Source: Lujinxingiaceae bacterium
GTDB taxonomy: Bacteria; Myxococcota_A; Bradymonadia; Bradymonadales; Bradymonadaceae
Reading direction: 5' to 3'
DNA: 64,000 nt
NCBI GenBank assembly: GCA_013697635.1
Contig: JACCWM010000198.1
Location: forward strand, 1-64,000
How positions within the stretch are numbered: position 1 is the first letter of the stretch; each line of letters begins with the position of its first letter. Below the pieces are notes generated by a model. It did not search any database and had not been told where the DNA came from. It was given only the letters and a program-made list of their open reading frames with translations. Of the stretch, positions 1 through 64,000 are shown one piece after another. Made by a program: the position numbers and the translations under genes.

Positions 1-63
1 AAAGAGAAGCGCCGCGGTGGACTGTTCAAACCGGTGGAGGAGACCTCCGTCTCAACCACCTAA
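1..63 (+). CDS. C-terminal end of an IS21-type helper protein (IstB-like), partial
   Basis: The first reading frame is open from the window edge to a TAA at 61-63 and gives only the last 20 residues of a protein. The tail is basic at its start (KEKRRGGLF). That would fit the end of an IstB-like transposition helper ATPase, but the fragment is too short to identify alone. The assignment rests on position: it stops about 60 bases inside what looks like the right end of an IS21-family element, where istB is normally the last gene. The rest of the gene lies outside the window. Confidence 0.35.
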   Translation, partial: KEKRRGGLFKPVEETSVSTT

Positions 64-125
64 AATCAACCAAGGGGGTCAATTCTTCGTGTCGCAGAGG
101 GGTCAATTCTTGATGTCGTTTGACA
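1..125 (+). mobile_element. Right end of an IS21-family-like insertion sequence
   Basis: Two near-identical direct repeats, GGGGTCAATTCTT followed by a GTGTCG/ATGTCG core, lie at about 76-96 and 99-118. The second runs into TTTGACA, ending at 125. IS21-family ends are known to carry several such internal repeats, to finish in CA, and to have istB as the last gene, which fits the short reading frame stopping at 63. The body of the element lies upstream of the window. The terminal bases 120-125 read TTGACA, an outward-facing -35 consensus. The element therefore lies directly upstream of the TolC-family gene at 225. Confidence 0.5.
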
Positions 126-224
126 ACGTCGGCCTGGGGCGCCGCCTCACGTGATGATCGTCAGCCTCGTTTTCGTGCGCAAATTGGCTCTATTGCCCGA
201 GCCAGCCCACGCGAGGATAGACTG

Positions 225-1595
225 TTGCCCCGACCAAGACACCACCGCGCCGCTCCCCTAGCCCTGCTGACGGCCTCGCTGGCACTTTTCGCGCTGGGGT
301 GTACGTCGGCGCCGAGCGCGGGCCCGGGCGAGCGCACAGCAATCCTGGCACCAGGCATCGATTACGAAGAAGCCTGGAGAGCGCGGGGCTCATCTGGCGA
401 GGCGGCGCGCCAGACCGAGGCCCTGCTGGCGCAGGCGCTGAGCGTCGATGACGCGATTCGGGTTGCGCTGTTGAACAGCCCGGAGCTTGGCGCGGCCCTT
501 CAACAGCTCGAGTTGAGCCGCGCCGAGGCCTTCGCCCAGGCGCCGACGAGCAATCCCAGCCTGGGCGCCGAGGTGTTGTTCGACGCCGCCGGTTTGCGCA
601 AGATCGAGTCGGCGCTCACGTTTGATCTGGGCTCGCTGCTGCAGCTCGCGGCCAGGCGCGAGGCGGCACGCGGCGGCGCCGATGCCGCACGCAGCCTCGC
701 GGGCGCCGGGCTGGTCGACTTCATCGCGCGGGTGCGCGAGGCCTACTTTGAGCACGTCGCCGACAACCAGCGACTCGCCCTCGATCGCCACATCCTCGAG
801 GCTGCCGAGGCCGCTGCGAGCACCGCCGAGCTGCTCCATGATGCGGGAAATGTCGTCGCCCTTGATCTGTTCACCGAGAGGGCATTTGCGGCGGAAGCGC
901 GAAGCGCCGTGCTCCACGCTCAGGCATCGGTGGCCGCCAGCCGTGGACGGCTGCACCGACTGCTTGGCCTCGAGGCCGCCCAGACCCATTGGCGCGTGCC
1001 CGACCAGTTGCCCGAGCCCGCCGACGCGCTGGCACTCCCCGAGGAGTTTGGCGCGCGCGCCGTTGCCCGCAGCCTTCGCCTCGAGCAGCTTCGCCGCGAG
1101 CAGCAGGTGCAACAGGCGCGCCTCGGCCTGAATCGATGGAACACCTGGCTGCCCAGCCTGGAGCTCGGTGTGGCAAGTGAGTTTGAATACGCGCCGGATC
1201 ACTGGCAGGTCGGTCCTACAATGCGCATCGGCCTGCCGATCTTCGAGCAACGCCGCTTTGAGCGCGACGCCATTGGCGCCGAGGCCGCCAGGATGGGCTT
1301 TGAATACAAGGCCGAGCTCTTGGCCGTCGCACTGGCCGCCGCTGAGGTCGAAGAGCAGCTTCAGATCGCCCACGCCCACGTCGAACACCTTCGCCGCACG
1401 CTGCTGCCGCTGCACGAACGCATACTCGATGAGGCTCAGCGCCAGTTCAACGCCATGGAGATCGGCATCTTCGATCTCATCGCCATCCGCCAGGCCCAGA
1501 TGCGAGCCGGCCGCGAATACATCGACACGCTTCGCACTTACTGGCTTGCCCACGCGCGCCTTGAGGCTCTGCTCGCTGGCGGCTCAGCGCGCTGA
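225..1595 (+). CDS. TolC-family outer-membrane efflux lipoprotein (CusC/CzcC-like)
   Basis: Predicted outer-membrane channel subunit of a metal or drug efflux system. I chose the TTG at 225 because AGGA lies about 8 bases upstream and the protein then begins with a short basic segment, a hydrophobic run and a lipobox (ALGC, lipidated Cys about residue 26). An earlier in-frame TTG at 120 falls inside the insertion sequence end and is unlikely. The mature protein of about 430 residues is rich in long amphipathic helices, with the two OEP-type repeats expected of this family; the first starts near the segment LSVDDAIRVALLNSPE. The next gene, 31 bases downstream, is a multicopper oxidase, so copper export or detoxification is the likely role. 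No RND pump or periplasmic adaptor follows, so partners must be elsewhere or have been lost at the insertion. Confidence 0.8.
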   Translation: MPRPRHHRAAPLALLTASLALFALGCTSAPSAGPGERTAILAPGIDYEEAWRARGSSGEAARQTEALLAQALSVDDAIRVALLNSPELGAALQQLELSRAEAFAQAPTSNPSLGAEVLFDAAGLRKIESALTFDLGSLLQLAARREAARGGADAARSLAGAGLVDFIARVREAYFEHVADNQRLALDRHILEAAEAAASTAELLHDAGNVVALDLFTERAFAAEARSAVLHAQASVAASRGRLHRLLGLEAAQTHWRVPDQLPEPADALALPEEFGARAVARSLRLEQLRREQQVQQARLGLNRWNTWLPSLELGVASEFEYAPDHWQVGPTMRIGLPIFEQRRFERDAIGAEAARMGFEYKAELLAVALAAAEVEEQLQIAHAHVEHLRRTLLPLHERILDEAQRQFNAMEIGIFDLIAIRQAQMRAGREYIDTLRTYWLAHARLEALLAGGSAR

Positions 1596-1626
1596 GCCTG
1601 GACCGACACACCTGGAGGATGCTCCC

Positions 1627-2973
1627 ATGATCTCGCGACGAAAATTCCTCTCGATCACCTCGCTCGCCTTGGCCGGCGCGGCCACCATCGGCGTCGACTC
1701 CGCGACCGCCGAGCAGCTCTCGAGCGCGACGCCGGCTCGCACGCGATCCCCGGTCGCCGCCAACGCGCGCGTGATCACCCCCAATGGCACCTCCTTGCCC
1801 TGGCATCAGGTCGGCGACACCAAGGTCTACCACCTGATCGCCGAGCCGATCGTCCACCAGATGGCCGAGGGCCTCAACCTCGATCTGTGGGGCTACAACG
1901 GCCGCTCGCCAGGGCCGACGATCGAGGCGGTGGAGGGCGACCGCGTGCGCATTTATGTGAGCAACCGGCTGCCGGCGCCGACCACCGTTCACTGGCACGG
2001 CGTCGAGCTGCCAAACGGCATGGACGGCGTCGCCGGCCTCAACCAGGCGCCGATCCCAGCGGGCGAGACCTTTAAATACGAGTTTCGTTTTCCGCGCCCG
2101 GGCACCTTCATGTACCACCCCCATTTTGACGAGCTCACCCAGATTGCCCTGGGCATGATGGGCATGATCGTCGTCCACCCACGCCGCACCACGGCCGCCA
2201 ACACAGTCGAGCGCGACTTTGCCATCATGCTCGCCGAGTGGTCGGTTCGCCCGGGCGCGCGCCGGCCCAACCCGGCCGAGATGAGCGACTTCAACCTGGC
2301 GACCATGAACAGCAAGGTCTTTCCGGCCACCGAGGCGCTCGTCGTCGGCCTGGGCGATCGCGTACGCATCCGCCTGTGTAACTTGAGCGTCACCAACCAC
2401 CACCCGATTCATCTGCACGGCCACAACTTTCGCATCACCGCCAGCGAGGGCGGCCGCATCCCGGCCTCGGCCCAGTGGCCCGAGTCCACCGTGCTCATCC
2501 CCACCGGCTCCGTGAGAGAAATCGAGTTCGTCGCCGATGCGCCTGGCGACTGGGCCCTGCACTGCCACATGCTCCACCACGTCATGAACCAGATGGGCCA
2601 CGCCGGGCCGCCCATGATCGGCGTCGACTCCTCCGCGCTCAACGCGCGCCTCCAACCGCTGCTGCCCGGCTACATGACCATGGGCGCCGCCGGCATGGCC
2701 GACATGGGCGACATGGGCGATATGCAGATGGCGATGCCCGAAAACTCGATCGTCATGAAGGGCGGCCAGGGCCCCTTTGGCCACATCGACATGGCCGGCA
2801 TGTTCACCATCCTCAAGGTGCGCGAGGGCCTCACCAGCTACGACGACCCCGGCTGGTACGACCACCCCGCCAACACCGTCGCCCGAGCAGCCACGCCGGC
2901 CGAGCTCGAGCGCGACGGCATCGCCACGCCCCAAGCGCCGCCGGCGCAACCAGACCACGAACACGATCACTGA
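1627..2973 (+). CDS. Tat-exported multicopper oxidase
   Basis: Copper-dependent oxidase, probably periplasmic, likely oxidising Cu(I) or phenolic substrates with reduction of O2 to water. The start ATG follows GGAGG by about 9 bases. The N-terminus carries a twin-arginine motif (SRRKFLSI) and a hydrophobic segment. All four copper-ligand motifs are present: HWHG at residue 122, YHPH at 163, HPIHLHGH at 259, and HCHMLHHVMNQM at 312, which supplies the type 1 Cys and an axial Met. Only about 95 residues separate the second and third motifs, so the middle domain is reduced or missing compared with three-domain CueO/CopA laccases. After the last motif comes a Met-rich stretch (MADMGDMGDMQMAM) of the kind that binds Cu(I). 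It probably forms a unit with the TolC-family gene upstream. Confidence 0.88.
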   Translation: MISRRKFLSITSLALAGAATIGVDSATAEQLSSATPARTRSPVAANARVITPNGTSLPWHQVGDTKVYHLIAEPIVHQMAEGLNLDLWGYNGRSPGPTIEAVEGDRVRIYVSNRLPAPTTVHWHGVELPNGMDGVAGLNQAPIPAGETFKYEFRFPRPGTFMYHPHFDELTQIALGMMGMIVVHPRRTTAANTVERDFAIMLAEWSVRPGARRPNPAEMSDFNLATMNSKVFPATEALVVGLGDRVRIRLCNLSVTNHHPIHLHGHNFRITASEGGRIPASAQWPESTVLIPTGSVREIEFVADAPGDWALHCHMLHHVMNQMGHAGPPMIGVDSSALNARLQPLLPGYMTMGAAGMADMGDMGDMQMAMPENSIVMKGGQGPFGHIDMAGMFTILKVREGLTSYDDPGWYDHPANTVARAATPAELERDGIATPQAPPAQPDHEHDH

Positions 2974-2989
2974 TCTGACCCCGTAGCGC

Positions 2990-3027
2990 CGCCTGGGGGA
3001 ACAAGCCCGGGCTTGTTCCCCCAGGCG
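2990..3027. repeat. Perfect 38-bp palindrome, possible bidirectional terminator
   Basis: Two 19-base arms match perfectly with no loop (axis between 3008 and 3009). The arms contain CGCCTGGGGGAACAAGCCC. It begins 16 bases after the stop of the multicopper oxidase. No T-run follows on either side, so it is not a standard intrinsic terminator, but as RNA it would form a very stable hairpin. It may end the copper operon, stabilise its mRNA, or be a protein-binding site. Confidence 0.6.
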
Positions 3028-3078
3028 ATCTTGGGCTATCGTCACCGCGAGCGTTGGCCCACTCACTTGCCCCAAGCG

Positions 3079-4269
3079 ATGTCCCCCATGTTCGTCAACT
3101 TCTTCTATCACCTGCGCGCCCGCGGAATTCCTGTCGGCACCACGGAATTTCTCACCCTGCTTGGCGCCCTCGAGCGGGGCATGGCCCACGAGAGCCTGGA
3201 GCGTTTTTACGCCGTGGCGCGCTCGGTCTGCGTCAAGCGCGTCGAGCACTACGATCTTTATGACCAGGCTTTTGCCGAGTTCTTCAAGGACGCCGTCTTC
3301 GAGTACGCCGGCCTCGACTCGATCGAGGACGAGGTGTTGCGCTGGTTGCAAAACGCCAAGATGCCGCGCGAGTTGAGCGAGGAGGAGCGCGCAATGCTCG
3401 AGGCGCTGGGCCTCGAGGAGCTGCGCGAGCGCTTTGAGGAGCGGCTCAATGAGCAGACCGAGCGCCACGACGGGGGCAACCGCTGGGTGGGCACCGGGGG
3501 CACGAGCGCGTTTGGCCACTCCGGGACCAATCCGGCCGGCGTTCGCGTCGGTGGCGACGAGGGCAGCGGCTCGCGAAGCGCGGTGCAGATCGCCAACAAG
3601 CGCCGCTTTCGCAATCTGCGAAGCGATCTGACGCTGGATACGCGCCAGATCGGCCTGGCGCTTCGCAAGCTGCGCGAGCTCACGCGCGAGGGCGTGATCG
3701 ACGAGCTCGATCTCGAGGCGAGCATCGACGAGACGGCCAAAAATGCCGGCGAGATCGAGCTGGTCTTTCGGGCCCCGCGAAAGAACGCGGTCAAGCTCTT
3801 GTTGCTCATGGATGTTGGCGGCTCGATGAGCTCTCATGCCCGGCTGACCTCGCAGCTCTTCTCGGCCGCCCACAAGGCCAACCACTTCAAGGCCTTCAAG
3901 AGCTACAGCTTTCACAACTGCCCCTATGAGCGCCTCTTCACCAACATCAACCGTGGCGAGTACGAGTCAACCGCCCATGTGCTGGCCCAGCTCGACAAGT
4001 CCTGGCGCTGCATCATCGTCGGAGATGCCGCCATGGCGCCCAGCGAGCTGATGCAGGCCGGCGGCAGCATCGACTACTTCCACATGAACAAGGACACGGG
4101 CTACACCTGGCTGCAAAAAATCCGCGAGACCGTGCCGCGCACGGCCTGGCTCAACCCCGATCCGCCCCGCTGGTGGACCGGTTACACCACGCGCGCCATC
4201 GCCCAGCTCTTCGCGATGTTTCCGATGACGCTCGAGGGCCTCGAAGACGCCGTAGCCCACGTACGCTGA
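3079..4269 (+). CDS. VWA domain protein, CoxE-like
   Basis: Cytosolic protein of about 396 residues with a charged helical N-terminal half and a C-terminal von Willebrand A / CoxE-like domain. The metal-ion-dependent adhesion-like motif reads MDVGGSM at residues 244-250, a variant of the usual DxSxS in which the first Ser is replaced by Gly. A Gly/Arg-rich linker lies near residues 130-180. Members of this group usually work with a MoxR-type AAA+ ATPase in metal-cofactor insertion or protein maturation, but no MoxR gene is visible nearby. The start is either ATG 3079 or ATG 3088, and neither has a convincing Shine-Dalgarno sequence. It is preceded by the 38-bp palindrome and followed by 190 bases without a gene. 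Confidence 0.75.
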   Translation: MSPMFVNFFYHLRARGIPVGTTEFLTLLGALERGMAHESLERFYAVARSVCVKRVEHYDLYDQAFAEFFKDAVFEYAGLDSIEDEVLRWLQNAKMPRELSEEERAMLEALGLEELRERFEERLNEQTERHDGGNRWVGTGGTSAFGHSGTNPAGVRVGGDEGSGSRSAVQIANKRRFRNLRSDLTLDTRQIGLALRKLRELTREGVIDELDLEASIDETAKNAGEIELVFRAPRKNAVKLLLLMDVGGSMSSHARLTSQLFSAAHKANHFKAFKSYSFHNCPYERLFTNINRGEYESTAHVLAQLDKSWRCIIVGDAAMAPSELMQAGGSIDYFHMNKDTGYTWLQKIRETVPRTAWLNPDPPRWWTGYTTRAIAQLFAMFPMTLEGLEDAVAHVR

Positions 4270-4460
4270 GGCCAACACCCCGCCATCCGCGCCATCGTGT
4301 CACACCCCACCAAACACCTTTAATACCAGACAGAACGGGCTTGATCTCGCGATCAGGCCTGCCGCCGGCCTTGCTGGCACCACTCTTGCTTAGGCCAGGT
4401 ACGGAACTGTAGTGAGTTGTCCTACATCGCGCTAAACTGACTGGTTTTGACACAAGGTGG

Positions 4461-7109
4461 ATGATGCAAAGGGATTTGAAGCGAGCACAGTGGATTCAGG
4501 TAATCGCGCTGGTCGTGACGATGGGAATCGCGGCGGCCTGCGGTGATACGCAATTCCAGCAGATCGAGGGCGCCGTCTCCGACGACGCGATCGAGGCTGA
4601 GCTCAAGGGCCAGGAGTTTTTGTTCGAATACGACATCGACGATGCACGCATCGACTTTGAGGCTGGCGCGGAGGCGCTGGTCCAGGAGTTGACGCCCGAT
4701 GCCGCCTTTCGCGGCGTTGTGGTGACCTTGTCTGCTGCCGATCCCCGGGTCGAGTACCAGCTTGAGAGCCTCGATGGTCACTGGGACGACAACTGGAGCG
4801 CGCTTGTGCCCGACAGCAGCCACAATGGCATGCACGGCGCGGTGATCAACCTCGATGAGCCCGCACGCGCCTTTCGCTTTCGCGCCAACACGGCCCTGAG
4901 CTTTGCGCACTTCGAGTTCTTCGCGGAGCTGGTCGACACCTCCGCGCTCGAGGACCACGACCACGACCATGTACACGAGGACGACACTCGCCAGCACGAG
5001 GACGACTATACCCATGCGCTCGAAGAGCCGATGAGCCACGTCGACGACGATCTGGGCGTCTACCAGCAGGGCCTGGAGCTGCGCGTCGTTCGCCAGGCGG
5101 CGATCACGAGCTGCACGAAGACGAAGATGGCGGCCTACTCCGGTGGCAAGCGCCTCTCCGACATCACCGTGATCAAGATGGACGGCAAAAACGTCGGGCT
5201 GAACACCGGCTCGGCCTACGAGAAGATGCGCGTGGCCGCAGCCAAGAGCGGCGTGCACATCCGCATCAACAGCGGCTTTCGCACGATGAGCGAGCAGCAA
5301 TACTTCTACAACTGCTACCAGACCAAGCGCTGCAACAACGGCAATCTGGCCGCGCGCCCCGGCTACAGCAACCATCAGAGCGGGCTGGCCCTCGACGTCA
5401 ACACGTCCAACGCCGCGGTCTTTCGCTGGCTGAACAACAACGCCTCGAAATACGGCTTTCGCCGCACCGTTCCCAGCGAGCCCTGGCACTGGGAGTACCG
5501 CGCCGGCGGCACTGTCTCGCCACAGGTCTGCTCGAGCACGGCGCCCAAGCCCGCGCCTGCGCCGGCACCCAAGCCCTACATCCCGGCCTACAAGGGTCGC
5601 TTCGCCGACGACGACGGCTCCGTGCACGAGGCCGCGATCAACGCGATCGCCCAGCGCGGCGTCGTGCAGGGCTGCAAGGCCGCCCAGGCCGGCCTGCCCG
5701 GCCACGGCCCACTCTTTTGCCCCAACCAGGAGGTCAGCCGCGCCAACATGGCGATCATGTTCTTTCGCGCCTTCAACATGACGCGCGCCCAGAAAGACTA
5801 CTTCACCGACGACAAAGGCATGTCGGCCGAGGCGGCGATCAACGCGCTGGCCTACCGCGGCATCACCAATGGCTGCGGCGGCGGCAGGTTCTGCCCCTCA
5901 CAGAGCGTGACCCGCGGCCAGCTCGCCATGCTGATCGACCGCACGCTCGTGTTGCCCAACACCAGCCGCGACTTCTTCAGCGACGACAACGGCAAGAATT
6001 ACGAGGCGGCCGCAAACCGCGTCGCCGCCCAGAAGATCATGGTCGGCTCCGGCGGCAAGCTCTCTGGCGAGAAGGCCGTCACCCGCGCCGAGCTCGCCAC
6101 CGTGCTGGCCCGCGCCCGCGGCTGGTTGCCCGGCTACAGCGCCCAGGAGATCACCTTTGTGCCCCACTTCGCCGACGACGACGGCTCGCCACATGAGGCC
6201 GACATCAACTACTTGTACGAGAACGGCGTCGTCAACGGCTGTCGCGGCGGCGCTCGCCCCATGTTCTGCCCCAAGGACAACAACCGGCGAGATCACTTCG
6301 CGATCATGCTCGTGCGCGCCTTCGATTTGCCCAAGGCCACGCGCGACTACTTCACCGACGACAACGCCAGCTCCACCGAGGCCGCGATCAACTCGCTGGC
6401 CGCGCTGGGCATCACCAACGGCTGCGGCAATGGCAAGTTCTGTCCGGCCGACACGCTCACCCTGGGCCAGGCCGCAGTCTTTTTGGTGCGCGCCAGCGGC
6501 CTCGACCGCGACATCGCCTCTCAGCCCGAGGCGATCGCCAAGCTCAGCGCCATGAACATCATCCGCCGCCCCGGCTGCACCACCGACCCCAAGTGCAAGG
6601 ACGCCCTGCTCAGCCGCGAGCAAGCCGCAAGCCTGTTGGCCCGGGCGCACAAGAAGCTGCCGCCTCGCTACCGCTACGTTCGCGTGCGCACCCTCTCGGT
6701 GCTGCCCGAGGGCGTCAATGAGGCCGTCGCCGGCTTCGAGCTCGACGCGCTGATGCTCGTGCCTGGCCCCTCGAGCCCGCTCAAGAGCAGCGTCGGCGCC
6801 AACAGCGTCACCTCCTCGACCAACGCGGCCTCCCCCAAGCAGGCGCTTGGCCTCTCGGACAACACCTCCTGCTCCAACCAGGGCGCCACGGTCGCCGCCA
6901 TCCCGGCCGCCGCCCAACTCGTCCTCGAGTTCGACGCCCCGATCACCACCGGCGACAGCTTCATGGTCGTTCAAAAGGGCAACGCCGCCCTCGCCAGCGC
7001 CTGCTCACCCAGCGGCCGCGCCGAGATCGCCGTTTCCGCCGACGGCAGCAAATGGAAAGTGCTCAGCACCAACGTCTCCGGCAACATGCGCGTCACGATC
7101 ACGCCGTAA
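4461..7109 (+). CDS. Lipoprotein: M15 D,D-/L,D-carboxypeptidase-like domain plus six SLH repeats
   Basis: Predicted surface or periplasmic peptidoglycan peptidase of 882 residues. A lipobox-type signal ends at AAAC (Cys about residue 31). Residues about 40-160 form a domain shared with the lipoprotein at 31320-32933, followed by an Asp/His-rich linker (DHDHDHVHEDD). The VanY/M15 zinc peptidase domain has SNHQSGLALD (H305, D312) and EPWHWE (H343). Residues about 370-700 hold six SLH-type repeats, each starting with an F-[ATS]-D-D block and four of them carrying a Cys pair (NGC...FCP). They look like two sets of three. The C-terminal 160 residues are an unrecognised Ser/Ala-rich domain. AGGTGG precedes the ATG at 4461 or 4464. 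It converges with glmU, leaving 5 bases between the stops. Confidence 0.85.
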   Translation: MMQRDLKRAQWIQVIALVVTMGIAAACGDTQFQQIEGAVSDDAIEAELKGQEFLFEYDIDDARIDFEAGAEALVQELTPDAAFRGVVVTLSAADPRVEYQLESLDGHWDDNWSALVPDSSHNGMHGAVINLDEPARAFRFRANTALSFAHFEFFAELVDTSALEDHDHDHVHEDDTRQHEDDYTHALEEPMSHVDDDLGVYQQGLELRVVRQAAITSCTKTKMAAYSGGKRLSDITVIKMDGKNVGLNTGSAYEKMRVAAAKSGVHIRINSGFRTMSEQQYFYNCYQTKRCNNGNLAARPGYSNHQSGLALDVNTSNAAVFRWLNNNASKYGFRRTVPSEPWHWEYRAGGTVSPQVCSSTAPKPAPAPAPKPYIPAYKGRFADDDGSVHEAAINAIAQRGVVQGCKAAQAGLPGHGPLFCPNQEVSRANMAIMFFRAFNMTRAQKDYFTDDKGMSAEAAINALAYRGITNGCGGGRFCPSQSVTRGQLAMLIDRTLVLPNTSRDFFSDDNGKNYEAAANRVAAQKIMVGSGGKLSGEKAVTRAELATVLARARGWLPGYSAQEITFVPHFADDDGSPHEADINYLYENGVVNGCRGGARPMFCPKDNNRRDHFAIMLVRAFDLPKATRDYFTDDNASSTEAAINSLAALGITNGCGNGKFCPADTLTLGQAAVFLVRASGLDRDIASQPEAIAKLSAMNIIRRPGCTTDPKCKDALLSREQAASLLARAHKKLPPRYRYVRVRTLSVLPEGVNEAVAGFELDALMLVPGPSSPLKSSVGANSVTSSTNAASPKQALGLSDNTSCSNQGATVAAIPAAAQLVLEFDAPITTGDSFMVVQKGNAALASACSPSGRAEIAVSADGSKWKVLSTNVSGNMRVTITP

Positions 7110-7114
7110 GGCGA

Positions 7115-8521
7115 TTACTTACCCTTGCCCGACGCCCAGCCCTCGATGTTCTTCTGGCGCCCGCGCGCTACACCGAGCGCCTCGTCGGGCACGTCGTTGG
7201 TGATCACGCTGCCGGCGCCCACGTAGGCGCCATCACCAATGCGCACGGGGGCAACCAGGGCGGTGTTCGAGCCGATGAAGGCGCGCTTGCCGATCGTGGT
7301 GCGGTGCTTGTTCTTGCCGTCGTAGTTGCAGGTGATCGTGCCGGCACCGACGTTGGCCCCCTCGCCGATGTGGGCGTCGCCCAGATAAGTGAGGTGGTTG
7401 GCCTTGGAGCCGTCGTCCATGCGGGTTTTCTTGATCTCGACGAAGTTGCCGATCTTGCAGCCTTTGCCGATGTCGGCCTCGGGGCGAAGATGGACAAAGG
7501 GGCCGATGCTGGCGTCGTCGTCGATCTGGGCCTCGGTGATATAGCAATAGGCTTTGAGAACGACGTTTTGGCCAACGACGGCGTCGAGCAGCACACAGCC
7601 GTTTTCGATCACCGAGCCGGCTCCGATGCGGCTTTGGCCGCGCAGATGCACGTCGGGATACAAGATCACATCCTGGGCCAGCGCAACGTCGGCCTCGATG
7701 ATCGTGCGCGCCGGGTCGATCAGCGTGACGCCCTGATCCATCCAGTGGGCGTTGAGGCGGCAGCGAGCGAACTCGACGCGGGCGGCCAGATCTTGGCGGT
7801 TGTTCACGCCCTGGACGAGCTCGACCTCGCTGACCACGTAGCCGTGGGCGTGGGATTCAGCGGCGGCCAGCGCGACCAGATCCGTGAGATAGAATTCCTT
7901 CTGGGCGTTGGTCGAGGGCGCCGCACAAAGCGCGGGCAGATGGCGCGCGAGAAACTCCGTTCGAGCAACATAGATGCCAGCATTGAACTCCTTGAGCTCG
8001 CGCTGGGCCGGGCTGGCGTCGCGAAACTCGACGATTGCCGTGACCTGACCGGCGTCGTTTCGAACGATGCGCCCATAGTGGCGCGCGTCGTCGAGTATGG
8101 CCGTCATCACGGTGAGCGGGGCAACGCTTGCCACGGCCTCGTCGACAAAGCTGCGCAGCGTGTCGACGTCGAGGTTGGGCACATCACCCGACAAGATCAC
8201 CGTGTATTTGGGGCCGTCCGCAAAGAAGGCCTGGGCTGCGAGCACCGCATGGGCCGTGCCGAGCTGCTCGTGTTGCACGGCGTAGCAGAGTTTGTCCGCC
8301 TGGCGGTGAGACTCGAGCCAGGCCTGCACGCGCTCGCGCTGGTGGCCAAGCACGCTGACCACGCGCTGGGCGCCCGCGGCAAGCGCGGTATCGACGACAT
8401 GGCCGATCATCGGCTTGCCGAGCACCTCGTGCAAGACCTTGACTGTCTCGGAGCGCATGCGCGTTCCCATGCCGGCGGCCAGGATCAGGGCTTGAAAATC
8501 GACGGGGGCACGATCAGTCAT
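7115..8521 (-). CDS. glmU: Bifunctional GlmU (N-acetylglucosamine-1-P uridyltransferase / glucosamine-1-P acetyltransferase)
   Basis: Makes UDP-GlcNAc, the precursor of peptidoglycan and lipopolysaccharide, in the cytosol. The N-terminal nucleotidyltransferase half carries LILAAGMGTRMRS with KVLHEV. The C-terminal half is a left-handed beta-helix of hexapeptide repeats with the acetyltransferase segment GAGTITCNYDGKNKH. The length of 468 residues matches the family. I prefer the ATG at 8521, which gives MTDRAP and has a GGATGGA sequence just upstream. An in-frame ATG at 8533 would add four residues. The start lies 23 bases after the stop of the adenosine deaminase gene, so the two are probably cotranscribed. 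Confidence 0.95.
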   Translation of the reverse strand: MTDRAPVDFQALILAAGMGTRMRSETVKVLHEVLGKPMIGHVVDTALAAGAQRVVSVLGHQRERVQAWLESHRQADKLCYAVQHEQLGTAHAVLAAQAFFADGPKYTVILSGDVPNLDVDTLRSFVDEAVASVAPLTVMTAILDDARHYGRIVRNDAGQVTAIVEFRDASPAQRELKEFNAGIYVARTEFLARHLPALCAAPSTNAQKEFYLTDLVALAAAESHAHGYVVSEVELVQGVNNRQDLAARVEFARCRLNAHWMDQGVTLIDPARTIIEADVALAQDVILYPDVHLRGQSRIGAGSVIENGCVLLDAVVGQNVVLKAYCYITEAQIDDDASIGPFVHLRPEADIGKGCKIGNFVEIKKTRMDDGSKANHLTYLGDAHIGEGANVGAGTITCNYDGKNKHRTTIGKRAFIGSNTALVAPVRIGDGAYVGAGSVITNDVPDEALGVARGRQKNIEGWASGKGK

Positions 8522-8544
8522 AGATCCATCCATTCAAAGGGGAC

Positions 8545-9786
8545 TCAGTTCGCGTCTTGAAGCTCGTCCTCGGCCGACTCCTTGGCGCCGGTCGCCGGGC
8601 TCTCTTTGACCTCGTAGGCCGAGGAATCCTCGGCCCCGATCGCGTAGACCTGGGGCGTGCGAGCGTCGGCCGAGGCCTTTTGAAAGGCGATCTCCTGGGC
8701 GACGCGCGGGTCGGTGGCAAACTTGGCGCCGCCGGCCACCTCGAACTCGCGCACGAGCGCGTCGAACTCGGCGCAGGCGCGCGCGGTGACCGTGCGTTTT
8801 TTGCGGTAGGGCATGAAGGCCGACTTAAAGCCGTCGATCATCAGCTTGCGCAAATCACCGATGTTCAGATCGAAGTATTGCACGGCACGCCAGTACTCCT
8901 CGGTCATCGTCGTGTCGGTGATCAGGCGGTTGTCGGTGTTGATCGTGCAGCGCAGCCCGTAGGACATGTAAAACGGCAGCGGGTGGCTCTCAAAGCTCTT
9001 GCAGGCGCGCGTTTGCACGTTGCTCGTCAGGCAGACCTCGAGCGGAATGCGGTGATCGTTCATGAAGTTGAGCAGATCGCCGTCCTCGCGAAGACGGGTG
9101 CCGTGGCCGATGCGATGGGCACCGCAGACATGGATCGCCTGATGGATGCTCTCCGGGCCGTAGGCCTCGCCAGCATGAATCGTCAGGTTGACGTTGTTGT
9201 TGCGCACCAGATCGAAGGCCTGCTTGTAGTCCTTGGCCGGATTGTCGGCCTCGGCGCCGGCCAGATCGAAGCCGACCACACCCTTGTTCTTGAAGGCGAC
9301 ACACAGCTCGGCCATGCGAAGCGAGGTCTCCGGGGTGATGTGGCGGATGCCGCAGATGATCTGCCCGCTCATCAGCGAGTAGCGACGCTTGGCCTCGCGC
9401 AAACCCTCGGCGACGGCCTCGACGATCACGGGAAACGACAGCCCGTTGCGCGTATGAAGCAAGGGCGAGTAGCGCACCTCCAAGAATTTGACGTTCTCGA
9501 GCGCGGCGTCCTCGCCCAGCTCAAAGGCCGCCCGGTACAGCGCCTCCTCGGTCTGCAACACGCTCAGCGTCACATCGAAGGCTTTCAAATAGTCTTTCAA
9601 GTCCGCGCAGATCTCGCCCATGTGAATCGACTTGGCGAGATCTGCCTCGTTTTGGGGGTTGTCGGGCAGGCGCACGCCCTGCTCTTCGGCCATCTCCAAA
9701 ATCGTCGACAGGCGCAAGCTGCCATCGAGGTGGACGTGCAGATCAGTCTTGGGCATCCGATGGATGAATTCGCGGGTAATCTTCAT
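8545..9786 (-). CDS. add: Adenosine deaminase
   Basis: Deaminates adenosine (or a related purine) in purine salvage. The start ATG at 9786 follows CAGGAAAG with good spacing. An in-frame ATG at 9843 is upstream of that ribosome site. Zinc and catalytic motifs are in order: DLHVHLDG (H17, H19), TIHAGE (His and catalytic Glu), HRIGHG, and TINTDN (Asp). The 413 residues are longer than bacterial Add (about 330), with extra sequence at the C-terminus that ends in an acidic, Ala/Glu/Ser-rich tail (after residue 380) that looks disordered. It sits between a rhomboid gene (108-base gap upstream) and glmU (23-base gap downstream). An adenosine deaminase-like or aminofutalosine-type activity cannot be excluded from sequence alone. 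Confidence 0.9.
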   Translation of the reverse strand: MKITREFIHRMPKTDLHVHLDGSLRLSTILEMAEEQGVRLPDNPQNEADLAKSIHMGEICADLKDYLKAFDVTLSVLQTEEALYRAAFELGEDAALENVKFLEVRYSPLLHTRNGLSFPVIVEAVAEGLREAKRRYSLMSGQIICGIRHITPETSLRMAELCVAFKNKGVVGFDLAGAEADNPAKDYKQAFDLVRNNNVNLTIHAGEAYGPESIHQAIHVCGAHRIGHGTRLREDGDLLNFMNDHRIPLEVCLTSNVQTRACKSFESHPLPFYMSYGLRCTINTDNRLITDTTMTEEYWRAVQYFDLNIGDLRKLMIDGFKSAFMPYRKKRTVTARACAEFDALVREFEVAGGAKFATDPRVAQEIAFQKASADARTPQVYAIGAEDSSAYEVKESPATGAKESAEDELQDAN

Positions 9787-9894
9787 CAAGCTTTCCTGAG
9801 TTGAACTGTTCGCTAAAAGAAGGTCATGCAAGCTGTAGAACATCTAGCCTTTTGGCGCGATTTTGTCCACGAGCACCTTTGGACGCCCGGGCGC

Positions 9895-10602
9895 CTAGTT
9901 GGGCTTGTCGACGCCATTTCGCTTGGGCTTGGTCTCGGGCGGGCGGCGCAACAGCTTGAGCCGGTTGCGGTTGCGCCGGTGGCGCAGGATCTGTTTGAGC
10001 TTGGCCGGGCGCCAATAGCCGGTGACCAGGAGCAGACCGGTGGCCATGCCGCCGAGGTGGCCGGCGATGCTTATCGCCTCGCGCCCAAAGACCACAAAGA
10101 AGATGTCGATGCCTATAAAGACCAACAACAACATCTTGCCCGTCATCGGGATGAACAAAAAGTTGAGCTTCTGATCCCAGTGATACCAGGCATAGGCGGC
10201 CACAACCCCCATCACCGCACCCGAGAAACCCAGCGTCGGATAGTTGGTGCTGAAGATCAGCTGGGAGAGCACCACGACGATGCCGCCGCCCAGCGCGCAG
10301 ATCGCCAGGTAGCGCCACCACGTGCTCGGCTTCCAGGCGCGGTCGATCTCGCTGCCAAAGATGTAGAGCACAAAGAGGTTGAAGAGCAGGTGAAAGAAGT
10401 CGGCGTGCCAGAGCGAATAGCTAAGCAGGGTCCAGATCTGATGGCGCTCGACGACGGCATCGCGCGAGACCAGCATATTGGCGCGCATGAAGGCGCCAAG
10501 CGGCTCGATCAGCACCGAGGCGATCCATAAACCAAAGAGTACGCCGGCGATGATCTTGAAATTGCGCGTCACCGGCGGCCAGTACATGCGGTATTGTGCC
10601 AT
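9895..10602 (-). CDS. Rhomboid-family intramembrane serine protease
   Basis: Membrane protein of 235 residues with about six transmembrane helices. Catalytic features are present: GFSG with S128, AGHLGG with H182, and the HxxxN motif H71-N75 on the second helix. The family cuts membrane proteins within or next to a transmembrane segment. The start ATG at 10602 follows AAGGA by 8 bases. The longer open frame upstream has no comparable ribosome site. The C-terminal 40 residues are very basic (RRNRNRLKLLRR) and cytosolic. It is first in a run with adenosine deaminase and glmU, with no obvious functional link. Confidence 0.88.
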   Translation of the reverse strand: MAQYRMYWPPVTRNFKIIAGVLFGLWIASVLIEPLGAFMRANMLVSRDAVVERHQIWTLLSYSLWHADFFHLLFNLFVLYIFGSEIDRAWKPSTWWRYLAICALGGGIVVVLSQLIFSTNYPTLGFSGAVMGVVAAYAWYHWDQKLNFLFIPMTGKMLLLVFIGIDIFFVVFGREAISIAGHLGGMATGLLLVTGYWRPAKLKQILRHRRNRNRLKLLRRPPETKPKRNGVDKPN

Positions 10603-10793
10603 ATCGTTAGTCCTTGGAACCTGGTGCATCCAGATGAGCCCGTGAAGTCGTCGCGAGGCGATCATTACAACGGATCGACGCTGTGGGGAACATTTGTATG
10701 TCGCACACTCATCCAGCGCTTGGGGCCGAATTTTTCGGTCGGGCTGAATATGAGGGCCAAATCTTTTTGGACAAGGCGCATCACACACAACGC

Positions 10794-10841
10794 AAAAAGC
10801 CCGCCAAGGCTGCTCGTAGACGAGGCAAACTTGGCGGGCTT
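10794..10841 (-). terminator. Rho-independent terminator of the Cys-rich lipoprotein gene
   Basis: Reading the minus strand, a 12-base stem AAGCCCGCCAAG (10830-10841) pairs perfectly with 10797-10808 across a 21-base loop. It is followed by a run of five T (10794-10798). It lies 39 bases after the stop codon of the gene at 10880-11704, in the correct orientation. Confidence 0.8.
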
Positions 10842-10879
10842 CGAAGATCCACAAGGCTTAGATCACAGCCAGAGAGCGA

Positions 10880-11704
10880 TCACTCGCTATCTGGCGAGCA
10901 GATGACCGTCTTGCCACACAACGTCTCGCTCGAGCAGTCGAGGTCGACCGGACATTCAAGAACCTCGGTCGTGCCCAGACCGCACGCCGGCTCGGCCTGG
11001 CAATTGTCGAGGTCGTCTTGGGCGCACGTGATCGACCTGTTGCACTCCGTCTCGGTGGTACACGTGGCGTCCTGCGGGCACTCGGTGACCTCGGTCGAAT
11101 CAAGCGGGCATGTGGGCACCGCGTCGCAGTGCACATCGTCCTCCTGGCAGATGATGGTCGAGCCGCAGGCGGAGTACTCGGTGCACGTGGCGTGCTCGGC
11201 ACACTCGGTGACCTCAGTGCTTCCGCCGGGACACGCTAGCTCAGCATCGCAGGGGGTCGGGCCCCAGCACTTGATCATGCTTCCGCACTCGCTGACTTCG
11301 ACGCAGATCACGTCGTCTTGCGGGCACTCGTCGATCTCGACCAGATCGTCGGGGCAAACGGGCTCAGCATCGCACTGAACAACGATATCCGCGCAGTTGA
11401 TCGTGTGGCCACACTCGCTGACTTCGCGGCAGGGCGTGCCGTCTTGCGGGCACTCGTCGACCGCCTCAGTACCCTCGGAGCAGACCGGATATGCCGCACA
11501 ATCAACCGGGGTTTCCATACACAGGATCGTCGTGCCACAAATCGAGTTCTCCGTACATGTGACATCCGTCGGACACTCATCGACCTGGGTCTCGTTCTCA
11601 CCGCAGGTCGGCGCGGCCTTGCATTGAACAACCTCGTCCTTGGGACCGCATCCAATCAGGACGAAGAGCACCGCGAGCACCAGGGCAATCATTTTCTTTT
11701 TCAT
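10880..11704 (-). CDS. Lipoprotein built of six tandem six-cysteine repeats
   Basis: A secreted lipoprotein of 274 residues and unknown function. The signal peptide ends with a lipobox (LIGC, Cys 19). Almost all of the mature protein is six tandem repeats of about 37-41 residues, each with six cysteines spaced roughly C-x5-C-x8-C-x5/6-C-x5-C-x5/6-C. Recognisable segments are DECPQD and SECG. The 36 cysteines per chain imply many disulfides, hence an extracytoplasmic, protease-resistant rod or binding module. The start is well supported by AGGAGAAGCGA before ATG. It stands alone: its own terminator lies downstream, and the upstream region separates it from a divergent flavoprotein gene. I do not recognise the repeat as a named domain. 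Confidence 0.85.
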   Translation of the reverse strand: MKKKMIALVLAVLFVLIGCGPKDEVVQCKAAPTCGENETQVDECPTDVTCTENSICGTTILCMETPVDCAAYPVCSEGTEAVDECPQDGTPCREVSECGHTINCADIVVQCDAEPVCPDDLVEIDECPQDDVICVEVSECGSMIKCWGPTPCDAELACPGGSTEVTECAEHATCTEYSACGSTIICQEDDVHCDAVPTCPLDSTEVTECPQDATCTTETECNRSITCAQDDLDNCQAEPACGLGTTEVLECPVDLDCSSETLCGKTVICSPDSE

Positions 11705-11971
11705 TCGCTTCTCCTATACATCGTTGAGTATCGTCAGTGGGTCATCCGATGAGGGCATTCTACAAGTTTTGTGCCACATGTCCTGTTTTTTTCATAAAAC
11801 AGCCATATCCATTTAAAATCAACAACTTAAAGCACCGCCTTGCCGCAAGGACGGCCCACAAGCGCCAGGGATGTGGCGGCGATCTCGGACATGTTTGTCA
11901 GTTATCTGAGTCCGTGCTTATGATGTGACTGTCTTTTCGCCTGAAAGATTACGGACAGGAGCTTTGAGGCT
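11705..11971. other. Intergenic region between divergent genes, AT-rich
   Basis: These 267 bases separate the Cys-rich lipoprotein gene (minus) from the flavoprotein gene (plus) and are clearly richer in A and T than the surroundings, especially 11760-11830. A short inverted repeat CTGTTTT...AAAACAG lies near 11783-11803. Both promoters should be here, but no pair of consensus hexamers with correct spacing was convincing. Confidence 0.5.
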
Positions 11972-13411
11972 ATGGCATCGATTCACTGCGACGTCGCCGT
12001 CATCGGCGCCGGCACGGCCGGCATGAGCGCGCATCGCGTCGCTCAGCGCGCCGGCAAAAAGGCCCTGCTCATCGAGGCCGGCGACTACGGCACGACCTGC
12101 GCGCGCGAGGCCTGCATGCCCTCCAAGCTGCTCATCGAGGCGGCCAACCGGGCCCACGACGTCGCCCGCGCCGGCGCCTTTGGCATCGAGGTGCCCGCCG
12201 GCACGCGCATCAACGCTCAGGCCGTGCTCGAGCGGGTGCGAAGCGAGCGCGACCGCTTCGTGGGCTCGGTGCTCGACCAGATCGCCGGCATCCCCAAAGA
12301 GCTGCACCTGCGCGCGCGCGCGCGCTTTGTCGGTCCGAACACCCTTGAGCTCGACGATGGGCGCACCGTCGAAGCGCGCGCCATTGTGGTCGCCGCCGGC
12401 TCGTCGGCCTGGCTTCCCGACTCGGTCAAAGCCGTCGCCGATCGTCTCATGCGCAGCGAAGATGTCTTCAATCTCGAGCAATTCCCCGCTTCGTTGGCGA
12501 TATTTGGCCCTGGCGTGGTCGGCCTCGAGTTGGGCCAGGCCCTGCAGCGTCTGGGCACGCGCGTCAGCTTCTTTTCACCCTTGGCAGAGCTTGGCAACGT
12601 GAGCGACGCGCTGATCCGAGACGTGGTGCTCGACGTGCTCGGCGAGTCGATGGCTTTTCGGCTCGACTGCGCCCGTTTAGAGGCTCTGCCGGCCGCCGAT
12701 GGCGGCGTTTGCGTTCGCTGGTGTGGCCCCGACGGCCAGGCCAAAGAGCAGCACTTCGAGCGCCTGCTCGTCACCACCGGTCGCAGGCCTGCGATCGCGG
12801 CGCTGGGCTTTGAGCACACCGGCCTCGCGCTCGCTGACAACGGCGTGCCGCTCTTCGATCACCACACCATGCAGTGCGGCACCTCCTCGATATTTTTGGC
12901 CGGCGACGTATCCGGTGAGCACATGGTGTTGCACGAGGCCGCGGACGAGGGGCGCATCGCCGGTGACAACGCCGTGCGCTACCCCGAGGTGCGTGGCCAC
13001 CTTCGACGAACGCCGCTCTCGATCGTCTTCACCGACCCACAAATGGCCGTGGTCGGGCGACGCTTCGTCGATCTGAATCCCGATCAGATCGAGTGGGGAG
13101 AGTCGTCCTACGACAATCAGGGGCGCGCGCGGATCATGGGAAAGAACGCGGGCAAGGTGCGCGTTTATGCTTCGCGCGAGACCGGCTGCTTGCTCGGCGC
13201 CGAGCTCTTCGCGCCGGGTGCCGAACACACGGCCCACCTGCTGGCCTGGGCCGTTCAGGCAAAGCTGAGCGCCTTTGAGGCCCTGCAAAAGTCCTTTTAC
13301 CACCCGGTACTCGAGGAGGGCATACGCTCGGCGCTGCGCAACTTGAGCGACCGGCTGCACCTGACGCCCGACATCGCCAACTTCGGCTTGCGCTACGGCC
13401 CGGGCGCCTGA
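11972..13411 (+). CDS. Dihydrolipoamide dehydrogenase-like FAD/NAD(P) disulfide reductase
   Basis: Class I pyridine nucleotide-disulfide oxidoreductase of 479 residues, cytosolic. It has the FAD-binding GAGTAG near residue 12, a redox pair C43-x4-C48 (TTCAREACMPSK), a second dinucleotide site (GPGVVGLELG), the FAD motif IFLAGD, and the C-terminal active-site segment FYHPVLEE typical of lipoamide dehydrogenases. The disulfide motif departs from the usual GGTCxNxGCxPSK, so the substrate may differ from lipoamide. It is not next to 2-oxoacid dehydrogenase genes. The gene ends 5 bases before the convergent Nudix gene. A different member of the family begins at 63751. Confidence 0.88.
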   Translation: MASIHCDVAVIGAGTAGMSAHRVAQRAGKKALLIEAGDYGTTCAREACMPSKLLIEAANRAHDVARAGAFGIEVPAGTRINAQAVLERVRSERDRFVGSVLDQIAGIPKELHLRARARFVGPNTLELDDGRTVEARAIVVAAGSSAWLPDSVKAVADRLMRSEDVFNLEQFPASLAIFGPGVVGLELGQALQRLGTRVSFFSPLAELGNVSDALIRDVVLDVLGESMAFRLDCARLEALPAADGGVCVRWCGPDGQAKEQHFERLLVTTGRRPAIAALGFEHTGLALADNGVPLFDHHTMQCGTSSIFLAGDVSGEHMVLHEAADEGRIAGDNAVRYPEVRGHLRRTPLSIVFTDPQMAVVGRRFVDLNPDQIEWGESSYDNQGRARIMGKNAGKVRVYASRETGCLLGAELFAPGAEHTAHLLAWAVQAKLSAFEALQKSFYHPVLEEGIRSALRNLSDRLHLTPDIANFGLRYGPGA

Positions 13412-13416
13412 AAGTG

Positions 13417-13842
13417 CTAGAAGAGCTTCTTGGGAACGGCCGGCTCCAGCCCCTGGGGCAGCGCCGGGCTTCCCAGACCGGAGATCTCGAGCAGGGGGAT
13501 GATCCGACGCAGATCCATGATCGTGCCGATCTGGAGCAGATCTTCGGGCGCGATCCAGCGCGCGTCGATGCACTCGCGCTTTGTCAGCTTGAGTTGCTCG
13601 CGCGTGCGATTGAGATGGCATAAATAGTAGTGGGCCGTATCGAAGATCGCGATCGGGCGCACGATCGTCACGCGCAGCCCGGTCTCCTCGTAGGCTTCGC
13701 GCACGCAGGCGACCTCCGGCCACTCGCTCTTCCAGATCGTGCCGCCCGGCGGACACCACTGCCCGCCACGACCGACCATGAAGGCTCGCCGGATAAAAAG
13801 AATTTCACCCTCATCCTCGATGAGGGCCCAGGCGGAACTCAT
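13417..13842 (-). CDS. Nudix hydrolase
   Basis: Small cytosolic enzyme of 141 residues that hydrolyses a nucleoside diphosphate linked to another moiety. The Nudix box is complete: G34-x5-E40-x7-R48-E49-x-x-E52-E53-x-G55-L56. The start ATG at 13842 has an AAAGAGG ribosome site 8 bases upstream. The substrate cannot be told from the sequence; the segment after the box (AIFDTAHYYLCH) matches no subtype I recognise. It converges with the flavoprotein gene, with 5 bases between stops, and is divergent from the helicase gene. Confidence 0.9.
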   Translation of the reverse strand: MSSAWALIEDEGEILFIRRAFMVGRGGQWCPPGGTIWKSEWPEVACVREAYEETGLRVTIVRPIAIFDTAHYYLCHLNRTREQLKLTKRECIDARWIAPEDLLQIGTIMDLRRIIPLLEISGLGSPALPQGLEPAVPKKLF

Positions 13843-13999
13843 GACATGCCTCTTTTCACCATCTTAGCTTCGTGCGGCCAGGATTTGGGGCATCGACGAG
13901 AAGGTTTTTAAAGTCAGCAAAATAATACACACTTGGATTTGCGTGATTATAACGGCGTGATCCATGGTTTGATTCCGTCTCGTACCCCAGTCTTACACC

Positions 14000-16195
14000 G
14001 TGTCGCAACAAAGTGAAATCATCAAAGGCACGCTCAAACGCGTTCGCTTTGCCAGCGACGACGGCGCGTTTGCCGTCTGCGAGCTCGACGTCGACGGCTC
14101 GGGTGGGCCGGTGACGATTGTGGGCAACATTTTGGCCACTCAGCCTGGCGAGTTGGTTGAAATCGTCGGCCGCTGGCAGGAGAATCAGCGCTTTGGCCGC
14201 CAGTTCGCCATCGATCGCATTCAAACCGTCTTGCCGACCACGCGCGAGGGCATCGAGCGCTATTTGTGCAGCGGCCTCATTGAGGGCATCGGTCCGGTCT
14301 TGGCCGAGCGCATCGTCACACACTTTGGCGAAGCTACACTGGACATTATCGACGCCGATCCGCTGCGCATCAAGGAGGTCGCCGGGATCGGCAAGGTGCG
14401 CGCCGAGCGGATCGTGGCGGCCTGGGGCGAGGGGCGCCTGGTGCGAAACGTGATGGTATTTTTGCGATCGCACAACATCTCGGCCAACCTCGCTGCCAAG
14501 ATCTTCAAGCAATACGGCCCCCAGGCCGTCGAAACGATCCAGCAAAACCCCTACCAGCTCGCCGAAGACATCTATGGCATCGGCTTTCGCACAGCTGATG
14601 CGATCGCGCAAAAAGCGGGCATGGACGCCAATGCGCTCGAGCGCCTGCGCGCCGGGGTCTTGCACTGCCTTCGTGAGGCCCACAGCGACGGGCACATGTA
14701 CCTGCCGCTGACAGCACTGCTCGAGGCCTCGGCCAACTTGCTGGCGGTCTCCACCGACGTGCTCGGTGATGCACTCGAGTCCCTGCGCCATGATCGGCGC
14801 GTGGTTCTCGAGCCGCTCGATGCCGGCTCGCCGGCGGTGTTTCGCACGGGCGCCTACAATGTTGAGGTCGAGACGGCCTTGCACCTTCGCCGGCTTGTAG
14901 AGGCACCGGCTTTTTTGAGCTTTGGCGATTTGAGCGACGCGCTTTCGCCGATCGCGCGCAGGTTGGGCTTCGATCTGGCAGCGGCCCAGCACGCGGCGAT
15001 TTTGTCGACCTTTGGCCACAAGGTCTCGGTGATCACGGGCGGCCCGGGCACGGGCAAGACCACGATCATTCAGGCCGTCTGCCGTCTGGCCGAGCACCTG
15101 GGCCAGCGCGTCGGCCTGGCCGCACCCACCGGGCGCGCCGCACGCCGGCTGGGCGAGGCCACCGAGCGCGAGGCCAAGACCGTGCATCGGCTGCTCGAGT
15201 ACAGCTTCAAGGGCGGCGGCTTTCAATACAACGAGGAGCGCCCCCTCGACGTCGATCTCTTGATCGTCGACGAGGCCTCGATGCTCGACACCTACCTCTT
15301 GAGCGCGATCGTGCGCGCCTTGCCCGATCAAGCGAGCCTGCTGCTCGTGGGCGACGTCGACCAGCTGCCAAGCGTTGGGCCGGGCAACGTGCTGGGCGAC
15401 ATCATCACCAGCGCCGCAGGTGGTGTGGTGCGTCTGACCGAGATATTTCGCCAGGCCGAAGAGTCAGCGATCGTGGTCAACGCCCACCGCATCAACCGCG
15501 GCCAGATGCCGCTTGTGCCCGTGCGCCGGGGCGACGAGCTCGCCGACTTCTATACGATCAGCGCCGAGAGTCCGCTGCAGGCCCAGGAGCGCATCATCGA
15601 GCTCGTCACCCGGCGCATCCCTCAGGCCTTTGGCTACGACGGCCTCGACGACATCCAGATCTTGTCGCCCATGCACAAGGGCGATGTCGGCTGTGCGATG
15701 CTCAACCGCGTGCTCCAGCAGGCCTTCAACGCCGAGGCCGTCTCGCTGGTGCGCGGTCAGGCCAGCTGGAAGGTGGGCGACAAGGTCATGCAGACACGCA
15801 ACAACTACGAGCAGGACGTCTTCAACGGCGACATCGGACGCATCGTCGCTATCGATGCTGGCGAGAAGACGCTCGACGTGCGCTTTGACGAGCGCCGCGT
15901 GACCTATGAATTCGCCAACCTCGACGAGCTCACGCTTGCCTATGCGATCACCGTGCATAAAAGCCAGGGCAGTGAGTATCCGGTCGTGATCATCCCGATG
16001 GTCACCCAGCACTTTGTCTTGCTGCAGCGAAACCTGCTCTACACGGCGCTGACGCGCGCTCGAAAGCTCGCGATCCTCGTGGGAAGCGAGGAGGCGGTCA
16101 AGATTGCCGTCAAAAACGACCGCGCACAGCTGCGCTACACGCGTCTTGCACACAGGCTGCTCAGGGCCGAGGACGAGCCGATCTTTGCACGCTGA
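14000..16195 (+). CDS. recD2: RecD2-like ATP-dependent 5'-3' DNA helicase
   Basis: Superfamily 1B helicase of 731 residues, the length and layout of RecD2 proteins that occur without RecBC. The N-terminal region has an OB-like segment, then helix-hairpin-helix repeats (GIGPVLAERI, GIGKVRAERI, residues about 95-145). The motor domain has Walker A GGPGTGKT (347-354), Walker B LLIVDEASM, GDVDQLPSVG, and the C-terminal motif YAITVHKSQGSEYP. RecD2 proteins act in recombination and replication-fork repair. The start is GTG at 14000; no ATG fits better and the N-terminal sequence agrees with the family. The 157-base gap upstream is shared with the divergent Nudix gene. Confidence 0.92.
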   Translation: MSQQSEIIKGTLKRVRFASDDGAFAVCELDVDGSGGPVTIVGNILATQPGELVEIVGRWQENQRFGRQFAIDRIQTVLPTTREGIERYLCSGLIEGIGPVLAERIVTHFGEATLDIIDADPLRIKEVAGIGKVRAERIVAAWGEGRLVRNVMVFLRSHNISANLAAKIFKQYGPQAVETIQQNPYQLAEDIYGIGFRTADAIAQKAGMDANALERLRAGVLHCLREAHSDGHMYLPLTALLEASANLLAVSTDVLGDALESLRHDRRVVLEPLDAGSPAVFRTGAYNVEVETALHLRRLVEAPAFLSFGDLSDALSPIARRLGFDLAAAQHAAILSTFGHKVSVITGGPGTGKTTIIQAVCRLAEHLGQRVGLAAPTGRAARRLGEATEREAKTVHRLLEYSFKGGGFQYNEERPLDVDLLIVDEASMLDTYLLSAIVRALPDQASLLLVGDVDQLPSVGPGNVLGDIITSAAGGVVRLTEIFRQAEESAIVVNAHRINRGQMPLVPVRRGDELADFYTISAESPLQAQERIIELVTRRIPQAFGYDGLDDIQILSPMHKGDVGCAMLNRVLQQAFNAEAVSLVRGQASWKVGDKVMQTRNNYEQDVFNGDIGRIVAIDAGEKTLDVRFDERRVTYEFANLDELTLAYAITVHKSQGSEYPVVIIPMVTQHFVLLQRNLLYTALTRARKLAILVGSEEAVKIAVKNDRAQLRYTRLAHRLLRAEDEPIFAR

Positions 16196-16357
16196 TGATC
16201 GCTTGACGCTCCCTTGAGCCCGGTGATAAGAGGACACGTTATTTCACGGCAGCCCGGGCTATCTTGGCCCCGGCTCTCGACAAAACATCATTCCACGTCG
16301 CCGATCCCTCACCGATCTGCTGGCTTCGATGCCGGCAAAAGCACCAGGTAGTTTTTT

Positions 16358-17479
16358 ATGGGCATTGAAATCCTGTACATCATCGTTGGCGCCATTCTTT
16401 TCGTCGGCGGGCTTTTTGCCTGGTTCGACGGCCAGCGCACCAAGACAGCGTACAATCTTGGCCTGGCCGGCCTCGAGGAAGAGCGCGCCAAGCTCGAGCA
16501 AAAGAGCAGCGGCCAAAAGAGCAGCCCCAAGGTCAAAGACGAGCCGGCCAAGGTCAAGGCCAAGGCCGACCAGAGCTCCTCCAAGGCCTCCAAAGAAAAA
16601 GAGAAGGCGCTCAACGAAGCCCAGAGCGAGCTCAAGGATCTCAAGAAGCAGGTCCACGATCTCAAGCAAGACCTCAAGGACGCCCGCGCCAAGAGCGAGC
16701 AGAGCGCGACGAGCACCGGCGGCGAGCAGCAAGGCCTGCTCGAGGCCCGCGAGGAGCTCAGCGCCGCCAAAAGCGAGCTGCTCAAATGGAAGGAAAAAGC
16801 CGCCGATCTCGAGGCCCAGGGCCGCAGCAGCGCCAAGGCCGCCGAGGCCGTGCGCGAGCAAGCCCCGATCCCTTCGCGCACCATCGAGGGTGCCGAAGGC
16901 GCCGAGGAGCTCGTCGTCGAGCTTCGCAAGCTGCTCGAGCAGGAGCGTCGCAGCCACGAGTCCGAGGTGCGCACGCTCAACGAGCAGCTCAAGCGCTCTG
17001 ACGACGACTTGAAAGCCAAGCTCAATAAGACGGCCAACGTCGCCGACAGCCATCGCCGCCGCGCTGAGAACAACGACAAAGCCTACAAGATAACCCAGCG
17101 CCAGCTCGACGCCGCTCACGAGCGCGCCGAGTTTCTCGAGGCCCAGCTCAAAAAGGCGAGCTTTGCTCGCCCCGCCGCTGCCGACGAGGCGCCCAAGAAG
17201 GCCGCCGCCGTCGAGGCTGCACCCGCACCTGCGCCCAAAGCCATTGAGATGCCCGTTGCTGCTCCCGTCGTCGAAGCTGCTCCTGTCGTCGAAGCTGCTC
17301 CTGTCGTCGAGCAGCCCGCTCCCGTCGTCGAGGCTGCTCCGGTCGTCGAAGCTGCTGCCGAAGTGACTCCTGTCGCCGAGCCCGAGCAAGCCGAGAAAAA
17401 AGAAGCGGAAGCCAGCCTGGCCGAAGCCTCGACCATCGACGACGCTTGGGCAGATCTCGACGTCAACGATCGCAGCTAA
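16358..17479 (+). CDS. Single-pass membrane protein with long coiled coil and Ala/Pro/Val repeats
   Basis: Unknown function, 373 residues. One N-terminal transmembrane helix (residues 3-23, IEILYIIVGAILFVGGLFAW) is followed by a long, highly charged Lys/Glu/Ala-rich coiled coil up to about residue 270, and then a low-complexity segment of APVVEA repeats, ending in an acidic tail. The plus strand is chosen over an equally long open frame on the other strand because it begins with a normal membrane anchor and ends at a strong terminator. It might tether complexes at the membrane or be a scaffold. No clear Shine-Dalgarno sequence precedes the ATG. Confidence 0.75.
   Translation: MGIEILYIIVGAILFVGGLFAWFDGQRTKTAYNLGLAGLEEERAKLEQKSSGQKSSPKVKDEPAKVKAKADQSSSKASKEKEKALNEAQSELKDLKKQVHDLKQDLKDARAKSEQSATSTGGEQQGLLEAREELSAAKSELLKWKEKAADLEAQGRSSAKAAEAVREQAPIPSRTIEGAEGAEELVVELRKLLEQERRSHESEVRTLNEQLKRSDDDLKAKLNKTANVADSHRRRAENNDKAYKITQRQLDAAHERAEFLEAQLKKASFARPAAADEAPKKAAAVEAAPAPAPKAIEMPVAAPVVEAAPVVEAAPVVEQPAPVVEAAPVVEAAAEVTPVAEPEQAEKKEAEASLAEASTIDDAWADLDVNDRS
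17261..17353 (+). repeat. In-frame 18-base repeats coding APVVEA
   Basis: Five copies of a unit close to GCTCCTGTCGTCGAAGCT encode (A)PVVEA. They lie within the coiled-coil protein gene. One three-base insertion (CCC) falls after the third copy. Such repeats can change copy number by slippage. Confidence 0.8.
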
Positions 17480-17510
17480 GCGATAGACCAAGTCGCACAA
17501 TTGCCACGCA

Positions 17511-17550
17511 AAGCCGGGCGCCCTCAAAAAAGGGCGCCCGGCTTTTTTTT
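17511..17550 (+). terminator. Strong rho-independent terminator
   Basis: Perfect 14-base stem AAGCCGGGCGCCCT (17511-17524) with AGGGCGCCCGGCTT (17531-17544), a six-base A-rich loop, then an uninterrupted T-run to 17550. It is 32 bases after the stop of the coiled-coil protein gene. Confidence 0.92.
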
Positions 17551-17576
17551 GACCTCGCGAAAAGCCGTCCTATCCT
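17549..17576 (+). promoter_or_regulatory. Sigma-70-like promoter overlapping the terminator T-run
   Basis: TTGACC at 17549-17554 and TATCCT at 17571-17576, separated by 16 bases. The -35 element uses the last two T of the terminator of the previous gene. The predicted start of transcription is about 50 bases before the small gene at 17634. Found by eye only. Confidence 0.4.
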
Positions 17577-17633
17577 GAAGATCGCCGCGACCCAAGAGGG
17601 TCTCTCTCAAGGCCCACCACGGAAGGACACATC

Positions 17634-18002
17634 ATGCACACCGACAGCGTTTCCTATCATTTCGAGAATCAGCGCCGCCGTCGCAGCGGTGACCGCACCC
17701 TCGCGCTCAATCTGCAGCTCGAGCAGGTCGTCAACGACTTCGAGCTGGGTGCCTGCCTGCTCGCTGATGAGAGCGGCGAGCTCATCGCCGCCTCCCACAC
17801 CTGCACGACGGCCTACGACAAGGCGCTGGGCGCCCTCAAAGCGAGCGCCAATGGTGCACAAGACGGCATCAGCGTGCGCGAGTTCCACGCCTCGGGCAGT
17901 CGCTACCTGGTTGCGACGTCCGGCCAGGAGCCGGTGATGAATGAGGTGGGAGTCTACCGAGCGATCCTGGGCGTTCGCCGAATCCACACCAACACGCGCT
18001 AA
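17634..18002 (+). CDS. Small protein of unknown function (possibly Roadblock-like)
   Basis: Cytosolic protein of 122 residues with a strong ribosome site (GGAAGGA, 8 bases before ATG). After a basic N-terminus (RRRRSG) it has the segment LGACLLADESGELIAAS, which resembles the first strand-turn-strand of Roadblock/LC7 or profilin-like folds. That is only a shape similarity, and I do not recognise the family. A candidate promoter lies within the preceding terminator, so it is probably transcribed alone. Its last bases overlap the end of the convergent LysR gene by four bases. Confidence 0.7.
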   Translation: MHTDSVSYHFENQRRRRSGDRTLALNLQLEQVVNDFELGACLLADESGELIAASHTCTTAYDKALGALKASANGAQDGISVREFHASGSRYLVATSGQEPVMNEVGVYRAILGVRRIHTNTR

Positions 18003-18934
18003 GGCACACGTGCCGTGTCGTCTGGCGCGATCGACTTCTCCCACGGCGCTTTGGGCGCGAAGTGCTCGACCATCAAATCGACGAAGACGCGCACTTTGGG
18101 CACCAGGTGACGGTCTCCGGGATAAACCACCGAGAGCGGACTATCCGGCGGCGCAAAGTTTTCGAGCAGCGTGACGAGGCGACCGGCGCTGATCGCCTCG
18201 GCGACCATGAACGAGGGGAGCTGCACGACACCAAATCCGGCGCTCGCCATTTTTGAGGCCAACAAAAAGCTGTTGACTCGAAAGTCTCCCTGGATCCTCA
18301 CCTTCAAGTCGCGCTCGCCATCACGAAAGTGCCAGTCCTCGAAGGGCTGGCGTCGCGTTGCGATGCATCGATGATTGCCGAGCTCTTCGGGACGCGCGGG
18401 TCTGCCATACTGGCTCAGGTATGCCGGGCTCGCTGTGCAGATCGATTGCGTTGCGGCAAAGCGCCTTGCGATCAAGGTCGAGTCGGCCAGTGCGCCGGCG
18501 CGTATCGCCACGTCAAAGCCCAGTCCCCCGAGTGGCTCATGGGTCTGTGAGACCACCAGGTCGATCTTTACGCCGGGATAGCGTTGCAGATAGTCGGTAA
18601 ACACCGGACCCAGATACATGTCCGCGAAGGTCGGCGGCGCCGTGACGCGCAGCACACCTGAGGGCGTATCGCGCGCGCGCGCGATCACTTGCGTCGCCTG
18701 AATGGCGAGCTCGATGATTTGTTCACACTGCTCGCGAAAGATCGCACCGGTTTCGGTGAGCTTCACCTCGCGGGTGGTGCGGTAGAGCAACTGCACACCA
18801 AGGACATCTTCAAGCGCGGCGATGCGACGACTCACCGTGGCACGCGACATGCCCAGCTTTGCCGCCGCCTGTGAGAAGCTCTGTGCCTGCGCCACGGCGG
18901 CAAAGACACGCATGTCGTCCAGATTGGGCGTCAT
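17999..18934 (-). CDS. LysR-family transcriptional regulator
   Basis: Regulator of 311 residues with an N-terminal winged helix-turn-helix (MRVFAAVAQAQSFSQAAAKLGMSRATVSRRI, in two parts around residues 7-38) and a C-terminal effector-binding domain. The FEDWHF segment near the middle is typical of the subgroup that includes many redox and aromatic-compound regulators. I chose ATG 18934 (MTPNLDD), which aligns with the usual LysR start. An upstream in-frame ATG at 18988 would add 18 residues that are not LysR-like. It is divergent from the amine oxidase gene at 19233 and may control it. The intergenic region carries repeated ATTGTTTCAA boxes. Confidence 0.9.
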   Translation of the reverse strand: MTPNLDDMRVFAAVAQAQSFSQAAAKLGMSRATVSRRIAALEDVLGVQLLYRTTREVKLTETGAIFREQCEQIIELAIQATQVIARARDTPSGVLRVTAPPTFADMYLGPVFTDYLQRYPGVKIDLVVSQTHEPLGGLGFDVAIRAGALADSTLIARRFAATQSICTASPAYLSQYGRPARPEELGNHRCIATRRQPFEDWHFRDGERDLKVRIQGDFRVNSFLLASKMASAGFGVVQLPSFMVAEAISAGRLVTLLENFAPPDSPLSVVYPGDRHLVPKVRVFVDLMVEHFAPKAPWEKSIAPDDTARVP

Positions 18935-18985
18935 TGTTTCAATTCTAAAATTATGTTTTCCAATATCGCTTATTGTTTCAACAAA
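18933..18985. promoter_or_regulatory. Candidate LysR operator: paired ATTGTTTCAA boxes
   Basis: The 10-base sequence ATTGTTTCAA occurs at 18933-18942, over the LysR start codon, and at 18972-18981, 39 bases apart. The second is part of the palindrome TTGTT-TC-AACAA (18974-18985). LysR proteins usually bind dyads upstream of their own gene and of the divergent target. Confidence 0.4.
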
Positions 18986-19232
18986 CACTCAAGCTTAATT
19001 TGGTCCATTGGTCAATTTTCACAACCCAAGTCGGTGGGAGACAAGAGCCTTGAAGGCTTTAGTAAACAAACTTGCCTGAGAGCTGCTTGCCTTTGGTTGG
19101 CCTGACCCGTGGCCTGGCCCGGACCAGCTCTGATCGCGTTTGGTGATCGAAACAGGTTTTCATTCGCAAGAAACCTGATAAGAATCGGTCCTGTTCACCT
19201 TACGCAACATCGGCTCGCTGGAGGCCTGCTTT

Positions 19233-20954
19233 ATGTCCCGTTCGCTCTTTTTTGGATCTGTACGACGCTTGCTGCAGACGGCCTGGACCTCGCAACGCAA
19301 CACGGCTTTGAATCGCGAGTTCCCCGATGGCGAGAATGAGCCATGGAGTCCTTCCCGCAGGGAGTTTTTGCAGACCTCGGCCGTGGTCAGCCTCGCCGCC
19401 TTCGTGCCGGCCGGGTTAGGAAGCGGTTGCGGGACGCCTTCCGATAGCGCGCTGCCAGAAAAGGCTCGAATCGCGATCGTCGGAGCGGGCATGGCCGGGC
19501 TGCACTGTGCCTACAGACTCAAGCAGGCCGGCGTGATTGCCAAGGTGTTTGAGGCCAACAATCGCGTGGGCGGACGCATGTTTACAGGCCGTGGGCTCTT
19601 TGCCGACGGCCAGGTCTGTGAGCTCGGTGGCGAGTTCATCGACTCCAACCATGTCGCGATGCGCGAGCTCGCGACCGAGTTCGCCATCACGATCGACGAT
19701 CTGACGGCTGGTGCATCGGCGGGCTTGATCGATGAGCTCTTCTACTTTGAGGGCCGCCAGATCCCGGAAGCAGAGATCGTCGCCGCATTCGAGCCACTGG
19801 CCGCGATCATGGCCACCACGGTGGAGGCGGCCGAAGCCGATGACGATGAGTTCGAGCGCATTGACGCGATGAGTATCGTGGAGTGGCTCGACGAGCAAAA
19901 CGCCGCTCCGATCCTCAAAAAGATTCTCATCGAAGCCTACATCGGCGAGTACGGCCTCGAGGCCGAAGAGCAGTCGGTGTTCAACTTGCTCTATCTGATC
20001 GACTACGAGGAGGCCGACCCCTTTCATATTTTCGGTGACAGCGACGAGCGCTACCACGTCCACACCGGCAGCGACACCTTGACCACGCGGCTGGCCGAAC
20101 GACTCGAAGGCCAGATCGAGCTCGAGTCGAAGCTGCTCGCCATTCGAGAGTTGCAATCCGGCGACTACGAGCTGAGCCTCAATCAAAGCGGCCAGACGAT
20201 CAAGGCGACCTTCGACCACGTCGTTTTGGCCATCCCCTTTACCACCCTTCGCCAGGTCACGCTCGACGTCGAGATGGACGACGACAAGCGCGAGGCGATC
20301 GATGAGATAGGCTATGGCACGAACGCCAAGTTGATGGGCGGATTTACGTCGAGGCTCTGGCGAGAGGATCACAACGCAAGCGGCTCGGTCTTCACCGACA
20401 ACGGCATTCAAAGCCTGTGGGACTCCAGCCGAGGCCAATCGGGCACCGCCGGCTTGCTGACAAACTACGTTGGCGGCAAGCTCGGTGAGGCGATCGGCGC
20501 GGGCACGCCCGAAGAGCGCATGGCCGAGTCGCTTGTCGGCATTGAAGACATATTTGCCGGCGCGGCCCAGGCTTATACCAAAGACAGCGCCGTGCGCATG
20601 CACTGGCCAACGGCGCCCTTTGCACTTGGCAGCTACACTTGCTACCGACCCGGGCAATGGATCTACTACGGTGAGGAGGGCCGCCGGGTCAAAAACCTTC
20701 ATTTCTGCGGCGAGCATTGCTCCCTTGATTTTCAAGGCTATATGGAAGGAGCTTGCGAGACCGGAGCCATGGTCGCCGCCGAGCTCCTCGATGACCTGGC
20801 CCTGCCCCTGCCTGCGGCCATGCACCGCACCCTGGAGCACAAGCTCGTGCTCCCCCAGGCGTGCTACCACGGCGATCAACACGACAAGCTTCGTCGTAAC
20901 CAACGTCGCCGGTTGTCGAGGCGACCGCGCACGGTGCTTGAGCCGGTGAGCTGA
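19233..20954 (+). CDS. Tat-exported lipoprotein flavin amine oxidase
   Basis: FAD-dependent monoamine/L-amino-acid oxidase family, 573 residues. An N-terminal extension of about 40 residues precedes the twin-arginine motif SRREFLQ and a hydrophobic segment ending in a lipobox (GSGC), so the folded flavoprotein is probably exported and lipid-anchored. FAD motifs are IVGAGMAGLHCAYRL and NRVGGRM at the start and QGYMEGACETGA near the end. The reaction would be oxidative deamination releasing H2O2 and ammonia outside the cytosol. The last 35 residues are unusually basic (KLRRNQRRRLSRR). GGAGG lies about 9 bases before the ATG. It is divergent from the LysR gene, its likely regulator, and converges with the kinase gene 15 bases downstream. 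Confidence 0.85.
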   Translation: MSRSLFFGSVRRLLQTAWTSQRNTALNREFPDGENEPWSPSRREFLQTSAVVSLAAFVPAGLGSGCGTPSDSALPEKARIAIVGAGMAGLHCAYRLKQAGVIAKVFEANNRVGGRMFTGRGLFADGQVCELGGEFIDSNHVAMRELATEFAITIDDLTAGASAGLIDELFYFEGRQIPEAEIVAAFEPLAAIMATTVEAAEADDDEFERIDAMSIVEWLDEQNAAPILKKILIEAYIGEYGLEAEEQSVFNLLYLIDYEEADPFHIFGDSDERYHVHTGSDTLTTRLAERLEGQIELESKLLAIRELQSGDYELSLNQSGQTIKATFDHVVLAIPFTTLRQVTLDVEMDDDKREAIDEIGYGTNAKLMGGFTSRLWREDHNASGSVFTDNGIQSLWDSSRGQSGTAGLLTNYVGGKLGEAIGAGTPEERMAESLVGIEDIFAGAAQAYTKDSAVRMHWPTAPFALGSYTCYRPGQWIYYGEEGRRVKNLHFCGEHCSLDFQGYMEGACETGAMVAAELLDDLALPLPAAMHRTLEHKLVLPQACYHGDQHDKLRRNQRRRLSRRPRTVLEPVS

Positions 20955-20969
20955 GCGAAGGTTGTGGGT

Positions 20970-23024
20970 TCAGGCCACACTGTACGCGATGCTCGCGACC
21001 GCTTCTGTGGCCGGCTCGTCGAGAAGCGCGAAGTTTGGCAGCACGACGCGGCTTTGCGGCGCGCCTCGGGCTTCGAGCCAGGCGGCGTGAAGCTCACTGG
21101 CCATGCGCAGCAGTCGGTTTCCCAGCGTCGTGAGCTCGCGCTGGCGAGCGTCGTGGCGCGCAAGCTCCGAGCTCAGCGCGACCTTTTGCTCGATCAGACT
21201 CTGGATGAGCTGGCCATCCTCCAAGCGCGTGATCTGGGCGTCGAGCCGCGCGAGTTGCTCAAAGAGTGCGACATGTCCCTGCCCGTCTTGCTGGGCCTCG
21301 AGCTCGGCGATGCGCCGGGCGATCGCCGCCGCCTGATCAAAGAGGCCGCCGAGATCTCTTGCGGCCCAACCGTCGAAGTCGTCATGCGCCGCGCCCAGTT
21401 GGCGCATGGCGAGCAGAGTCAGGACGATGCGTTCATAGGTCTCGCGCACGCGGCTCGAGCGCAGGTGATGGTAGACCTCGACATGGTGGGCTTTGAGGTC
21501 GGGATCTTGAACCAGGTTCGCCACAGTGCGCTCAAAGGCTAGCAGGTAACTGTTTGGATCGGAGAGGCGCCGCCATGTGTTGTAGACGCTCAGCATGGCG
21601 AAGGCATTGAGCGCGAAGCCTGTGAGCAAGGCAGCGCAGATCATGACCAACCAGGTGGCGATCGATGCAGGAGCCCGAGCAAAACCGAACAAAAGAGAGA
21701 CGACCCCACCAAAGGTGAGCAAGGCCAAAATCCAGAGTTGTGTGCTCTCGGTTTGCCACCCGCCCCGACGCTTACCCGAGGTGAGCGCAGCCTTGAAGCA
21801 ACGGGCGAGCACCCCGGCCTTGCCAAGCTCGACGCGCATCGCCTCGGCCGTCTCCTGATTCATGCCACAGGCCAGGGCGATGACGAAGTGTCGGTACTCG
21901 TAGTGCAAGTTCTTGTTCAGGGTGCTGTTTTGATCCTCGAGCTCGAGCTGGGAAACACGCAAATGAGCCGAGTGGCCGCGCAAGACGGCCTGGATCGCTT
22001 CGCGTTGAGAGGGGCCAAGCTCGCTGGGCAAGTTGTATTGGCGCTGAATAGCCAATTTCTTGGCATTGTCGAATAAGTTGACGTCGCGCGGTAGGTAGAG
22101 ATGCCAATTGTAGTCGTCGTCGACTTCGACATCGGGGCGATGCTGGTCTTTGAGATCGTCCCAGAGCGCAAGGCGCTCTGGGCGAAGCTGGGCGCCGTGC
22201 GTGTCGCCAAGCAAGGCCCGGCGCATTTGAGCGGCGCTCTCGAAGCGGTCCTGGGGATCTTTGGCCATGGCGCGGCTGATGACGTCAGCGATGTTTTGAG
22301 GCACGCGGCGAACCAGCACCCGCACGTCGGGCACGGGGGCCTCGCGGTGCATGCGGATCACCGAGGCCGCCGTCTCCCCACGGTAGGGAAGACTGGCGCT
22401 GAGCATCTCGAAGAGGGTTACGGCCAGACTGTACAGATCGGCACGCGCATCGACGGCGAAGTCGTCGAACTGCTCGGGGGCGCTGTACTCGACGGTGCCC
22501 ATGGCCGTCTCCGGTCGCGACAGCGCTATCGCCTCGTCGAGCTCGGCCAGGCCAAAGTCGATCAGCTTGGCCACGCCGTCGTCGTCGAGCAGGATGTTGT
22601 GCGGCTTGATGTCCTGGTGAACGATGCCCTGGGCGTGGGCGGCCTCGAGGGCTGCGAGCACCTGGACGACGATCGCACGCGCCGCCTCCCAGCCCATGGG
22701 GCCGCCGCGCTGCAGGTGGACCTTGAGATCGCCCGTTCCGTGCAGATCCATCACCAGACCCAGCGCTTCGGGCGTGTCGATCAGGCTGTGAATGCGCACG
22801 ATATGGGGATGTTCGAGGCCCTGAACCCAGCCCACCTCCTGGCGAAAGCGCGAGACGACCAGCGGGTGCTCGCGCAGATGGGCGTGGAGAATCTTGAGGG
22901 CGACCTCGCGCTCGGTGAGAGCGTCGAAGGCGCGGTAAACCGTGGCCATGCCCCCGCGGCCCAGGATCTCTTTGAGCACAAAGCGCCCGTCGTGCAAAGT
23001 CGTCGCCGTGATGAGCTCGCTCAT
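20970..23024 (-). CDS. Membrane-anchored Ser/Thr protein kinase with HQD catalytic loop
   Basis: Hanks-type kinase of 684 residues. The kinase domain (residues about 14-275) has GRGGMATVY, VALK (K44), E63, HQDIKPHN (D138, K140, N143) and DFG (156-158). The usual HRD Arg is Gln, so activation may not need activation-loop phosphorylation. Two transmembrane segments lie near residues 435-490, followed by a long helical C-terminal region to the end. Residues after the kinase domain resemble those of the pseudokinase encoded just upstream, so the two probably arose by duplication. The ATG overlaps the upstream stop in ATGA, a sign of translational coupling, and GAGGAG precedes it. It is last in the run that begins at 29676. 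Confidence 0.92.
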   Translation of the reverse strand: MSELITATTLHDGRFVLKEILGRGGMATVYRAFDALTEREVALKILHAHLREHPLVVSRFRQEVGWVQGLEHPHIVRIHSLIDTPEALGLVMDLHGTGDLKVHLQRGGPMGWEAARAIVVQVLAALEAAHAQGIVHQDIKPHNILLDDDGVAKLIDFGLAELDEAIALSRPETAMGTVEYSAPEQFDDFAVDARADLYSLAVTLFEMLSASLPYRGETAASVIRMHREAPVPDVRVLVRRVPQNIADVISRAMAKDPQDRFESAAQMRRALLGDTHGAQLRPERLALWDDLKDQHRPDVEVDDDYNWHLYLPRDVNLFDNAKKLAIQRQYNLPSELGPSQREAIQAVLRGHSAHLRVSQLELEDQNSTLNKNLHYEYRHFVIALACGMNQETAEAMRVELGKAGVLARCFKAALTSGKRRGGWQTESTQLWILALLTFGGVVSLLFGFARAPASIATWLVMICAALLTGFALNAFAMLSVYNTWRRLSDPNSYLLAFERTVANLVQDPDLKAHHVEVYHHLRSSRVRETYERIVLTLLAMRQLGAAHDDFDGWAARDLGGLFDQAAAIARRIAELEAQQDGQGHVALFEQLARLDAQITRLEDGQLIQSLIEQKVALSSELARHDARQRELTTLGNRLLRMASELHAAWLEARGAPQSRVVLPNFALLDEPATEAVASIAYSVA

Positions 23025-25114
23025 GCGCTCCTCACCAGCTCGAGCACTTCGTGCTGGGCTTCAAAGCGCGCACGCAGCGAGGCGATCTCTGCGCTGACCG
23101 ACTCGAGCGAGGGCAGCTCCTCGCCGCCAAACTCGGATTGCAAATCGAGCAGGGTGGCGCGCACGTGCAACAGGTGGCCCTGGATCAGGCTGCGCTCGTG
23201 GGTGGCGGCGTCGAGCGCGTCGAGGGCGTTGAGCAGCTCGACGCGCTGCTCGATCAAGGGCGCCATGGCCGCTGCATCGGTGATGGCCGCGATGCGCGCA
23301 TCGACGCTCTCTAGGGCGTCGAAGATCTGTGCCGTGTTGCGGTCTCTGGCGACCACCTCCATCGAGGAGAGACGCTCGAGCAGGGCGACAGTGTGCTCGA
23401 ACATCGGCTCGAGCGTCTCGCGCAGCGCTGCGGTGGGCACCCGTTTATCTCGAAACAGGCGCACGGTCAGCGCGAGCACGTCATGCAGCTCGCGCTGCAG
23501 GGCGGGTTGGCGCAGCTTGCCAAGAGCCTGGGAGACGCCCGCCGGCAGGATGTTCTCGGCGGCGAGCAGATCGATCGCGCTCAGCTCCGTGCCCAGAATT
23601 CGGGCCTTCTTGGGCGGCTCATCTTCTTCGATGCCCAGGCCGCTGATCTTGGCCTCGATGAACTTCGTCGCGCGGCGGCTCCAATAGGCGCCAACAAGAA
23701 ACGCCGTGATGAAACCGAGACCGGGCAAAAGCAGATTGTTTTCGACAGAGGCAGTGACGAGCATCGGCAAGAAGAGGGCGAGCGTTACCAAAAAATAGAA
23801 CACAACGATCGCGCCAAAGAAGATGGCGACCGGTGAAACGCTGCGCTGGCGGATAAAACGTCGCAGCGCCGAATCCTTGAGTGCTTCGCGCTGCACCCGG
23901 CAGGGCACCCCGCGCTGTTCGAGCTGAGCCTTGACCAGTGCGGCGTCGCTCTCGGTGAGCCCATTGATGAGCATGTAGGGCGGGTGCTCGTCGTTCCAGT
24001 TGGCTTGAAAAACCCGGCGCGTGTCGTCAAAGGAGAACATCAGCTCGTGCAGGGCTTTGACCTGGCGGTCCGCGAGCACCATCGGTTCGGTGTTGGCCTC
24101 GAACCACACCTCGCGCTTGAACGCCTGGTGGGGCGTAATGATGTGCAGCGCATGCTCGCCGCGCCCGGGCTCCTGGAGCAGCCGCTCAAAGGCGTGGCCG
24201 CAGTGCAAGCAGTGGCCAAGACCCTCGACGATCACGCGCTTGCAGGCCGGACACTCCGACGGCTCGCGCGCATCCCACTGGGCCCAGACCTCGACGTCGT
24301 AGTGGCCGTCGAGCGCCTCGCGCATCTGGCGAGCGGAGGCGAAGCGAAGCGCGGGGTCCGGGGCAAGCGCGCGGCAGATCGCGTGCACGAGACTGTCGGG
24401 CATGCCTTCGAGGCTGGCTTTGACGCCGTCGAGGTAGTCGGCGCGGCTTGCAAACGCCAGGCTCGAGCTCATGCGCCCATCGTGCAGGGGCGCGCCGGTG
24501 GCGAGCTCGAAGAGCATGGCGCCGGCCGAAAAAATGTCGGCGCGGGCATCGGCCTCAAGCCCCAGGATGCTCTCCGGGGCCATGGTCTCGAGCGCCCCCA
24601 AGACGCGGGTGTGCATCGTCAGCCCGACCAGCTCGTCGACGCGGGCCAGACCAAAGCCGATGATCTTGAGGGTGTCATCGGCGTCGACCAGCACGTTGGC
24701 GAGGCTCAAATCGCGGTGCCAGATGCCACGCTGATGGGCGTGCTCGAGGCCGTCGAGCAGCGCGCGTCCCAGGCGAACAACGCGCTCGGGGACCATGGCC
24801 CCCTCGTCGCGCACGAGCTCTTTGAGCGCGCGGCCTGGGGCATACTCCATGACGAGCGCCATGTGTTGCTCGGACTCGATCAGATCGTGCACGCGCACCA
24901 GCGCCGGGTGCACGAGACGCTGCACTGCAGCCATCTCCCGGCGAAAACGACGCACGACCGAGGCCTGTTCGCGCAGATGCGGCAGCAAGATCTTGAGCGC
25001 GACGGGTGTTTGCGTGCGTAGATCGCGGGCCAGGTAGACGCGCGAGAGCCGGCCCTGGCCAAGCAATCTCTCGGTCTGGAAGTACTCAACAAAAACGCCA
25101 AGGTCGTCGCTCAC
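23021..25114 (-). CDS. Membrane-anchored pseudokinase (GFG in place of DFG) with zinc ribbon
   Basis: Protein of about 697 residues with a Hanks kinase fold: LGQGRLSRVY, VALK (K41), HRD (133-135), then SLAN in place of KxxN, and GFG (153-155) in place of DFG. Loss of the metal-binding Asp and the catalytic-loop Lys suggests it is inactive or very weak. APE is intact. A four-Cys zinc ribbon (CPAC...CLHC) follows near residue 295, then about 100 residues, two transmembrane helices (about 420-475) and a helical C-terminus resembling that of the neighbouring kinase. I prefer GTG at 25114, because GGAG lies six bases upstream; a TTG at 25126 would add four residues. It could serve as an allosteric partner or scaffold for the kinase encoded next. 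Confidence 0.85.
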   Translation of the reverse strand: MSDDLGVFVEYFQTERLLGQGRLSRVYLARDLRTQTPVALKILLPHLREQASVVRRFRREMAAVQRLVHPALVRVHDLIESEQHMALVMEYAPGRALKELVRDEGAMVPERVVRLGRALLDGLEHAHQRGIWHRDLSLANVLVDADDTLKIIGFGLARVDELVGLTMHTRVLGALETMAPESILGLEADARADIFSAGAMLFELATGAPLHDGRMSSSLAFASRADYLDGVKASLEGMPDSLVHAICRALAPDPALRFASARQMREALDGHYDVEVWAQWDAREPSECPACKRVIVEGLGHCLHCGHAFERLLQEPGRGEHALHIITPHQAFKREVWFEANTEPMVLADRQVKALHELMFSFDDTRRVFQANWNDEHPPYMLINGLTESDAALVKAQLEQRGVPCRVQREALKDSALRRFIRQRSVSPVAIFFGAIVVFYFLVTLALFLPMLVTASVENNLLLPGLGFITAFLVGAYWSRRATKFIEAKISGLGIEEDEPPKKARILGTELSAIDLLAAENILPAGVSQALGKLRQPALQRELHDVLALTVRLFRDKRVPTAALRETLEPMFEHTVALLERLSSMEVVARDRNTAQIFDALESVDARIAAITDAAAMAPLIEQRVELLNALDALDAATHERSLIQGHLLHVRATLLDLQSEFGGEELPSLESVSAEIASLRARFEAQHEVLELVRSA

Positions 25115-25138
25115 ATACTGCTCCAAAACTCTCAGATC

Positions 25139-26380
25139 TCAGGAAGGATCGTAGACCTGGCCCATGAAGAGCACTGCACCTGTGGTTGTATCGCGCAAAA
25201 AGAAGGCAAACGGTCGGTCGATGGTGATCTCGACGATCTTCGAGGGCGCGCTTTCGAGCCCGATGACGGCTGCCGTCGCCGCGGCGGCCTCCGTGCCGCG
25301 CTCGTCGATGGTGATCGTGGCCTCGTGCACGAACTCGCTGATGAACAAGCGAGCGTCGCGCGTTATCGGTGAGAAGTCGGCCTGATCTGGATCAAAAGCG
25401 AGCGCCATGCCCATCGCGATCAGAGGCTCATTGAGACGGATCGGGCTTCGAACCTCGAAGCGAGGCAATCCGAGCGCGACCTCACCAGCCTCGAGTCCGG
25501 CGGCGAGCGTGCTGAGGCTGGCCGGAGTCAGCTCACCGAGTAGATCGACCGGCGAGCCTTGCTTGGGCATAACCACGAGCATCGTGACACTGGAGTTAGC
25601 ATAAGGCAGCTCGACGACATCGTGCGCTTTGCTGCGCGCGTGGCGAAGCCTGCTTTGCTGGTGCATCATGGGCACCTCGATCGGGCCTCGAGCCGGCGCG
25701 TGAAAGCTCTGCGTGCGCGTGCGCTCCTCAGAGAAGGGATTTGCCCACGAACCTTTGAAATACAGCGCGTTGACCAGCACGAGGCGCGTCGTCGGGCGAA
25801 TGATGCCCGAGGGCAACAGGTCGCTGATCAGCTCGCGCGTTCGCGCCTCGACCCAACTGTTGATCAGCTGGCGCGACTCTTCCGGGCTGGCCACAAAATC
25901 GACCGAGCGCATCTCGGAGCGATAGGTTTGCTCGATGGTTTGGAGAAAGTCGACGCCCGTGGACAGGCCCATCTGAACCCACATCGAGTTCGCCAGCAGC
26001 AGCGTCGGATCCGTGTCTTTCTCGCCCTCGACCTGCAGGCTTTGGACCAGCGCTCCGTAGTGGGCGTGGACCTGAGCGCCGCCACTGCTTCGCATGGCTT
26101 GCGCGATGCCATCGGCCGTCTCATGGCGCGCGCCGGCGTAACTCATGCCAAGCGCCAGGGAAATACTGAGCGGCGAGTAGACGAGGTTTTGATTCCCTGC
26201 GCCGAGGTGGCCGTAGAGGTCGAGGCCGAGCGCGGAATTGGCGCTCACGACATCGGCGTGCATCGTGGGGCCGCCCGGCCTGTCCGGTGGCGCCTGGCCC
26301 GTACGACAGCCAGCAGCAGTGATGAGCAGACTGAGCAGCGCCGCCGCAGAGATGAGCGCGAAGGCTCTGTATTTGAGCAT
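25139..26380 (-). CDS. Serpin-family protease inhibitor, lipoprotein
   Basis: A full-length serpin of 413 residues with a signal peptide and lipobox (AAGC, Cys 25), so anchored to a membrane facing outside the cytosol. Serpin hallmarks are present: YSPLSISLALGMSYAGA, LVLVNALYFKGSWANPF, and the reactive-centre-loop hinge ERGTEAAAAT, which matches the inhibitory consensus (Gly P15, Thr P14, Ala P12-P9). Counting from the hinge puts P1 at Glu and P1' at Ser (GLESAP), which would favour a Glu-specific protease. The end carries the usual DRPFAFFLRD. It starts 12 bases after the DUF1552-type stop and ends 24 bases before the pseudokinase start. Bacterial serpins are uncommon, and this context is unusual. 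Confidence 0.93.
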   Translation of the reverse strand: MLKYRAFALISAAALLSLLITAAGCRTGQAPPDRPGGPTMHADVVSANSALGLDLYGHLGAGNQNLVYSPLSISLALGMSYAGARHETADGIAQAMRSSGGAQVHAHYGALVQSLQVEGEKDTDPTLLLANSMWVQMGLSTGVDFLQTIEQTYRSEMRSVDFVASPEESRQLINSWVEARTRELISDLLPSGIIRPTTRLVLVNALYFKGSWANPFSEERTRTQSFHAPARGPIEVPMMHQQSRLRHARSKAHDVVELPYANSSVTMLVVMPKQGSPVDLLGELTPASLSTLAAGLEAGEVALGLPRFEVRSPIRLNEPLIAMGMALAFDPDQADFSPITRDARLFISEFVHEATITIDERGTEAAAATAAVIGLESAPSKIVEITIDRPFAFFLRDTTTGAVLFMGQVYDPS

Positions 26381-26392
26381 GGATGCGATGGG

Positions 26393-27865
26393 CTAGGCCT
26401 TGATGCCGGGGATCTCGCCGCCAGCAGGCTTATTGTGATTGAGCCCGCCCTTGTGGCCAAAATCATCGATGAGCGAGCCGTCGTCTTTGCGAACGCCCAC
26501 GGCGTTGAGGATCGTGTTGAAGAGCTGATTGTGGGGCACGAAGCCGCCCGAGGCCGTGGTGCCGGTTGCCCGAGCATCGACGTAGACGCCTTGCTTGAGG
26601 TAGCCGCCGCCGCTGCCGGCGATCACCATCGGCAAGTTCGAGTAGCCGTGAGCAATGCCGTTGGCCAGATCGTTGGTCCAAAGCGCGACGGTGTCGTCGA
26701 GCACCTGGTATTCTTCGAGGCGCTCGATCAGGTATTTGAACCAGCGCGCGTGAATGCGGTCGATCTGATGGTGCTTGTGGGCGGCGTTTTCGATCGCTGC
26801 ACCTTCGGCGCCGTCGCTTTGGATGCGATGCGAAATCCAATGGAACTGAAAGCGCGAGCCGGTGGTCTCGTAGGTGGTGTGGTCGTTGCCGTTGCCGATC
26901 TGGAGGGTGGCCGCGCGCTTAAGATCGCAGGAAAACGCCAGCGCCGTGATGTCCATCATCATGTAGAGCATTTGCTGGGCGCGATTGGCGTCGCGCCATT
27001 CACCGGAGGCGCCGGTGGCCTCAATCGACTTCCAATCGGTCTCGGGCAAATGGCAGGCGAGCATGCGCTCCTCGAGCTCGCGAATCGAGTTCTGGTGCAG
27101 ATCAAGGCGCGAGCGATCGGCCGTGCTCAACGCCGTCTTGCGGCGCAGGCTCTCGAATTGCTCACGAAGCAGATCGTTGACGCTCTTTCGCTGGGTGACG
27201 ACCTGGTTATACAAAAGATCGTCACGGGTGTCGTCGGGATGACCGAAGAGCGATTTGTAGACCTCCCAGGGATTGCGCTCGGCGGCGCGAAGGCGCGCGT
27301 TGGTCTCGCCGGGCAGCGGCGGTGCATAGGAGAGCACCTCGTTCAAGTAGCTGCTGGTGAATCCGCCAAGCAGCGTGAGCGGCTCAGGGTTGTTGGGATT
27401 CATCTTGCGCTCGATCAAATAATCGATCGATTCGCCCGTGGCCAAGGAGCGGTTGACCGCCGGATACTCCGAGGGAGGTGTGGCGGTCAGACACTGGTTG
27501 CCACCACCGGAGTGACCACAGCCGTTGCCAGGAAAAGTGTAGCGCGTGCCGTCGACGATGAGCAGCTTGTCGGCGTGATCGGCAAGCTCGCCTACCGCGC
27601 GCATGTCGCCCTGAGCGTCCACTCTTTGCAGCATTTGCTTTGTGAGCTGGCCGCGCTCAAAGGGCCAAAAGCGCTCCGGCTCGTTGCTGGTCGCTTGCTG
27701 GACGCCGTTGCCGCTTCGAAGGCAGACGAAGTAGACCGGAGGTTTATTGTTGGCGTAGGCCGGATTGGCGTGAATCAGGCCTTCGAGAAAAGGCAGAGCC
27801 ATGACGACGCCAGCGCTGCCGCGCAAAAAAGTGCGGCGGTTCATCGGGGCTTTCCACTTTTTCAT
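26393..27865 (-). CDS. DUF1552-family Tat-exported protein
   Basis: Uncharacterised exported protein of 490 residues. The N-terminus has a twin-arginine motif (NRRTFLRG) followed by a hydrophobic stretch (GVVMALPFLEGL). Conserved-looking blocks are YFVCLRSGNGV, GNGCGHSGGGNQCLT, ERNPWEVYKSLFG and HARWFKYLIERL. DUF1552 proteins in myxobacteria and planctomycetes are typically encoded beside DUF1592/1588-type proteins, as here. The start ATG overlaps the stop of the upstream partner by four bases and follows GAGGAGACAGA. It is closely related along its whole length to the protein at 33669-35225. Function unknown; the pairing suggests a joint role in the envelope. Confidence 0.88.
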   Translation of the reverse strand: MKKWKAPMNRRTFLRGSAGVVMALPFLEGLIHANPAYANNKPPVYFVCLRSGNGVQQATSNEPERFWPFERGQLTKQMLQRVDAQGDMRAVGELADHADKLLIVDGTRYTFPGNGCGHSGGGNQCLTATPPSEYPAVNRSLATGESIDYLIERKMNPNNPEPLTLLGGFTSSYLNEVLSYAPPLPGETNARLRAAERNPWEVYKSLFGHPDDTRDDLLYNQVVTQRKSVNDLLREQFESLRRKTALSTADRSRLDLHQNSIRELEERMLACHLPETDWKSIEATGASGEWRDANRAQQMLYMMMDITALAFSCDLKRAATLQIGNGNDHTTYETTGSRFQFHWISHRIQSDGAEGAAIENAAHKHHQIDRIHARWFKYLIERLEEYQVLDDTVALWTNDLANGIAHGYSNLPMVIAGSGGGYLKQGVYVDARATGTTASGGFVPHNQLFNTILNAVGVRKDDGSLIDDFGHKGGLNHNKPAGGEIPGIKA

Positions 27866-29676
27866 TCTGTCTCCTCGTTCAAAACGGTGGCGCGGGTTAC
27901 GAAGATGTCGTTGACGACGAGCAGAACCAATATATCGCGAATCTTGGCCAGGCCAGCCTCGGAGGCCTGACCGATGCGGGCGATGAGCGGCTCGTCTTTC
28001 TCGGTCGGAACGCGTCCGTAGGCGTACTCGAACCAGTGGCGCGTATAGCAATCGTGGGCGTTAGGGCTTTGAGCAACGAGCGTGCTGAACTCGACACCGT
28101 CCTGAAAGGGAAAGCTGCCGTGGCGAAAGTGCAAGACGCCGCTGGCATCGACCGGGTAGCCGTTCTCCATCTGCTGATAGCCGCCGATCGCATTGTAGTT
28201 CTCGAAGGCGAAGCCGGCCGGGTTGATGAAGACACCGTGGCAGGTGCCGCCGCAGCCTTTGGTGGCATCGGTGACGCGCTCACGATTGGTGTTTCCGACG
28301 ATCACGGGGGGCAGCTCGACCTCGTCAGGAATCGGCCCCAGATCCGTACACAAGACGTGCAGGTTGATGAAGACGCCGCGCTTGATCGAGTTTTGTTCAA
28401 AGGCCGTGGACTTGTAGGAGAGAAAACCCAGGCGCGTGAGCAGACCAGCACGCTCGTTGGGATCGAGATCGACGCGTTTGAACTCCTCGCTGAACTCGCC
28501 AGACAAGCCGTAGATCGCTGCAAGCGGCTCGTTGACGAAGCTGTGCGGCGAGAGATAGAGCGCCGAGATGTCACCGGCCTCGTCATCAAAGATGATGTCC
28601 TTGATGAAGAGCTCCATCTCCTTGCGCATGGCCTGGGCGACCTCAGCGTTGAACTCGGGGAAGAGATCAGCGTTTTTCTCCATGTCGCTGAACTTGTCCA
28701 GGAGCAAGAGCTGGTTGTGGAATTCGGCGACCATGTTCTGGGCACGCTCATCGTTGACCATGCGCCGCGCGTGCAGCTCAAGGCTCGCGCGGTTGTTGAG
28801 CTCGCCGGCTGCCGCCGCCGCAAAGAGGGTGTCGTCGGGCATCGTCGACCAGAGCCCGAAGGCAAGCTTCGAGGCACGCTCGTAGGCGTCAAGCGCGACA
28901 CGCGGCTGGGTCTGGGAGTGGGTGAGCTCGGTGCGGTAGAGAAAGCTCGGTGACTGCAAGAAGACGCGCAGCACGAGCTCGACGCCTTGCAAGAAGGCGT
29001 CGCCCTGGCCCATCTGCGAGGGCGCGCTCATGAAGAGGGCTAGGTGGCTTGCGAGCTCTTCGTCATCGAGTGGGCGACGGTAGGCACGCTGGCCAAATTC
29101 TTCGATGAAGGCGCGCGCGCGCGCCTCGAGCTCGTCGGGCGCGTTGGCGGGCATGATAAGCTCAAGCGCCTCAGGGCTTGAGGCGACCTCGCTTGCGAGC
29201 CTCTCGGCGGCCTCGCGGTAGTGCTCCCACAGGCGCGGGTTGACCTCGAGGATGTTGACGTTGTTGTCGAATATGCCAGCCGAGGGCGGGTCCGCAAGGA
29301 AATTGCCGGCCATCTCGGGCCGGACCGTGCGACGCAACAAATCGCGCACCGTGTTCTCCCACTGCTCATGGGTTAGACGCGTAAAGCGTGGCGGCGAGCT
29401 GGACAGGGGTTCGCGACAGGCAGGCCCCTCACAGGGCAAGTCCGGAAAATCCGGATTGACCGTGTGCACCGTATCTGGAGCAAAACCAGCGTCAGCGCTG
29501 CCGGTGTTGTTGCCGGTGTTGTTTCCGGTGTTGTTTCCGGAGTTGTTACCGGTGTTGTTGTTGGCTGGCTTTGGCGTCGTCGGACCATCGCCGTTGACGA
29601 TGGTCAAATCACCGTCGAGACATCCAACGCTCAACGCAAGGCCCAGCACCAAAATCAAGCTGAGGGTTTGTTTCAT
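27862..29676 (-). CDS. DUF1592/DUF1588-type lipoprotein with cytochrome-like CX3CH motif
   Basis: Lipoprotein of 604 residues (lipobox SVGC) with a low-complexity linker of (GNNT) repeats and then the domain series seen in DUF1587/1592/1588/1585 proteins. Landmarks are RLTHEQWENTVRDLL (first domain), RPLDDEEL, SPHSFVNEPLAAIYGL, CGGTCHGVFINPAGFAFENY and CYTRHWFEYAYGR. In the family the Cys-Cys-His region usually reads CxxCH, suggesting covalent haem; here it is CX3CH. I chose ATG 29676 (MKQTLS), seven bases after GAGAGG; the in-frame ATG at 29697 has no such site. A good promoter lies just upstream, so this is the first gene of the run DUF1592, DUF1552, serpin, pseudokinase, kinase. Confidence 0.88.
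   Translation of the reverse strand: MKQTLSLILVLGLALSVGCLDGDLTIVNGDGPTTPKPANNNTGNNSGNNTGNNTGNNTGSADAGFAPDTVHTVNPDFPDLPCEGPACREPLSSSPPRFTRLTHEQWENTVRDLLRRTVRPEMAGNFLADPPSAGIFDNNVNILEVNPRLWEHYREAAERLASEVASSPEALELIMPANAPDELEARARAFIEEFGQRAYRRPLDDEELASHLALFMSAPSQMGQGDAFLQGVELVLRVFLQSPSFLYRTELTHSQTQPRVALDAYERASKLAFGLWSTMPDDTLFAAAAAGELNNRASLELHARRMVNDERAQNMVAEFHNQLLLLDKFSDMEKNADLFPEFNAEVAQAMRKEMELFIKDIIFDDEAGDISALYLSPHSFVNEPLAAIYGLSGEFSEEFKRVDLDPNERAGLLTRLGFLSYKSTAFEQNSIKRGVFINLHVLCTDLGPIPDEVELPPVIVGNTNRERVTDATKGCGGTCHGVFINPAGFAFENYNAIGGYQQMENGYPVDASGVLHFRHGSFPFQDGVEFSTLVAQSPNAHDCYTRHWFEYAYGRVPTEKDEPLIARIGQASEAGLAKIRDILVLLVVNDIFVTRATVLNEETE
29501..29560 (-). repeat. Five 12-base repeats coding the Asn/Gly/Thr linker
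   Basis: Five in-frame copies of a unit near CCGGTGTTGTTT (plus-strand reading) encode the NNTG-type linker between lipid anchor and first domain of the DUF1592-type lipoprotein. The linker probably spaces the domains from the membrane. Copy number may vary between strains. Confidence 0.85.
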
Positions 29677-29711
29677 GTTGCCCTCTCGTGGGTTCATGTA
29701 GGTCGAGAGGG

Positions 29712-29740
29712 AGAATAGCGACCCGAGAACGACACGTCAA
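29712..29740 (-). promoter_or_regulatory. Sigma-70-like promoter of the DUF1592-serpin-kinase operon
   Basis: On the minus strand, TTGACG (29735-29740), a 17-base spacer and TATTCT (29712-29717). It lies 35 bases before the chosen start codon. The promoter of the second DUF1592 module (37011-37039) has the same -35, the same spacer length and a similar -10, and both continue into a CTCTC-rich leader. Confidence 0.6.
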
Positions 29741-29833
29741 ATCAAGCCCTCGGCGCCCTGGCTGGTGCAACGCCAGGTTTTACCCGGCCACCTTGTCGAC
29801 AAAAAAATCAATGAAATCAGCACTTTAGCGCCT

Positions 29834-30520
29834 TCAGAAGATTCCCTCCAGACCGGCGCCCGCGGAAAAGGGAATGCGAAAGATCAATCCGAGCGTCAGC
29901 GTCGTCAGGTTTCGGTCCGTCAACCACGCCCGCGAGCCCTCGAGCACCAGGCCCAACCCGAGCTCGCCATAGCTGTAGCTCGAGCCGCAGAAGGTCGAGG
30001 CCGAGAGCCGCCGGCCGCCGCGAACACCGGCCTCGCAGCCAGTCGTCGTCGCGTTGGTAAAGTCTACCACCTCGAACAACAAGCGCGCGCTGGCCGCCGG
30101 CCCGTGCGAATTGGCGCCGATCACCGATTGGTAATGGCCGCGAAAACCGCCGCCTACGCGCAGCGCTGAGTGCCTCCTATTCCAGATCATCAGTGGTGTC
30201 AGCCCCAACACGTCGATGAAGGCGCCGTGCACAAGCGCTGCGCTGGCCAGATGAAGCTCATAGCCAAGGCCGACATCGATCGGCCGATCGATCGTGTGCT
30301 CGATGAGCTGGAAGGGGTAGAGCCCGGCGCGAATGGGCAGGATGGTCTCGAGCTGACCATCGTTTTCGGGCGAGCCAGCGCGCATGCCCATGGTCACGTC
30401 AAGCGCGATGGGCGGCGTCACCCAGGCCACCGGCACACAGGCACTCAGCGAGAGGAGCAGGGTCGCAACGAGGACCAACTTCGATGAGATGTTCACAAAC
30501 TGCCTTTTGAAGTCGATCAA
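29834..30520 (-). CDS. Putative outer-membrane lipoprotein, unknown
   Basis: Protein of 228 residues with a signal peptide ending in a lipobox (LSAC). The mature part is rich in Gly, aromatic residues and alternating hydrophobics (GLGYELHL, RVGGGFRGHYQ, GELGLGLVLEG) and ends in a hydrophobic residue (GIF). This resembles a small beta-barrel, but the family is not recognised. Two Cys near residues 163 and 178 may form a disulfide. It begins 10 bases after the CAP-protein stop, so the two are probably cotranscribed. It ends 157 bases before the start codon of the DUF1592 operon, with that promoter in between. Confidence 0.6.
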   Translation of the reverse strand: MIDFKRQFVNISSKLVLVATLLLSLSACVPVAWVTPPIALDVTMGMRAGSPENDGQLETILPIRAGLYPFQLIEHTIDRPIDVGLGYELHLASAALVHGAFIDVLGLTPLMIWNRRHSALRVGGGFRGHYQSVIGANSHGPAASARLLFEVVDFTNATTTGCEAGVRGGRRLSASTFCGSSYSYGELGLGLVLEGSRAWLTDRNLTTLTLGLIFRIPFSAGAGLEGIF

Positions 30521-30530
30521 TCGGCCAAGA

Positions 30531-31208
30531 TCACGGCGTCATGAACAGCCCTGTCAGATAGTAGCCTTGTTCGGACCTGACGATGCCCAGGGCGCCATGG
30601 GTGATTTCCGGGGTAAGAATGTTCTTGCGGTGGCCGGGCGAATCCATCCAACCGCGATGAGCGAAGGCCATGTTGGGGGTCAGGGCGATGTTCTCGGCCG
30701 CCCTGTTAAAGCTCAAGCCGCGCGCCTTCATGCGGGTGAACGGATCTTGGCCATCGGGGCCGACGTGGTCGAAGTAGTTTTTGTCTTTCATGTCTTTGGA
30801 GTGGGCGCGGGCGACCCAGACCAGGCGCAAATCGCACTGCAGCGGCGCCAACTTGCGTTGCACGCGCTCGCAGTTGGCGAGGCGAAACATCAAGGTCTCG
30901 AAATCGTCGCCGCAGCGTTGGCCGCGATCCGCGCGCACCTCGGTCCATGTGCCGCGCGGCACATCTTCGGAATAGTCGCCGGCCAGTCCGCTGGCGTCGA
31001 TATCGTCGATCGTGCACTGCACGTTTTTCGAGCGGGCGGCCTCCTTCCAGTCGCCGCCGGTGGCTTCGCGGGCAATACCCTCGGGAACGCTGACCATGGT
31101 CGCGACCGGTTCGCCTCTCGAGCCACTCGTGCACGAAGCTGCGAGCAGGGCGGTGAGGACCCAAAAGAGCGTGCGAATAAAATGGGGCGATCGTCTGCGC
31201 GTTTTCAT
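30531..31208 (-). CDS. CAP/SCP-domain lipoprotein
   Basis: Secreted lipoprotein of 225 residues (lipobox LAASC, Cys 26) with a C-terminal CAP (cysteine-rich secretory, antigen 5, PR-1) domain. Visible motifs are RAHSKDMKDKNYFDHVG, ENIA and WMDSPGHRKNIL, which include the His and Glu residues of the CAP cavity. Bacterial CAP proteins are poorly understood; roles in envelope binding or proteolysis have been proposed. A Cys-containing stretch of about 80 residues separates the anchor from the domain. Start is ATG 31208 (MKTRRR) or ATG 31217. A palindromic hairpin (31263-31292) lies upstream. Confidence 0.85.
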   Translation of the reverse strand: MKTRRRSPHFIRTLFWVLTALLAASCTSGSRGEPVATMVSVPEGIAREATGGDWKEAARSKNVQCTIDDIDASGLAGDYSEDVPRGTWTEVRADRGQRCGDDFETLMFRLANCERVQRKLAPLQCDLRLVWVARAHSKDMKDKNYFDHVGPDGQDPFTRMKARGLSFNRAAENIALTPNMAFAHRGWMDSPGHRKNILTPEITHGALGIVRSEQGYYLTGLFMTP

Positions 31209-31262
31209 CGGGACCATTGTCGCGCAAACTCGGGCGCCTGCCAACTGGCGAGTCCGCAAACG

Positions 31263-31292
31263 CCGAAGGGCCGCATCAATGCGGCCCTTCGG
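31263..31292. terminator. Hairpin between M15 lipoprotein and CAP genes
   Basis: A 14-base perfect stem CCGAAGGGCCGCAT (31263-31276) with its complement (31279-31292) and a two-base centre. It lies 27 bases beyond the stop of the minus-strand M15 lipoprotein gene. No T-run follows, so it may be a terminator of lower efficiency or an mRNA end stabiliser. Confidence 0.55.
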
Positions 31293-31319
31293 GGGATGTC
31301 ACAAACTTTCAGGGAGCGC

Positions 31320-32933
31320 TCAGTTGATCAGTTCACCGCTGGGATTGCTGATCGTGAACTTGCGTGACGCACCGTTCTTTACGGCCGGTGCCGTCGATTG
31401 CAGGGTCATGCGCTTGTCGCCCACGGTCACATCAACGGTGAAGGGCACGGACTTGGTGCCCGAGTAGTTGACGGCCCAGACCTGGTAGTTGCCTTGCGTT
31501 GCCGCCCTGGTCCAGTAGACCGACTCCATCTGGAGCTTGGTGCTGGTGGCGCAGGTGCTGCCAATGCAAGAATCCGAATCGAACTGACCGCCGTCGGCGA
31601 TGTTGCGGTTGCGGTACCACAGTTTCTCACCGCTGGGCGTGAGCACGTGGATGTCCAGGTCGGTGTTCGCCTCCCAGGTCAGCGTGAAACGCAGCGAGCC
31701 ACTCTTGACGCAGGCCTTGTTGACGCACTCGGCGGCGCCGGTGCACTGCGCATCGGAGGTGCAGGTGTTCGTGGTCGGCTGAGTCGGCTGAGTCGGTGTG
31801 GTCGGGTTGGTCGGCTGCGTGGTGGCCGGCGGCGTCGAGCCACTGCAAACCTGCGGGCTGACCGTCTTGCCGGCGCGGTACTCCCAGTGCCAGGCTTCGC
31901 TGGGCACGGTGCGGCGAAAGCCGTAGTTGGCGGCGTTGCGGTTGAGCCAGTTGAGCACGCCCGGGGCGCGGGTATTGAGATCGAGTGCCAGACCGTTTTG
32001 GTGGTTGCTGCGACCTGGGCGAGCGGCCAGGTTGCCGTTGTTGCAGCGCTTGCTCAGGTAGCAGTTGTACAGGTACTGCTGCTCCGCCATCGTGCGAAAG
32101 CCACTGATGACCTGCAGCTTGACGCCGTTCCTGGCGGCGGCCAGACGCATCTTCTCATAGGCTGAGCCGGTGTTGAGGCCGACGTTCTTGCCGTCCATCT
32201 TGATCACGGTGATGTCGGCCAGGCGGTTGCCACCGGAGTAGGCGGCCATCTTCGTCTTGGCGCAGCTCGTGATCAGCGCCTGGTGCAGCACCCTCAACTC
32301 ACCGCTGCGCGTGCTCAGGTCGTCGTCGCCCTGGGCATCCGCTTCGCCAAGCGCGAGGTAGTCGGCATCGTCGTAGAGCTCGGAGTCATCCTCGTGCTCG
32401 TGGCTGTGGTCGTGCGCTTCCAGGTTATCGCTGAAGAATTCGAGGCGAAGATACTCGAGGGCCGCCGCGGAGCGAAAACGAAAGGCCACGCCGGGCTCGA
32501 CCAGGTTGATGATGCCGCCGTGCATTCCGGCGTAGGCGTGCTCGGGAGCGAAGGTCGTCCACTCGGTCCAAAACCCACCGGCATCATAGACCTGGTATTG
32601 CAAGTTCAGAAGCTCGCCGCTGACAAACACCTCGACACCGCGAAACGGTCCCTCGGTAAACAGCTCGACGGGCTGGCTCTCACCGTAGGCGGCGTCGAAG
32701 TCGACGTACTCGAAGTCGAATACCTGGCCCATCAAGCCGGCTTCGATGGCCTCGCTGTGCTCGCCCTCACCGGTGAAGTCGGTCTGGTCCGGGTTGGCCG
32801 ACGTTGCATTCGAGCTGCCGCCGTAAACCACCTGAGACTCGGTGCAGCCGATGCCGCTAAGCAGGAAAACCGCAATCAGGCCCAGTGCCATGAATCGGGT
32901 CGCGTTCTTGAGAGAATGATGGTTCGAGTTCAT
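31320..32933 (-). CDS. M15 (VanY-like) peptidase lipoprotein with C-terminal DUF2135-like domain
   Basis: Lipoprotein of 537 residues (lipobox SGIGC, Cys 30). Residues about 60-170 and the M15 peptidase domain (about 215-365) closely match those of the protein at 4461-7109, including SNHQNGLALD (H311, D318) and AWHWE (H349), and there is again an acidic/His linker (HDHSHEHEDD). Here, instead of SLH repeats, a Thr/Pro/Gln linker leads to a short Cys pair (CTSDAQC...CVNKAC) and then a beta-rich domain beginning LRFTLTWEANTDLDIHV that resembles YfaP/DUF2135. AAGGAGATG lies upstream of the ATG at 32933. Peptidoglycan or surface peptide hydrolysis is likely. Confidence 0.85.
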   Translation of the reverse strand: MNSNHHSLKNATRFMALGLIAVFLLSGIGCTESQVVYGGSSNATSANPDQTDFTGEGEHSEAIEAGLMGQVFDFEYVDFDAAYGESQPVELFTEGPFRGVEVFVSGELLNLQYQVYDAGGFWTEWTTFAPEHAYAGMHGGIINLVEPGVAFRFRSAAALEYLRLEFFSDNLEAHDHSHEHEDDSELYDDADYLALGEADAQGDDDLSTRSGELRVLHQALITSCAKTKMAAYSGGNRLADITVIKMDGKNVGLNTGSAYEKMRLAAARNGVKLQVISGFRTMAEQQYLYNCYLSKRCNNGNLAARPGRSNHQNGLALDLNTRAPGVLNWLNRNAANYGFRRTVPSEAWHWEYRAGKTVSPQVCSGSTPPATTQPTNPTTPTQPTQPTTNTCTSDAQCTGAAECVNKACVKSGSLRFTLTWEANTDLDIHVLTPSGEKLWYRNRNIADGGQFDSDSCIGSTCATSTKLQMESVYWTRAATQGNYQVWAVNYSGTKSVPFTVDVTVGDKRMTLQSTAPAVKNGASRKFTISNPSGELIN

Positions 32934-33115
32934 GGTCTCATCTCCTTGCTCAGGGGCTTGCGGTCCATCCGCGCCTACTGTGTGTTGATGTAGGTGCATG
33001 TCTGGTGCCAACATACCCCAGAAAGATGTAATCGACCGAAAATAGCCTCTTTCGCCCACCCATGGCCGGTTTGTCGCCCCAAAGTGCTCAGGAACGTGTG
33101 CCACATTGTCTCACC

Positions 33116-33149
33116 GTGGGGTCAGGTGAGACCGCCCGCCAGACCCCAC
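33116..33149 (-). terminator. Weak hairpin after the AgmX/PglI-like gene
   Basis: GTGGGGTC (33116-33123) pairs with GACCCCAC (33142-33149), six bases past the stop codon at 33155. The 18-base loop and lack of a T-run make it only a candidate end for the second DUF1592/DUF1552 transcript. Confidence 0.3.
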
Positions 33150-33154
33150 TGAGG

Positions 33155-33607
33155 TCAGTTGGCCTGGGGTGCAAAGTCGAAGGGATAGCGCACGTTGATG
33201 ACGCCCCCACCTTGGGGGGCTTCAAACTCGAGATCGCCGACGTTGACAAGCAAGCAGTCATGCAGCGCGGCGTCGTGCAAGGTGGTGGCATCGCCGAGTT
33301 CACTCATCTGCACACGCCCCGCTCCGCTCTCGGCACTGATCGTAAAGGCCAACACGATGCGGCCATCGGCCTCGGGAAAGTCTTTGAGCGTTTGCTCGTA
33401 GCATTGTTTGGCAAGCGGCTTGAGCGCCTCGATGCCTTCGAGAATCGCCTCGCGAGAGAGCACACCACTGGGCTCTTCATCGCTGTGCGCCTCCTCTTCG
33501 CTGGCGGTACCTGGCAACGCCTCGCTCGCGGCCCTGGCGAGCGCCTCGACGCTGACCTGAGACGGCTGGGGGGCCGCTCTCGCCGGCCCCAAGCTCTGCA
33601 CGCTCAT
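33155..33607 (-). CDS. Small AgmX/PglI C-terminal-like protein
   Basis: Protein of 150 residues with a disordered acidic first half and a C-terminal domain of about 95 residues (LAKQCYEQTLKDFPEADGRI ... VINVRYPF) that resembles the AgmX/PglI C-terminal domain of myxobacterial gliding and TonB-like proteins. No signal peptide is visible. The ATG at 33607 lacks a clear ribosome site, and the frame stays open for at least 60 bases upstream without another start, so the N-terminus may be wrong or the gene may be a fragment of a longer ancestor. It starts 61 bases after the DUF1552 stop and is probably the third gene of that transcript. Confidence 0.65.
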   Translation of the reverse strand: MSVQSLGPARAAPQPSQVSVEALARAASEALPGTASEEEAHSDEEPSGVLSREAILEGIEALKPLAKQCYEQTLKDFPEADGRIVLAFTISAESGAGRVQMSELGDATTLHDAALHDCLLVNVGDLEFEAPQGGGVINVRYPFDFAPQAN

Positions 33608-33668
33608 CTGCCAGCGCCGGTGATGGGTCGGAGGTGCTGCGCAGCCACACGATGGCGAGCCCTGGTTA

Positions 33669-35225
33669 TTATGCCTTCATACCGGGGATCTCGCCGCCAG
33701 GCTGCTGGTTGCGCGTGTCGCTGCCTTTGTGGCCAAAATCATCGATCGGCGAGCCGTCGTCATTGCGTACGCCGACGGCGTTGAGGATGGTGTTGAAGAG
33801 CTGGTTGTTGGCCACAAAGCCGCGGGGAGGAAACTCGAGCGACGCCGGCGAGATGGTGGCCGTGGCGCGCGCATCGACGTAGACGCCTTGTTTGAGGTAG
33901 CCGCCGCCGCTGCCGGCGATGACGACCGGCAGGTTGTGGAAGGCGTGCATGCGTCCGGTGGCTACGTCGTTGGTCCACAGCGCGATGCTGTTATCGAGCA
34001 AGGTGCCCTGATCGGTGTCGTACTCGTCGAGGCGCTCAATCAGGTATTTGAACCAGCGCGCGTGAATGCGATCGATCTGGTAGTGCACATGGTCGGCGTT
34101 AGCGATCGGGTCGCCGTCGCCGCCGTCGCTCTGGATGCGGTGCGAGACCCAGTGAAACTGGTAGGCCGGGCCAGTGGTGTTGTAGGTCATGAAGTCGGCG
34201 CCGCTGCCGATCTGGATCGTGGCCGCGCGCTTGAGATCGCAGGCAAAGGCCAGGGCCGTGATGTCCATCATCATGTGCAAAATAGGCTCGGCGTTCGAGG
34301 CGTTTTGCCAGGCGTTGGAGTCACCGGCGGCCTCGATCGCCTTCCACTCGGCCTCGGGCAGATGGCAGGCGAGCATGCGCTCCTCGAGCTCGAAGATCGA
34401 GTTCTGGTAGAGATCGAGGCGCACGTGATCGGCCTGGCTCAGGCCGCTGTTGCGGCGAAGATCGCCGAGCTGGTCGCGCAGCAGGTCGTTGACGCTCTGG
34501 CGCTGCTTGACGATCTTGTTGAACATCAGGTCGTCATGCACATCGCTGGGATTGCCAAAGAGTGACTTGTAGATCTGCCACGGGTTGCGCTCGCTGACGC
34601 GAACGCGCGCCTTGAACTGGCCGGGCAGCGGGGGCGCATAGGAGATGATGTCGTCGATGAAGCCACCGATCACGCCGGCGGCCATCGTCAGCGGCTCAGC
34701 CACGTTGACGCCATTGGCGTTGATGCGTGGCTTCATTTTTTGCTCGATCACCCAGTCGACCGAGGGATCTGCCGGTCGCGACCTGCTGGCGTGGCCGTCG
34801 TCGTCGGGAAAAGGTGGCGAGGCGGTCAGGCACTGGTTGCCACCACCGGAGTGTCCGCAGCCGCGCCCTTCATAGGAGTAGCGGATGCCATCGACGATCA
34901 GCAGCTTGTCGCGGTGTGCGACGAGCTCACCGGTGGTTCGAATCTCGTTTTGCGCGTTGGTGCGAAGCATCATCTCTTGGGTGAGCGCACCGCGCTCAAA
35001 GGGCCAGAAGCGCTCCGGCTCAAACACCGGTGCGCCCATGGTCGGGTCGCAAAACTGGGCGACGCCGTTGCCGCTTCGCAAGCAGACGAAATAGACCGGA
35101 CGCTGGGTGTTTGCGAGCGCCGGCGATGTGCGCACCAGCCCCTCGAGAAACGGCAGAGCCATGACGACGCCGGCGCTGCCGCGCAAGAAGTTGCGACGGC
35201 TCATCGGGGCTTTCCACGTCTTCAT
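33669..35225 (-). CDS. DUF1552-family Tat-exported protein, second copy
   Basis: Protein of 518 residues, a close paralogue of the one at 26393-27865: the Tat motif SRRNFLRG, YFVCLRSGNGV, GRGCGHSGGGNQCLT, ERNPWQIYKSLFG and HARWFKYLIERL are all shared. It is 28 residues longer through small insertions in the first half and near the C-terminus. Its ATG overlaps the stop of the DUF1592-type gene by four bases, exactly as in the first module. The pair therefore duplicated as a unit. Confidence 0.88.
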   Translation of the reverse strand: MKTWKAPMSRRNFLRGSAGVVMALPFLEGLVRTSPALANTQRPVYFVCLRSGNGVAQFCDPTMGAPVFEPERFWPFERGALTQEMMLRTNAQNEIRTTGELVAHRDKLLIVDGIRYSYEGRGCGHSGGGNQCLTASPPFPDDDGHASRSRPADPSVDWVIEQKMKPRINANGVNVAEPLTMAAGVIGGFIDDIISYAPPLPGQFKARVRVSERNPWQIYKSLFGNPSDVHDDLMFNKIVKQRQSVNDLLRDQLGDLRRNSGLSQADHVRLDLYQNSIFELEERMLACHLPEAEWKAIEAAGDSNAWQNASNAEPILHMMMDITALAFACDLKRAATIQIGSGADFMTYNTTGPAYQFHWVSHRIQSDGGDGDPIANADHVHYQIDRIHARWFKYLIERLDEYDTDQGTLLDNSIALWTNDVATGRMHAFHNLPVVIAGSGGGYLKQGVYVDARATATISPASLEFPPRGFVANNQLFNTILNAVGVRNDDGSPIDDFGHKGSDTRNQQPGGEIPGMKA

Positions 35226-36979
35226 TCTGTCTCCTCGGTCGGTGCGCTCGAGCGGGTTACGAAGATATCGTTGACGACGAGCAGCACCAGCATGTCGCGA
35301 ATTTTGGCCAGGCCAGCCTCGGAGGCCTGGCTGATGCGCGCGATCAAAGGCTCGTCTTTGTCCGTCGGCGAGCGGCCATAGGCGAACTCGAACCAGTGGC
35401 GCGTGTAGCAGTCGTGCGCGTCCGGGCTTTGCGCGATCAGCGTGTTGAACTCGATGCTGTTTTGGAAGGGGAAGGTGCCATGGCGAAAGTGGAAGATGCC
35501 GGTGGCATCGACCGGATAGCCGTTCTCCACCTCCTGGTAGCGGCCCAGGGCGTTGTAGTTCTCAAAGGCGAAGCCTGCCGGGTTGATCAAGGAGTTATGG
35601 CAGGTGCCGCCGCAGCCGGCGGTGTTCGCCGTGATCCGCTCGCGATTGGTGTGGCCGCCGGCGCCCTCGGTCGAGCCGATATCGTCGGGGATCGTGCCCA
35701 GCTGATTGCACAACACGTGCAGATTGACGAAGACCCCGCGCTTGATCGAGCTCTGCTCGTAGGCGTTGGCGTGGGTCGACAAGAAACCCAGTCGCGTCAG
35801 CAGGCCGGCGCGCTCGCGGGGGTCGAGATCGACGCGTTTGAACTCCTCGTCGAACTCGCCGGGCAGACCGTAAATGGCGGCCAGCGGCGCGTTGACGAAG
35901 CTGTGCGGCGAGAGATAGAGCGCCGAGAGGTCGCCGGCCTCGTCCTCAAAGATGATGTCCTTGATGAAGAGCTCCATCTCCTTGCGCATGGCCTGGGCGA
36001 CGTCGGCGTTGAACTCGGGGAAGCGCTCGGCGTCCTTGGCGAGCTCGCGAAAGGCGTCAAAATGCAAGAGCTGGCTGTGAAAGTCGACGATGGTATCTTC
36101 GGCGCGCGCGTCGTTGATCATGCGCCGCGCATGGCGCTCGAGGCCGGCACGCTGATCGAGCTCACCGGCGGCGGCGGCCTCGAAGAGCAGGTCGTCAGGC
36201 ATCGTCGACCAGAGGCTAAAGGACAGCTTCGCGGCGCGCTCGTAGGCGTTGAGCGCGACGACCGGCGCGCTCTCGGAGTGGGTGAGCTCGGAGCGAAAGA
36301 CAAAATGCGGTGACTGCAAAAAGACGCGCAGCAAGAGCTCGACGCCCTGGACAAAAGCATCGCCCTCGCCCATGAGCTGCTCGGCCATCGCGAATATCTC
36401 CAGATGTCGCGCGATCTCGTCCTCGCCCAGCGGGCGGCGGTAGGCGCGCTTGCCGACGTGCTCGATGAATGCGCGAGCGCGTGCATCGAGCACGTCGGGC
36501 GCGTCGGCGGGCATGATGCGCGCCAGCGCCTCGGGGCTGGTGGCCACCTGGCGCGCGAGCGTCTCGGCGCCTACGCGGTAGGAATCCCAAAGGCTGGCGG
36601 TGAAATCGAGCGCGGCGCTGTTGTTGTTGAAGCTGCCGGCCGAGTCGGGATCGGGCAAAAAGTTGGTCGACAGGTTGGGACGCGCATCCAGGCGCAGCAG
36701 ATCGCGCATCGTGTTCTCCCACTGCTCGTGGGTCAGGCGGGTAAAGCGTGGCGGCGCACTGGGCTCGGGCGCGCGACAGGCCGCTCCCTCGCAGGGCAAA
36801 TCCGGAAAGTCCGGATTGATCGTCGGATCGATGTCGGCGCCAGCATCGGCGGTGCCCGGATCGACATGGGTATCGGGGCTCGTGCTCTCGTCCGGCGCAC
36901 GCACCGTCAGACTTCCGTCGAAACATCCGAGAATCAAGGTGGCGCACAGAGCGGCGAGCAGACCGAGGGTTCGTTTCAT
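35222..36979 (-). CDS. DUF1592/DUF1588-type lipoprotein, second copy
   Basis: Lipoprotein of 585 residues (lipobox LILGC). It shares the whole domain series with the protein at 27862-29676, including RLTHEQWENTMRDLL, SPHSFVNAPLAAIYGL, CGGTCHNSLINPAGFAFENY (the same CX3CH) and CYTRHWFEFAYGR. The linker after the anchor differs, being acidic and Thr/Pro-containing instead of GNNT repeats. ATG 36979 follows GAGAGGCATC, the same leader arrangement as in the first copy. A promoter with the same layout lies at 37011-37039. Confidence 0.88.
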   Translation of the reverse strand: MKRTLGLLAALCATLILGCFDGSLTVRAPDESTSPDTHVDPGTADAGADIDPTINPDFPDLPCEGAACRAPEPSAPPRFTRLTHEQWENTMRDLLRLDARPNLSTNFLPDPDSAGSFNNNSAALDFTASLWDSYRVGAETLARQVATSPEALARIMPADAPDVLDARARAFIEHVGKRAYRRPLGEDEIARHLEIFAMAEQLMGEGDAFVQGVELLLRVFLQSPHFVFRSELTHSESAPVVALNAYERAAKLSFSLWSTMPDDLLFEAAAAGELDQRAGLERHARRMINDARAEDTIVDFHSQLLHFDAFRELAKDAERFPEFNADVAQAMRKEMELFIKDIIFEDEAGDLSALYLSPHSFVNAPLAAIYGLPGEFDEEFKRVDLDPRERAGLLTRLGFLSTHANAYEQSSIKRGVFVNLHVLCNQLGTIPDDIGSTEGAGGHTNRERITANTAGCGGTCHNSLINPAGFAFENYNALGRYQEVENGYPVDATGIFHFRHGTFPFQNSIEFNTLIAQSPDAHDCYTRHWFEFAYGRSPTDKDEPLIARISQASEAGLAKIRDMLVLLVVNDIFVTRSSAPTEETE

Positions 36980-37010
36980 GATGCCTCTCGTGGGTTTTCT
37001 TTCGCATGAG

Positions 37011-37039
37011 AGGATAACGGGCCGGTTACAGCACGTCAA
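37011..37039 (-). promoter_or_regulatory. Sigma-70-like promoter of the second DUF1592/DUF1552 module
   Basis: On the minus strand, TTGACG (37034-37039), a 17-base spacer and TATCCT (37011-37016), 31 bases before the start codon. It matches the promoter at 29712-29740 in -35 sequence, spacing and leader. Confidence 0.6.
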
Positions 37040-37206
37040 ACAAGTTTCCGATGAGCACGCCTAAGGGGCACGCCAGCGCAAGCTCACGCCTGGCTGCGAG
37101 CTTGCGCCAAGATGGGTCTCGCGTTAAGGTTTGAGCCGCGCATTCCATGAGCATTGACGCTCAGTTTGTGGTTTACCAACGAGCATCAAAGTGAGGATTG
37201 AGCGCC

Positions 37207-37773
37207 ATGATTACCAAGGCTTTACGAGTGGGTGGGAAGTTGTCGTTGGCCGTTGGCGTGATGGGATTTTTGGGATGCGCGAGCGCCGCGCCGGCCGGTG
37301 GCGACGATGAAAATGTGGTCGAGACGGCCACGACCTCCGAGACGCTCGCCGAGGCCGCGCCGATACGCACCGAGCCCGAGCTTTGGACCTACAAGCACAG
37401 CGACTTGTGGAGTCAGGTCTTGACCAGCTCCAAGCGCGATGTTCGCGGCTCCGAGAGCGAGAACAGCAATTGCCAGGGCTCGGTTGACGTCGTGCAAATT
37501 GGGTCGTGCTTTCGCTGGGAGTTGACTGTGCCCTGCGAAACCGAGGGCGAGAAGCTGCTGCATGCCTTCTCCAAGAGCAGGCCGCGCGATGGCGAGGTCT
37601 GCCGTGATCAAGATGGCGCCTGGACGCTTCGCGACACGCCCGACGGCGGAAGCTGCTCGGCCGCGGTCAGCGAACAAGAGAGCGGCCTGGTTAGCGCCCT
37701 GGTCGTGCACTGCGAATGGATGTCCCAGGACCGCTTGCGCACGGGGAAATCCGAGTTCGCCTTCGCACCGTGA
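37207..37773 (+). CDS. Lipoprotein of unknown function
   Basis: Lipoprotein of about 188 residues with lipobox FLGC followed by a Thr/Glu/Ala-rich linker. The C-terminal 110 residues contain five Cys (NCQGS, SCFRW, VPCE, EVCRD, SCSAAV) plus HCEW near the end, suggesting a disulfide-bonded globular domain. Family not recognised. ATG 37207 is preferred; the TTG at 37198 sits too close to the GAGG upstream. Five bases separate its stop from the next gene, so the two form a pair. Confidence 0.65.
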   Translation: MITKALRVGGKLSLAVGVMGFLGCASAAPAGGDDENVVETATTSETLAEAAPIRTEPELWTYKHSDLWSQVLTSSKRDVRGSESENSNCQGSVDVVQIGSCFRWELTVPCETEGEKLLHAFSKSRPRDGEVCRDQDGAWTLRDTPDGGSCSAAVSEQESGLVSALVVHCEWMSQDRLRTGKSEFAFAP

Positions 37774-37778
37774 TCTGA

Positions 37779-38843
37779 ATGCTCAGTGCCAGAACATGGA
37801 TTGCCAAGTTTGATGCGCGCATCGCCGTGGCCGCACGCGCGCGGCTGCGCCGCTGGATGCCGGCGTGCTTCTTCGTCGCAGGCTTTGCCTTCGACGCGCT
37901 CACCCTGGGCGGCGAGATCAATCCACTGGCGCTGATGGCCGTGTGCGGCTGGGCAATGGGTGCCGCGCTCGCCTTCTTCTTGCAAGCCCGCGAGTTTTTG
38001 GTGCGCTTTGAGCGCTGGATCGCGCTGCTGCTTCATCTGTGTTTGGGCTCGCTCTTTAGCGCCCTGGCCGTGCTCTATTTTCGAAGCGCCGGGCATCTGT
38101 TTTCGCTGTTGATCGTTGCGGCGCTGGGCATGTTGATGCTGTGGAACGAGTTCGGCAATCGCGAGCGCCGCCAACGCGAGCTGCTCTGGGGCATCTACTG
38201 CGTCAGCCTGGTGATGTTGTTCAACGTCATGCTTCCCTATCTGCTCGGAAGCGTTCGCCCGGTGTGGTTTTATGTGAGCACGGCAGCGGCGGTGGCTTTG
38301 ATCTGGGCGTTGAAGTTTTTGGCCAACGTGCCGATCACCACGGTGCGAACCGCGAGCGCGGTGGCCCTGATGTTGGCTGTCGCCTATCCGCTGGGTTTGA
38401 TCCCGCCGGTGCCCCTGGTCATGGAGAGCAGTCTTGTGGGAACGGACTTCAAAAAGAGCGCTGGTCAATACCTGTGCCAGGTCGAACCACGCGCCTTGAT
38501 CGAGCGCGTCGGCCTGCGAAGGCCCACCGTACACCGTGCCAAAGGCGAGGCCGTCTATGTGCTCTCGGCCGTCTCGGCTCCGCCGGGCGCGCAGGCAAGC
38601 CTCGAGCATCGCTGGCGCCGCTCGACCGAGGACGGATGGAAGACCACCGACACGCTCAAGATGGAGGTGCGCGGTGGGCGAAAAGGCGGCTGGCGTTTCT
38701 ATTCGAGAAAACGAAATACCACGCCCGGTCTGTGGCGCGTGGAGACGGCGCTCGTGGGCGGCGCGGTGCTCGGCTACGAGACCTTCATCATCGCACAACC
38801 TGGCGCCGAGCAGACGGTGGTCAAATTCGAGCAAGCCCTGTGA
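37779..38843 (+). CDS. Membrane protein with C-terminal DUF2914 domain
   Basis: Polytopic protein of 354 residues with about six or seven transmembrane helices in the first 215 residues and a soluble C-terminal domain that fits DUF2914 (VYVLSAVSAPPG ... RRKGGWRFYSRKRN ... PGLWRVETALVGGAVLGYE). In other bacteria DUF2914 occurs with glycosyltransferase-related or surface proteins; its role is unknown. It directly follows the lipoprotein gene. The segment GWRFYSRK with GLWRV suggests an outward-facing beta domain. Confidence 0.8.
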   Translation: MLSARTWIAKFDARIAVAARARLRRWMPACFFVAGFAFDALTLGGEINPLALMAVCGWAMGAALAFFLQAREFLVRFERWIALLLHLCLGSLFSALAVLYFRSAGHLFSLLIVAALGMLMLWNEFGNRERRQRELLWGIYCVSLVMLFNVMLPYLLGSVRPVWFYVSTAAAVALIWALKFLANVPITTVRTASAVALMLAVAYPLGLIPPVPLVMESSLVGTDFKKSAGQYLCQVEPRALIERVGLRRPTVHRAKGEAVYVLSAVSAPPGAQASLEHRWRRSTEDGWKTTDTLKMEVRGGRKGGWRFYSRKRNTTPGLWRVETALVGGAVLGYETFIIAQPGAEQTVVKFEQAL

Positions 38844-38849
38844 GCGCGC

Positions 38850-39707
38850 TCAGTCCATGAGCAGCATCACGCCGTAGACGACGCCGGCAATACCCACCGC
38901 ATAGAGCGCCAGGGGCACGAAGTCGAGCGCGTCGTATTGGCCGTTAGCCGCCGAGGCCGGAATGATGTCGAGTGCCAGCCCGGCGAGCATGACGCCGCCG
39001 CCGCCGCCCAGCCAGTACAGGCCGGTGTTGGCGGCAGGCTCGACGTGGGGCGGGCGAACCACGGAGGTCTCAAGGCCACCCTCACTGGGACTCGAGCCGG
39101 GGTTGAGCGCGGCCGCGGCCGAGACAGATATGCTCAGCTTTGCGCGTGAGGTCTTCATCGGTTGAACGTTGACCGAGGTCTCGCTGAGCTGGCCATCGAG
39201 CTCACCGCGAACGAGGTAATCGCCCGGCGCGCGCACCAACTCCTCGCCGTTGCATGGCAGCGGGCCTTCGTCGCCGACGAAGAGCTTGATCGTGGCCGGC
39301 TCGCACACGACGACGACCTTGCCCGGACAGCTCTGGGCGAGCTCCTCGCGGTACTTATTGACCGTCGCCGCGACCTGTTTGGGCGTGGGATTGTCAATCG
39401 CGGGCGCGTCGAGCGCGAGCCCAAAGTGCCGCTCGGCCTTGTAGCACTCGCCGAAGCGCTGGTAGGCGCGGCCCAGGTTAACGTGGGTGATGTTGAGCGG
39501 GCCGAGCGCGAGCGAGGCTTCGAAGAGATGGATGGCTTCGGGCAGATTGCCGGCGATGACGGCCTCGACGCCCTGCTCGTTGAGCTCGAGTTGGCCGGCC
39601 GTGGGCACGATCGGCTTGCCCTGGGCAAACAGCGGTGTGCTGATCAGGACCAGTGAAGCGAGCGCGATCGTCGCGAGTAGTTGGGTTGGCTTGGGCATTA
39701 AATACAT
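38850..39707 (-). CDS. TPR-like periplasmic protein with C-terminal membrane segments
   Basis: Protein of 285 residues: signal peptide (ends near FAQG), a tetratricopeptide-like segment (residues about 40-105, ELNEQGVEAVIAGNLPEAIHLFEASL ... NLGRAYQRFGECYKAERHF in two parts), a beta domain with a PEGA-like segment (ATIKLFVGDEGPLPCNGEE), a linker, and two hydrophobic helices at the end. Such proteins commonly pair with PEGA kinases in myxobacteria, and the gene lies 28 bases after the PEGA kinase gene. Start is ATG 39707 or ATG 39698; neither has a good ribosome site. Confidence 0.75.
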   Translation of the reverse strand: MYLMPKPTQLLATIALASLVLISTPLFAQGKPIVPTAGQLELNEQGVEAVIAGNLPEAIHLFEASLALGPLNITHVNLGRAYQRFGECYKAERHFGLALDAPAIDNPTPKQVAATVNKYREELAQSCPGKVVVVCEPATIKLFVGDEGPLPCNGEELVRAPGDYLVRGELDGQLSETSVNVQPMKTSRAKLSISVSAAAALNPGSSPSEGGLETSVVRPPHVEPAANTGLYWLGGGGGVMLAGLALDIIPASAANGQYDALDFVPLALYAVGIAGVVYGVMLLMD

Positions 39708-39735
39708 CTTTTTGGGTTAAACGCAGCCCGAGGAT

Positions 39736-41442
39736 TCAAGGAACGAATTGCATCCTGGGCTTGGGTTTGGGCTCGACTTTGGGCTCGAACTTTCGCGGCT
39801 GCGGCGCGCGCTCGCGTGGTGCGACCTTGGCCTGCGCCGAGAGACGGATCACGGCGTCGGGACCATCGCCCGCTCTCAGCGTGAGCGCGGTGTCTGAGTG
39901 GCCAGCAAGCCTGGCGACGAGTTCGAGCGGGCCACTCTCGTCTTGGCTAAAGTCGATGTTCACCGGCGCCACACCAAGCAAGGTGTCGGCGCGGTAGATG
40001 CTGGCCCCGGCCGGCTCGGAGAGCACGCGCACGGTGACGATGACTGGCGCCGGCGCTGCCTCGACGATCGCCAGGTTGGCAACGACGTCGGCGACCTCTT
40101 CGACTGCGGCTATCGCCTCGGCGGCCTCGATGTTCTCGGCAAGCGGCTCGGCAACCGGCTGGTTGATCACCCACAGCGAGGCGATGGCTGCACCGACGAG
40201 CAGCATGAGCACGATCGCCAAAGTGAGCATCGTCCTGGTCGCGATTGCGGTGGAAGGCGCATCGGGCTGCAACGCATCAAGGGCATGGGTGCGTTGCGAG
40301 TCTGCGGCACCGATGCTCGCTGTTGGCATGACGTTTTGAGCCGCGTTTTGTGCAGCCTTTGGCGCCGCGCTTGGCCGATGATCAGGCGCAGCACTCAGCG
40401 ACTGCGCGGCCTGAGGAAACTGCTCGAGCGTGCGCTGAAAGGCTTGTTCTTCGGTGATCGGGCGTGTGCGCTCGCCGGTCTGACGATGGCCGGGCGCCAC
40501 TTCGGCCGAGGTGACGCCGATCTTGCGGTAGGGCTCGTTGGAGGTGATCCGCATGATCGTCGATGGATCGATGCGCCGAAGGGCTTCGCTAAAGGCTGTG
40601 GCCTCCGCGAAGCGATCAGCTGGGTCGAAGGCCATCGCCGTATCGAGGATCGAGCCCAGCGGCCCGTCGAGCAAGCTCTGCGGGATGATCAGCTCGCGCG
40701 AGGCGTGCATGATCGCGCAGCGCCAGGGGTTTTCGTGATCGACGACGGGGCGGCCCGAGAGCATTTCGACGAAGATCAAGCCCATCTGATAGACATCGAG
40801 CGCCGGGCTAACAATCTGGGCTTCAACGTACTCCGGCGCCATGTATTGAGGCGTTCCAAGCATGTAGCCCGTGGCGGTGAGGCGCGCGTTGCTCGCCTCA
40901 CCGATGTGCGCGATGCCAAAATCGACCAGGCGCAGTGATTCACGCCCGCCGCCGGTGGTCGCCAAAAAGAGGTTGGAGGGCTTCAAATCCTTGTGCACGA
41001 TTCCAAGGCCGTGGGCTTCGCCCAGGGCGTCGAGCGTATCGCAAAAGAGCGGAAGCGCGCGCATCGGGTCCATCGGCCCGTGGATGCCAAGCTCGCTCTC
41101 GAGGTCGTGGCCTTCGAGCAGCTCCATGATGATGAAGGGGTGGCGCCCGGTGTCGAGCACGCCGAAATCGAAGATCTGGACCACACAGCGGTGGCGGATC
41201 TTGGCGGCCAGTCTGGCCTCGCGCTGAAAGCGTTTGAGCAGAGTATCGACTGCGGTGGGCTGGCCCATCGCCGGCAGGTTGAGCACCTTGATCGCCACAT
41301 CGCGCTCAATCACGCGATCGAAGGCCTTGAACACCACGGCAAAACCGCCGGCACCGATCGCGCTCGAGATCTCGTAGCGATCGTTGACCAAGGAGCCGGG
41401 TTCAAGCGCGACATCATGATGTGCGCGAACGTCGTCCGTCAT
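39736..41442 (-). CDS. Ser/Thr protein kinase with PEGA domain
   Basis: Hanks-type kinase of 568 residues, predicted active: GAGGFAVVF, VAIK (K52), E75, HKDLKPSN (D152, K154, N157) and DFG (174-176). A Pro/Ala-rich juxtamembrane region leads to one transmembrane helix (about 405-427) and an outside PEGA domain (VRVLSEPAGASIY, about residues 475-540), ending in a basic/Pro tail. PEGA domains are thought to bind surface polymers or proteins. GAGGTG precedes the ATG. It is cotranscribed with the TPR-like gene and is divergent from the large unknown gene. Confidence 0.93.
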   Translation of the reverse strand: MTDDVRAHHDVALEPGSLVNDRYEISSAIGAGGFAVVFKAFDRVIERDVAIKVLNLPAMGQPTAVDTLLKRFQREARLAAKIRHRCVVQIFDFGVLDTGRHPFIIMELLEGHDLESELGIHGPMDPMRALPLFCDTLDALGEAHGLGIVHKDLKPSNLFLATTGGGRESLRLVDFGIAHIGEASNARLTATGYMLGTPQYMAPEYVEAQIVSPALDVYQMGLIFVEMLSGRPVVDHENPWRCAIMHASRELIIPQSLLDGPLGSILDTAMAFDPADRFAEATAFSEALRRIDPSTIMRITSNEPYRKIGVTSAEVAPGHRQTGERTRPITEEQAFQRTLEQFPQAAQSLSAAPDHRPSAAPKAAQNAAQNVMPTASIGAADSQRTHALDALQPDAPSTAIATRTMLTLAIVLMLLVGAAIASLWVINQPVAEPLAENIEAAEAIAAVEEVADVVANLAIVEAAPAPVIVTVRVLSEPAGASIYRADTLLGVAPVNIDFSQDESGPLELVARLAGHSDTALTLRAGDGPDAVIRLSAQAKVAPRERAPQPRKFEPKVEPKPKPRMQFVP

Positions 41443-41637
41443 GCCGAGTTACACCTCGTGATACGCTCTGAAGCACAGAGCAGACTTGTGAGGTATGTAG
41501 CTTAATCTGGATTCGATCAAATTCCCACAAACTTGTTTGCCGCGCCCGATCCGTGTGCCGCCAGCACTTGCCGATCGCGCCAAAACATGGCAAAGAATAG
41601 GCCATCGTTACAACCACAAAACCCGAGGCTGATTTCC

Positions 41638-44600
41638 ATGGTAGAGCTCATTGATCAGGCCGAGCTGCTCAAAGCTGGCGCATACCTTCCCTCCCACGCC
41701 GTGATCGCCGATGGTGCGAGCGTCGATGTGATCGACGCACGCCTCTACCGCCACCGGGCGTTGGGCGCGCGAACGATCATTCGGCTGACGCCGAGCATGC
41801 TGGCCAGCGGCGAAGACGGGGCCATGAATTTCTTTGGTTTTGATGAGCCCGAGGTGCACCAGCGCGTGGCCCAGCGCCAGCGCCAGGCGCTGGGATTTCC
41901 AAGCTGGGTGCTCGTTCACGATCCGGACAACGGCCCGCGCGCGCTCGAGATCTCCAAGGCGATCGGGCGCCAGGCAAAGCGCGCGCAGTCGAGCCCCAAG
42001 CTCGCCAAGGAGGCCTTCGACGCGATCGGTGACGAGCTGGCGCGCGAGCTGCCGCACTTTCTGCCTTCCTTTTACGAGCAGGTCGGGCGCGTGTTTCTCG
42101 AGGCCAACAGCCCATCGTTTGCGGCGACGGCCTTTTCCAAGGCGCGCGAGGCCGAGCAGGTCTACGCGCTCACGGTCGACGAAGCGCAGCGCAGCGAGGC
42201 ATTCATCGAGTTTGCGCTGGCCGGCGCATTGACCAACAAGGTCATGACTACCCATGCCGCCGATCTGGTCAAGCGCCACGGCGCAGCAAGCGCCTATGCG
42301 GTGTTCTTCGAGCTGAGCGTGCGGCGCACGCTGGGCGGCACGCCGCCGCACAACGAGCTGGTCATCCAGCTTCGCCGTTTGGCCAAGGGCGCTGGCCTCA
42401 ATGCCATCGGTGAGGACGTGCGCTTTATCGAGCAGATTTGGCCAGCATCGAGCCTCTCTCGAGCGCCTCAAAAATTCTTCGAGAGCTATAAGAAGGCCCT
42501 CGCATCGTTGGCCAAAGACTCTGTGGCCGTTCGCCAACGCTTGCTCAACCTGTTTCCCGACGCGCTGGAGGACGAGGCGGCGCGGGACTGGCTCGAGCTG
42601 CTCGAACAATGCGGCGCACTCGAGGGCCTGCACAACCTGGCGCAGGGCGATCACGCCCAGCCCGAGGGCAGCCTGGCTGCCTGGTTTGGTCGCATGTGCA
42701 GCTTTGTGCGGGAGAACGAGCGCCAGCCGGACGCCATGTTTGTGCTCTTGCGTGCGATCGCGCCCCGGCTTCGCGAGCAGGCCGAGCCCCTTAGCCTTTG
42801 CAGCGACAGCGCTTACAGCTACGTGGACGTCGATATCGAGTTGGCCGATTTGGCCCTCGAGCTTGGCCTCGCGCTCGACGACTCGCGCGATTTCGCTCTG
42901 GGTGCCTGGGCTTATGCGCGCTCGCTGGGCGACTCGAGCGAGCGCGGCCGAGACCTGCTCTTTGTCGGCCAGGACCCACGCTTCAAGGGGCGCCTCGACG
43001 ACTCGATCAGCGCTGTTTTTGGCGATGCGCAGTTTCAAAGCTTCGCCGCCTTGTGCCCCGGACTAAAAGACGCGCGGCGCAACTGGTTGAACGCCCGCCT
43101 CGACGCGCTCCAAGGCTGCGCGGTTCCCGGCCTCGCCACCCCGCTCGAGGAGCTCGGCGAAGAAACCACGGCCAAAGTCTGGGCTGAGTTTCCCGAGGCC
43201 TTCACGCGCGCCGCGCTCTTTGACCCGGTCGATGCGATCGTCATCTCACTTCGTACGGGCCTGGTCGAAGAGTTCAGCTGGCCGGCCTACGAGCAGGCCT
43301 GGGCGAGCTTCGAGAAACCGAACGAAGAGTCGAGCGTCGAGGTCAGCGGCAGCTTCCCCTACTTGATCTTGAACGACACGATCCGCGCGGTCGTCATCGG
43401 TCCAACAGGCCCGGTGCTCGAGCATGAGTTTCAGTTGCCCAAGCTGCGCGAGGTCAATTGGCTGGCTTACGCCGGCGGCCAGCTCTTCGCCTGCATGGAG
43501 GACAAGAACTGGGAGACGGTGAACTATTGGAGTGCAACACCCAAGACAACCATCGATGCGTACACCTACTATCTGTCGCTTCCCTCGATCTCTGTGGAGC
43601 TCGCCGATGGCGGCATCTGTTATGGTGCGCGCGCTGTTTATCCCGGCGACAACGAGTTCAAATACAACAGGCACCTGTACTGTGACGCACAAAACTTCTG
43701 GGTGGCGGACGACGAATACGACGTGACGAGCCTGCTCGAGCTCGATGCCCGAAGCGGCAAGTGCGGGCGCGCCTCTTTGCCGGCCTTCTTCGAGGCGTTC
43801 GTGGCCGATGGCAAGGCGCTCGAGCTCGGTGTCTGCGAGCTGTACCCGGTGGCCTCGCTCGAGAGCTCGCCGCTTGGCGTGGTCGATGGGCTCTATGGCT
43901 TGCGCGTTCGCAGCGACAAAGACTCTGGAGTCTTCGAGGTCGAGGGCATCGACGGGCGAGTATTTGTCGGGCCGATCGGCGGCAACGATCACCCCGACGC
44001 GCTGGTCGCAATGCCCGGCGCCGAGCTCTTGCGCCCGGTGACGGATCACCGATCGCCCTCAATCTGGTCGCCCACCGACAACGTCGCTGGCGATGACGGT
44101 GGACTGGTCAAGAGCGCGATGCGCCGCCTCGACCTGGCCTTCTGGCACTACTTTGTGCCGCGCTCGCCCAGGGACTCCGTCCTGTTGCGCAAGGTCGACC
44201 CGGCCCAGATCGCCGCGCTGGTGCTCACCGAGCTCAAAGCCCGGCTGGCCAAGGAGAAGAACCCGGCGAGTTGGCCCTCGATGGAGGCCGCGCTGGTGCG
44301 ACTGTCGACGCGGGGCAGCGATGCGTGCGGCCCCCTCGATCTTCAAAACACTCTGCTCGGCTCGGCCGTCGCACAGACGATCGCCTGTGCGGTCGACAGC
44401 TATTGGGAATTCTTAGCCAGGCTCGATGGCCGCCTCGCCTCGAGCGCTGCGACCGGCGAGGTCGCCGACGGCGAGCTGATCGACGAGCAGGTGCACAGCG
44501 CCATCTCGCTGCACTTCAACGATCGCTACGGCTGGCACTGGAACAGCGACGACGTCTCGTTGAGCCGCGAGCTGCAAAAGATTGCGCACTTCTTTTTCCA

Positions 44601-46482
44601 GGGCGAGCTTGCCACGAGCCTGGCCTACACCTCAACCGACTGGCCTCACGTCTTTGGTCGCGAGAGCGTGCTTTTGTGGCATCTCACAAAGAGCGACCTC
44701 TCGCCCCACGAGGTCACGACGATGCGGGCCTTCTTGCAGCTTTGGGCCGAGCTCGGCTTTCTCGATTATCCGGGACGCATGCGCCTGGTCGAGTACTGCG
44801 CCACAGGTCAGCCGCCCGAGGGCTGGCCCGAGGACGAAGACCAGGTCGTCTGGTGCTTCGAGCAGGCCGGCAACCGCTATGTGGCGGTCCGTGGTGACAA
44901 GGATGAAGACGACCGGACCTGGGATTTTCAGGTGCTCGAATACGCGCCCGACGCCGCCTTCAAGGCGCTCGGGGGCCACGCGCTCAAAGGCGAGGAATTG
45001 CTGGCTTTGCCCTCGCTGACGGCGGGTAACCTGACAGATTTCACCGCGGCCTTGGAGGCAAACGGCCCGCTTGGCTTCGATGCTGCGGGTGCCCATTATC
45101 TGGCCGAGCAGACCGGCCTGAGCTATGGCGAGGCGGCGCTGGTGATGGCCGGCCTGCCCAAGATGAGCTCGTGGGAGAAGAACTTTTTGCCCACGGAGCT
45201 GCGCACCCAAATGGGGCTCAAGGTCAACGAAGCCACCGCCGCGCGCGACAGCCTCAATAGCCTGGATTCCCAGAAGCTTGCAGCCTTTCAGGCGCGCGCG
45301 CTTCCCGCCGATCCCGCGATCTTGTGGCGCGCCCACGATTCCGAGAATCCAGGCCTGGGCCATGCGGGCTTCCTCGCGCAAGCCTGGAAGACGGCCATCG
45401 GGCGCGTGGCAGTCGTGCCTGCCGACTTGCTCAACGAGCTCACCTCGACGCTCGAGCTGTACCAAAACACCAAGCAGATACTCGGCGCCCTTCTCGATCC
45501 ACAAGGCTCAGTCTTTGCACAGCCGGCGCAAAGCGTGGTGAAGTACGACTACACCTTTGAGGTGGCGACCACGCTCGCCGACGGCCGCAGCGTCGATCTG
45601 GCCGAGCATGTGTCCGACGCGCTGAGCGTGATCGGCCACCTATTTGTGATGCAGCCCGTGGGCGACTCGGTGCGACAGGCGGCGCTGGTGCTGGCTCCCT
45701 TGCTGCGCCAGAGCCTCGAGGCGCCCGAGCTGATCTTCGAGCTCTCGAGCATCGAGAGCTGGAACAAAAAGGCGAAGCTCTGGAAGCAGCTCACCACGGG
45801 CTGGCTTGAAGGCGTCGGCGGCGAGCCGATCGAAGGCGGGGTCGACAACGGATTCTTGATAGCCCGGGTCGACGACGACGAGGCCAGCCTGTTTTTTCGC
45901 CCGGCCCGCCGATTGAGTGGTGCCGATCACCCCCTCTATGAGCTGACCCATCGCAGCGAACCCAGCCCCGGCTCGCTGGTCTGCGAGCAAATCCTGGCAC
46001 CGGGCTTTGCCGCGCTCCTCGAGCGCATCGCCACAACACCGGTGCCCGAGGGGCAATACGAGGCCAACGCCTTGCACGCCTGCCCCGAGCTTACAGCCGA
46101 GGTGCAAAAGACTCTGGACGTGGGCAGCGATGGCGCCGTCTTATTTTTGCAGACGCTCGCGCTCTACAATCCCACCACGGCCCACGTGCGCACCTGGAAC
46201 GGCTGGACGGCCGCGCGCTACAAGAAAGCCGGCGCCGAGCTCGTCGCCAAAGGGCTGCTCATCGAGGCCAAGCGCGCGCGCGCCGGGCGCACTTTATTTG
46301 TCGATGGGGGCTGGCAGGACTTCAAGAAGCCGCACCTGCCGCTCGAGACCTGGAAGCTTACGCTGTACGGCATTGCCGCCGATGCGCGGCCGGCGCGCGC
46401 CATCGTGGTGGGCGAGCCTTTGCACACGTTGTTTGCAAAGGCCTGGGCTCGCTGGGCTGCAGGCGAGCGTCCAGGCTTTTGA
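41638..46482 (+). CDS. Very large protein of unknown function (1,614 residues)
   Basis: No signal peptide or transmembrane segment is seen, so probably cytosolic. I chose ATG 41638 because GAGG lies nine bases upstream; the frame is open further back without a better start. The N-terminal third is helical with a repeat-like section (LPHFLPSFYEQVGRVFLE, AFSKAREAEQVYALTVDE). The middle, around residues 570-800, is rich in aromatic and beta-forming residues (FPYLILNDTIRAVVIG, WVADDEYDVTSLL) and could be a propeller-like domain. The last third is again helical and ends with a small basic domain (WNGWTAARYKKAGAELVAKG). It recalls large uncharacterised proteins found near MoxR/VWA systems in actinobacteria, but that is a weak impression. 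Codon use matches its neighbours. Confidence 0.8.
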   Translation: MVELIDQAELLKAGAYLPSHAVIADGASVDVIDARLYRHRALGARTIIRLTPSMLASGEDGAMNFFGFDEPEVHQRVAQRQRQALGFPSWVLVHDPDNGPRALEISKAIGRQAKRAQSSPKLAKEAFDAIGDELARELPHFLPSFYEQVGRVFLEANSPSFAATAFSKAREAEQVYALTVDEAQRSEAFIEFALAGALTNKVMTTHAADLVKRHGAASAYAVFFELSVRRTLGGTPPHNELVIQLRRLAKGAGLNAIGEDVRFIEQIWPASSLSRAPQKFFESYKKALASLAKDSVAVRQRLLNLFPDALEDEAARDWLELLEQCGALEGLHNLAQGDHAQPEGSLAAWFGRMCSFVRENERQPDAMFVLLRAIAPRLREQAEPLSLCSDSAYSYVDVDIELADLALELGLALDDSRDFALGAWAYARSLGDSSERGRDLLFVGQDPRFKGRLDDSISAVFGDAQFQSFAALCPGLKDARRNWLNARLDALQGCAVPGLATPLEELGEETTAKVWAEFPEAFTRAALFDPVDAIVISLRTGLVEEFSWPAYEQAWASFEKPNEESSVEVSGSFPYLILNDTIRAVVIGPTGPVLEHEFQLPKLREVNWLAYAGGQLFACMEDKNWETVNYWSATPKTTIDAYTYYLSLPSISVELADGGICYGARAVYPGDNEFKYNRHLYCDAQNFWVADDEYDVTSLLELDARSGKCGRASLPAFFEAFVADGKALELGVCELYPVASLESSPLGVVDGLYGLRVRSDKDSGVFEVEGIDGRVFVGPIGGNDHPDALVAMPGAELLRPVTDHRSPSIWSPTDNVAGDDGGLVKSAMRRLDLAFWHYFVPRSPRDSVLLRKVDPAQIAALVLTELKARLAKEKNPASWPSMEAALVRLSTRGSDACGPLDLQNTLLGSAVAQTIACAVDSYWEFLARLDGRLASSAATGEVADGELIDEQVHSAISLHFNDRYGWHWNSDDVSLSRELQKIAHFFFQGELATSLAYTSTDWPHVFGRESVLLWHLTKSDLSPHEVTTMRAFLQLWAELGFLDYPGRMRLVEYCATGQPPEGWPEDEDQVVWCFEQAGNRYVAVRGDKDEDDRTWDFQVLEYAPDAAFKALGGHALKGEELLALPSLTAGNLTDFTAALEANGPLGFDAAGAHYLAEQTGLSYGEAALVMAGLPKMSSWEKNFLPTELRTQMGLKVNEATAARDSLNSLDSQKLAAFQARALPADPAILWRAHDSENPGLGHAGFLAQAWKTAIGRVAVVPADLLNELTSTLELYQNTKQILGALLDPQGSVFAQPAQSVVKYDYTFEVATTLADGRSVDLAEHVSDALSVIGHLFVMQPVGDSVRQAALVLAPLLRQSLEAPELIFELSSIESWNKKAKLWKQLTTGWLEGVGGEPIEGGVDNGFLIARVDDDEASLFFRPARRLSGADHPLYELTHRSEPSPGSLVCEQILAPGFAALLERIATTPVPEGQYEANALHACPELTAEVQKTLDVGSDGAVLFLQTLALYNPTTAHVRTWNGWTAARYKKAGAELVAKGLLIEAKRARAGRTLFVDGGWQDFKKPHLPLETWKLTLYGIAADARPARAIVVGEPLHTLFAKAWARWAAGERPGF

Positions 46483-46503
46483 GGGTGTCCTGTTTGAACG
46501 CGC

Positions 46504-48903
46504 CTACTGGCGCGGGCTGGATAGGGCCGTGCAGACCTCGTCCTCGACCTTCTTGGAGAGCGCGTGCAGATCGCCGATGAGCAGCGCCTCGGTGGCGTGC
46601 TCGCGCAAGAAGGCGTCGGCTTCGGAGTGCAGGCTGTTGGAGCCGGTGATCAGCAAAATGCGCCCGGAGGCGCCGCTGACCAGAGCGTCGTTGAGTGAGT
46701 CGATGCTGGCCAGGTTGATCTGGGTAAGGTTGGGGCCGTTGTCGATGGCGTACTTGGCCACGGCCGCCGAGAGGGCGAAGCCGGCCGTCTGGCTGATTCG
46801 CGTGGGGTTGGGCAGGCCGGCCAATACGGCGTCGGAGATCATCGACGTATTGCCGAGCACGACTGTGTCGCGAATATTGAACTGGGTCAGCAAGCGCGCT
46901 GTGACCGCCGGGATGGTGTCGCGGTGCACGAGCAAAATCGGCGCGCGCATCGCCGAGGCGACGCCGCCGATGGTGATCGCCGAGAGCATGTGCTGGTTGT
47001 CGGCCGAGATGATGAAGGCAATCGAGGTGGTCGGATTCATTGCCTCGGCGATCAAGGCGGCGGTGTCCTCACGCTCCTGGCCGCCGTAGCGCACCACGTT
47101 GTAGCCATCGCCTCGAAGCTTGGTCGCCACGGTCTCGGAGACGGCCAACACGCCGCCGACGATGATCACATTCTTAACACCCAGGCGCTTGAGCGCGTTT
47201 TCGGTCACGGGCGGCACGCGGGTAAACTCGGTGAGCAAGATCGGTGCCTGGCGCGCGTGAGCCAGCGGGCCGGCCGTGATCGCGTCCGGGGAGACGTCGA
47301 GCGAAGACACGCGGCCCAACGCCAAGATCGCCGTATCGGCGCCGTTGTCATAGAGCTTCAGTGCAAAACTTGCCGCCGTATAATAGCGGCGCAGGCTGGG
47401 ATCTTGGCTCCATCCCGAGACGCGGTCGACGTCGCGGCACATGCGGCACGTGCCGTCTTCGCAAAGCGGGCGAGAGGGCGTGCAGGCAACGCCCGAGCAG
47501 TTGAAGGGCAGGCAGACGCCGTCGTGATGGCAATACGAGTCGTTCGGACAGTCGCTGGTTCGCTCGCATTGCTTGCGGCAGTCACCGTTGGCGCAGATCA
47601 AGCCCGCATCGCACGTGATCTGGGCGCAGCTGTCGTCGCAAAATCCTTTGGCAAGATTGCAGGCGCTGCCCTGGGGGCAGTCGGCGTCGGCGTCGCATTT
47701 GAGCGGGCAGGTGCCGGTAGCCGGATCGCAGACCTCGTCTTGATAGCACTTGACGGCGTTGCAGTCGGTGGGCGTGCAAAGCTTCCAGGGCTCGTGGCAG
47801 CGTGTGCCGGCCGGGCAGGTCACGCGGTCCGGGCAGCCCGAGACCAGGCAGTCACCCCGATAGCATTGCTCGCCCTGCGGGCAAAACTTCGTCTCGCAGG
47901 CCGGGTCGACGCAGACGTCTTGCTCACAGCGCTTGCCCTGGCTGCAGTCGGCGTCGTCAAGGCAGCCCTGGTAGCAGACGCCCTTGTCACAGACGTCGCT
48001 CGCCTCACAGTAGTCGCCGCTGCAGTCGAGCGGCACGCACACGCGCCGGGCCAGATAGCAGCGCTCGTTGCCAGCGCACTGCGCGTCGCTCTCACAGCCA
48101 TCAAAGCAGTGGCCTTCGTAGCAGTTGGTGTTGGCGTCGCAGCTGACATTGTCACACTTGTCGCCGACACACAGGTTGTTGCGACAGCTCGTGCCGCCCG
48201 GGCACTGAGCGTTGTTCACACAGCTTGGAAAGCAAATCCCCTGGCTGCAGGTCTCGTCGGCGCGACAGCTCACCTGGTCGCAGTCAAAAGGCGTGCAGCG
48301 CCCGCGATGGCAGCGCGTATCGGCCGGGCACTCCGAGGTGTCGGTGCAGACCCCATAGCAGGTGCCGCGATTGCAGCTCTCACCGTTCGCACATTGTACA
48401 TTGTCGCACAGCGGATCGACGCACAGGCCCGCGACGCAGTCGCCGCCGTCGTTGCACGGGGTGTCGATTCCACAGGCCTCGCCCTCGTCGTCCTGGCAGC
48501 GACCGTCGCGACAAATCTGCTCGCCAAAACACTCCGTGCTCTCGAGACAGGACTCGTGACAGACGCCGCGAAAGCAGACCTCACCGCCGCGACAAGGCGT
48601 CAACGAGCAATCCGGGGCCACGCAGCGGTTCTGCTCGCAGATTTGTTCGGCAGGACACTCCGAGTCTCCAAAGCACGACGAGTGGCAGACACCGCGGTAG
48701 CAAACCTCGCTGCCCGAACACGTGACGTCCTCGCAGGAATCGCAGGCGGCGCCTTCGCAGTTCGCGTCGTTGTTGTTCTTTTTGGGGATGAGAACCGTCG
48801 TGTCAGAGCACGAAGACAGGGCCAACACCAGCGCGACGAGTGCGACGAACAGGCTGATCAAGGAGAGGTGTCGGGCCGCATTGGCAGCAATCAAGCGCAG
48901 CAT
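46504..48903 (-). CDS. Cys-rich repeat lipoprotein with cell-wall-binding-2 domain
   Basis: Lipoprotein of 799 residues. Start ATG 48903 gives a clean signal peptide with lipobox (LSSC, Cys 32). Residues about 45-540 are about a dozen imperfect Cys-rich modules (patterns such as CYRGVCHSSC, ECPAEQICEQNRC) of the type common in myxobacterial surface proteins. Residues about 560-795 contain three cell-wall-binding-2-like repeats (GRVSSLDVSPDAITAGPLA, VIIVGG, VVLGNTSMISDAV, ILLITG). CWB2 repeats are best known from Gram-positive surface proteins, so their presence in a lipoprotein here is notable. The gene converges with the 1,614-residue gene, 21 bases apart. Function probably adhesion or surface binding. 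Confidence 0.85.
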   Translation of the reverse strand: MLRLIAANAARHLSLISLFVALVALVLALSSCSDTTVLIPKKNNNDANCEGAACDSCEDVTCSGSEVCYRGVCHSSCFGDSECPAEQICEQNRCVAPDCSLTPCRGGEVCFRGVCHESCLESTECFGEQICRDGRCQDDEGEACGIDTPCNDGGDCVAGLCVDPLCDNVQCANGESCNRGTCYGVCTDTSECPADTRCHRGRCTPFDCDQVSCRADETCSQGICFPSCVNNAQCPGGTSCRNNLCVGDKCDNVSCDANTNCYEGHCFDGCESDAQCAGNERCYLARRVCVPLDCSGDYCEASDVCDKGVCYQGCLDDADCSQGKRCEQDVCVDPACETKFCPQGEQCYRGDCLVSGCPDRVTCPAGTRCHEPWKLCTPTDCNAVKCYQDEVCDPATGTCPLKCDADADCPQGSACNLAKGFCDDSCAQITCDAGLICANGDCRKQCERTSDCPNDSYCHHDGVCLPFNCSGVACTPSRPLCEDGTCRMCRDVDRVSGWSQDPSLRRYYTAASFALKLYDNGADTAILALGRVSSLDVSPDAITAGPLAHARQAPILLTEFTRVPPVTENALKRLGVKNVIIVGGVLAVSETVATKLRGDGYNVVRYGGQEREDTAALIAEAMNPTTSIAFIISADNQHMLSAITIGGVASAMRAPILLVHRDTIPAVTARLLTQFNIRDTVVLGNTSMISDAVLAGLPNPTRISQTAGFALSAAVAKYAIDNGPNLTQINLASIDSLNDALVSGASGRILLITGSNSLHSEADAFLREHATEALLIGDLHALSKKVEDEVCTALSSPRQ

Positions 48904-49095
48904 CGGCAAATACTCTGGAAGCAGGTTAGCAGGTGACTTCAAGCTACAAACGAGGCCTCAGACTATACGGTTTCGATCGTTATACCAACTGTGCATCCTC
49001 TTTGAGCGCCGCTTGAAAAAGCCAGGTGCAAAGATTTCGTGCTCGTGAGAAGGATTTACCGCACTATCATTGTGACCCACGCGGAGAACACCCTG

Positions 49096-49821
49096 ATGTT
49101 TTCGGCCCTGCCCTTTGTGCGCTCCTATCGGCGGCGCAAGTTCCTCGCTCGCCCGTTTCCAGCGGCCTGGGAGCCGATCGTGGCCGAGCATTATGGCTTC
49201 GTCGCCAGGCTCGACGCGAGCGAAGCCGAAGGCTTTCGCAACCACCTGAAAGTGTTCGTCTGGGAGAAGCACTGGCTGGGCACGCAGGGTCTGGTGATCG
49301 ACGAAGCGATGAAGGTCGTGATCGCCGGGGCGGCTGCGCGCATCGCTCGGCGGCTGCCGCTTGGCGTCTACGATCGGCTGACCGAGGTGGTCGTCTACCC
49401 CACACACTATCTTCATCCCCAGAGCGAGGCGATCATCTACGGGCAAGCCCACCACTTTGGCACGGTCGTGCTGAGCTGGGACGCCGTGCGCCACGGCATC
49501 GCCACGACCAACGACGGCCATGACACCGCCATCCACGAGTTCGCCCATGTGCTCGATATCGCCGACGGCGCCTTTGACGGCACGCCGCTGCTCGGCAAGA
49601 ACCAGGACTACGACACCTGGGCGCGCGTGATGGGCTACCACTTTGCGCGTTTGCAGCAACACCCCCAGCGCAGCATCCTGCGCTCCTATGGGGCGCTCAA
49701 CGAGGCGGAGTTCTTCGCCGTGGCCACCGAAACCTTCTTCGAGAAGCCGCGTCTGCTCAAGCAGCGCGCACCTGAGCTCTATGCCGAGCTGTCGAAGTTC
49801 TTCGGTATCGATCCCCAATAG
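49096..49821 (+). CDS. MtfA-like zinc peptidase (M90 family)
   Basis: Protein of 241 residues matching the M90 family, whose E. coli member MtfA binds the Mlc repressor and has aminopeptidase activity. The zinc motif is AIHEFAHVLD, and a downstream Glu in EAEFFAVATETFFE supplies the further ligand. The N-terminal FxxxLPFVRSYRRRKFLAR segment is family-like. ATG 49096 (MFSALP) follows GGAG by about nine bases; a GTG further upstream is less likely. The role in this organism is not known. It converges with the pRiA4b-like gene, 10 bases apart. Confidence 0.88.
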   Translation: MFSALPFVRSYRRRKFLARPFPAAWEPIVAEHYGFVARLDASEAEGFRNHLKVFVWEKHWLGTQGLVIDEAMKVVIAGAAARIARRLPLGVYDRLTEVVVYPTHYLHPQSEAIIYGQAHHFGTVVLSWDAVRHGIATTNDGHDTAIHEFAHVLDIADGAFDGTPLLGKNQDYDTWARVMGYHFARLQQHPQRSILRSYGALNEAEFFAVATETFFEKPRLLKQRAPELYAELSKFFGIDPQ

Positions 49822-49831
49822 ACCCTTTCGC

Positions 49832-51280
49832 TCAGCGCACGGCCACGATCTCGCGCACTTTTTCGAGCATGCTGACGATCTCGGGCAGGGGCAGCGCGAG
49901 CATTCCGGTGACCGAGAGCTCGGCCGCGAGCAAGACCAGGTGCTGCTCATCGGCCAAAAGCAGACGTTTGGCAAAGGCCGGCTCGCGCAGACGCTCGCTG
50001 AGCACCTCGAAGGCGCGATCGCCAGGATCGCGCGTGGGCTCGGGATCGTTGACGTCTCGAAAGCTGATCTCCGAATCGAGCAGCAGCCGATTGAGCACGA
50101 GCGTATCGGGCAACTCGATCGCGCTCACCACGAAGTGCTCGGGATCGAAGCCCTCGCCAAACCAGTCGAGCAGCTCGGAGGACTGGGCGTTGGTGCGCAG
50201 CTCGTCGAGCAGGCGCAAATAGCGTTTGGGGCCGCCGCAGCCATCGGGCGGCGCGGCGCGCCCGCCCGCGACGAGGCGAGGATAGAGGCCGGCCGCGCTT
50301 GCCACGAAGCGCTCTTCGACGCGCAGCAACAGGCTCCAATTGGCCTCGAAGTCGTAGCCGTACTCGATGCTCTTTGCACGCGGCCCGAGCGCCTCACCCA
50401 GCGTCGTGACGCGCGCATCGAAGCTGGGAAAGCCGCTATCTTCCTCCTGTCCGGGCAGCACGTAGACCTTGCCGGGGCGATCGAATTGCCACAGCTCGCT
50501 GTCCTGCCAGCCCATGATGCGCTGGATGACCTCATGCAGACCCGCCAGGGTGAGCTCCTCGGGCACCTCGATCTGGCGCCAGATGGCGGGCTTGATCCCC
50601 TCGATCTCAAAGTACAGGCGAACGATCTTCGGCTTTCGGCGCACGTCCGCCTTCGAGGCTTGCAGCGAGCGCAGCGCCTCTTCGTAGGCCGCGACAGCGC
50701 GCTCATGGGGTCTGACGCGAGCGAGGTGCTCGGCGTCAAAGGCGAACTCACCAACCCATTGCGGATAGGGTGCAAAGCCGGCGTCGCCCAGTCCCTCCAG
50801 GCAGACCACGGCCACCTCGAGATGGGCGACCAGCGCGCGCACGCTCTCGAGGTTGCTCGGCTCGGCGATGCGCAGCGGTCGCAAAAATCCCATCGTCGGG
50901 CATAGCCCCGGCGCGCTCCAACCGAGCGCTCGCATTCCAGTCACATAGGAGGGATGAAGGTCGAGCTCGCTTTGAAAGACCAGCGCCATGTCGTCGAGCT
51001 CTTCCATCTCGGCGCTGGAGAGGGTGTTGGTGCCCTCGAAACCTTCGATGAAGGCCTCGAACTGGTCGATCGAGCGAAAAAACGCCAGGCCGGGCTCCTG
51101 ATTGGCCGAGCCGATCAGCGAGCAGATCGGGTGGCTCAGGGTGTATCCATCGCACTCGAGCACGAGCACGTCTTGTTTGAGTACATGAGTCCACGGGCGC
51201 AGGGTCAAAATGCGCATCGCCACATCGACAAAACGTGCGCGCAGATGCGCCATCGCCTGGGACTGCTGGTCCTTGTCCAT
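49832..51280 (-). CDS. pRiA4b ORF-3-like domain protein
   Basis: Cytosolic protein of 482 residues. The C-terminal half contains a plasmid pRiA4b ORF-3-like domain: RLYFEIEGIKPAIWRQIEVP, LHEVIQRIMGWQDSELWQF, then YGYDFEANWSLLLRVE and a Cys-Gly segment. The N-terminal 200 residues hold a separate domain of the kind often annotated only by a DUF number (TLSHPICSLIG, YVTGMRALGW). No enzymatic motif is seen. The ATG is preceded by an excellent AGGAGGATCTA. The gene is alone on its transcript or shares it with the membrane protein about 100 bases upstream. Confidence 0.82.
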   Translation of the reverse strand: MDKDQQSQAMAHLRARFVDVAMRILTLRPWTHVLKQDVLVLECDGYTLSHPICSLIGSANQEPGLAFFRSIDQFEAFIEGFEGTNTLSSAEMEELDDMALVFQSELDLHPSYVTGMRALGWSAPGLCPTMGFLRPLRIAEPSNLESVRALVAHLEVAVVCLEGLGDAGFAPYPQWVGEFAFDAEHLARVRPHERAVAAYEEALRSLQASKADVRRKPKIVRLYFEIEGIKPAIWRQIEVPEELTLAGLHEVIQRIMGWQDSELWQFDRPGKVYVLPGQEEDSGFPSFDARVTTLGEALGPRAKSIEYGYDFEANWSLLLRVEERFVASAAGLYPRLVAGGRAAPPDGCGGPKRYLRLLDELRTNAQSSELLDWFGEGFDPEHFVVSAIELPDTLVLNRLLLDSEISFRDVNDPEPTRDPGDRAFEVLSERLREPAFAKRLLLADEQHLVLLAAELSVTGMLALPLPEIVSMLEKVREIVAVR

Positions 51281-51381
51281 TAGATCCTCCTGATCTCAAC
51301 GGGACTTTGATGGGATACGTCTACGACTGAAATACCTTCGTAGTACATCTGCGCGCGTTTCAAAAGCCCTTTGCTCAAAAT

Positions 51382-52365
51382 TTAGACGAGAATGAGCGTA
51401 GCCAGCAGCAGGCCGCCGACAAAGCAGGCCATGATCGGCCGCTCGAGGCTGGGGTTTTCGGTGGCGCGTGCCAGATGCGCGAAGGCCGGCAGGCCAATGA
51501 GCAACCAGGCGGCGGCTGGCGCGACCGGCTGATTGGCCAGCGGCCACATTGCGCAGGCCGCCGTGATCAACAGCCAGGCACGCGGCGTCTCGCGCAGATA
51601 GCGCAGGGCCAAGAGCAGTGTGAGCAGGCAGACGGCAGCGAGCGCAAGCTCCGCTGAGTGCGCCTCCCAGCCCTGCCAGCTCCAGGACTGGCGCCAGGTG
51701 GCCTCGCTGTGCAGCCCGCGAAGCGAGACGCCGGCTCGCCCGGCAAGCGCGGTGGCCAACACGATCCAGGCGGTAAAGCACACCGGCGGCCCGAGCACGA
51801 GCAGCATACGCGTGTAGGCGGGTTGTTTGGCCGCCAGATAGGACTTCCATCCGATCACGGCCAGCGCCGGCCACAGGATCAAGAACTCGGGCTTGCATCC
51901 CAAGACCAGCGCGCAGCACAAAAGCGCGCTGCGATGGCGGCCCTGGCTTGCCAGCGCAAGGCTCAGCGTGCCCAGACCCACCACGAGCGTCCAGGCCGGA
52001 TCGAGCAGCGTCCAGATCATCAGCGGGCAACAGGCCCAAAGCCAGGCGGCGCGCTCGGCGACGTGGGGCAAGCTGTCGCGACGCGCAAAGTTGTAGACGC
52101 CCACCGTGGCCGCCAATAGAACCAGCTCGCCAAGCACAAACACCATCGCCGCAGGCGGCCAGGGGGTGTAGGCGCCGATCGCACCAAGGCCTGTGTGCAG
52201 CATGGCGAGCAGCGGTGCGCCGCTCGCGCCAAGCTTTGCGTGCGCGTGCCCAAGCACGTTGTGACCGCAAGCGAGCGCAGCGATCCAGAGCAGCACGCGG
52301 CTGCAAAGCCAGGCCATCAGGGCCGTACGGTAACCAGGATTTATGTGTGCGATAAGTGGATGCAT
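51382..52365 (-). CDS. Polytopic membrane protein, possibly GT-C glycosyltransferase-like
   Basis: Integral membrane protein of 327 residues with about eight or nine hydrophobic helices. The segments WLWACCPLMIWTLLDPAW and LVLGCKPEFLILWPAL resemble polyprenol-phosphate-dependent mannosyltransferase-like proteins, where a charged residue in the first outside loop is catalytic, but no firm family motif is visible. The reading frame is chosen over a longer overlapping one because its composition is that of a membrane protein. It follows the FHA-GGDEF gene by 50 bases and may share its transcript. Confidence 0.65.
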   Translation of the reverse strand: MHPLIAHINPGYRTALMAWLCSRVLLWIAALACGHNVLGHAHAKLGASGAPLLAMLHTGLGAIGAYTPWPPAAMVFVLGELVLLAATVGVYNFARRDSLPHVAERAAWLWACCPLMIWTLLDPAWTLVVGLGTLSLALASQGRHRSALLCCALVLGCKPEFLILWPALAVIGWKSYLAAKQPAYTRMLLVLGPPVCFTAWIVLATALAGRAGVSLRGLHSEATWRQSWSWQGWEAHSAELALAAVCLLTLLLALRYLRETPRAWLLITAACAMWPLANQPVAPAAAWLLIGLPAFAHLARATENPSLERPIMACFVGGLLLATLILV

Positions 52366-52415
52366 GGCCCGAGCGAGTGTATCGCCCAGGCGCTGTGCAG
52401 CAATTTTTTTGAGCG

Positions 52416-53372
52416 TCAGCGGGTCTGTTGCGGCTGGGCAATCATCACGCGGTTTCGACCGGCGTGCTTGGCGTCGTAGAGCGCGGCATCGGCTGCGGCG
52501 ACGAGTTCATCGCCGTTTCGTGCGCCGAGCTCGGGGATTGCGGCAACACCAAGGCTTATCGTGATCGCGATGTTGCGACCGTCGTAGAAAAACGGCGTGT
52601 TGGCCACGATCTGGCGCAGGCGGTCAGCGAGCAGCGCAGCCTGCTGGCTGCCGATGCCGCGGCAGATGATCGCAAACTCCTCGCCGCCGTAGCGCGCGAA
52701 GATATCCTCGGTGCGAAGTGAGGCGGTGGCCAAATTCGAGAGCTTGATCAGCACGGCGTCGCCGGCCAGATGGCCGAAGTTGTCGTTGACCGGCTTGAAG
52801 TGGTCAACATCGAACATGATCAAGCTCAGCACCGTGCCGTGGCGCAGCGCGAAGGCCAGCTCGGTCTGCAACTGCGTGATGAAGTAGCTCTTGTTGAAGG
52901 CCTTGGTCAGGCCGTCGCGAAGCGCTGCGTCGAACATCTGCTGCTGAAAGTTTTCGTCGAGCTTGTCGTGGTAGGTGAACTTGAGAATCGTCGTCGAGCC
53001 CAGCGTGATCTTGTCACCGTCTTGGAGGCGCTGGGGAATCGCCACGCGCTCGCCATTGAGGTAGGTGCCGTTGGCGCTTTGCAGATCTTCGACGAGCACG
53101 TCGGCGCCGCGCGAGAAGATGCGCGCGTGCATGCGCGAAATACCCACGTCCTGGACGAAGAAGTCGGCCTTGGACGAGCGTCCAACTGAGGTTTCTTCCT
53201 TCTCGACCTTGAACATTTTGCCGACGTGAGGGCCGGCGATGACGATCAGATATGCCTGATTTCGCTCCTGATGCTGCAAGCGCGCTTGCTTGAGCATGTT
53301 CGAGTCCACAATCTGGGTCGACTCGGAGTTTTCGGCGAGATCATCAAAGCCGTAAGGATGATCGTCTGTCAT
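52416..53372 (-). CDS. Diguanylate cyclase with N-terminal FHA domain
   Basis: Cytosolic protein of 318 residues that should make cyclic di-GMP. The FHA domain (about residues 62-130) keeps the phosphothreonine-binding residues: GRSSKAD, SRMHA and NGTYLNG. The GGDEF domain (about 150-312) has the active-site sequence GGEEF (229-233) and the inhibitory I-site RTED (220-223) five residues before it, plus FDVDHFKPVNDNFGH. The FHA domain would let Ser/Thr kinase signals control c-di-GMP production, fitting the many kinases in this window. No Shine-Dalgarno sequence is obvious before ATG 53372. Confidence 0.94.
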   Translation of the reverse strand: MTDDHPYGFDDLAENSESTQIVDSNMLKQARLQHQERNQAYLIVIAGPHVGKMFKVEKEETSVGRSSKADFFVQDVGISRMHARIFSRGADVLVEDLQSANGTYLNGERVAIPQRLQDGDKITLGSTTILKFTYHDKLDENFQQQMFDAALRDGLTKAFNKSYFITQLQTELAFALRHGTVLSLIMFDVDHFKPVNDNFGHLAGDAVLIKLSNLATASLRTEDIFARYGGEEFAIICRGIGSQQAALLADRLRQIVANTPFFYDGRNIAITISLGVAAIPELGARNGDELVAAADAALYDAKHAGRNRVMIAQPQQTR

Positions 53373-53510
53373 GGTTGAGCCGTTGTGCTGATGGTGTTGA
53401 AAATCTTCATGGATCGCCCAAACAGGGTCAAAACCGGGAGGTTCGAAATTTCCATGGCTGAGATTACCCTTAGTGCCCCACGCCGCGCAATACGAAGATC
53501 AATCTTTGAT

Positions 53511-54176
53511 TCAGGGCACGTACTTATTGATCTCGCGTTGAATGGCATGGTGTGTGTCACGCTCTTTGAGCGCGCGCAATAGCTTGGTTGCGGAATCGCC
53601 GCCGTGTTTGCCCAGCGCCGAGATTGCGGTGAGTCGAAGCTGCAGATCCGGGTCCGAGAGCAGCGGCGCGAGATGCTCGATCGAATGAACGCCGCGGCTC
53701 TTGGCCAGCGCGATCATGGCGCGGTGGCGCATCAGGCCAAGCGTGCGCGCCTCCTCGCTGGGCGTGGACTCGGGCACCGGCGCGATGCGCGCGATCAGAT
53801 AGAGCGTAGCCGCGCTCTCATCGTAGAGACCCATGGCGTCGACGGCGCGAAGGCGCATCGAGGGTGCCACCGCTTCGTCCTCGGCCAGGGCGCGAAGCAC
53901 GGCCATCAAGGGCTCGGCCTCGGCTACAGCGTCGAGATCGGCGCGGCTGGGAAAGTGATGGTAGCCGCTGAGCAGCAGCACGACCTTCTCGCGCGCCTTG
54001 GCCTGCTCGAGCTGCTCGGGCGTGACCGGGTGCACAGGCTTGGTGGCCTGATCCGAGCTGGCCCGATCTTGGCTGGCCTGATCGAGGGTCGAATCGTCTT
54101 GAGCCATGGCTACGGCGCCCACGGTCAGCGTTGCAGCAGCGAGTAGAATGGCCAGTGTGTGTGTCAATCGCTTCAT
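53511..54176 (-). CDS. Secreted HEAT-repeat protein
   Basis: Periplasmic protein of 221 residues with a cleavable signal peptide (ends near VAMAQD). After an acidic/Gln linker come helical HEAT-like repeats (MRLRAVDAMGLYDE, LGLMRHRAMIALAKSRG, LQLRLTAISALGKHG). These normally act as protein-binding scaffolds. The ATG follows GAGGAAACAAA. It ends 138 bases before the start of the FHA-GGDEF gene in the same direction and lies downstream of the metzincin gene; no functional link is evident. Confidence 0.82.
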   Translation of the reverse strand: MKRLTHTLAILLAAATLTVGAVAMAQDDSTLDQASQDRASSDQATKPVHPVTPEQLEQAKAREKVVLLLSGYHHFPSRADLDAVAEAEPLMAVLRALAEDEAVAPSMRLRAVDAMGLYDESAATLYLIARIAPVPESTPSEEARTLGLMRHRAMIALAKSRGVHSIEHLAPLLSDPDLQLRLTAISALGKHGGDSATKLLRALKERDTHHAIQREINKYVP

Positions 54177-54226
54177 TTTGTTTCCTCATGTCAACGGTCT
54201 CATTGGTAGACGAGCCGTTGTCGCAA

Positions 54227-56260
54227 TTATTTCACCAGCGGGCTTCGTTTGACGACAAAAGATTGGCCCGGCGTCGTCAGGCGTTGATCGTTGCCCAACG
54301 AGAAGGGGAACATGAAGTTCTTGGCGTCCGAACAAAGATAGCCCAGGTTGGGATAGATGCACTGTGGGGTGTCGGTTATCGGATCGTGTTCGGCACCCTG
54401 ATGCTCGGTGGTGTGGCGAAGGCCCAAGAAGTGGCCGATCTCGTGGGCCATGGTCTGGCCCAGCGTGGCATTGTCGCGACCGAGGCTGGCAGTGCTAAAG
54501 ACCAGACCGGAGCCGGAGTTGCCGTGCACGCCGGCCATTCCCGGCAAGCCCGCCGAGACGCCGAGCAGGCCGGGCGCCTCGGAGATCGCAAAGTCATTGA
54601 TCAAGAAGACGTTGACCGCCAGGCTCTCGTCGACCGTGCTGCCCTGCGCCTCGCTCGTGGCCACCAGACCGAAGATGTCACCAAAGTCGCGCAGCATCGA
54701 GTAGTTGTCGATCGTGGCCTTGGATGGGTCGACGTAGTTGGCCACGCGCACCTGCACGTTCATCGAGGTGTAGATCGACTGCATGACCTGCACGACCTGC
54801 TTCATGTTGGTGTTGGCCGCGGCCGTGGCCGCCGTCAGGTTGGGCACGCCCACCAGATAGATATTGACGTCGAGCTTGGTGCCGGCGGACATCTTGGGAA
54901 TCATGTAGTAGCAGATGCTCGACGAGTCGCTCTGCACGTTGAGCGTGTACTGGCCCGGACCAAAGCCGTTGGAGAAGCGCGCATCGTTGCTCGCAGGAAA
55001 CAAGATCGGCGCCAGGCTCTCGAGGATCAGCGGGTTGATCGCGTGAAACTTGTACTCGGTCTCGATGTTGAGCGTCGAGCCGTTGGGAAGGCGCATGGTC
55101 GTGGGCTTGATCGGACGGCTGTTCGAGGTAAACGGCGCGATGTAAAAGCCAATCGCGCCGGCCGGCACGGTAAATGTCAGCGCCTTGGACGCGCCGCACT
55201 TGATGTCAAAAAGGTTCGCGCCGGTGGTGTCGGGCGCGATGTATTCGACCTTGGAGTCGCAAAACTTGTTGCCCTCGATTCCGGCGCGGCACTTGTAGCC
55301 GGTGCGGCAATCGCTGTCCGCTGCGCAGCTCGCCATGCAGGTCGTCGAGCGCTCGCGGCTGATGCAAATCGAGCTGCCATTGCAATCGGTGTCGTCCTTG
55401 CAGTTTCGCGTCGTGCAGTAGCCGCCCGGAAAGCTCATCTGCCCGTCGGCGCCCTCGGCCTCGCGGATGCACGTGTTGCCCTTGCAGTTGACGTTGGCCA
55501 CGCAGGTCTTGCCATCGTCGACGCCGTCGGGGTTTTTCGTCTCGACGCGATCGGCCTCCACGCACACCTTGCTGCCCTGGTAGGTCTGGCAGGCATAGCC
55601 GTGGCGGCAATCCCCATCGGCCGCGCAGGTCGCAAGGCAGCCGTCGACCTGGTCGGCGGCCGCCGCGTCCGGGTTGAGCGTCACACACGTGCTCTTGGTC
55701 GGGCAGCTCGCCGAGCCATCACAACCAAGGCGCGTGCAATAGCCACCAAAGAGGTTGGTCAAGCACGTGCCCCCCTGGCCGCACTGCAGATCGTTGGTGC
55801 AACCCGAGCCGACCGCGCCCTGGGGCGTGGCGTTGGTTGCATTGGGCGGCAGGCAGACCTGCACGTCCTCGAGCACCACGCACGCATAGCCCTCGGCCTC
55901 GCGCCGACAGCTACCATCAAAGCGGCACATCTCGTAGCAGGCCGCCACCTCGACATTGTCGATCTTGGTGCGAAAGCACTCCGACGAAAAGCCCGAGCAA
56001 CCCTGCTTGTCACACTGCAAGGTCGTGCAATAGCCGCCCGGATAGCCCGCCCGCGCGGTCAGACAACGACCACCCAGACACTCGAAGTTCTCCGTGCAAG
56101 CCGCCCCGTCGCTGATCGAGTCGAGAAATTCGCCGACTTTGCCCAGCGTCTCACAACTGAGCAAAAAGACGCTCAGCACAAGCAACAGCGCCAGGGTCAA
56201 CGAGAAAGGCAGGCGCGGTGCGCGCCAGATGGGATCGGTGGTAGCAGCAGACATGGACAT
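54227..56260 (-). CDS. Cys-rich lipoprotein with metzincin-type metallopeptidase domain
   Basis: Lipoprotein of 677 residues (ATG 56260 after CACAGGA; lipobox FLLSC). Residues about 45-350 contain many Cys in modules resembling those of the protein at 46504-48903 (CLGGRCLT, GGYCTTLQC, CAADGDCRHGYAC). The C-terminal domain carries the metzincin zinc motif HEIGHFLGLRH (H606, E607, H610, H616) and later NFMFPF, which may be the Met-turn; M43/pappalysin-like proteins have this arrangement. A secreted, surface-anchored protease is the likely role. It is divergent from the PPTase gene across a 226-base gap. Confidence 0.88.
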   Translation of the reverse strand: MSMSAATTDPIWRAPRLPFSLTLALLLVLSVFLLSCETLGKVGEFLDSISDGAACTENFECLGGRCLTARAGYPGGYCTTLQCDKQGCSGFSSECFRTKIDNVEVAACYEMCRFDGSCRREAEGYACVVLEDVQVCLPPNATNATPQGAVGSGCTNDLQCGQGGTCLTNLFGGYCTRLGCDGSASCPTKSTCVTLNPDAAAADQVDGCLATCAADGDCRHGYACQTYQGSKVCVEADRVETKNPDGVDDGKTCVANVNCKGNTCIREAEGADGQMSFPGGYCTTRNCKDDTDCNGSSICISRERSTTCMASCAADSDCRTGYKCRAGIEGNKFCDSKVEYIAPDTTGANLFDIKCGASKALTFTVPAGAIGFYIAPFTSNSRPIKPTTMRLPNGSTLNIETEYKFHAINPLILESLAPILFPASNDARFSNGFGPGQYTLNVQSDSSSICYYMIPKMSAGTKLDVNIYLVGVPNLTAATAAANTNMKQVVQVMQSIYTSMNVQVRVANYVDPSKATIDNYSMLRDFGDIFGLVATSEAQGSTVDESLAVNVFLINDFAISEAPGLLGVSAGLPGMAGVHGNSGSGLVFSTASLGRDNATLGQTMAHEIGHFLGLRHTTEHQGAEHDPITDTPQCIYPNLGYLCSDAKNFMFPFSLGNDQRLTTPGQSFVVKRSPLVK

Positions 56261-56486
56261 TGGAATCCTGTGAAAGCGTCCCCAACTCGAGACGCCGGCT
56301 TGGACGAAACGCGCCGTAGCTTTATTTACAGGATTTCCAATCGGATTGATATGGCTGCGACAAGACAAATGATCAGGGCATCAAAAGCGCCTCGATGGAC
56401 AGCGCGGCGGACTTCACATACGTTTGGGCGCGCGATCCGGCTCGCCTGGCGAGCGCAACGATTTCTTAGCGGGTGTGTGGCCACAG

Positions 56487-57296
56487 ATGAGCAGTGAACA
56501 CGGCGCGCAGCTTTTGTGTGAACCCGAAGGCGATCAGGTTCACCTGTGGGTGGTGCGCACCCAGGCGGCCGTCGAGCCGGCGATCTTGGAGCGATACCGG
56601 GCGCTGTTGAGCGCGCAGGAGCGCGCTCAGTATGGGCGCTTTTTGCGGGCGCGTGACAGCCACCGTTATCTGGTGACGCGCGCGCTGGTGCGCTCGGTGC
56701 TGTCGCGCTACCGCGAGCGCTCGCCCGAGCAGTGGTGCTTTGACCAGGGGCCGCACGGGCGCCCGCAGCTGCAGGGTGCGGGTAAGCTGCGCTTCAACCT
56801 GTCGCATACCAATGCCATGGTCGTGCTGGCCCTTGGCTGTGAGCGCGAGATCGGGGTCGATGTCGAGGACGCGGGCCGCTCGTGCGATATGCTCAACATC
56901 GCAGCGCACTACTTTTCGCCCGGCGAGTTGGCCTGTCTGCGGGCGCTGGAGGGGGCCGAGCTTCGCCGCTGTTTTTTTTCGCTGTGGACGCTCAAAGAGG
57001 CCTACATCAAGGCGCGCGGCATCGGTTTTGCGCTGGCGCTCGATCAGTTCTCGTTTCAAATCGATGCCAGCGGGCGCATTGGCATGCACATCGAGGCTTC
57101 ACTGGGCGATGATGCCGGTAGCTGGCAGTTCTGGCAGCTCGAGGTGGGCGACGATCACATCCTCGCGCTGGCCATTCGCGCCGCGGCCGAGGCCTCGCTG
57201 AGCCTGACGATTCGCACGACCCTGCCTCTGGTCAAAGAACAGATCGTCGCGCACGAGGCTGCGATCAACCGGCGAAGCGCGCTCGAGCTGGGTTGA
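56487..57296 (+). CDS. 4'-phosphopantetheinyl transferase, Sfp type
   Basis: Transfers the phosphopantetheine arm of CoA to a carrier protein Ser. The 269-residue protein has both halves of the Sfp fold: HGRPQL, FNLSHTNAMVVLALG, GVDVED (metal-binding Asp and Glu) and FFSLWTLKEAYIKARGIG. Sfp-type enzymes usually serve polyketide or nonribosomal peptide synthases, but no such genes are in the window. ATG 56487 gives the usual N-terminus; the frame is open upstream with no good ribosome site. It is followed 82 bases later by the GH92 gene on the same strand. Confidence 0.92.
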   Translation: MSSEHGAQLLCEPEGDQVHLWVVRTQAAVEPAILERYRALLSAQERAQYGRFLRARDSHRYLVTRALVRSVLSRYRERSPEQWCFDQGPHGRPQLQGAGKLRFNLSHTNAMVVLALGCEREIGVDVEDAGRSCDMLNIAAHYFSPGELACLRALEGAELRRCFFSLWTLKEAYIKARGIGFALALDQFSFQIDASGRIGMHIEASLGDDAGSWQFWQLEVGDDHILALAIRAAAEASLSLTIRTTLPLVKEQIVAHEAAINRRSALELG

Positions 57297-57378
57297 GAGT
57301 CGCCGCCGGGTGTCAATCGGGTTGTCCTGGCGCGGGCTCTTCGCTACATTCTGCAGGCCCCAAACCCCAAGGAGTCGC

Positions 57379-59790
57379 ATGCGCGTGCAACGCTTTCGTC
57401 TGATTCTGCTCGTTTTGCTCGCTGCTGGTGTGACGCCCGGCTGCTCTGATGATGCGCCCGTGGCGGCCGTCGACGTGGCCGACGTGGCCGACGCGGCCTT
57501 GGATGCTGTGGCCGAGCACGATCTGAGCCCGAGCGATTTGGGTGCGAGCGACATCGCAGCCGACGTGGCCGACGTGGCCTTGGGTCCGGACGCCGAGGTC
57601 GGCGCGCCGATCATCGAGGAGCTGATCACCGGTGCGATGGCCTTCGATCTCGTCGATCCATTCATCGGCACCGGAGGCTTGGGTTTTGGCTACGCGGCGC
57701 TGACGCCGGCCGCACAGATGCCCTTTGGCCTGGTGCGCCTGGGGCCGGATACGACGCAACGCACCAGCCATCCGGGCTTTAACCACTTCTCGGGCTACTA
57801 TGACCTCGATTCGGACGTGCGCGGTTTCAGCCACCTGCACTTCGTGGCGACGGGCGTTCCCGATTACGGAAACCTGCGCGTGATGCCCCAGCGCAGCGTG
57901 CGCCAGACGCCGCCGCACATCTGGTATACGGCGCTCGACAAGCAAAGTGAGCAGGCCTCACCGGGTTATTATACGGCGCGCCTTCCAGACGAGCAGGTGC
58001 AAGTCGAGCTCACTGCCAGCGAGTTCGGCGGCTTTCATCGCTACAGCTTCGATGGTGAGGGGGTGGCCCATCTGACGATCGACGCCGGCTCGAGCGTGAC
58101 CAACAACGACGTGATCGCAAGCCACGTCGAGGTCACAGCGAACAAGATCACCGGTTGGGCGACGCATGCCGGGCCCTATACGGGGCGAAGTCGGCCCTTT
58201 ACCGTGCATTTTTCGATCACGATCGAGCCGGCAGCCGACGCCGTGTGGACCTGGCAAGACGGCGAGTTCAACGAGGAGGCGACAAGCGCGGAGGGCAACC
58301 AGACCGGCGCCGTGTTGCGCTTCGAGGCGTTGCAAAGGCCCGTGGAGCTTCGCGTGGGCGTCTCGATCGTCGATCTCGACGCGGCCGAGGCCAACCGCGT
58401 CGCCCAGCTCGACGGCAAGAGCCTCGAGCAGGTGCGCGCGGCGGCGCGCACAGCCTGGATCGACAAGCTCGGGCGCGCGCGGATCAAGGGCGCAAACGCC
58501 GACGTGGCGACGATCTTTTATACGGCGCTCTACAACGTCTACCGCATGCCGACGCGCTTTGACGGCGTCGACGGGCGCTACCGGGGCCTCGATGGTGAGG
58601 TGCACACAACCGACGGGTGGACCTATTACACGGATCTGTCGCTTTGGGACACGTTTCGCACGCTGCATCCCTGGCTGAGCTTGACCGACGTCGATGAGCA
58701 GCGCCACGTGCTGCGCTCGCTGGCGGCGATGCGCAAAGACGGCGGCTATTTTCCGCGCTGGCCGGCCGCGCTCAGCTACACCGGCGGCATGCTCGGCTCG
58801 TGGGCCGACGTGCTCTTTGCCGAGAGCGCGCTCAAGGGCATCGAAGGCGTCGATTACGCCGATGCCTACGTCGGTCTGCGCGAGCTGGCCATGGTTCAAC
58901 CGCCGCCGGCTGCGGGTTTTTCGGGCCGAAGCGGCATCGCCGAGTACATCGAACATGGCTACGTTCCGGTCGAGGCCGGTCACGACTCGGCCTCGCGCAC
59001 GCTCGAGTACGCCTGGGGCGACTTCGCTCTGGCCAATCTGGCAGGCCACCTCGATTACACCGAGGACGAGGCGCTCTTTCGCCAACGCGCCGGCTACTAC
59101 AAGAATCTCTTTCACAGCGACAGCGGCTTTTTTCGCCCGCGCCACGCCGACGGCAGCTTCGATCTGAGCCGCACCACCGAGACCGTGCACATGGGCGGCG
59201 GCCCTTTCACCGAAGGCAGCGCCTGGCACTGGCGCTTTTACGCGCTGCACGACCCGTCGGGCCTGGTCGAGCTCTTCGGTGGCAAGGCCGCGCTCGACGA
59301 GGCGCTCGAGGCCTTCTTTGCCAAGTCGGCGCTGGGAAAAACGCGCCCCATCAACACGGTGCTGCCCGACATCTACTACTGGCACGGCAACGAGCCTGCG
59401 ATCCACGCCGCGCTGCTCTTTCACAGCGTCGATCGCTACGATCGCCTGGCGCACTGGGTGCGACAAATCCAGACGCGCCTCTACACCACGGGCCGAGACG
59501 GCATCCCTGGCAATGACGACGGCGGCACGCTCTCGGCCTGGTATCTGTTCAACGCGCTGGGGTTGTATCCGGTGGCGGGCAGCGATCGCTACCTGCTCAG
59601 CGTGCCGATCGTACCCTACGCTGAGCTCGACACAGCGAGCGGCACGCTGATCATCGAGGCCGACGGCGCGGCCCCGCGCGATCAGCGCGTGGCCGCCGTC
59701 AGCCTCGACGGCGAGCCGATCGAAGGCGGCGAGCTGCGCCACGCTCAGTTACAGGCCGCGACGCTGCGCTTTAGCTTGAGTGAGCCTTGA
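57379..59790 (+). CDS. GH92 family glycosidase, lipoprotein
   Basis: Predicted exo-acting alpha-mannosidase of glycoside hydrolase family 92, 803 residues, lipid-anchored (lipobox TPGC) with a long Ala/Asp/Val-rich linker (residues about 25-75) before the enzyme. GH92 signatures are VDPFIGTGG, AAQMPFGLVRLGPDT, SLWDTFRTLHPWL, TEGSAWHWRFYALHD (catalytic Glu) and IPGNDDGGTLSAWYLFNALGLYPV (catalytic Asp and calcium site). Family members release mannose from N-glycans or mannans and are calcium dependent. AAGGAGTCGC gives a clear start at ATG 57379. The enzyme would process glycans outside the cell, for example from prey or eukaryotic material. Confidence 0.94.
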   Translation: MRVQRFRLILLVLLAAGVTPGCSDDAPVAAVDVADVADAALDAVAEHDLSPSDLGASDIAADVADVALGPDAEVGAPIIEELITGAMAFDLVDPFIGTGGLGFGYAALTPAAQMPFGLVRLGPDTTQRTSHPGFNHFSGYYDLDSDVRGFSHLHFVATGVPDYGNLRVMPQRSVRQTPPHIWYTALDKQSEQASPGYYTARLPDEQVQVELTASEFGGFHRYSFDGEGVAHLTIDAGSSVTNNDVIASHVEVTANKITGWATHAGPYTGRSRPFTVHFSITIEPAADAVWTWQDGEFNEEATSAEGNQTGAVLRFEALQRPVELRVGVSIVDLDAAEANRVAQLDGKSLEQVRAAARTAWIDKLGRARIKGANADVATIFYTALYNVYRMPTRFDGVDGRYRGLDGEVHTTDGWTYYTDLSLWDTFRTLHPWLSLTDVDEQRHVLRSLAAMRKDGGYFPRWPAALSYTGGMLGSWADVLFAESALKGIEGVDYADAYVGLRELAMVQPPPAAGFSGRSGIAEYIEHGYVPVEAGHDSASRTLEYAWGDFALANLAGHLDYTEDEALFRQRAGYYKNLFHSDSGFFRPRHADGSFDLSRTTETVHMGGGPFTEGSAWHWRFYALHDPSGLVELFGGKAALDEALEAFFAKSALGKTRPINTVLPDIYYWHGNEPAIHAALLFHSVDRYDRLAHWVRQIQTRLYTTGRDGIPGNDDGGTLSAWYLFNALGLYPVAGSDRYLLSVPIVPYAELDTASGTLIIEADGAAPRDQRVAAVSLDGEPIEGGELRHAQLQAATLRFSLSEP

Positions 59791-59907
59791 GATCGCTGGC
59801 GGCGGCATCGGCAACAGGCGCTTCCAACAGCGGAAAATCCACGCGAACGCGCGTTCCCTTGCCGTCCCCAAAGCCTATCGGGATGGACCTTGACACAAGC
59901 GCGCGTT
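59771..59907 (-). pseudogene. Remnant of a sensor histidine kinase C-terminus
   Basis: On the minus strand, between the stop of the DUF3352-like gene and a TAA at 59771-59773, one frame reads IGFGDGKGTRVRVDFPLLEA, the form taken by the end of a histidine kinase ATPase domain. Nothing upstream in that frame continues the kinase, and there is no start codon, so it looks like a leftover tail after deletion of the rest. It overlaps the last 20 bases of the GH92 gene on the other strand. Recognition rests on about 20 residues only. Confidence 0.35.
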
Positions 59908-61626
59908 TTATTCGCCGGTGGCCGAGCGCGCCGGGGAGAGCACCAGCTCGATGTCGGTGTAGCCAATGCTGTCGATGTCATCGGTGGTGAGCAGCACCGA
60001 CTGAAAGGCCTGAAGCCAGCGACCGGCTTCTTGTTGACCGGACTCGGCCAGTATGTTGGCTGCGCTGCCGACGTCGAGGTAGAAGCCGGAGCGGTTGGTA
60101 TTTTCGAAGAGCGCCTCGATGCCCAGCTCACTGACGGCCGGGCCGCGCGGGTGGGGGCTGCGCTCGTAGGCTATCGCGTGGTCGACGGCCACGGCGCTGT
60201 CGACAAAGATCAAGTAGTCGTCGTTGAGGATCAAGGCCCACTCCAGGGCGCCGTCGGGCAGCCAGGCGTACTGGATCGAGTCGCGGATCGCCTGGCGGCG
60301 CAGATTGCCGCGGCTGAGTTGGGTCATCACGTCGAGGGTGCGCTCCATCGCCGCGCGCTCATGGATCGGCAGCAAGACGGCCTCACGCGTGGCCTTGAGC
60401 TGAAAGATGTCGGCGACCAGGCGCGGATTGTCCGGCGTCAAGACGCGGTTCTCGATGCCGTAGAGCACCACGATCACGTGGCCCTTCAAGTTGTCGACGA
60501 GGTCTTTTTTGACATCGATCTTGAGCTCGGCGGCCATGTCGCGAAACATCTGGTCGAGCTCGGCGCGCTGCGTAGCGGGCAGCGCGCTTCGCACCAGCTC
60601 GAAGAACTGCTCGGGCGCGCCGGAGACACGCACCACGCCGAGCACGCCGGGCTTGATCAGTCCGCCGACCATGGGCATCTCGCCCTTGGGCTGGCCCAGA
60701 TCGGCCACGACGACGGGCTCGCCCGGATTGCCATAGGTGCGCAGATGAAGCTGGAGCTTTCTGGCGTCGGGCTCGTGGCGGGCGACAAAGTGCACGCGGC
60801 CCATCTGATGGGCCAGGCGCTCGAGCAGCAGCCGGGCGTGGCCGCCACCGCTTCGCATCTGCAGCAACCAGGGCCCCGGCTCGACTGCACCGTGAAACGG
60901 CGCCGCGCCGGCAGCCGTGCTCTTGATCAGTTCGCCGTGGCGCGCCAGGCCCTGCCAGCGCCGCTCCGGGGTGATCTCGAGCAGCTCGAGCAACAAGCGC
61001 TCGCCGCGGACCAGATCGGCGGCCTCGGTCTGCCAGCCCGTGCTCCAGAGCCCCCGCTCGATGACGAAGATCGCCGTGTCGCGCCCATGGGCGACGTGCA
61101 CGATCGGAACCGCCGGCGCGCTGCCCGACTCCAGGCGAAGGGTGCGAAACCCGCTGTTCTTGCCCCGGACGATGGCAACGTCGCCACTTTGGGCGCGCGC
61201 GCTCAGCGCCGTGTTCAACGCGCTGGCATCGCGCACCGCGGCGGCCAACACCCAGCGGCCTTCGGTATAAAAGAGCACGGCCGGCCTGTCCAACCACAGC
61301 CCCAGCGCATGCCAGCTTGCCACGTCGAGCGGATCGTGATCGAGCTGCGCGGTCCACGTCTCGCGCATCAGCCCAAGCTTGGTCTCCACGGGCAGTTGGC
61401 CGGCGCTGGCGGCCATGGCCTCGACCAGCGCGTCGAGGCGCTCGGCGAACAAGACGCTCTGAGCACTTTGGGGGATATAAACGCCCAACGCCAGCGCCGC
61501 CGAACCCTGCGGCTGAGCCGTGGAACGGGGGCATGACGACGGGCAACCCGCCAACATGGTCACAAAGAGCAAAGCACAAATCAGCGCCACACGACGCGCG
61601 ATAGACCGGGCTTCATCGTTGAGCAT
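59908..61626 (-). CDS. DUF3352-like lipoprotein
   Basis: Lipoprotein of 572 residues (lipobox MLAGC) of the large, poorly understood group related to DUF3352, which is common in predatory delta-lineage bacteria. The body alternates beta strands and helices without transmembrane segments (WHALGLWLDRPAVLFYTEG, VVLYGIENRVL, YAWLPDGALEWALILNDDYL). No catalytic motif is recognised. Start ATG 61626 has no good ribosome site; a strong AAGGAGG lies just outside but on the opposite strand. It is divergent from the Ser/Thr kinase gene at 61808. Confidence 0.7.
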   Translation of the reverse strand: MLNDEARSIARRVALICALLFVTMLAGCPSSCPRSTAQPQGSAALALGVYIPQSAQSVLFAERLDALVEAMAASAGQLPVETKLGLMRETWTAQLDHDPLDVASWHALGLWLDRPAVLFYTEGRWVLAAAVRDASALNTALSARAQSGDVAIVRGKNSGFRTLRLESGSAPAVPIVHVAHGRDTAIFVIERGLWSTGWQTEAADLVRGERLLLELLEITPERRWQGLARHGELIKSTAAGAAPFHGAVEPGPWLLQMRSGGGHARLLLERLAHQMGRVHFVARHEPDARKLQLHLRTYGNPGEPVVVADLGQPKGEMPMVGGLIKPGVLGVVRVSGAPEQFFELVRSALPATQRAELDQMFRDMAAELKIDVKKDLVDNLKGHVIVVLYGIENRVLTPDNPRLVADIFQLKATREAVLLPIHERAAMERTLDVMTQLSRGNLRRQAIRDSIQYAWLPDGALEWALILNDDYLIFVDSAVAVDHAIAYERSPHPRGPAVSELGIEALFENTNRSGFYLDVGSAANILAESGQQEAGRWLQAFQSVLLTTDDIDSIGYTDIELVLSPARSATGE

Positions 61627-61726
61627 GCGTTCTTTTTGTTAAGGAGGAAGGAGTGAAAGGCACGAACTCTGCGCTTGTGCCCAAGAGTGATTGCTCCACG
61701 CGCTTTGCAACAAATCGATTATGCAC

Positions 61727-61755
61727 TTGGGAGCCGTTTCTAAACGGACTATACT
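61727..61755 (+). promoter_or_regulatory. Sigma-70-like promoter with palindromic spacer, upstream of the kinase gene
   Basis: TTGGGA (61727-61732), a 17-base spacer and TATACT (61750-61755). Inside the spacer the inverted repeat CCGTTT-CT-AAACGG (61734-61747) is placed like a repressor or MerR-type operator. The promoter is 53 bases before the GTG start of the kinase gene at 61808. Confidence 0.55.
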
Positions 61756-61807
61756 AGTACCTCAGGACGTCGAATTCTTCAAAACCTGATGCCAGAGAGT
61801 TGATCGC

Positions 61808-63067
61808 GTGAAGCGCACCATCGTCGATATTCCCGACGCCCGAGAGACCGGGGAAAGCGATGCGCCTGATTTTGTACGCGCATCGAGCGTCGAGGAGCTC
61901 GCCAAGACGATGCAGCTCGGCGATCAGGCCGTGCTCAACCGCGTGCTGCTGCCCGGAAAGCAATTTGGATCCTACCATATCCTGGGCTTTGTAGCGGCCG
62001 GCGGCATGGGCGAGATCTACGCGGCCCAGCGTGTGGCGGCCGACGGCACGCGCAGTCGTCCGCTCGCGCTCAAGGTGATCTCCTCGGAGTACAGCAACGA
62101 TTGGCGGGTGATCGAGCGCTTCAAGCGCGAGGCGCGTATCTCCAGGGCGATCAGCTCACCGCACGTGGCCCGCGTCTACGAGTACGGCGAATCGCCCCAG
62201 GGCCACGTCTTCTTGGCCATGGACCTGCTCACCGGCGAGGAGCTCTTTGACCGGCTGCACCGCAAGAAGGTGCTCGGCGCCACGGAGTTGGCCGGGCTGA
62301 TTTTACAGATCTTGACCGGTCTGGACCACATCCACACCGGCGGCTATGTGCACCGCGACATCAAGCCCGAGAACATTTTTTTGGCGCGCAAGAAAAACGG
62401 CAGCGAGCTGGTCAAGATCCTCGACTTTGGCATCGCCAAGAGCATGGAACAGGCCTCCGATCCGCTGCTCAGCGTGGCCGGCCAGATCTTTGGCACGCCC
62501 CAGTACCTGGCACCGGAGCAAGCCTCCAACCCCGACGTCGATGCGCGCGCCGATCTCTACAGCCTGGGCGTGGTGATGTTCGAGTGCGTCACGGGCAGCC
62601 TGCCCTTCGACGGCGAGACGCCCTACGCGATCTTGCTCGCTCATCAAAACAACGCCGTGCCTGCGCTGCCCTCGACGGTCGATCCCGAGATGGCCGAGAT
62701 CATCTACAAGGCGCTGGCCAAGCGCCCCGAAGAGCGCTTTCAGTCGGCCAAGGAGATGATCTACGTGATCGGGCGCTGGCTCGACCAGACCAGCGATGGC
62801 GAGGACGAAGTGCTGGCCCCACAGCGCAGCTCCGGGCTCTCGCTGGCCGACATCCTCGACGACGAGGATCTCGCCACGACCAGCGGCCAGCACAGACAGT
62901 TGAAAGCCGAGCAGAGCCAGACGGCCTACACCGCCCAGGCGCACCCGAGCGCCGAGGAGGAGGAGCTTGACGAGGAGCCCTCGGCCGTGGCGCAAAACAT
63001 CACGATCGTGGCGATCGCGCTGACGATCGTGGCGGCGATCTGGGTGGCGATCAGCGCGCTTTTTTAG
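61808..63067 (+). CDS. Ser/Thr protein kinase with C-terminal membrane anchor
   Basis: Hanks-type kinase of 419 residues, predicted active: AAGGMGEIY, LALK (K89), E108, HRDIKPEN (D184, K186, N189) and DFG (207-209), with GTPQYLAPEQ. An N-terminal extension of about 50 residues is acidic and Thr-containing (MKRTIVDIPDARETGE) and may hold phosphorylation sites for FHA binding. A linker after residue 325 leads to a single transmembrane helix at the very end (about 397-419), so the kinase is tail-anchored with no outside domain. The start is GTG. It converges with orn, 12 bases apart. Confidence 0.94.
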   Translation: MKRTIVDIPDARETGESDAPDFVRASSVEELAKTMQLGDQAVLNRVLLPGKQFGSYHILGFVAAGGMGEIYAAQRVAADGTRSRPLALKVISSEYSNDWRVIERFKREARISRAISSPHVARVYEYGESPQGHVFLAMDLLTGEELFDRLHRKKVLGATELAGLILQILTGLDHIHTGGYVHRDIKPENIFLARKKNGSELVKILDFGIAKSMEQASDPLLSVAGQIFGTPQYLAPEQASNPDVDARADLYSLGVVMFECVTGSLPFDGETPYAILLAHQNNAVPALPSTVDPEMAEIIYKALAKRPEERFQSAKEMIYVIGRWLDQTSDGEDEVLAPQRSSGLSLADILDDEDLATTSGQHRQLKAEQSQTAYTAQAHPSAEEEELDEEPSAVAQNITIVAIALTIVAAIWVAISALF

Positions 63068-63079
63068 AGCACACAGCGC

Positions 63080-63628
63080 TCAGGGGGCGATGAACACACT
63101 GGCTCGATAGTGCTTGAGCTCGTCGATCGAGTCACGGATGTCGTCAAGCGCGCGGTGGCGCTGACCCTTGGTCGGCGGGCAGGCGTGCTCGGGCGGATAC
63201 CAGCGGCGCACGAGCTCCTTGATCGAGGAGACGTCGATGTTGCGGTAGTGAAAGTGCTCGGCCAGGCGCGGCATGTAGATATGAATGAAGCGTCGATCTT
63301 GCCAGATCGAGTTGCCACAAAGCGGTGCCGTGCGCGGCGCGCTGTGCTTGCGCACGAACTGCAAGGTCAGCTGCTCGGCTTCAGCCAGGCTGATCGTCGA
63401 GTTGCGTACCCCTTCGGTCAGGCCGGAGGCGCCGTGGTGAGAGGTGTTCCATTCGTCCATGTTGTCGAGGATCGAGTCGGGCTGGTGGACGATCAGGCTG
63501 GGCCCCTCGGCGATGATCTCGAGGTTCGAATCGGTCATGATCGTGGCAATCTCCAAGATCACGCAGGTCTGCGGGTCCAGGCCGCTCATTTCCAGGTCGA
63601 TCCAGACGAGATTCTTGTCGCTGGCCAT
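63080..63628 (-). CDS. orn: Oligoribonuclease
   Basis: 3'-5' exonuclease of 182 residues that degrades di- and short oligonucleotides, including pGpG from c-di-GMP breakdown; this is relevant because a diguanylate cyclase lies nearby. DEDDh residues are visible: D11 and E13 in [12 protein letters not shown] in WQDRRFI, and H with D in [15 protein letters not shown]. Length matches the family. Two ATG codons stand together; the second (63628) has the better spacing (five bases) from AAGGAG. Confidence 0.95.
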
Positions 63629-63675
63629 CATTACTCCTTGGGCTTGGTATCAATACATTGAGTTGGGCGCAGTGC

Positions 63676-63724
63676 TTGTCGGTTCTCAAGGCGTGTCTAA
63701 ACTCAGGCCGCCACGGTTCCGTGG
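63676..63724 (+). promoter_or_regulatory. Candidate promoter and operator of the MerA-like gene
   Basis: TTGTCG (63676-63681), 16 bases, TAAACT (63698-63703), then a 14-base palindrome CCACGG-TT-CCGTGG (63711-63724) where transcription would start. The palindrome is 26 bases before the start codon. The hexamers are weak; the palindrome is clear. Confidence 0.3.
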
Positions 63725-63750
63725 CCTACTCTAATCCGAGAACGACCACT

Positions 63751-64000
63751 ATGGCCAGATCTCAATCGACGTCTGCCGCATCCGATGAACCCATTCACCT
63801 GGCCATTTTGGGCGGCGGGGCAGCGGGCTGTGCAGCCGCCGAATGGGCCGCGCGCCACGGCGCCCGCGTCACGCTTTGCAACAGCGAGCTAGCCCTTGGC
63901 GGCACCTGTATCAACGTGGGCTGCGTGCCGGCACGCACCCTGATGCACGCCGCAACGCTCTATCATCGGGCGACCAACAATCCCTTCTCCGGGCTGGTCA
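63751..64000 (+). CDS. Mercuric reductase-like flavoprotein disulfide reductase, N-terminal part
   Basis: Only the first 83 residues are in the window. After a short Ser-rich leader come the FAD site LGGGAAGCAAA and the redox-active disulfide motif GGTCINVGCVPARTLMHAA, which is closer to mercuric reductase (GGTCVNVGCVPSK) than to lipoamide dehydrogenase. The N-terminal heavy-metal-binding domain found in many MerA proteins is absent. Substrate cannot be decided without the C-terminus, where MerA has a Cys pair. A candidate promoter and palindrome lie just upstream. Confidence 0.8.
   Translation, partial: MARSQSTSAASDEPIHLAILGGGAAGCAAAEWAARHGARVTLCNSELALGGTCINVGCVPARTLMHAATLYHRATNNPFSGLV

Follow-up and report, generated by a model that had tools for sequence, protein, structure and literature searches.

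A conserved pseudokinase-kinase pair within a probably lineage-specific five-gene array of a Lujinxingiaceae bacterium

Background

STRAD-LKB1 and HER3-HER2 are eukaryotic pseudokinase-kinase pairs, in which a crippled kinase is combined with an active partner. The last two genes of the array described here, g4 (a predicted pseudokinase) and g5 (a predicted Ser/Thr kinase), resemble these pairs by analogy, in the logic of a pseudokinase with an active kinase; as pairs they are not homologous to them, being tandem bacterial paralogues with membrane hairpins. By sequence as well as fold, the closest solved kinase domains are those of the PknB/PASTA type (M. tuberculosis PknB, StkP, Stk1), from which the pair differs by the absence of a PASTA or other ectodomain, by a membrane hairpin with a cytoplasmic C-terminus, by a zinc ribbon and by the GFG motif of g4. 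Against the PASTA kinase model NF033483, which requires a PASTA ectodomain and has a whole-model cut-off of 450 bits, the two proteins reach only 271 and 211 bits, with the match confined to the kinase domain.

Bacterial pseudokinases are largely uncharacterised, and the reviewed families comprise ActPs1-3/MviN, GLW, CP1, DYD and DLHK, besides EssB/YukC, SidJ and SelO (PMC12599244). Like g4, they have a kinase fold with lost catalytic motifs. In MviN, however, VAIK, HRD and DFG are all missing, unlike in g4, and DLHK, of which a Pseudomonas member reads GFG as g4 does, has helicase domains but neither the VAIK lysine nor transmembrane segments (PMC12599244). With its retained VALK and its membrane hairpin, g4 thus falls outside the DLHK family. 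None of the reviewed families is described as obligately partnered with an active paralogue encoded by an overlapping gene (PMC12599244), and our search of mainly open-access literature returned no report of a bacterial kinase and pseudokinase paired in this way. CASK, which like g4 has lost the DFG aspartate while keeping the VAIK lysine and HRD, is beyond the kinase fold unrelated to it.

As for the other genes of the array, the nearest solved structures to the serpin g3 are the Proteinase inhibitor I4 serpin 8gxv and conserpin; g3 shares the full-length Pfam match and the inhibitory hinge with the serpin family, differing by a lipoprotein-like signal and by genomic neighbours that vary between genomes. 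No solved relative of DUF1552 was found by sequence, DUF1592 and DUF1552 receive only passing mentions in the literature, and a search for published serpin-kinase operons found none.

Organisation of the locus

The window (the whole stretch analysed, i.e. the first 64,000 nucleotides of contig JACCWM010000198.1) carries five open reading frames, g1 to g5, all on the minus strand (Table 1). The first-pass annotation had described them as a tightly spaced unit behind one promoter, encoding a DUF1592 protein, a DUF1552 protein, a serpin, a pseudokinase and a kinase, and this description of the layout holds. Reading frames and Pfam confirm the gene calls and families: PSD2/3/4/5 and PSCyt3 in g1, HXXSHH (DUF1552) in g2, Serpin in g3 (E 3e-106) and Pkinase in both g4 and g5. 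The spacing is indeed -4, 12, 24 and -4 bases, with an ATGA overlap at the g1/g2 junction as well; the 24-base gap between g3 and g4 assumes the best start of g4 (GTG 25114, with a GGAG Shine-Dalgarno sequence 6 bases upstream) instead of the alternative TTG 25126. Within the 9.3 kb scanned, the promoter-like site directly before g1 is the only sigma-70-like one. This number equals the chance expectation for the region (~1.1 sites), yet the position fits a promoter of g1. The array is bounded downstream by a convergent amine oxidase gene (19182-20951, plus strand), and its base composition is uniform. The five genes are probably co-transcribed in the window organism.

Table 1 Features of the array and its surroundings (window positions)
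Feature	Position	Strand	Remarks
g1, DUF1587/1595/1592/1588/1585 protein	27862..29676 (start 29676 or 29697)	-	Signal peptide, CX3CH heme-like motif
g2, DUF1552 (HXXSHH) protein	26393..27865	-	Twin-arginine-like signal
g3, serpin	25139..26380	-	Lipoprotein-like signal, inhibitory hinge ERGTEAAAATAAVIGLE/SAPSKI
g4, predicted pseudokinase	23021..25114	-	VALK and HRD kept; DFG replaced by GFG
g5, predicted Ser/Thr kinase	20970..23024	-	VALK, D of H(Q)D, DFG and GTVEYxAPE intact
ATGA stop/start overlap of g4 and g5	23021..23024	-	4 bases; equal overlap at all complete junctions of relatives
Promoter-like site TTGACG-17-TATTCT	29712..29740	-	Directly before g1
Second DUF1592-DUF1552 pair	33669..37039	-	DUF1552 67% identical to g2

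The DUF1592-DUF1552 pair and the serpin

The succession of a PSD2-5/PSCyt3 protein and an HXXSHH protein, as in g1-g2, recurs in relatives and several times within the window genome itself. DUF1552 genes are present in 15 of the 21 family genomes, the closest one outside the window genome (63% identity) being that of the single-contig genome G005. No serpin or kinase gene lies downstream of the second pair in the window, nor was a serpin or a homologue of g4 or g5 seen near the other DUF loci read in relatives. The g1-g2 genes are best read as an exported DUF1592-DUF1552 pair and as a module independent of the serpin and the kinase pair.

The subgroup to which g1 belongs has a CX3CH motif (CGGTCH or CGGACH; window 27862-29676 and 35222-37039, and L157 10801-12720 of G005), as opposed to the usual CX2CH heme motif in nine other DUF1592 members checked. 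In G005, a deoxyhypusine-synthase-like gene (L157 8254-9306) lies 13 bases downstream of the DUF1552 orthologue. Between the two pairs of the window (29834-33104), genes for a VanY-type peptidase, a CAP-domain protein and an unknown protein are found, all on the minus strand.

The first-pass annotation had also taken g3 for an inhibitory-type, lipid-anchored serpin, and this is supported by the sequence: the PF00079 match spans positions 2-370 of 370, the small-residue hinge reads ERGTEAAAAT and the signal is lipoprotein-like, so that g3 is a putative inhibitory serpin. It is one of three serpins in the window genome and belongs to a multi-copy family, serpins being present in 19 of the 21 family genomes. 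The closest ones (46-51% identity; G008, G002 and G011) have different neighbours, e.g. CbiM in G002. In G007 (L058 5781-13034), five serpin genes stand in tandem, and their residues past the common hinge differ.

The supported serpin clade nearest to g3 occurs in 4 of the 8 genomes that bear the kinase pair versus 0 of the 13 other family genomes (Fisher p ~0.012, phylogeny being ignored). This co-occurrence is the one observation by which a functional connection between serpin and kinases stays conceivable, although shared ancestry explains it equally well. The serpin itself would guard the bacterial envelope against proteases, independently of the kinase pair.

The pseudokinase-kinase pair

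The pairing of a pseudokinase with an active kinase, also put forward in the first-pass annotation, is borne out at the level of sequence motifs. The kinase g5 keeps the canonical residues (VALK, HQD, DFG and GTVEYSAPE), whereas g4 has lost the DFG aspartate, with GFG in 13 of 13 homologues, and is therefore a predicted pseudokinase by the loss of at least one key VAIK/HRD/DFG residue. In 12 of the 13, the asparagine of HRDxxxxN is replaced by histidine as well; the window g4, which is the first branch within the g4 clade, retains it. Every homologue with sequence covering the VAIK lysine and HRD has kept them, and nearly all g4 have both together with the alpha-C glutamate. The full support of the g4 clade (100/100) is consistent with a single loss.

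From its N-terminus, g4 consists of the pseudokinase domain, a zinc ribbon (CPAC...CLHC), a small alpha/beta linker domain, a two-helix membrane hairpin at about residues 435-480 and a cytoplasmic helical C-terminus. The best conserved part is the activation segment (VDEL..LTMHT..LG.LE.MAPE, with TMHT nearly invariant), which has 92% mean column identity versus 29-71% elsewhere (29% in the membrane hairpin, 47% in the C-terminus). The AlphaFold model of g4 shows two adjacent membrane helices and is of moderate quality (mean pLDDT 70, below 50 in the activation segment), and for that reason no claim is made to rest on its details.

In g5, the kinase domain is followed by a membrane hairpin and a helical C-terminus, the latter homologous to the C-terminus of g4. 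The two proteins are full-length paralogues, of which the C-terminal halves find each other with E ~1e-4. The zinc ribbon, present in 11 of 11 aligned g4, was found in none of the g5 checked, which keep DFG and GTVEYMAPE and have lost T-x-H-T, often with acidic residues in its place. The catalytic loop of the window g5 reads HQD instead of HRD (22600-22620), in contrast to its relatives. Since the window g5 is only ~27-33% identical to other g5 and is not firmly grouped with them in the tree (an open fork), the case for orthology of the pair is better for g4 than for g5. In both proteins, a single hydrophobic hairpin lies at approximately residues 430-480, the C-termini look cytoplasmic, and no sizeable extracytoplasmic domain was found in either. 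With the serpin presumably outside the cytoplasm and the kinases devoid of an ectodomain, direct contact between serpin and kinase domains is unlikely.

In five other genomes (G002, G011, G014, G017 and G019), a g4 homologue lies directly upstream of a g5 homologue, as repeated pairs. The pair has been duplicated as a unit, several pairs being present in G019 and G017, and the 4-base overlap is found at 6 of 6 complete junctions (the window and five others). In G008 the two halves are on separate short contigs, and in G020 g4 is truncated by the contig end. Judged by this same gene order and exact overlap, the pseudokinase-kinase pair is the one conserved functional unit of the array.

Two arrangements of these genes stand out. 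A contig of G002 (C419, L084) carries an alternating pseudokinase-kinase-pseudokinase-kinase tandem array of overlapping genes in one direction, and in G017 (C308, L087) a g5-type kinase domain seems to be joined to a frame-broken g4-type C-terminus, either as a chimera or pseudogene or through an assembly fault.

Among 379 surveyed genomes of the phylum, full-length g4 homologues were limited to the order of the window. The same held when 84,980 species were scanned for a pattern based on the g4 alignment, all full-length matches being in soda-lake sediment bins named Myxococcales; a GTDB contig search with g4 alone as the query returned no match. Similarly named CSSed bins have been assigned to the Bradymonadales, which are predatory bacteria (PMC7460792).

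Assembly of the array

Outside the window, the modules of the array are found apart. Among the 21 family genomes, the window is the only place with a serpin less than 20 kb from a DUF1552 gene; the next closest such genes are ~24 and ~39 kb apart. Beside the kinase pair, the stretches fetched from relatives contain neither serpins nor DUF genes, and the genes upstream of the pair encode a rhomboid protein, HMG-CoA reductase, a Mur ligase and others; many of these loci are short contigs of draft bins, the upstream sequence being shorter than 3 kb at about half of the pair loci, while six offer 2.7-15.6 kb. As the modules are apart in relatives, the array seems to be a lineage-specific joining of three of them, i.e. 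the DUF1592-DUF1552 pair, a serpin of a multi-copy family and the pseudokinase-kinase pair, of which the last constitutes a split kinase; we give this reading a probability of roughly 0.7.

The first-pass annotation had instead offered, as one model for the five genes, a surface complex in which proteolysis, sensed or blocked by the serpin, is linked across the membrane to phosphorylation inside the cell. The tight co-directional spacing and the single promoter-like site in the window genome speak for it, as does the occurrence of the nearest serpins in genomes that also bear the kinase pair. The combination is, however, missing from all other genomes surveyed, no DUF1552 match turned up in five g4-bearing genomes (G002, G014, G017, G019 and G020), and the kinases have no ectodomain of any size with which to touch a surface serpin. 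Serpins, DUF pairs and the kinase pair sit in unrelated places in relatives, so that on synteny a conserved five-gene system was rejected, and we regard it as very improbable. The proposed serpin/pseudokinase/kinase triplet fares no better. It was seen in no relative, including the six pair loci with 2.7-15.6 kb upstream, let alone always behind a DUF1592-DUF1552 pair, and the closest DUF pairs have neither serpin nor kinases behind them. Ordinary kinases do occur close to a serpin in some relatives, a few kb away (L069, L072, L075, L090 and L091), but no common arrangement was seen and each of these genomes holds roughly a hundred kinase candidates. It could also be that serpin and kinase pair were recruited behind the DUF pair as a local operon, co-expressed for a shared envelope or predation role without forming a conserved complex. 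The short gaps, the good ribosome-binding site of g4 and the uniform composition would fit this, but the arrangement is known from a single genome and we consider this explanation rather unlikely.

Origin and possible working of the pair

Two order-level relatives (G023 and G025) possess a single intact kinase with a zinc ribbon, a membrane hairpin and a helical C-terminus, which reads DFGLARVDDL.SVTTHT.TLGTPEYMAPE. Together with the distribution of motifs over g4 and g5, this suggests that the pair arose by duplication of a zinc-ribbon kinase followed by complementary degeneration. The ancestor would have been a membrane-hairpin, zinc-ribbon Ser/Thr kinase, of which the g4 copy lost catalysis (the DFG aspartate and, later in the relatives, the HRDxxxxN asparagine) while retaining the zinc ribbon and the TMHT activation segment, and the g5 copy lost the latter two while retaining catalysis. 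We infer the direction to be from the single intact form to the split pair, on a tree that is not firmly rooted. In G020 (L144 5406-9062), a fused protein of 1219 residues contains two intact tandem kinases, each with a zinc ribbon and a membrane hairpin.

It is likely that g4 regulates g5 or is phosphorylated by it. The two proteins may form a co-translated membrane heteromer, the synthesis of which would be kept in step by the overlap of the genes, with g5 as the catalytic subunit and g4 as an allosteric or input-sensing partner (the zinc ribbon being the input) and probably as a substrate of g5 at TMHT. This TMHT would then serve as a phospho-acceptor loop replacing the one lost from g5. 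That the split kinase is an obligate, translationally coupled heteromer, in which trans-phosphorylation of the pseudokinase at TMHT replaces control by a cis activation loop, is put forward as a tentative model.

The retained VAIK lysine, alpha-C glutamate and HRD, and the loss of both metal-binding residues in the relatives, would also be compatible with g4 being an atypical, magnesium-independent kinase similar to CASK, of which the phosphoryl transfer is cation-independent (PMC4718504). However, g4 no longer has the HRDxK lysine or the P+1 loop residues GTxxY, and its glycine loop is left with a single conserved glycine, where an intact glycine loop is a predictor of activity (PMC4718504); residual activity of this type is therefore improbable. 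Least probable of all is that g4 is a decaying copy without function. Its catalytic residues have been lost, but its reading frames are intact in many divergent copies, the pair has repeatedly been duplicated together with its 4-base overlap, and the conservation of the activation segment rules out a functionless pseudogene.

Conclusions

The array illustrates that operon-like tight spacing in a single genome does not amount to proof of a conserved system. For the kinases, the likely ancestral single kinase, a fusion of two kinases and the split pair, in which catalytic residues are lost by degrees, occur together in one order, and with all these forms at hand the origin of a pseudokinase, and its takeover of the regulation of its active sister, become directly testable.
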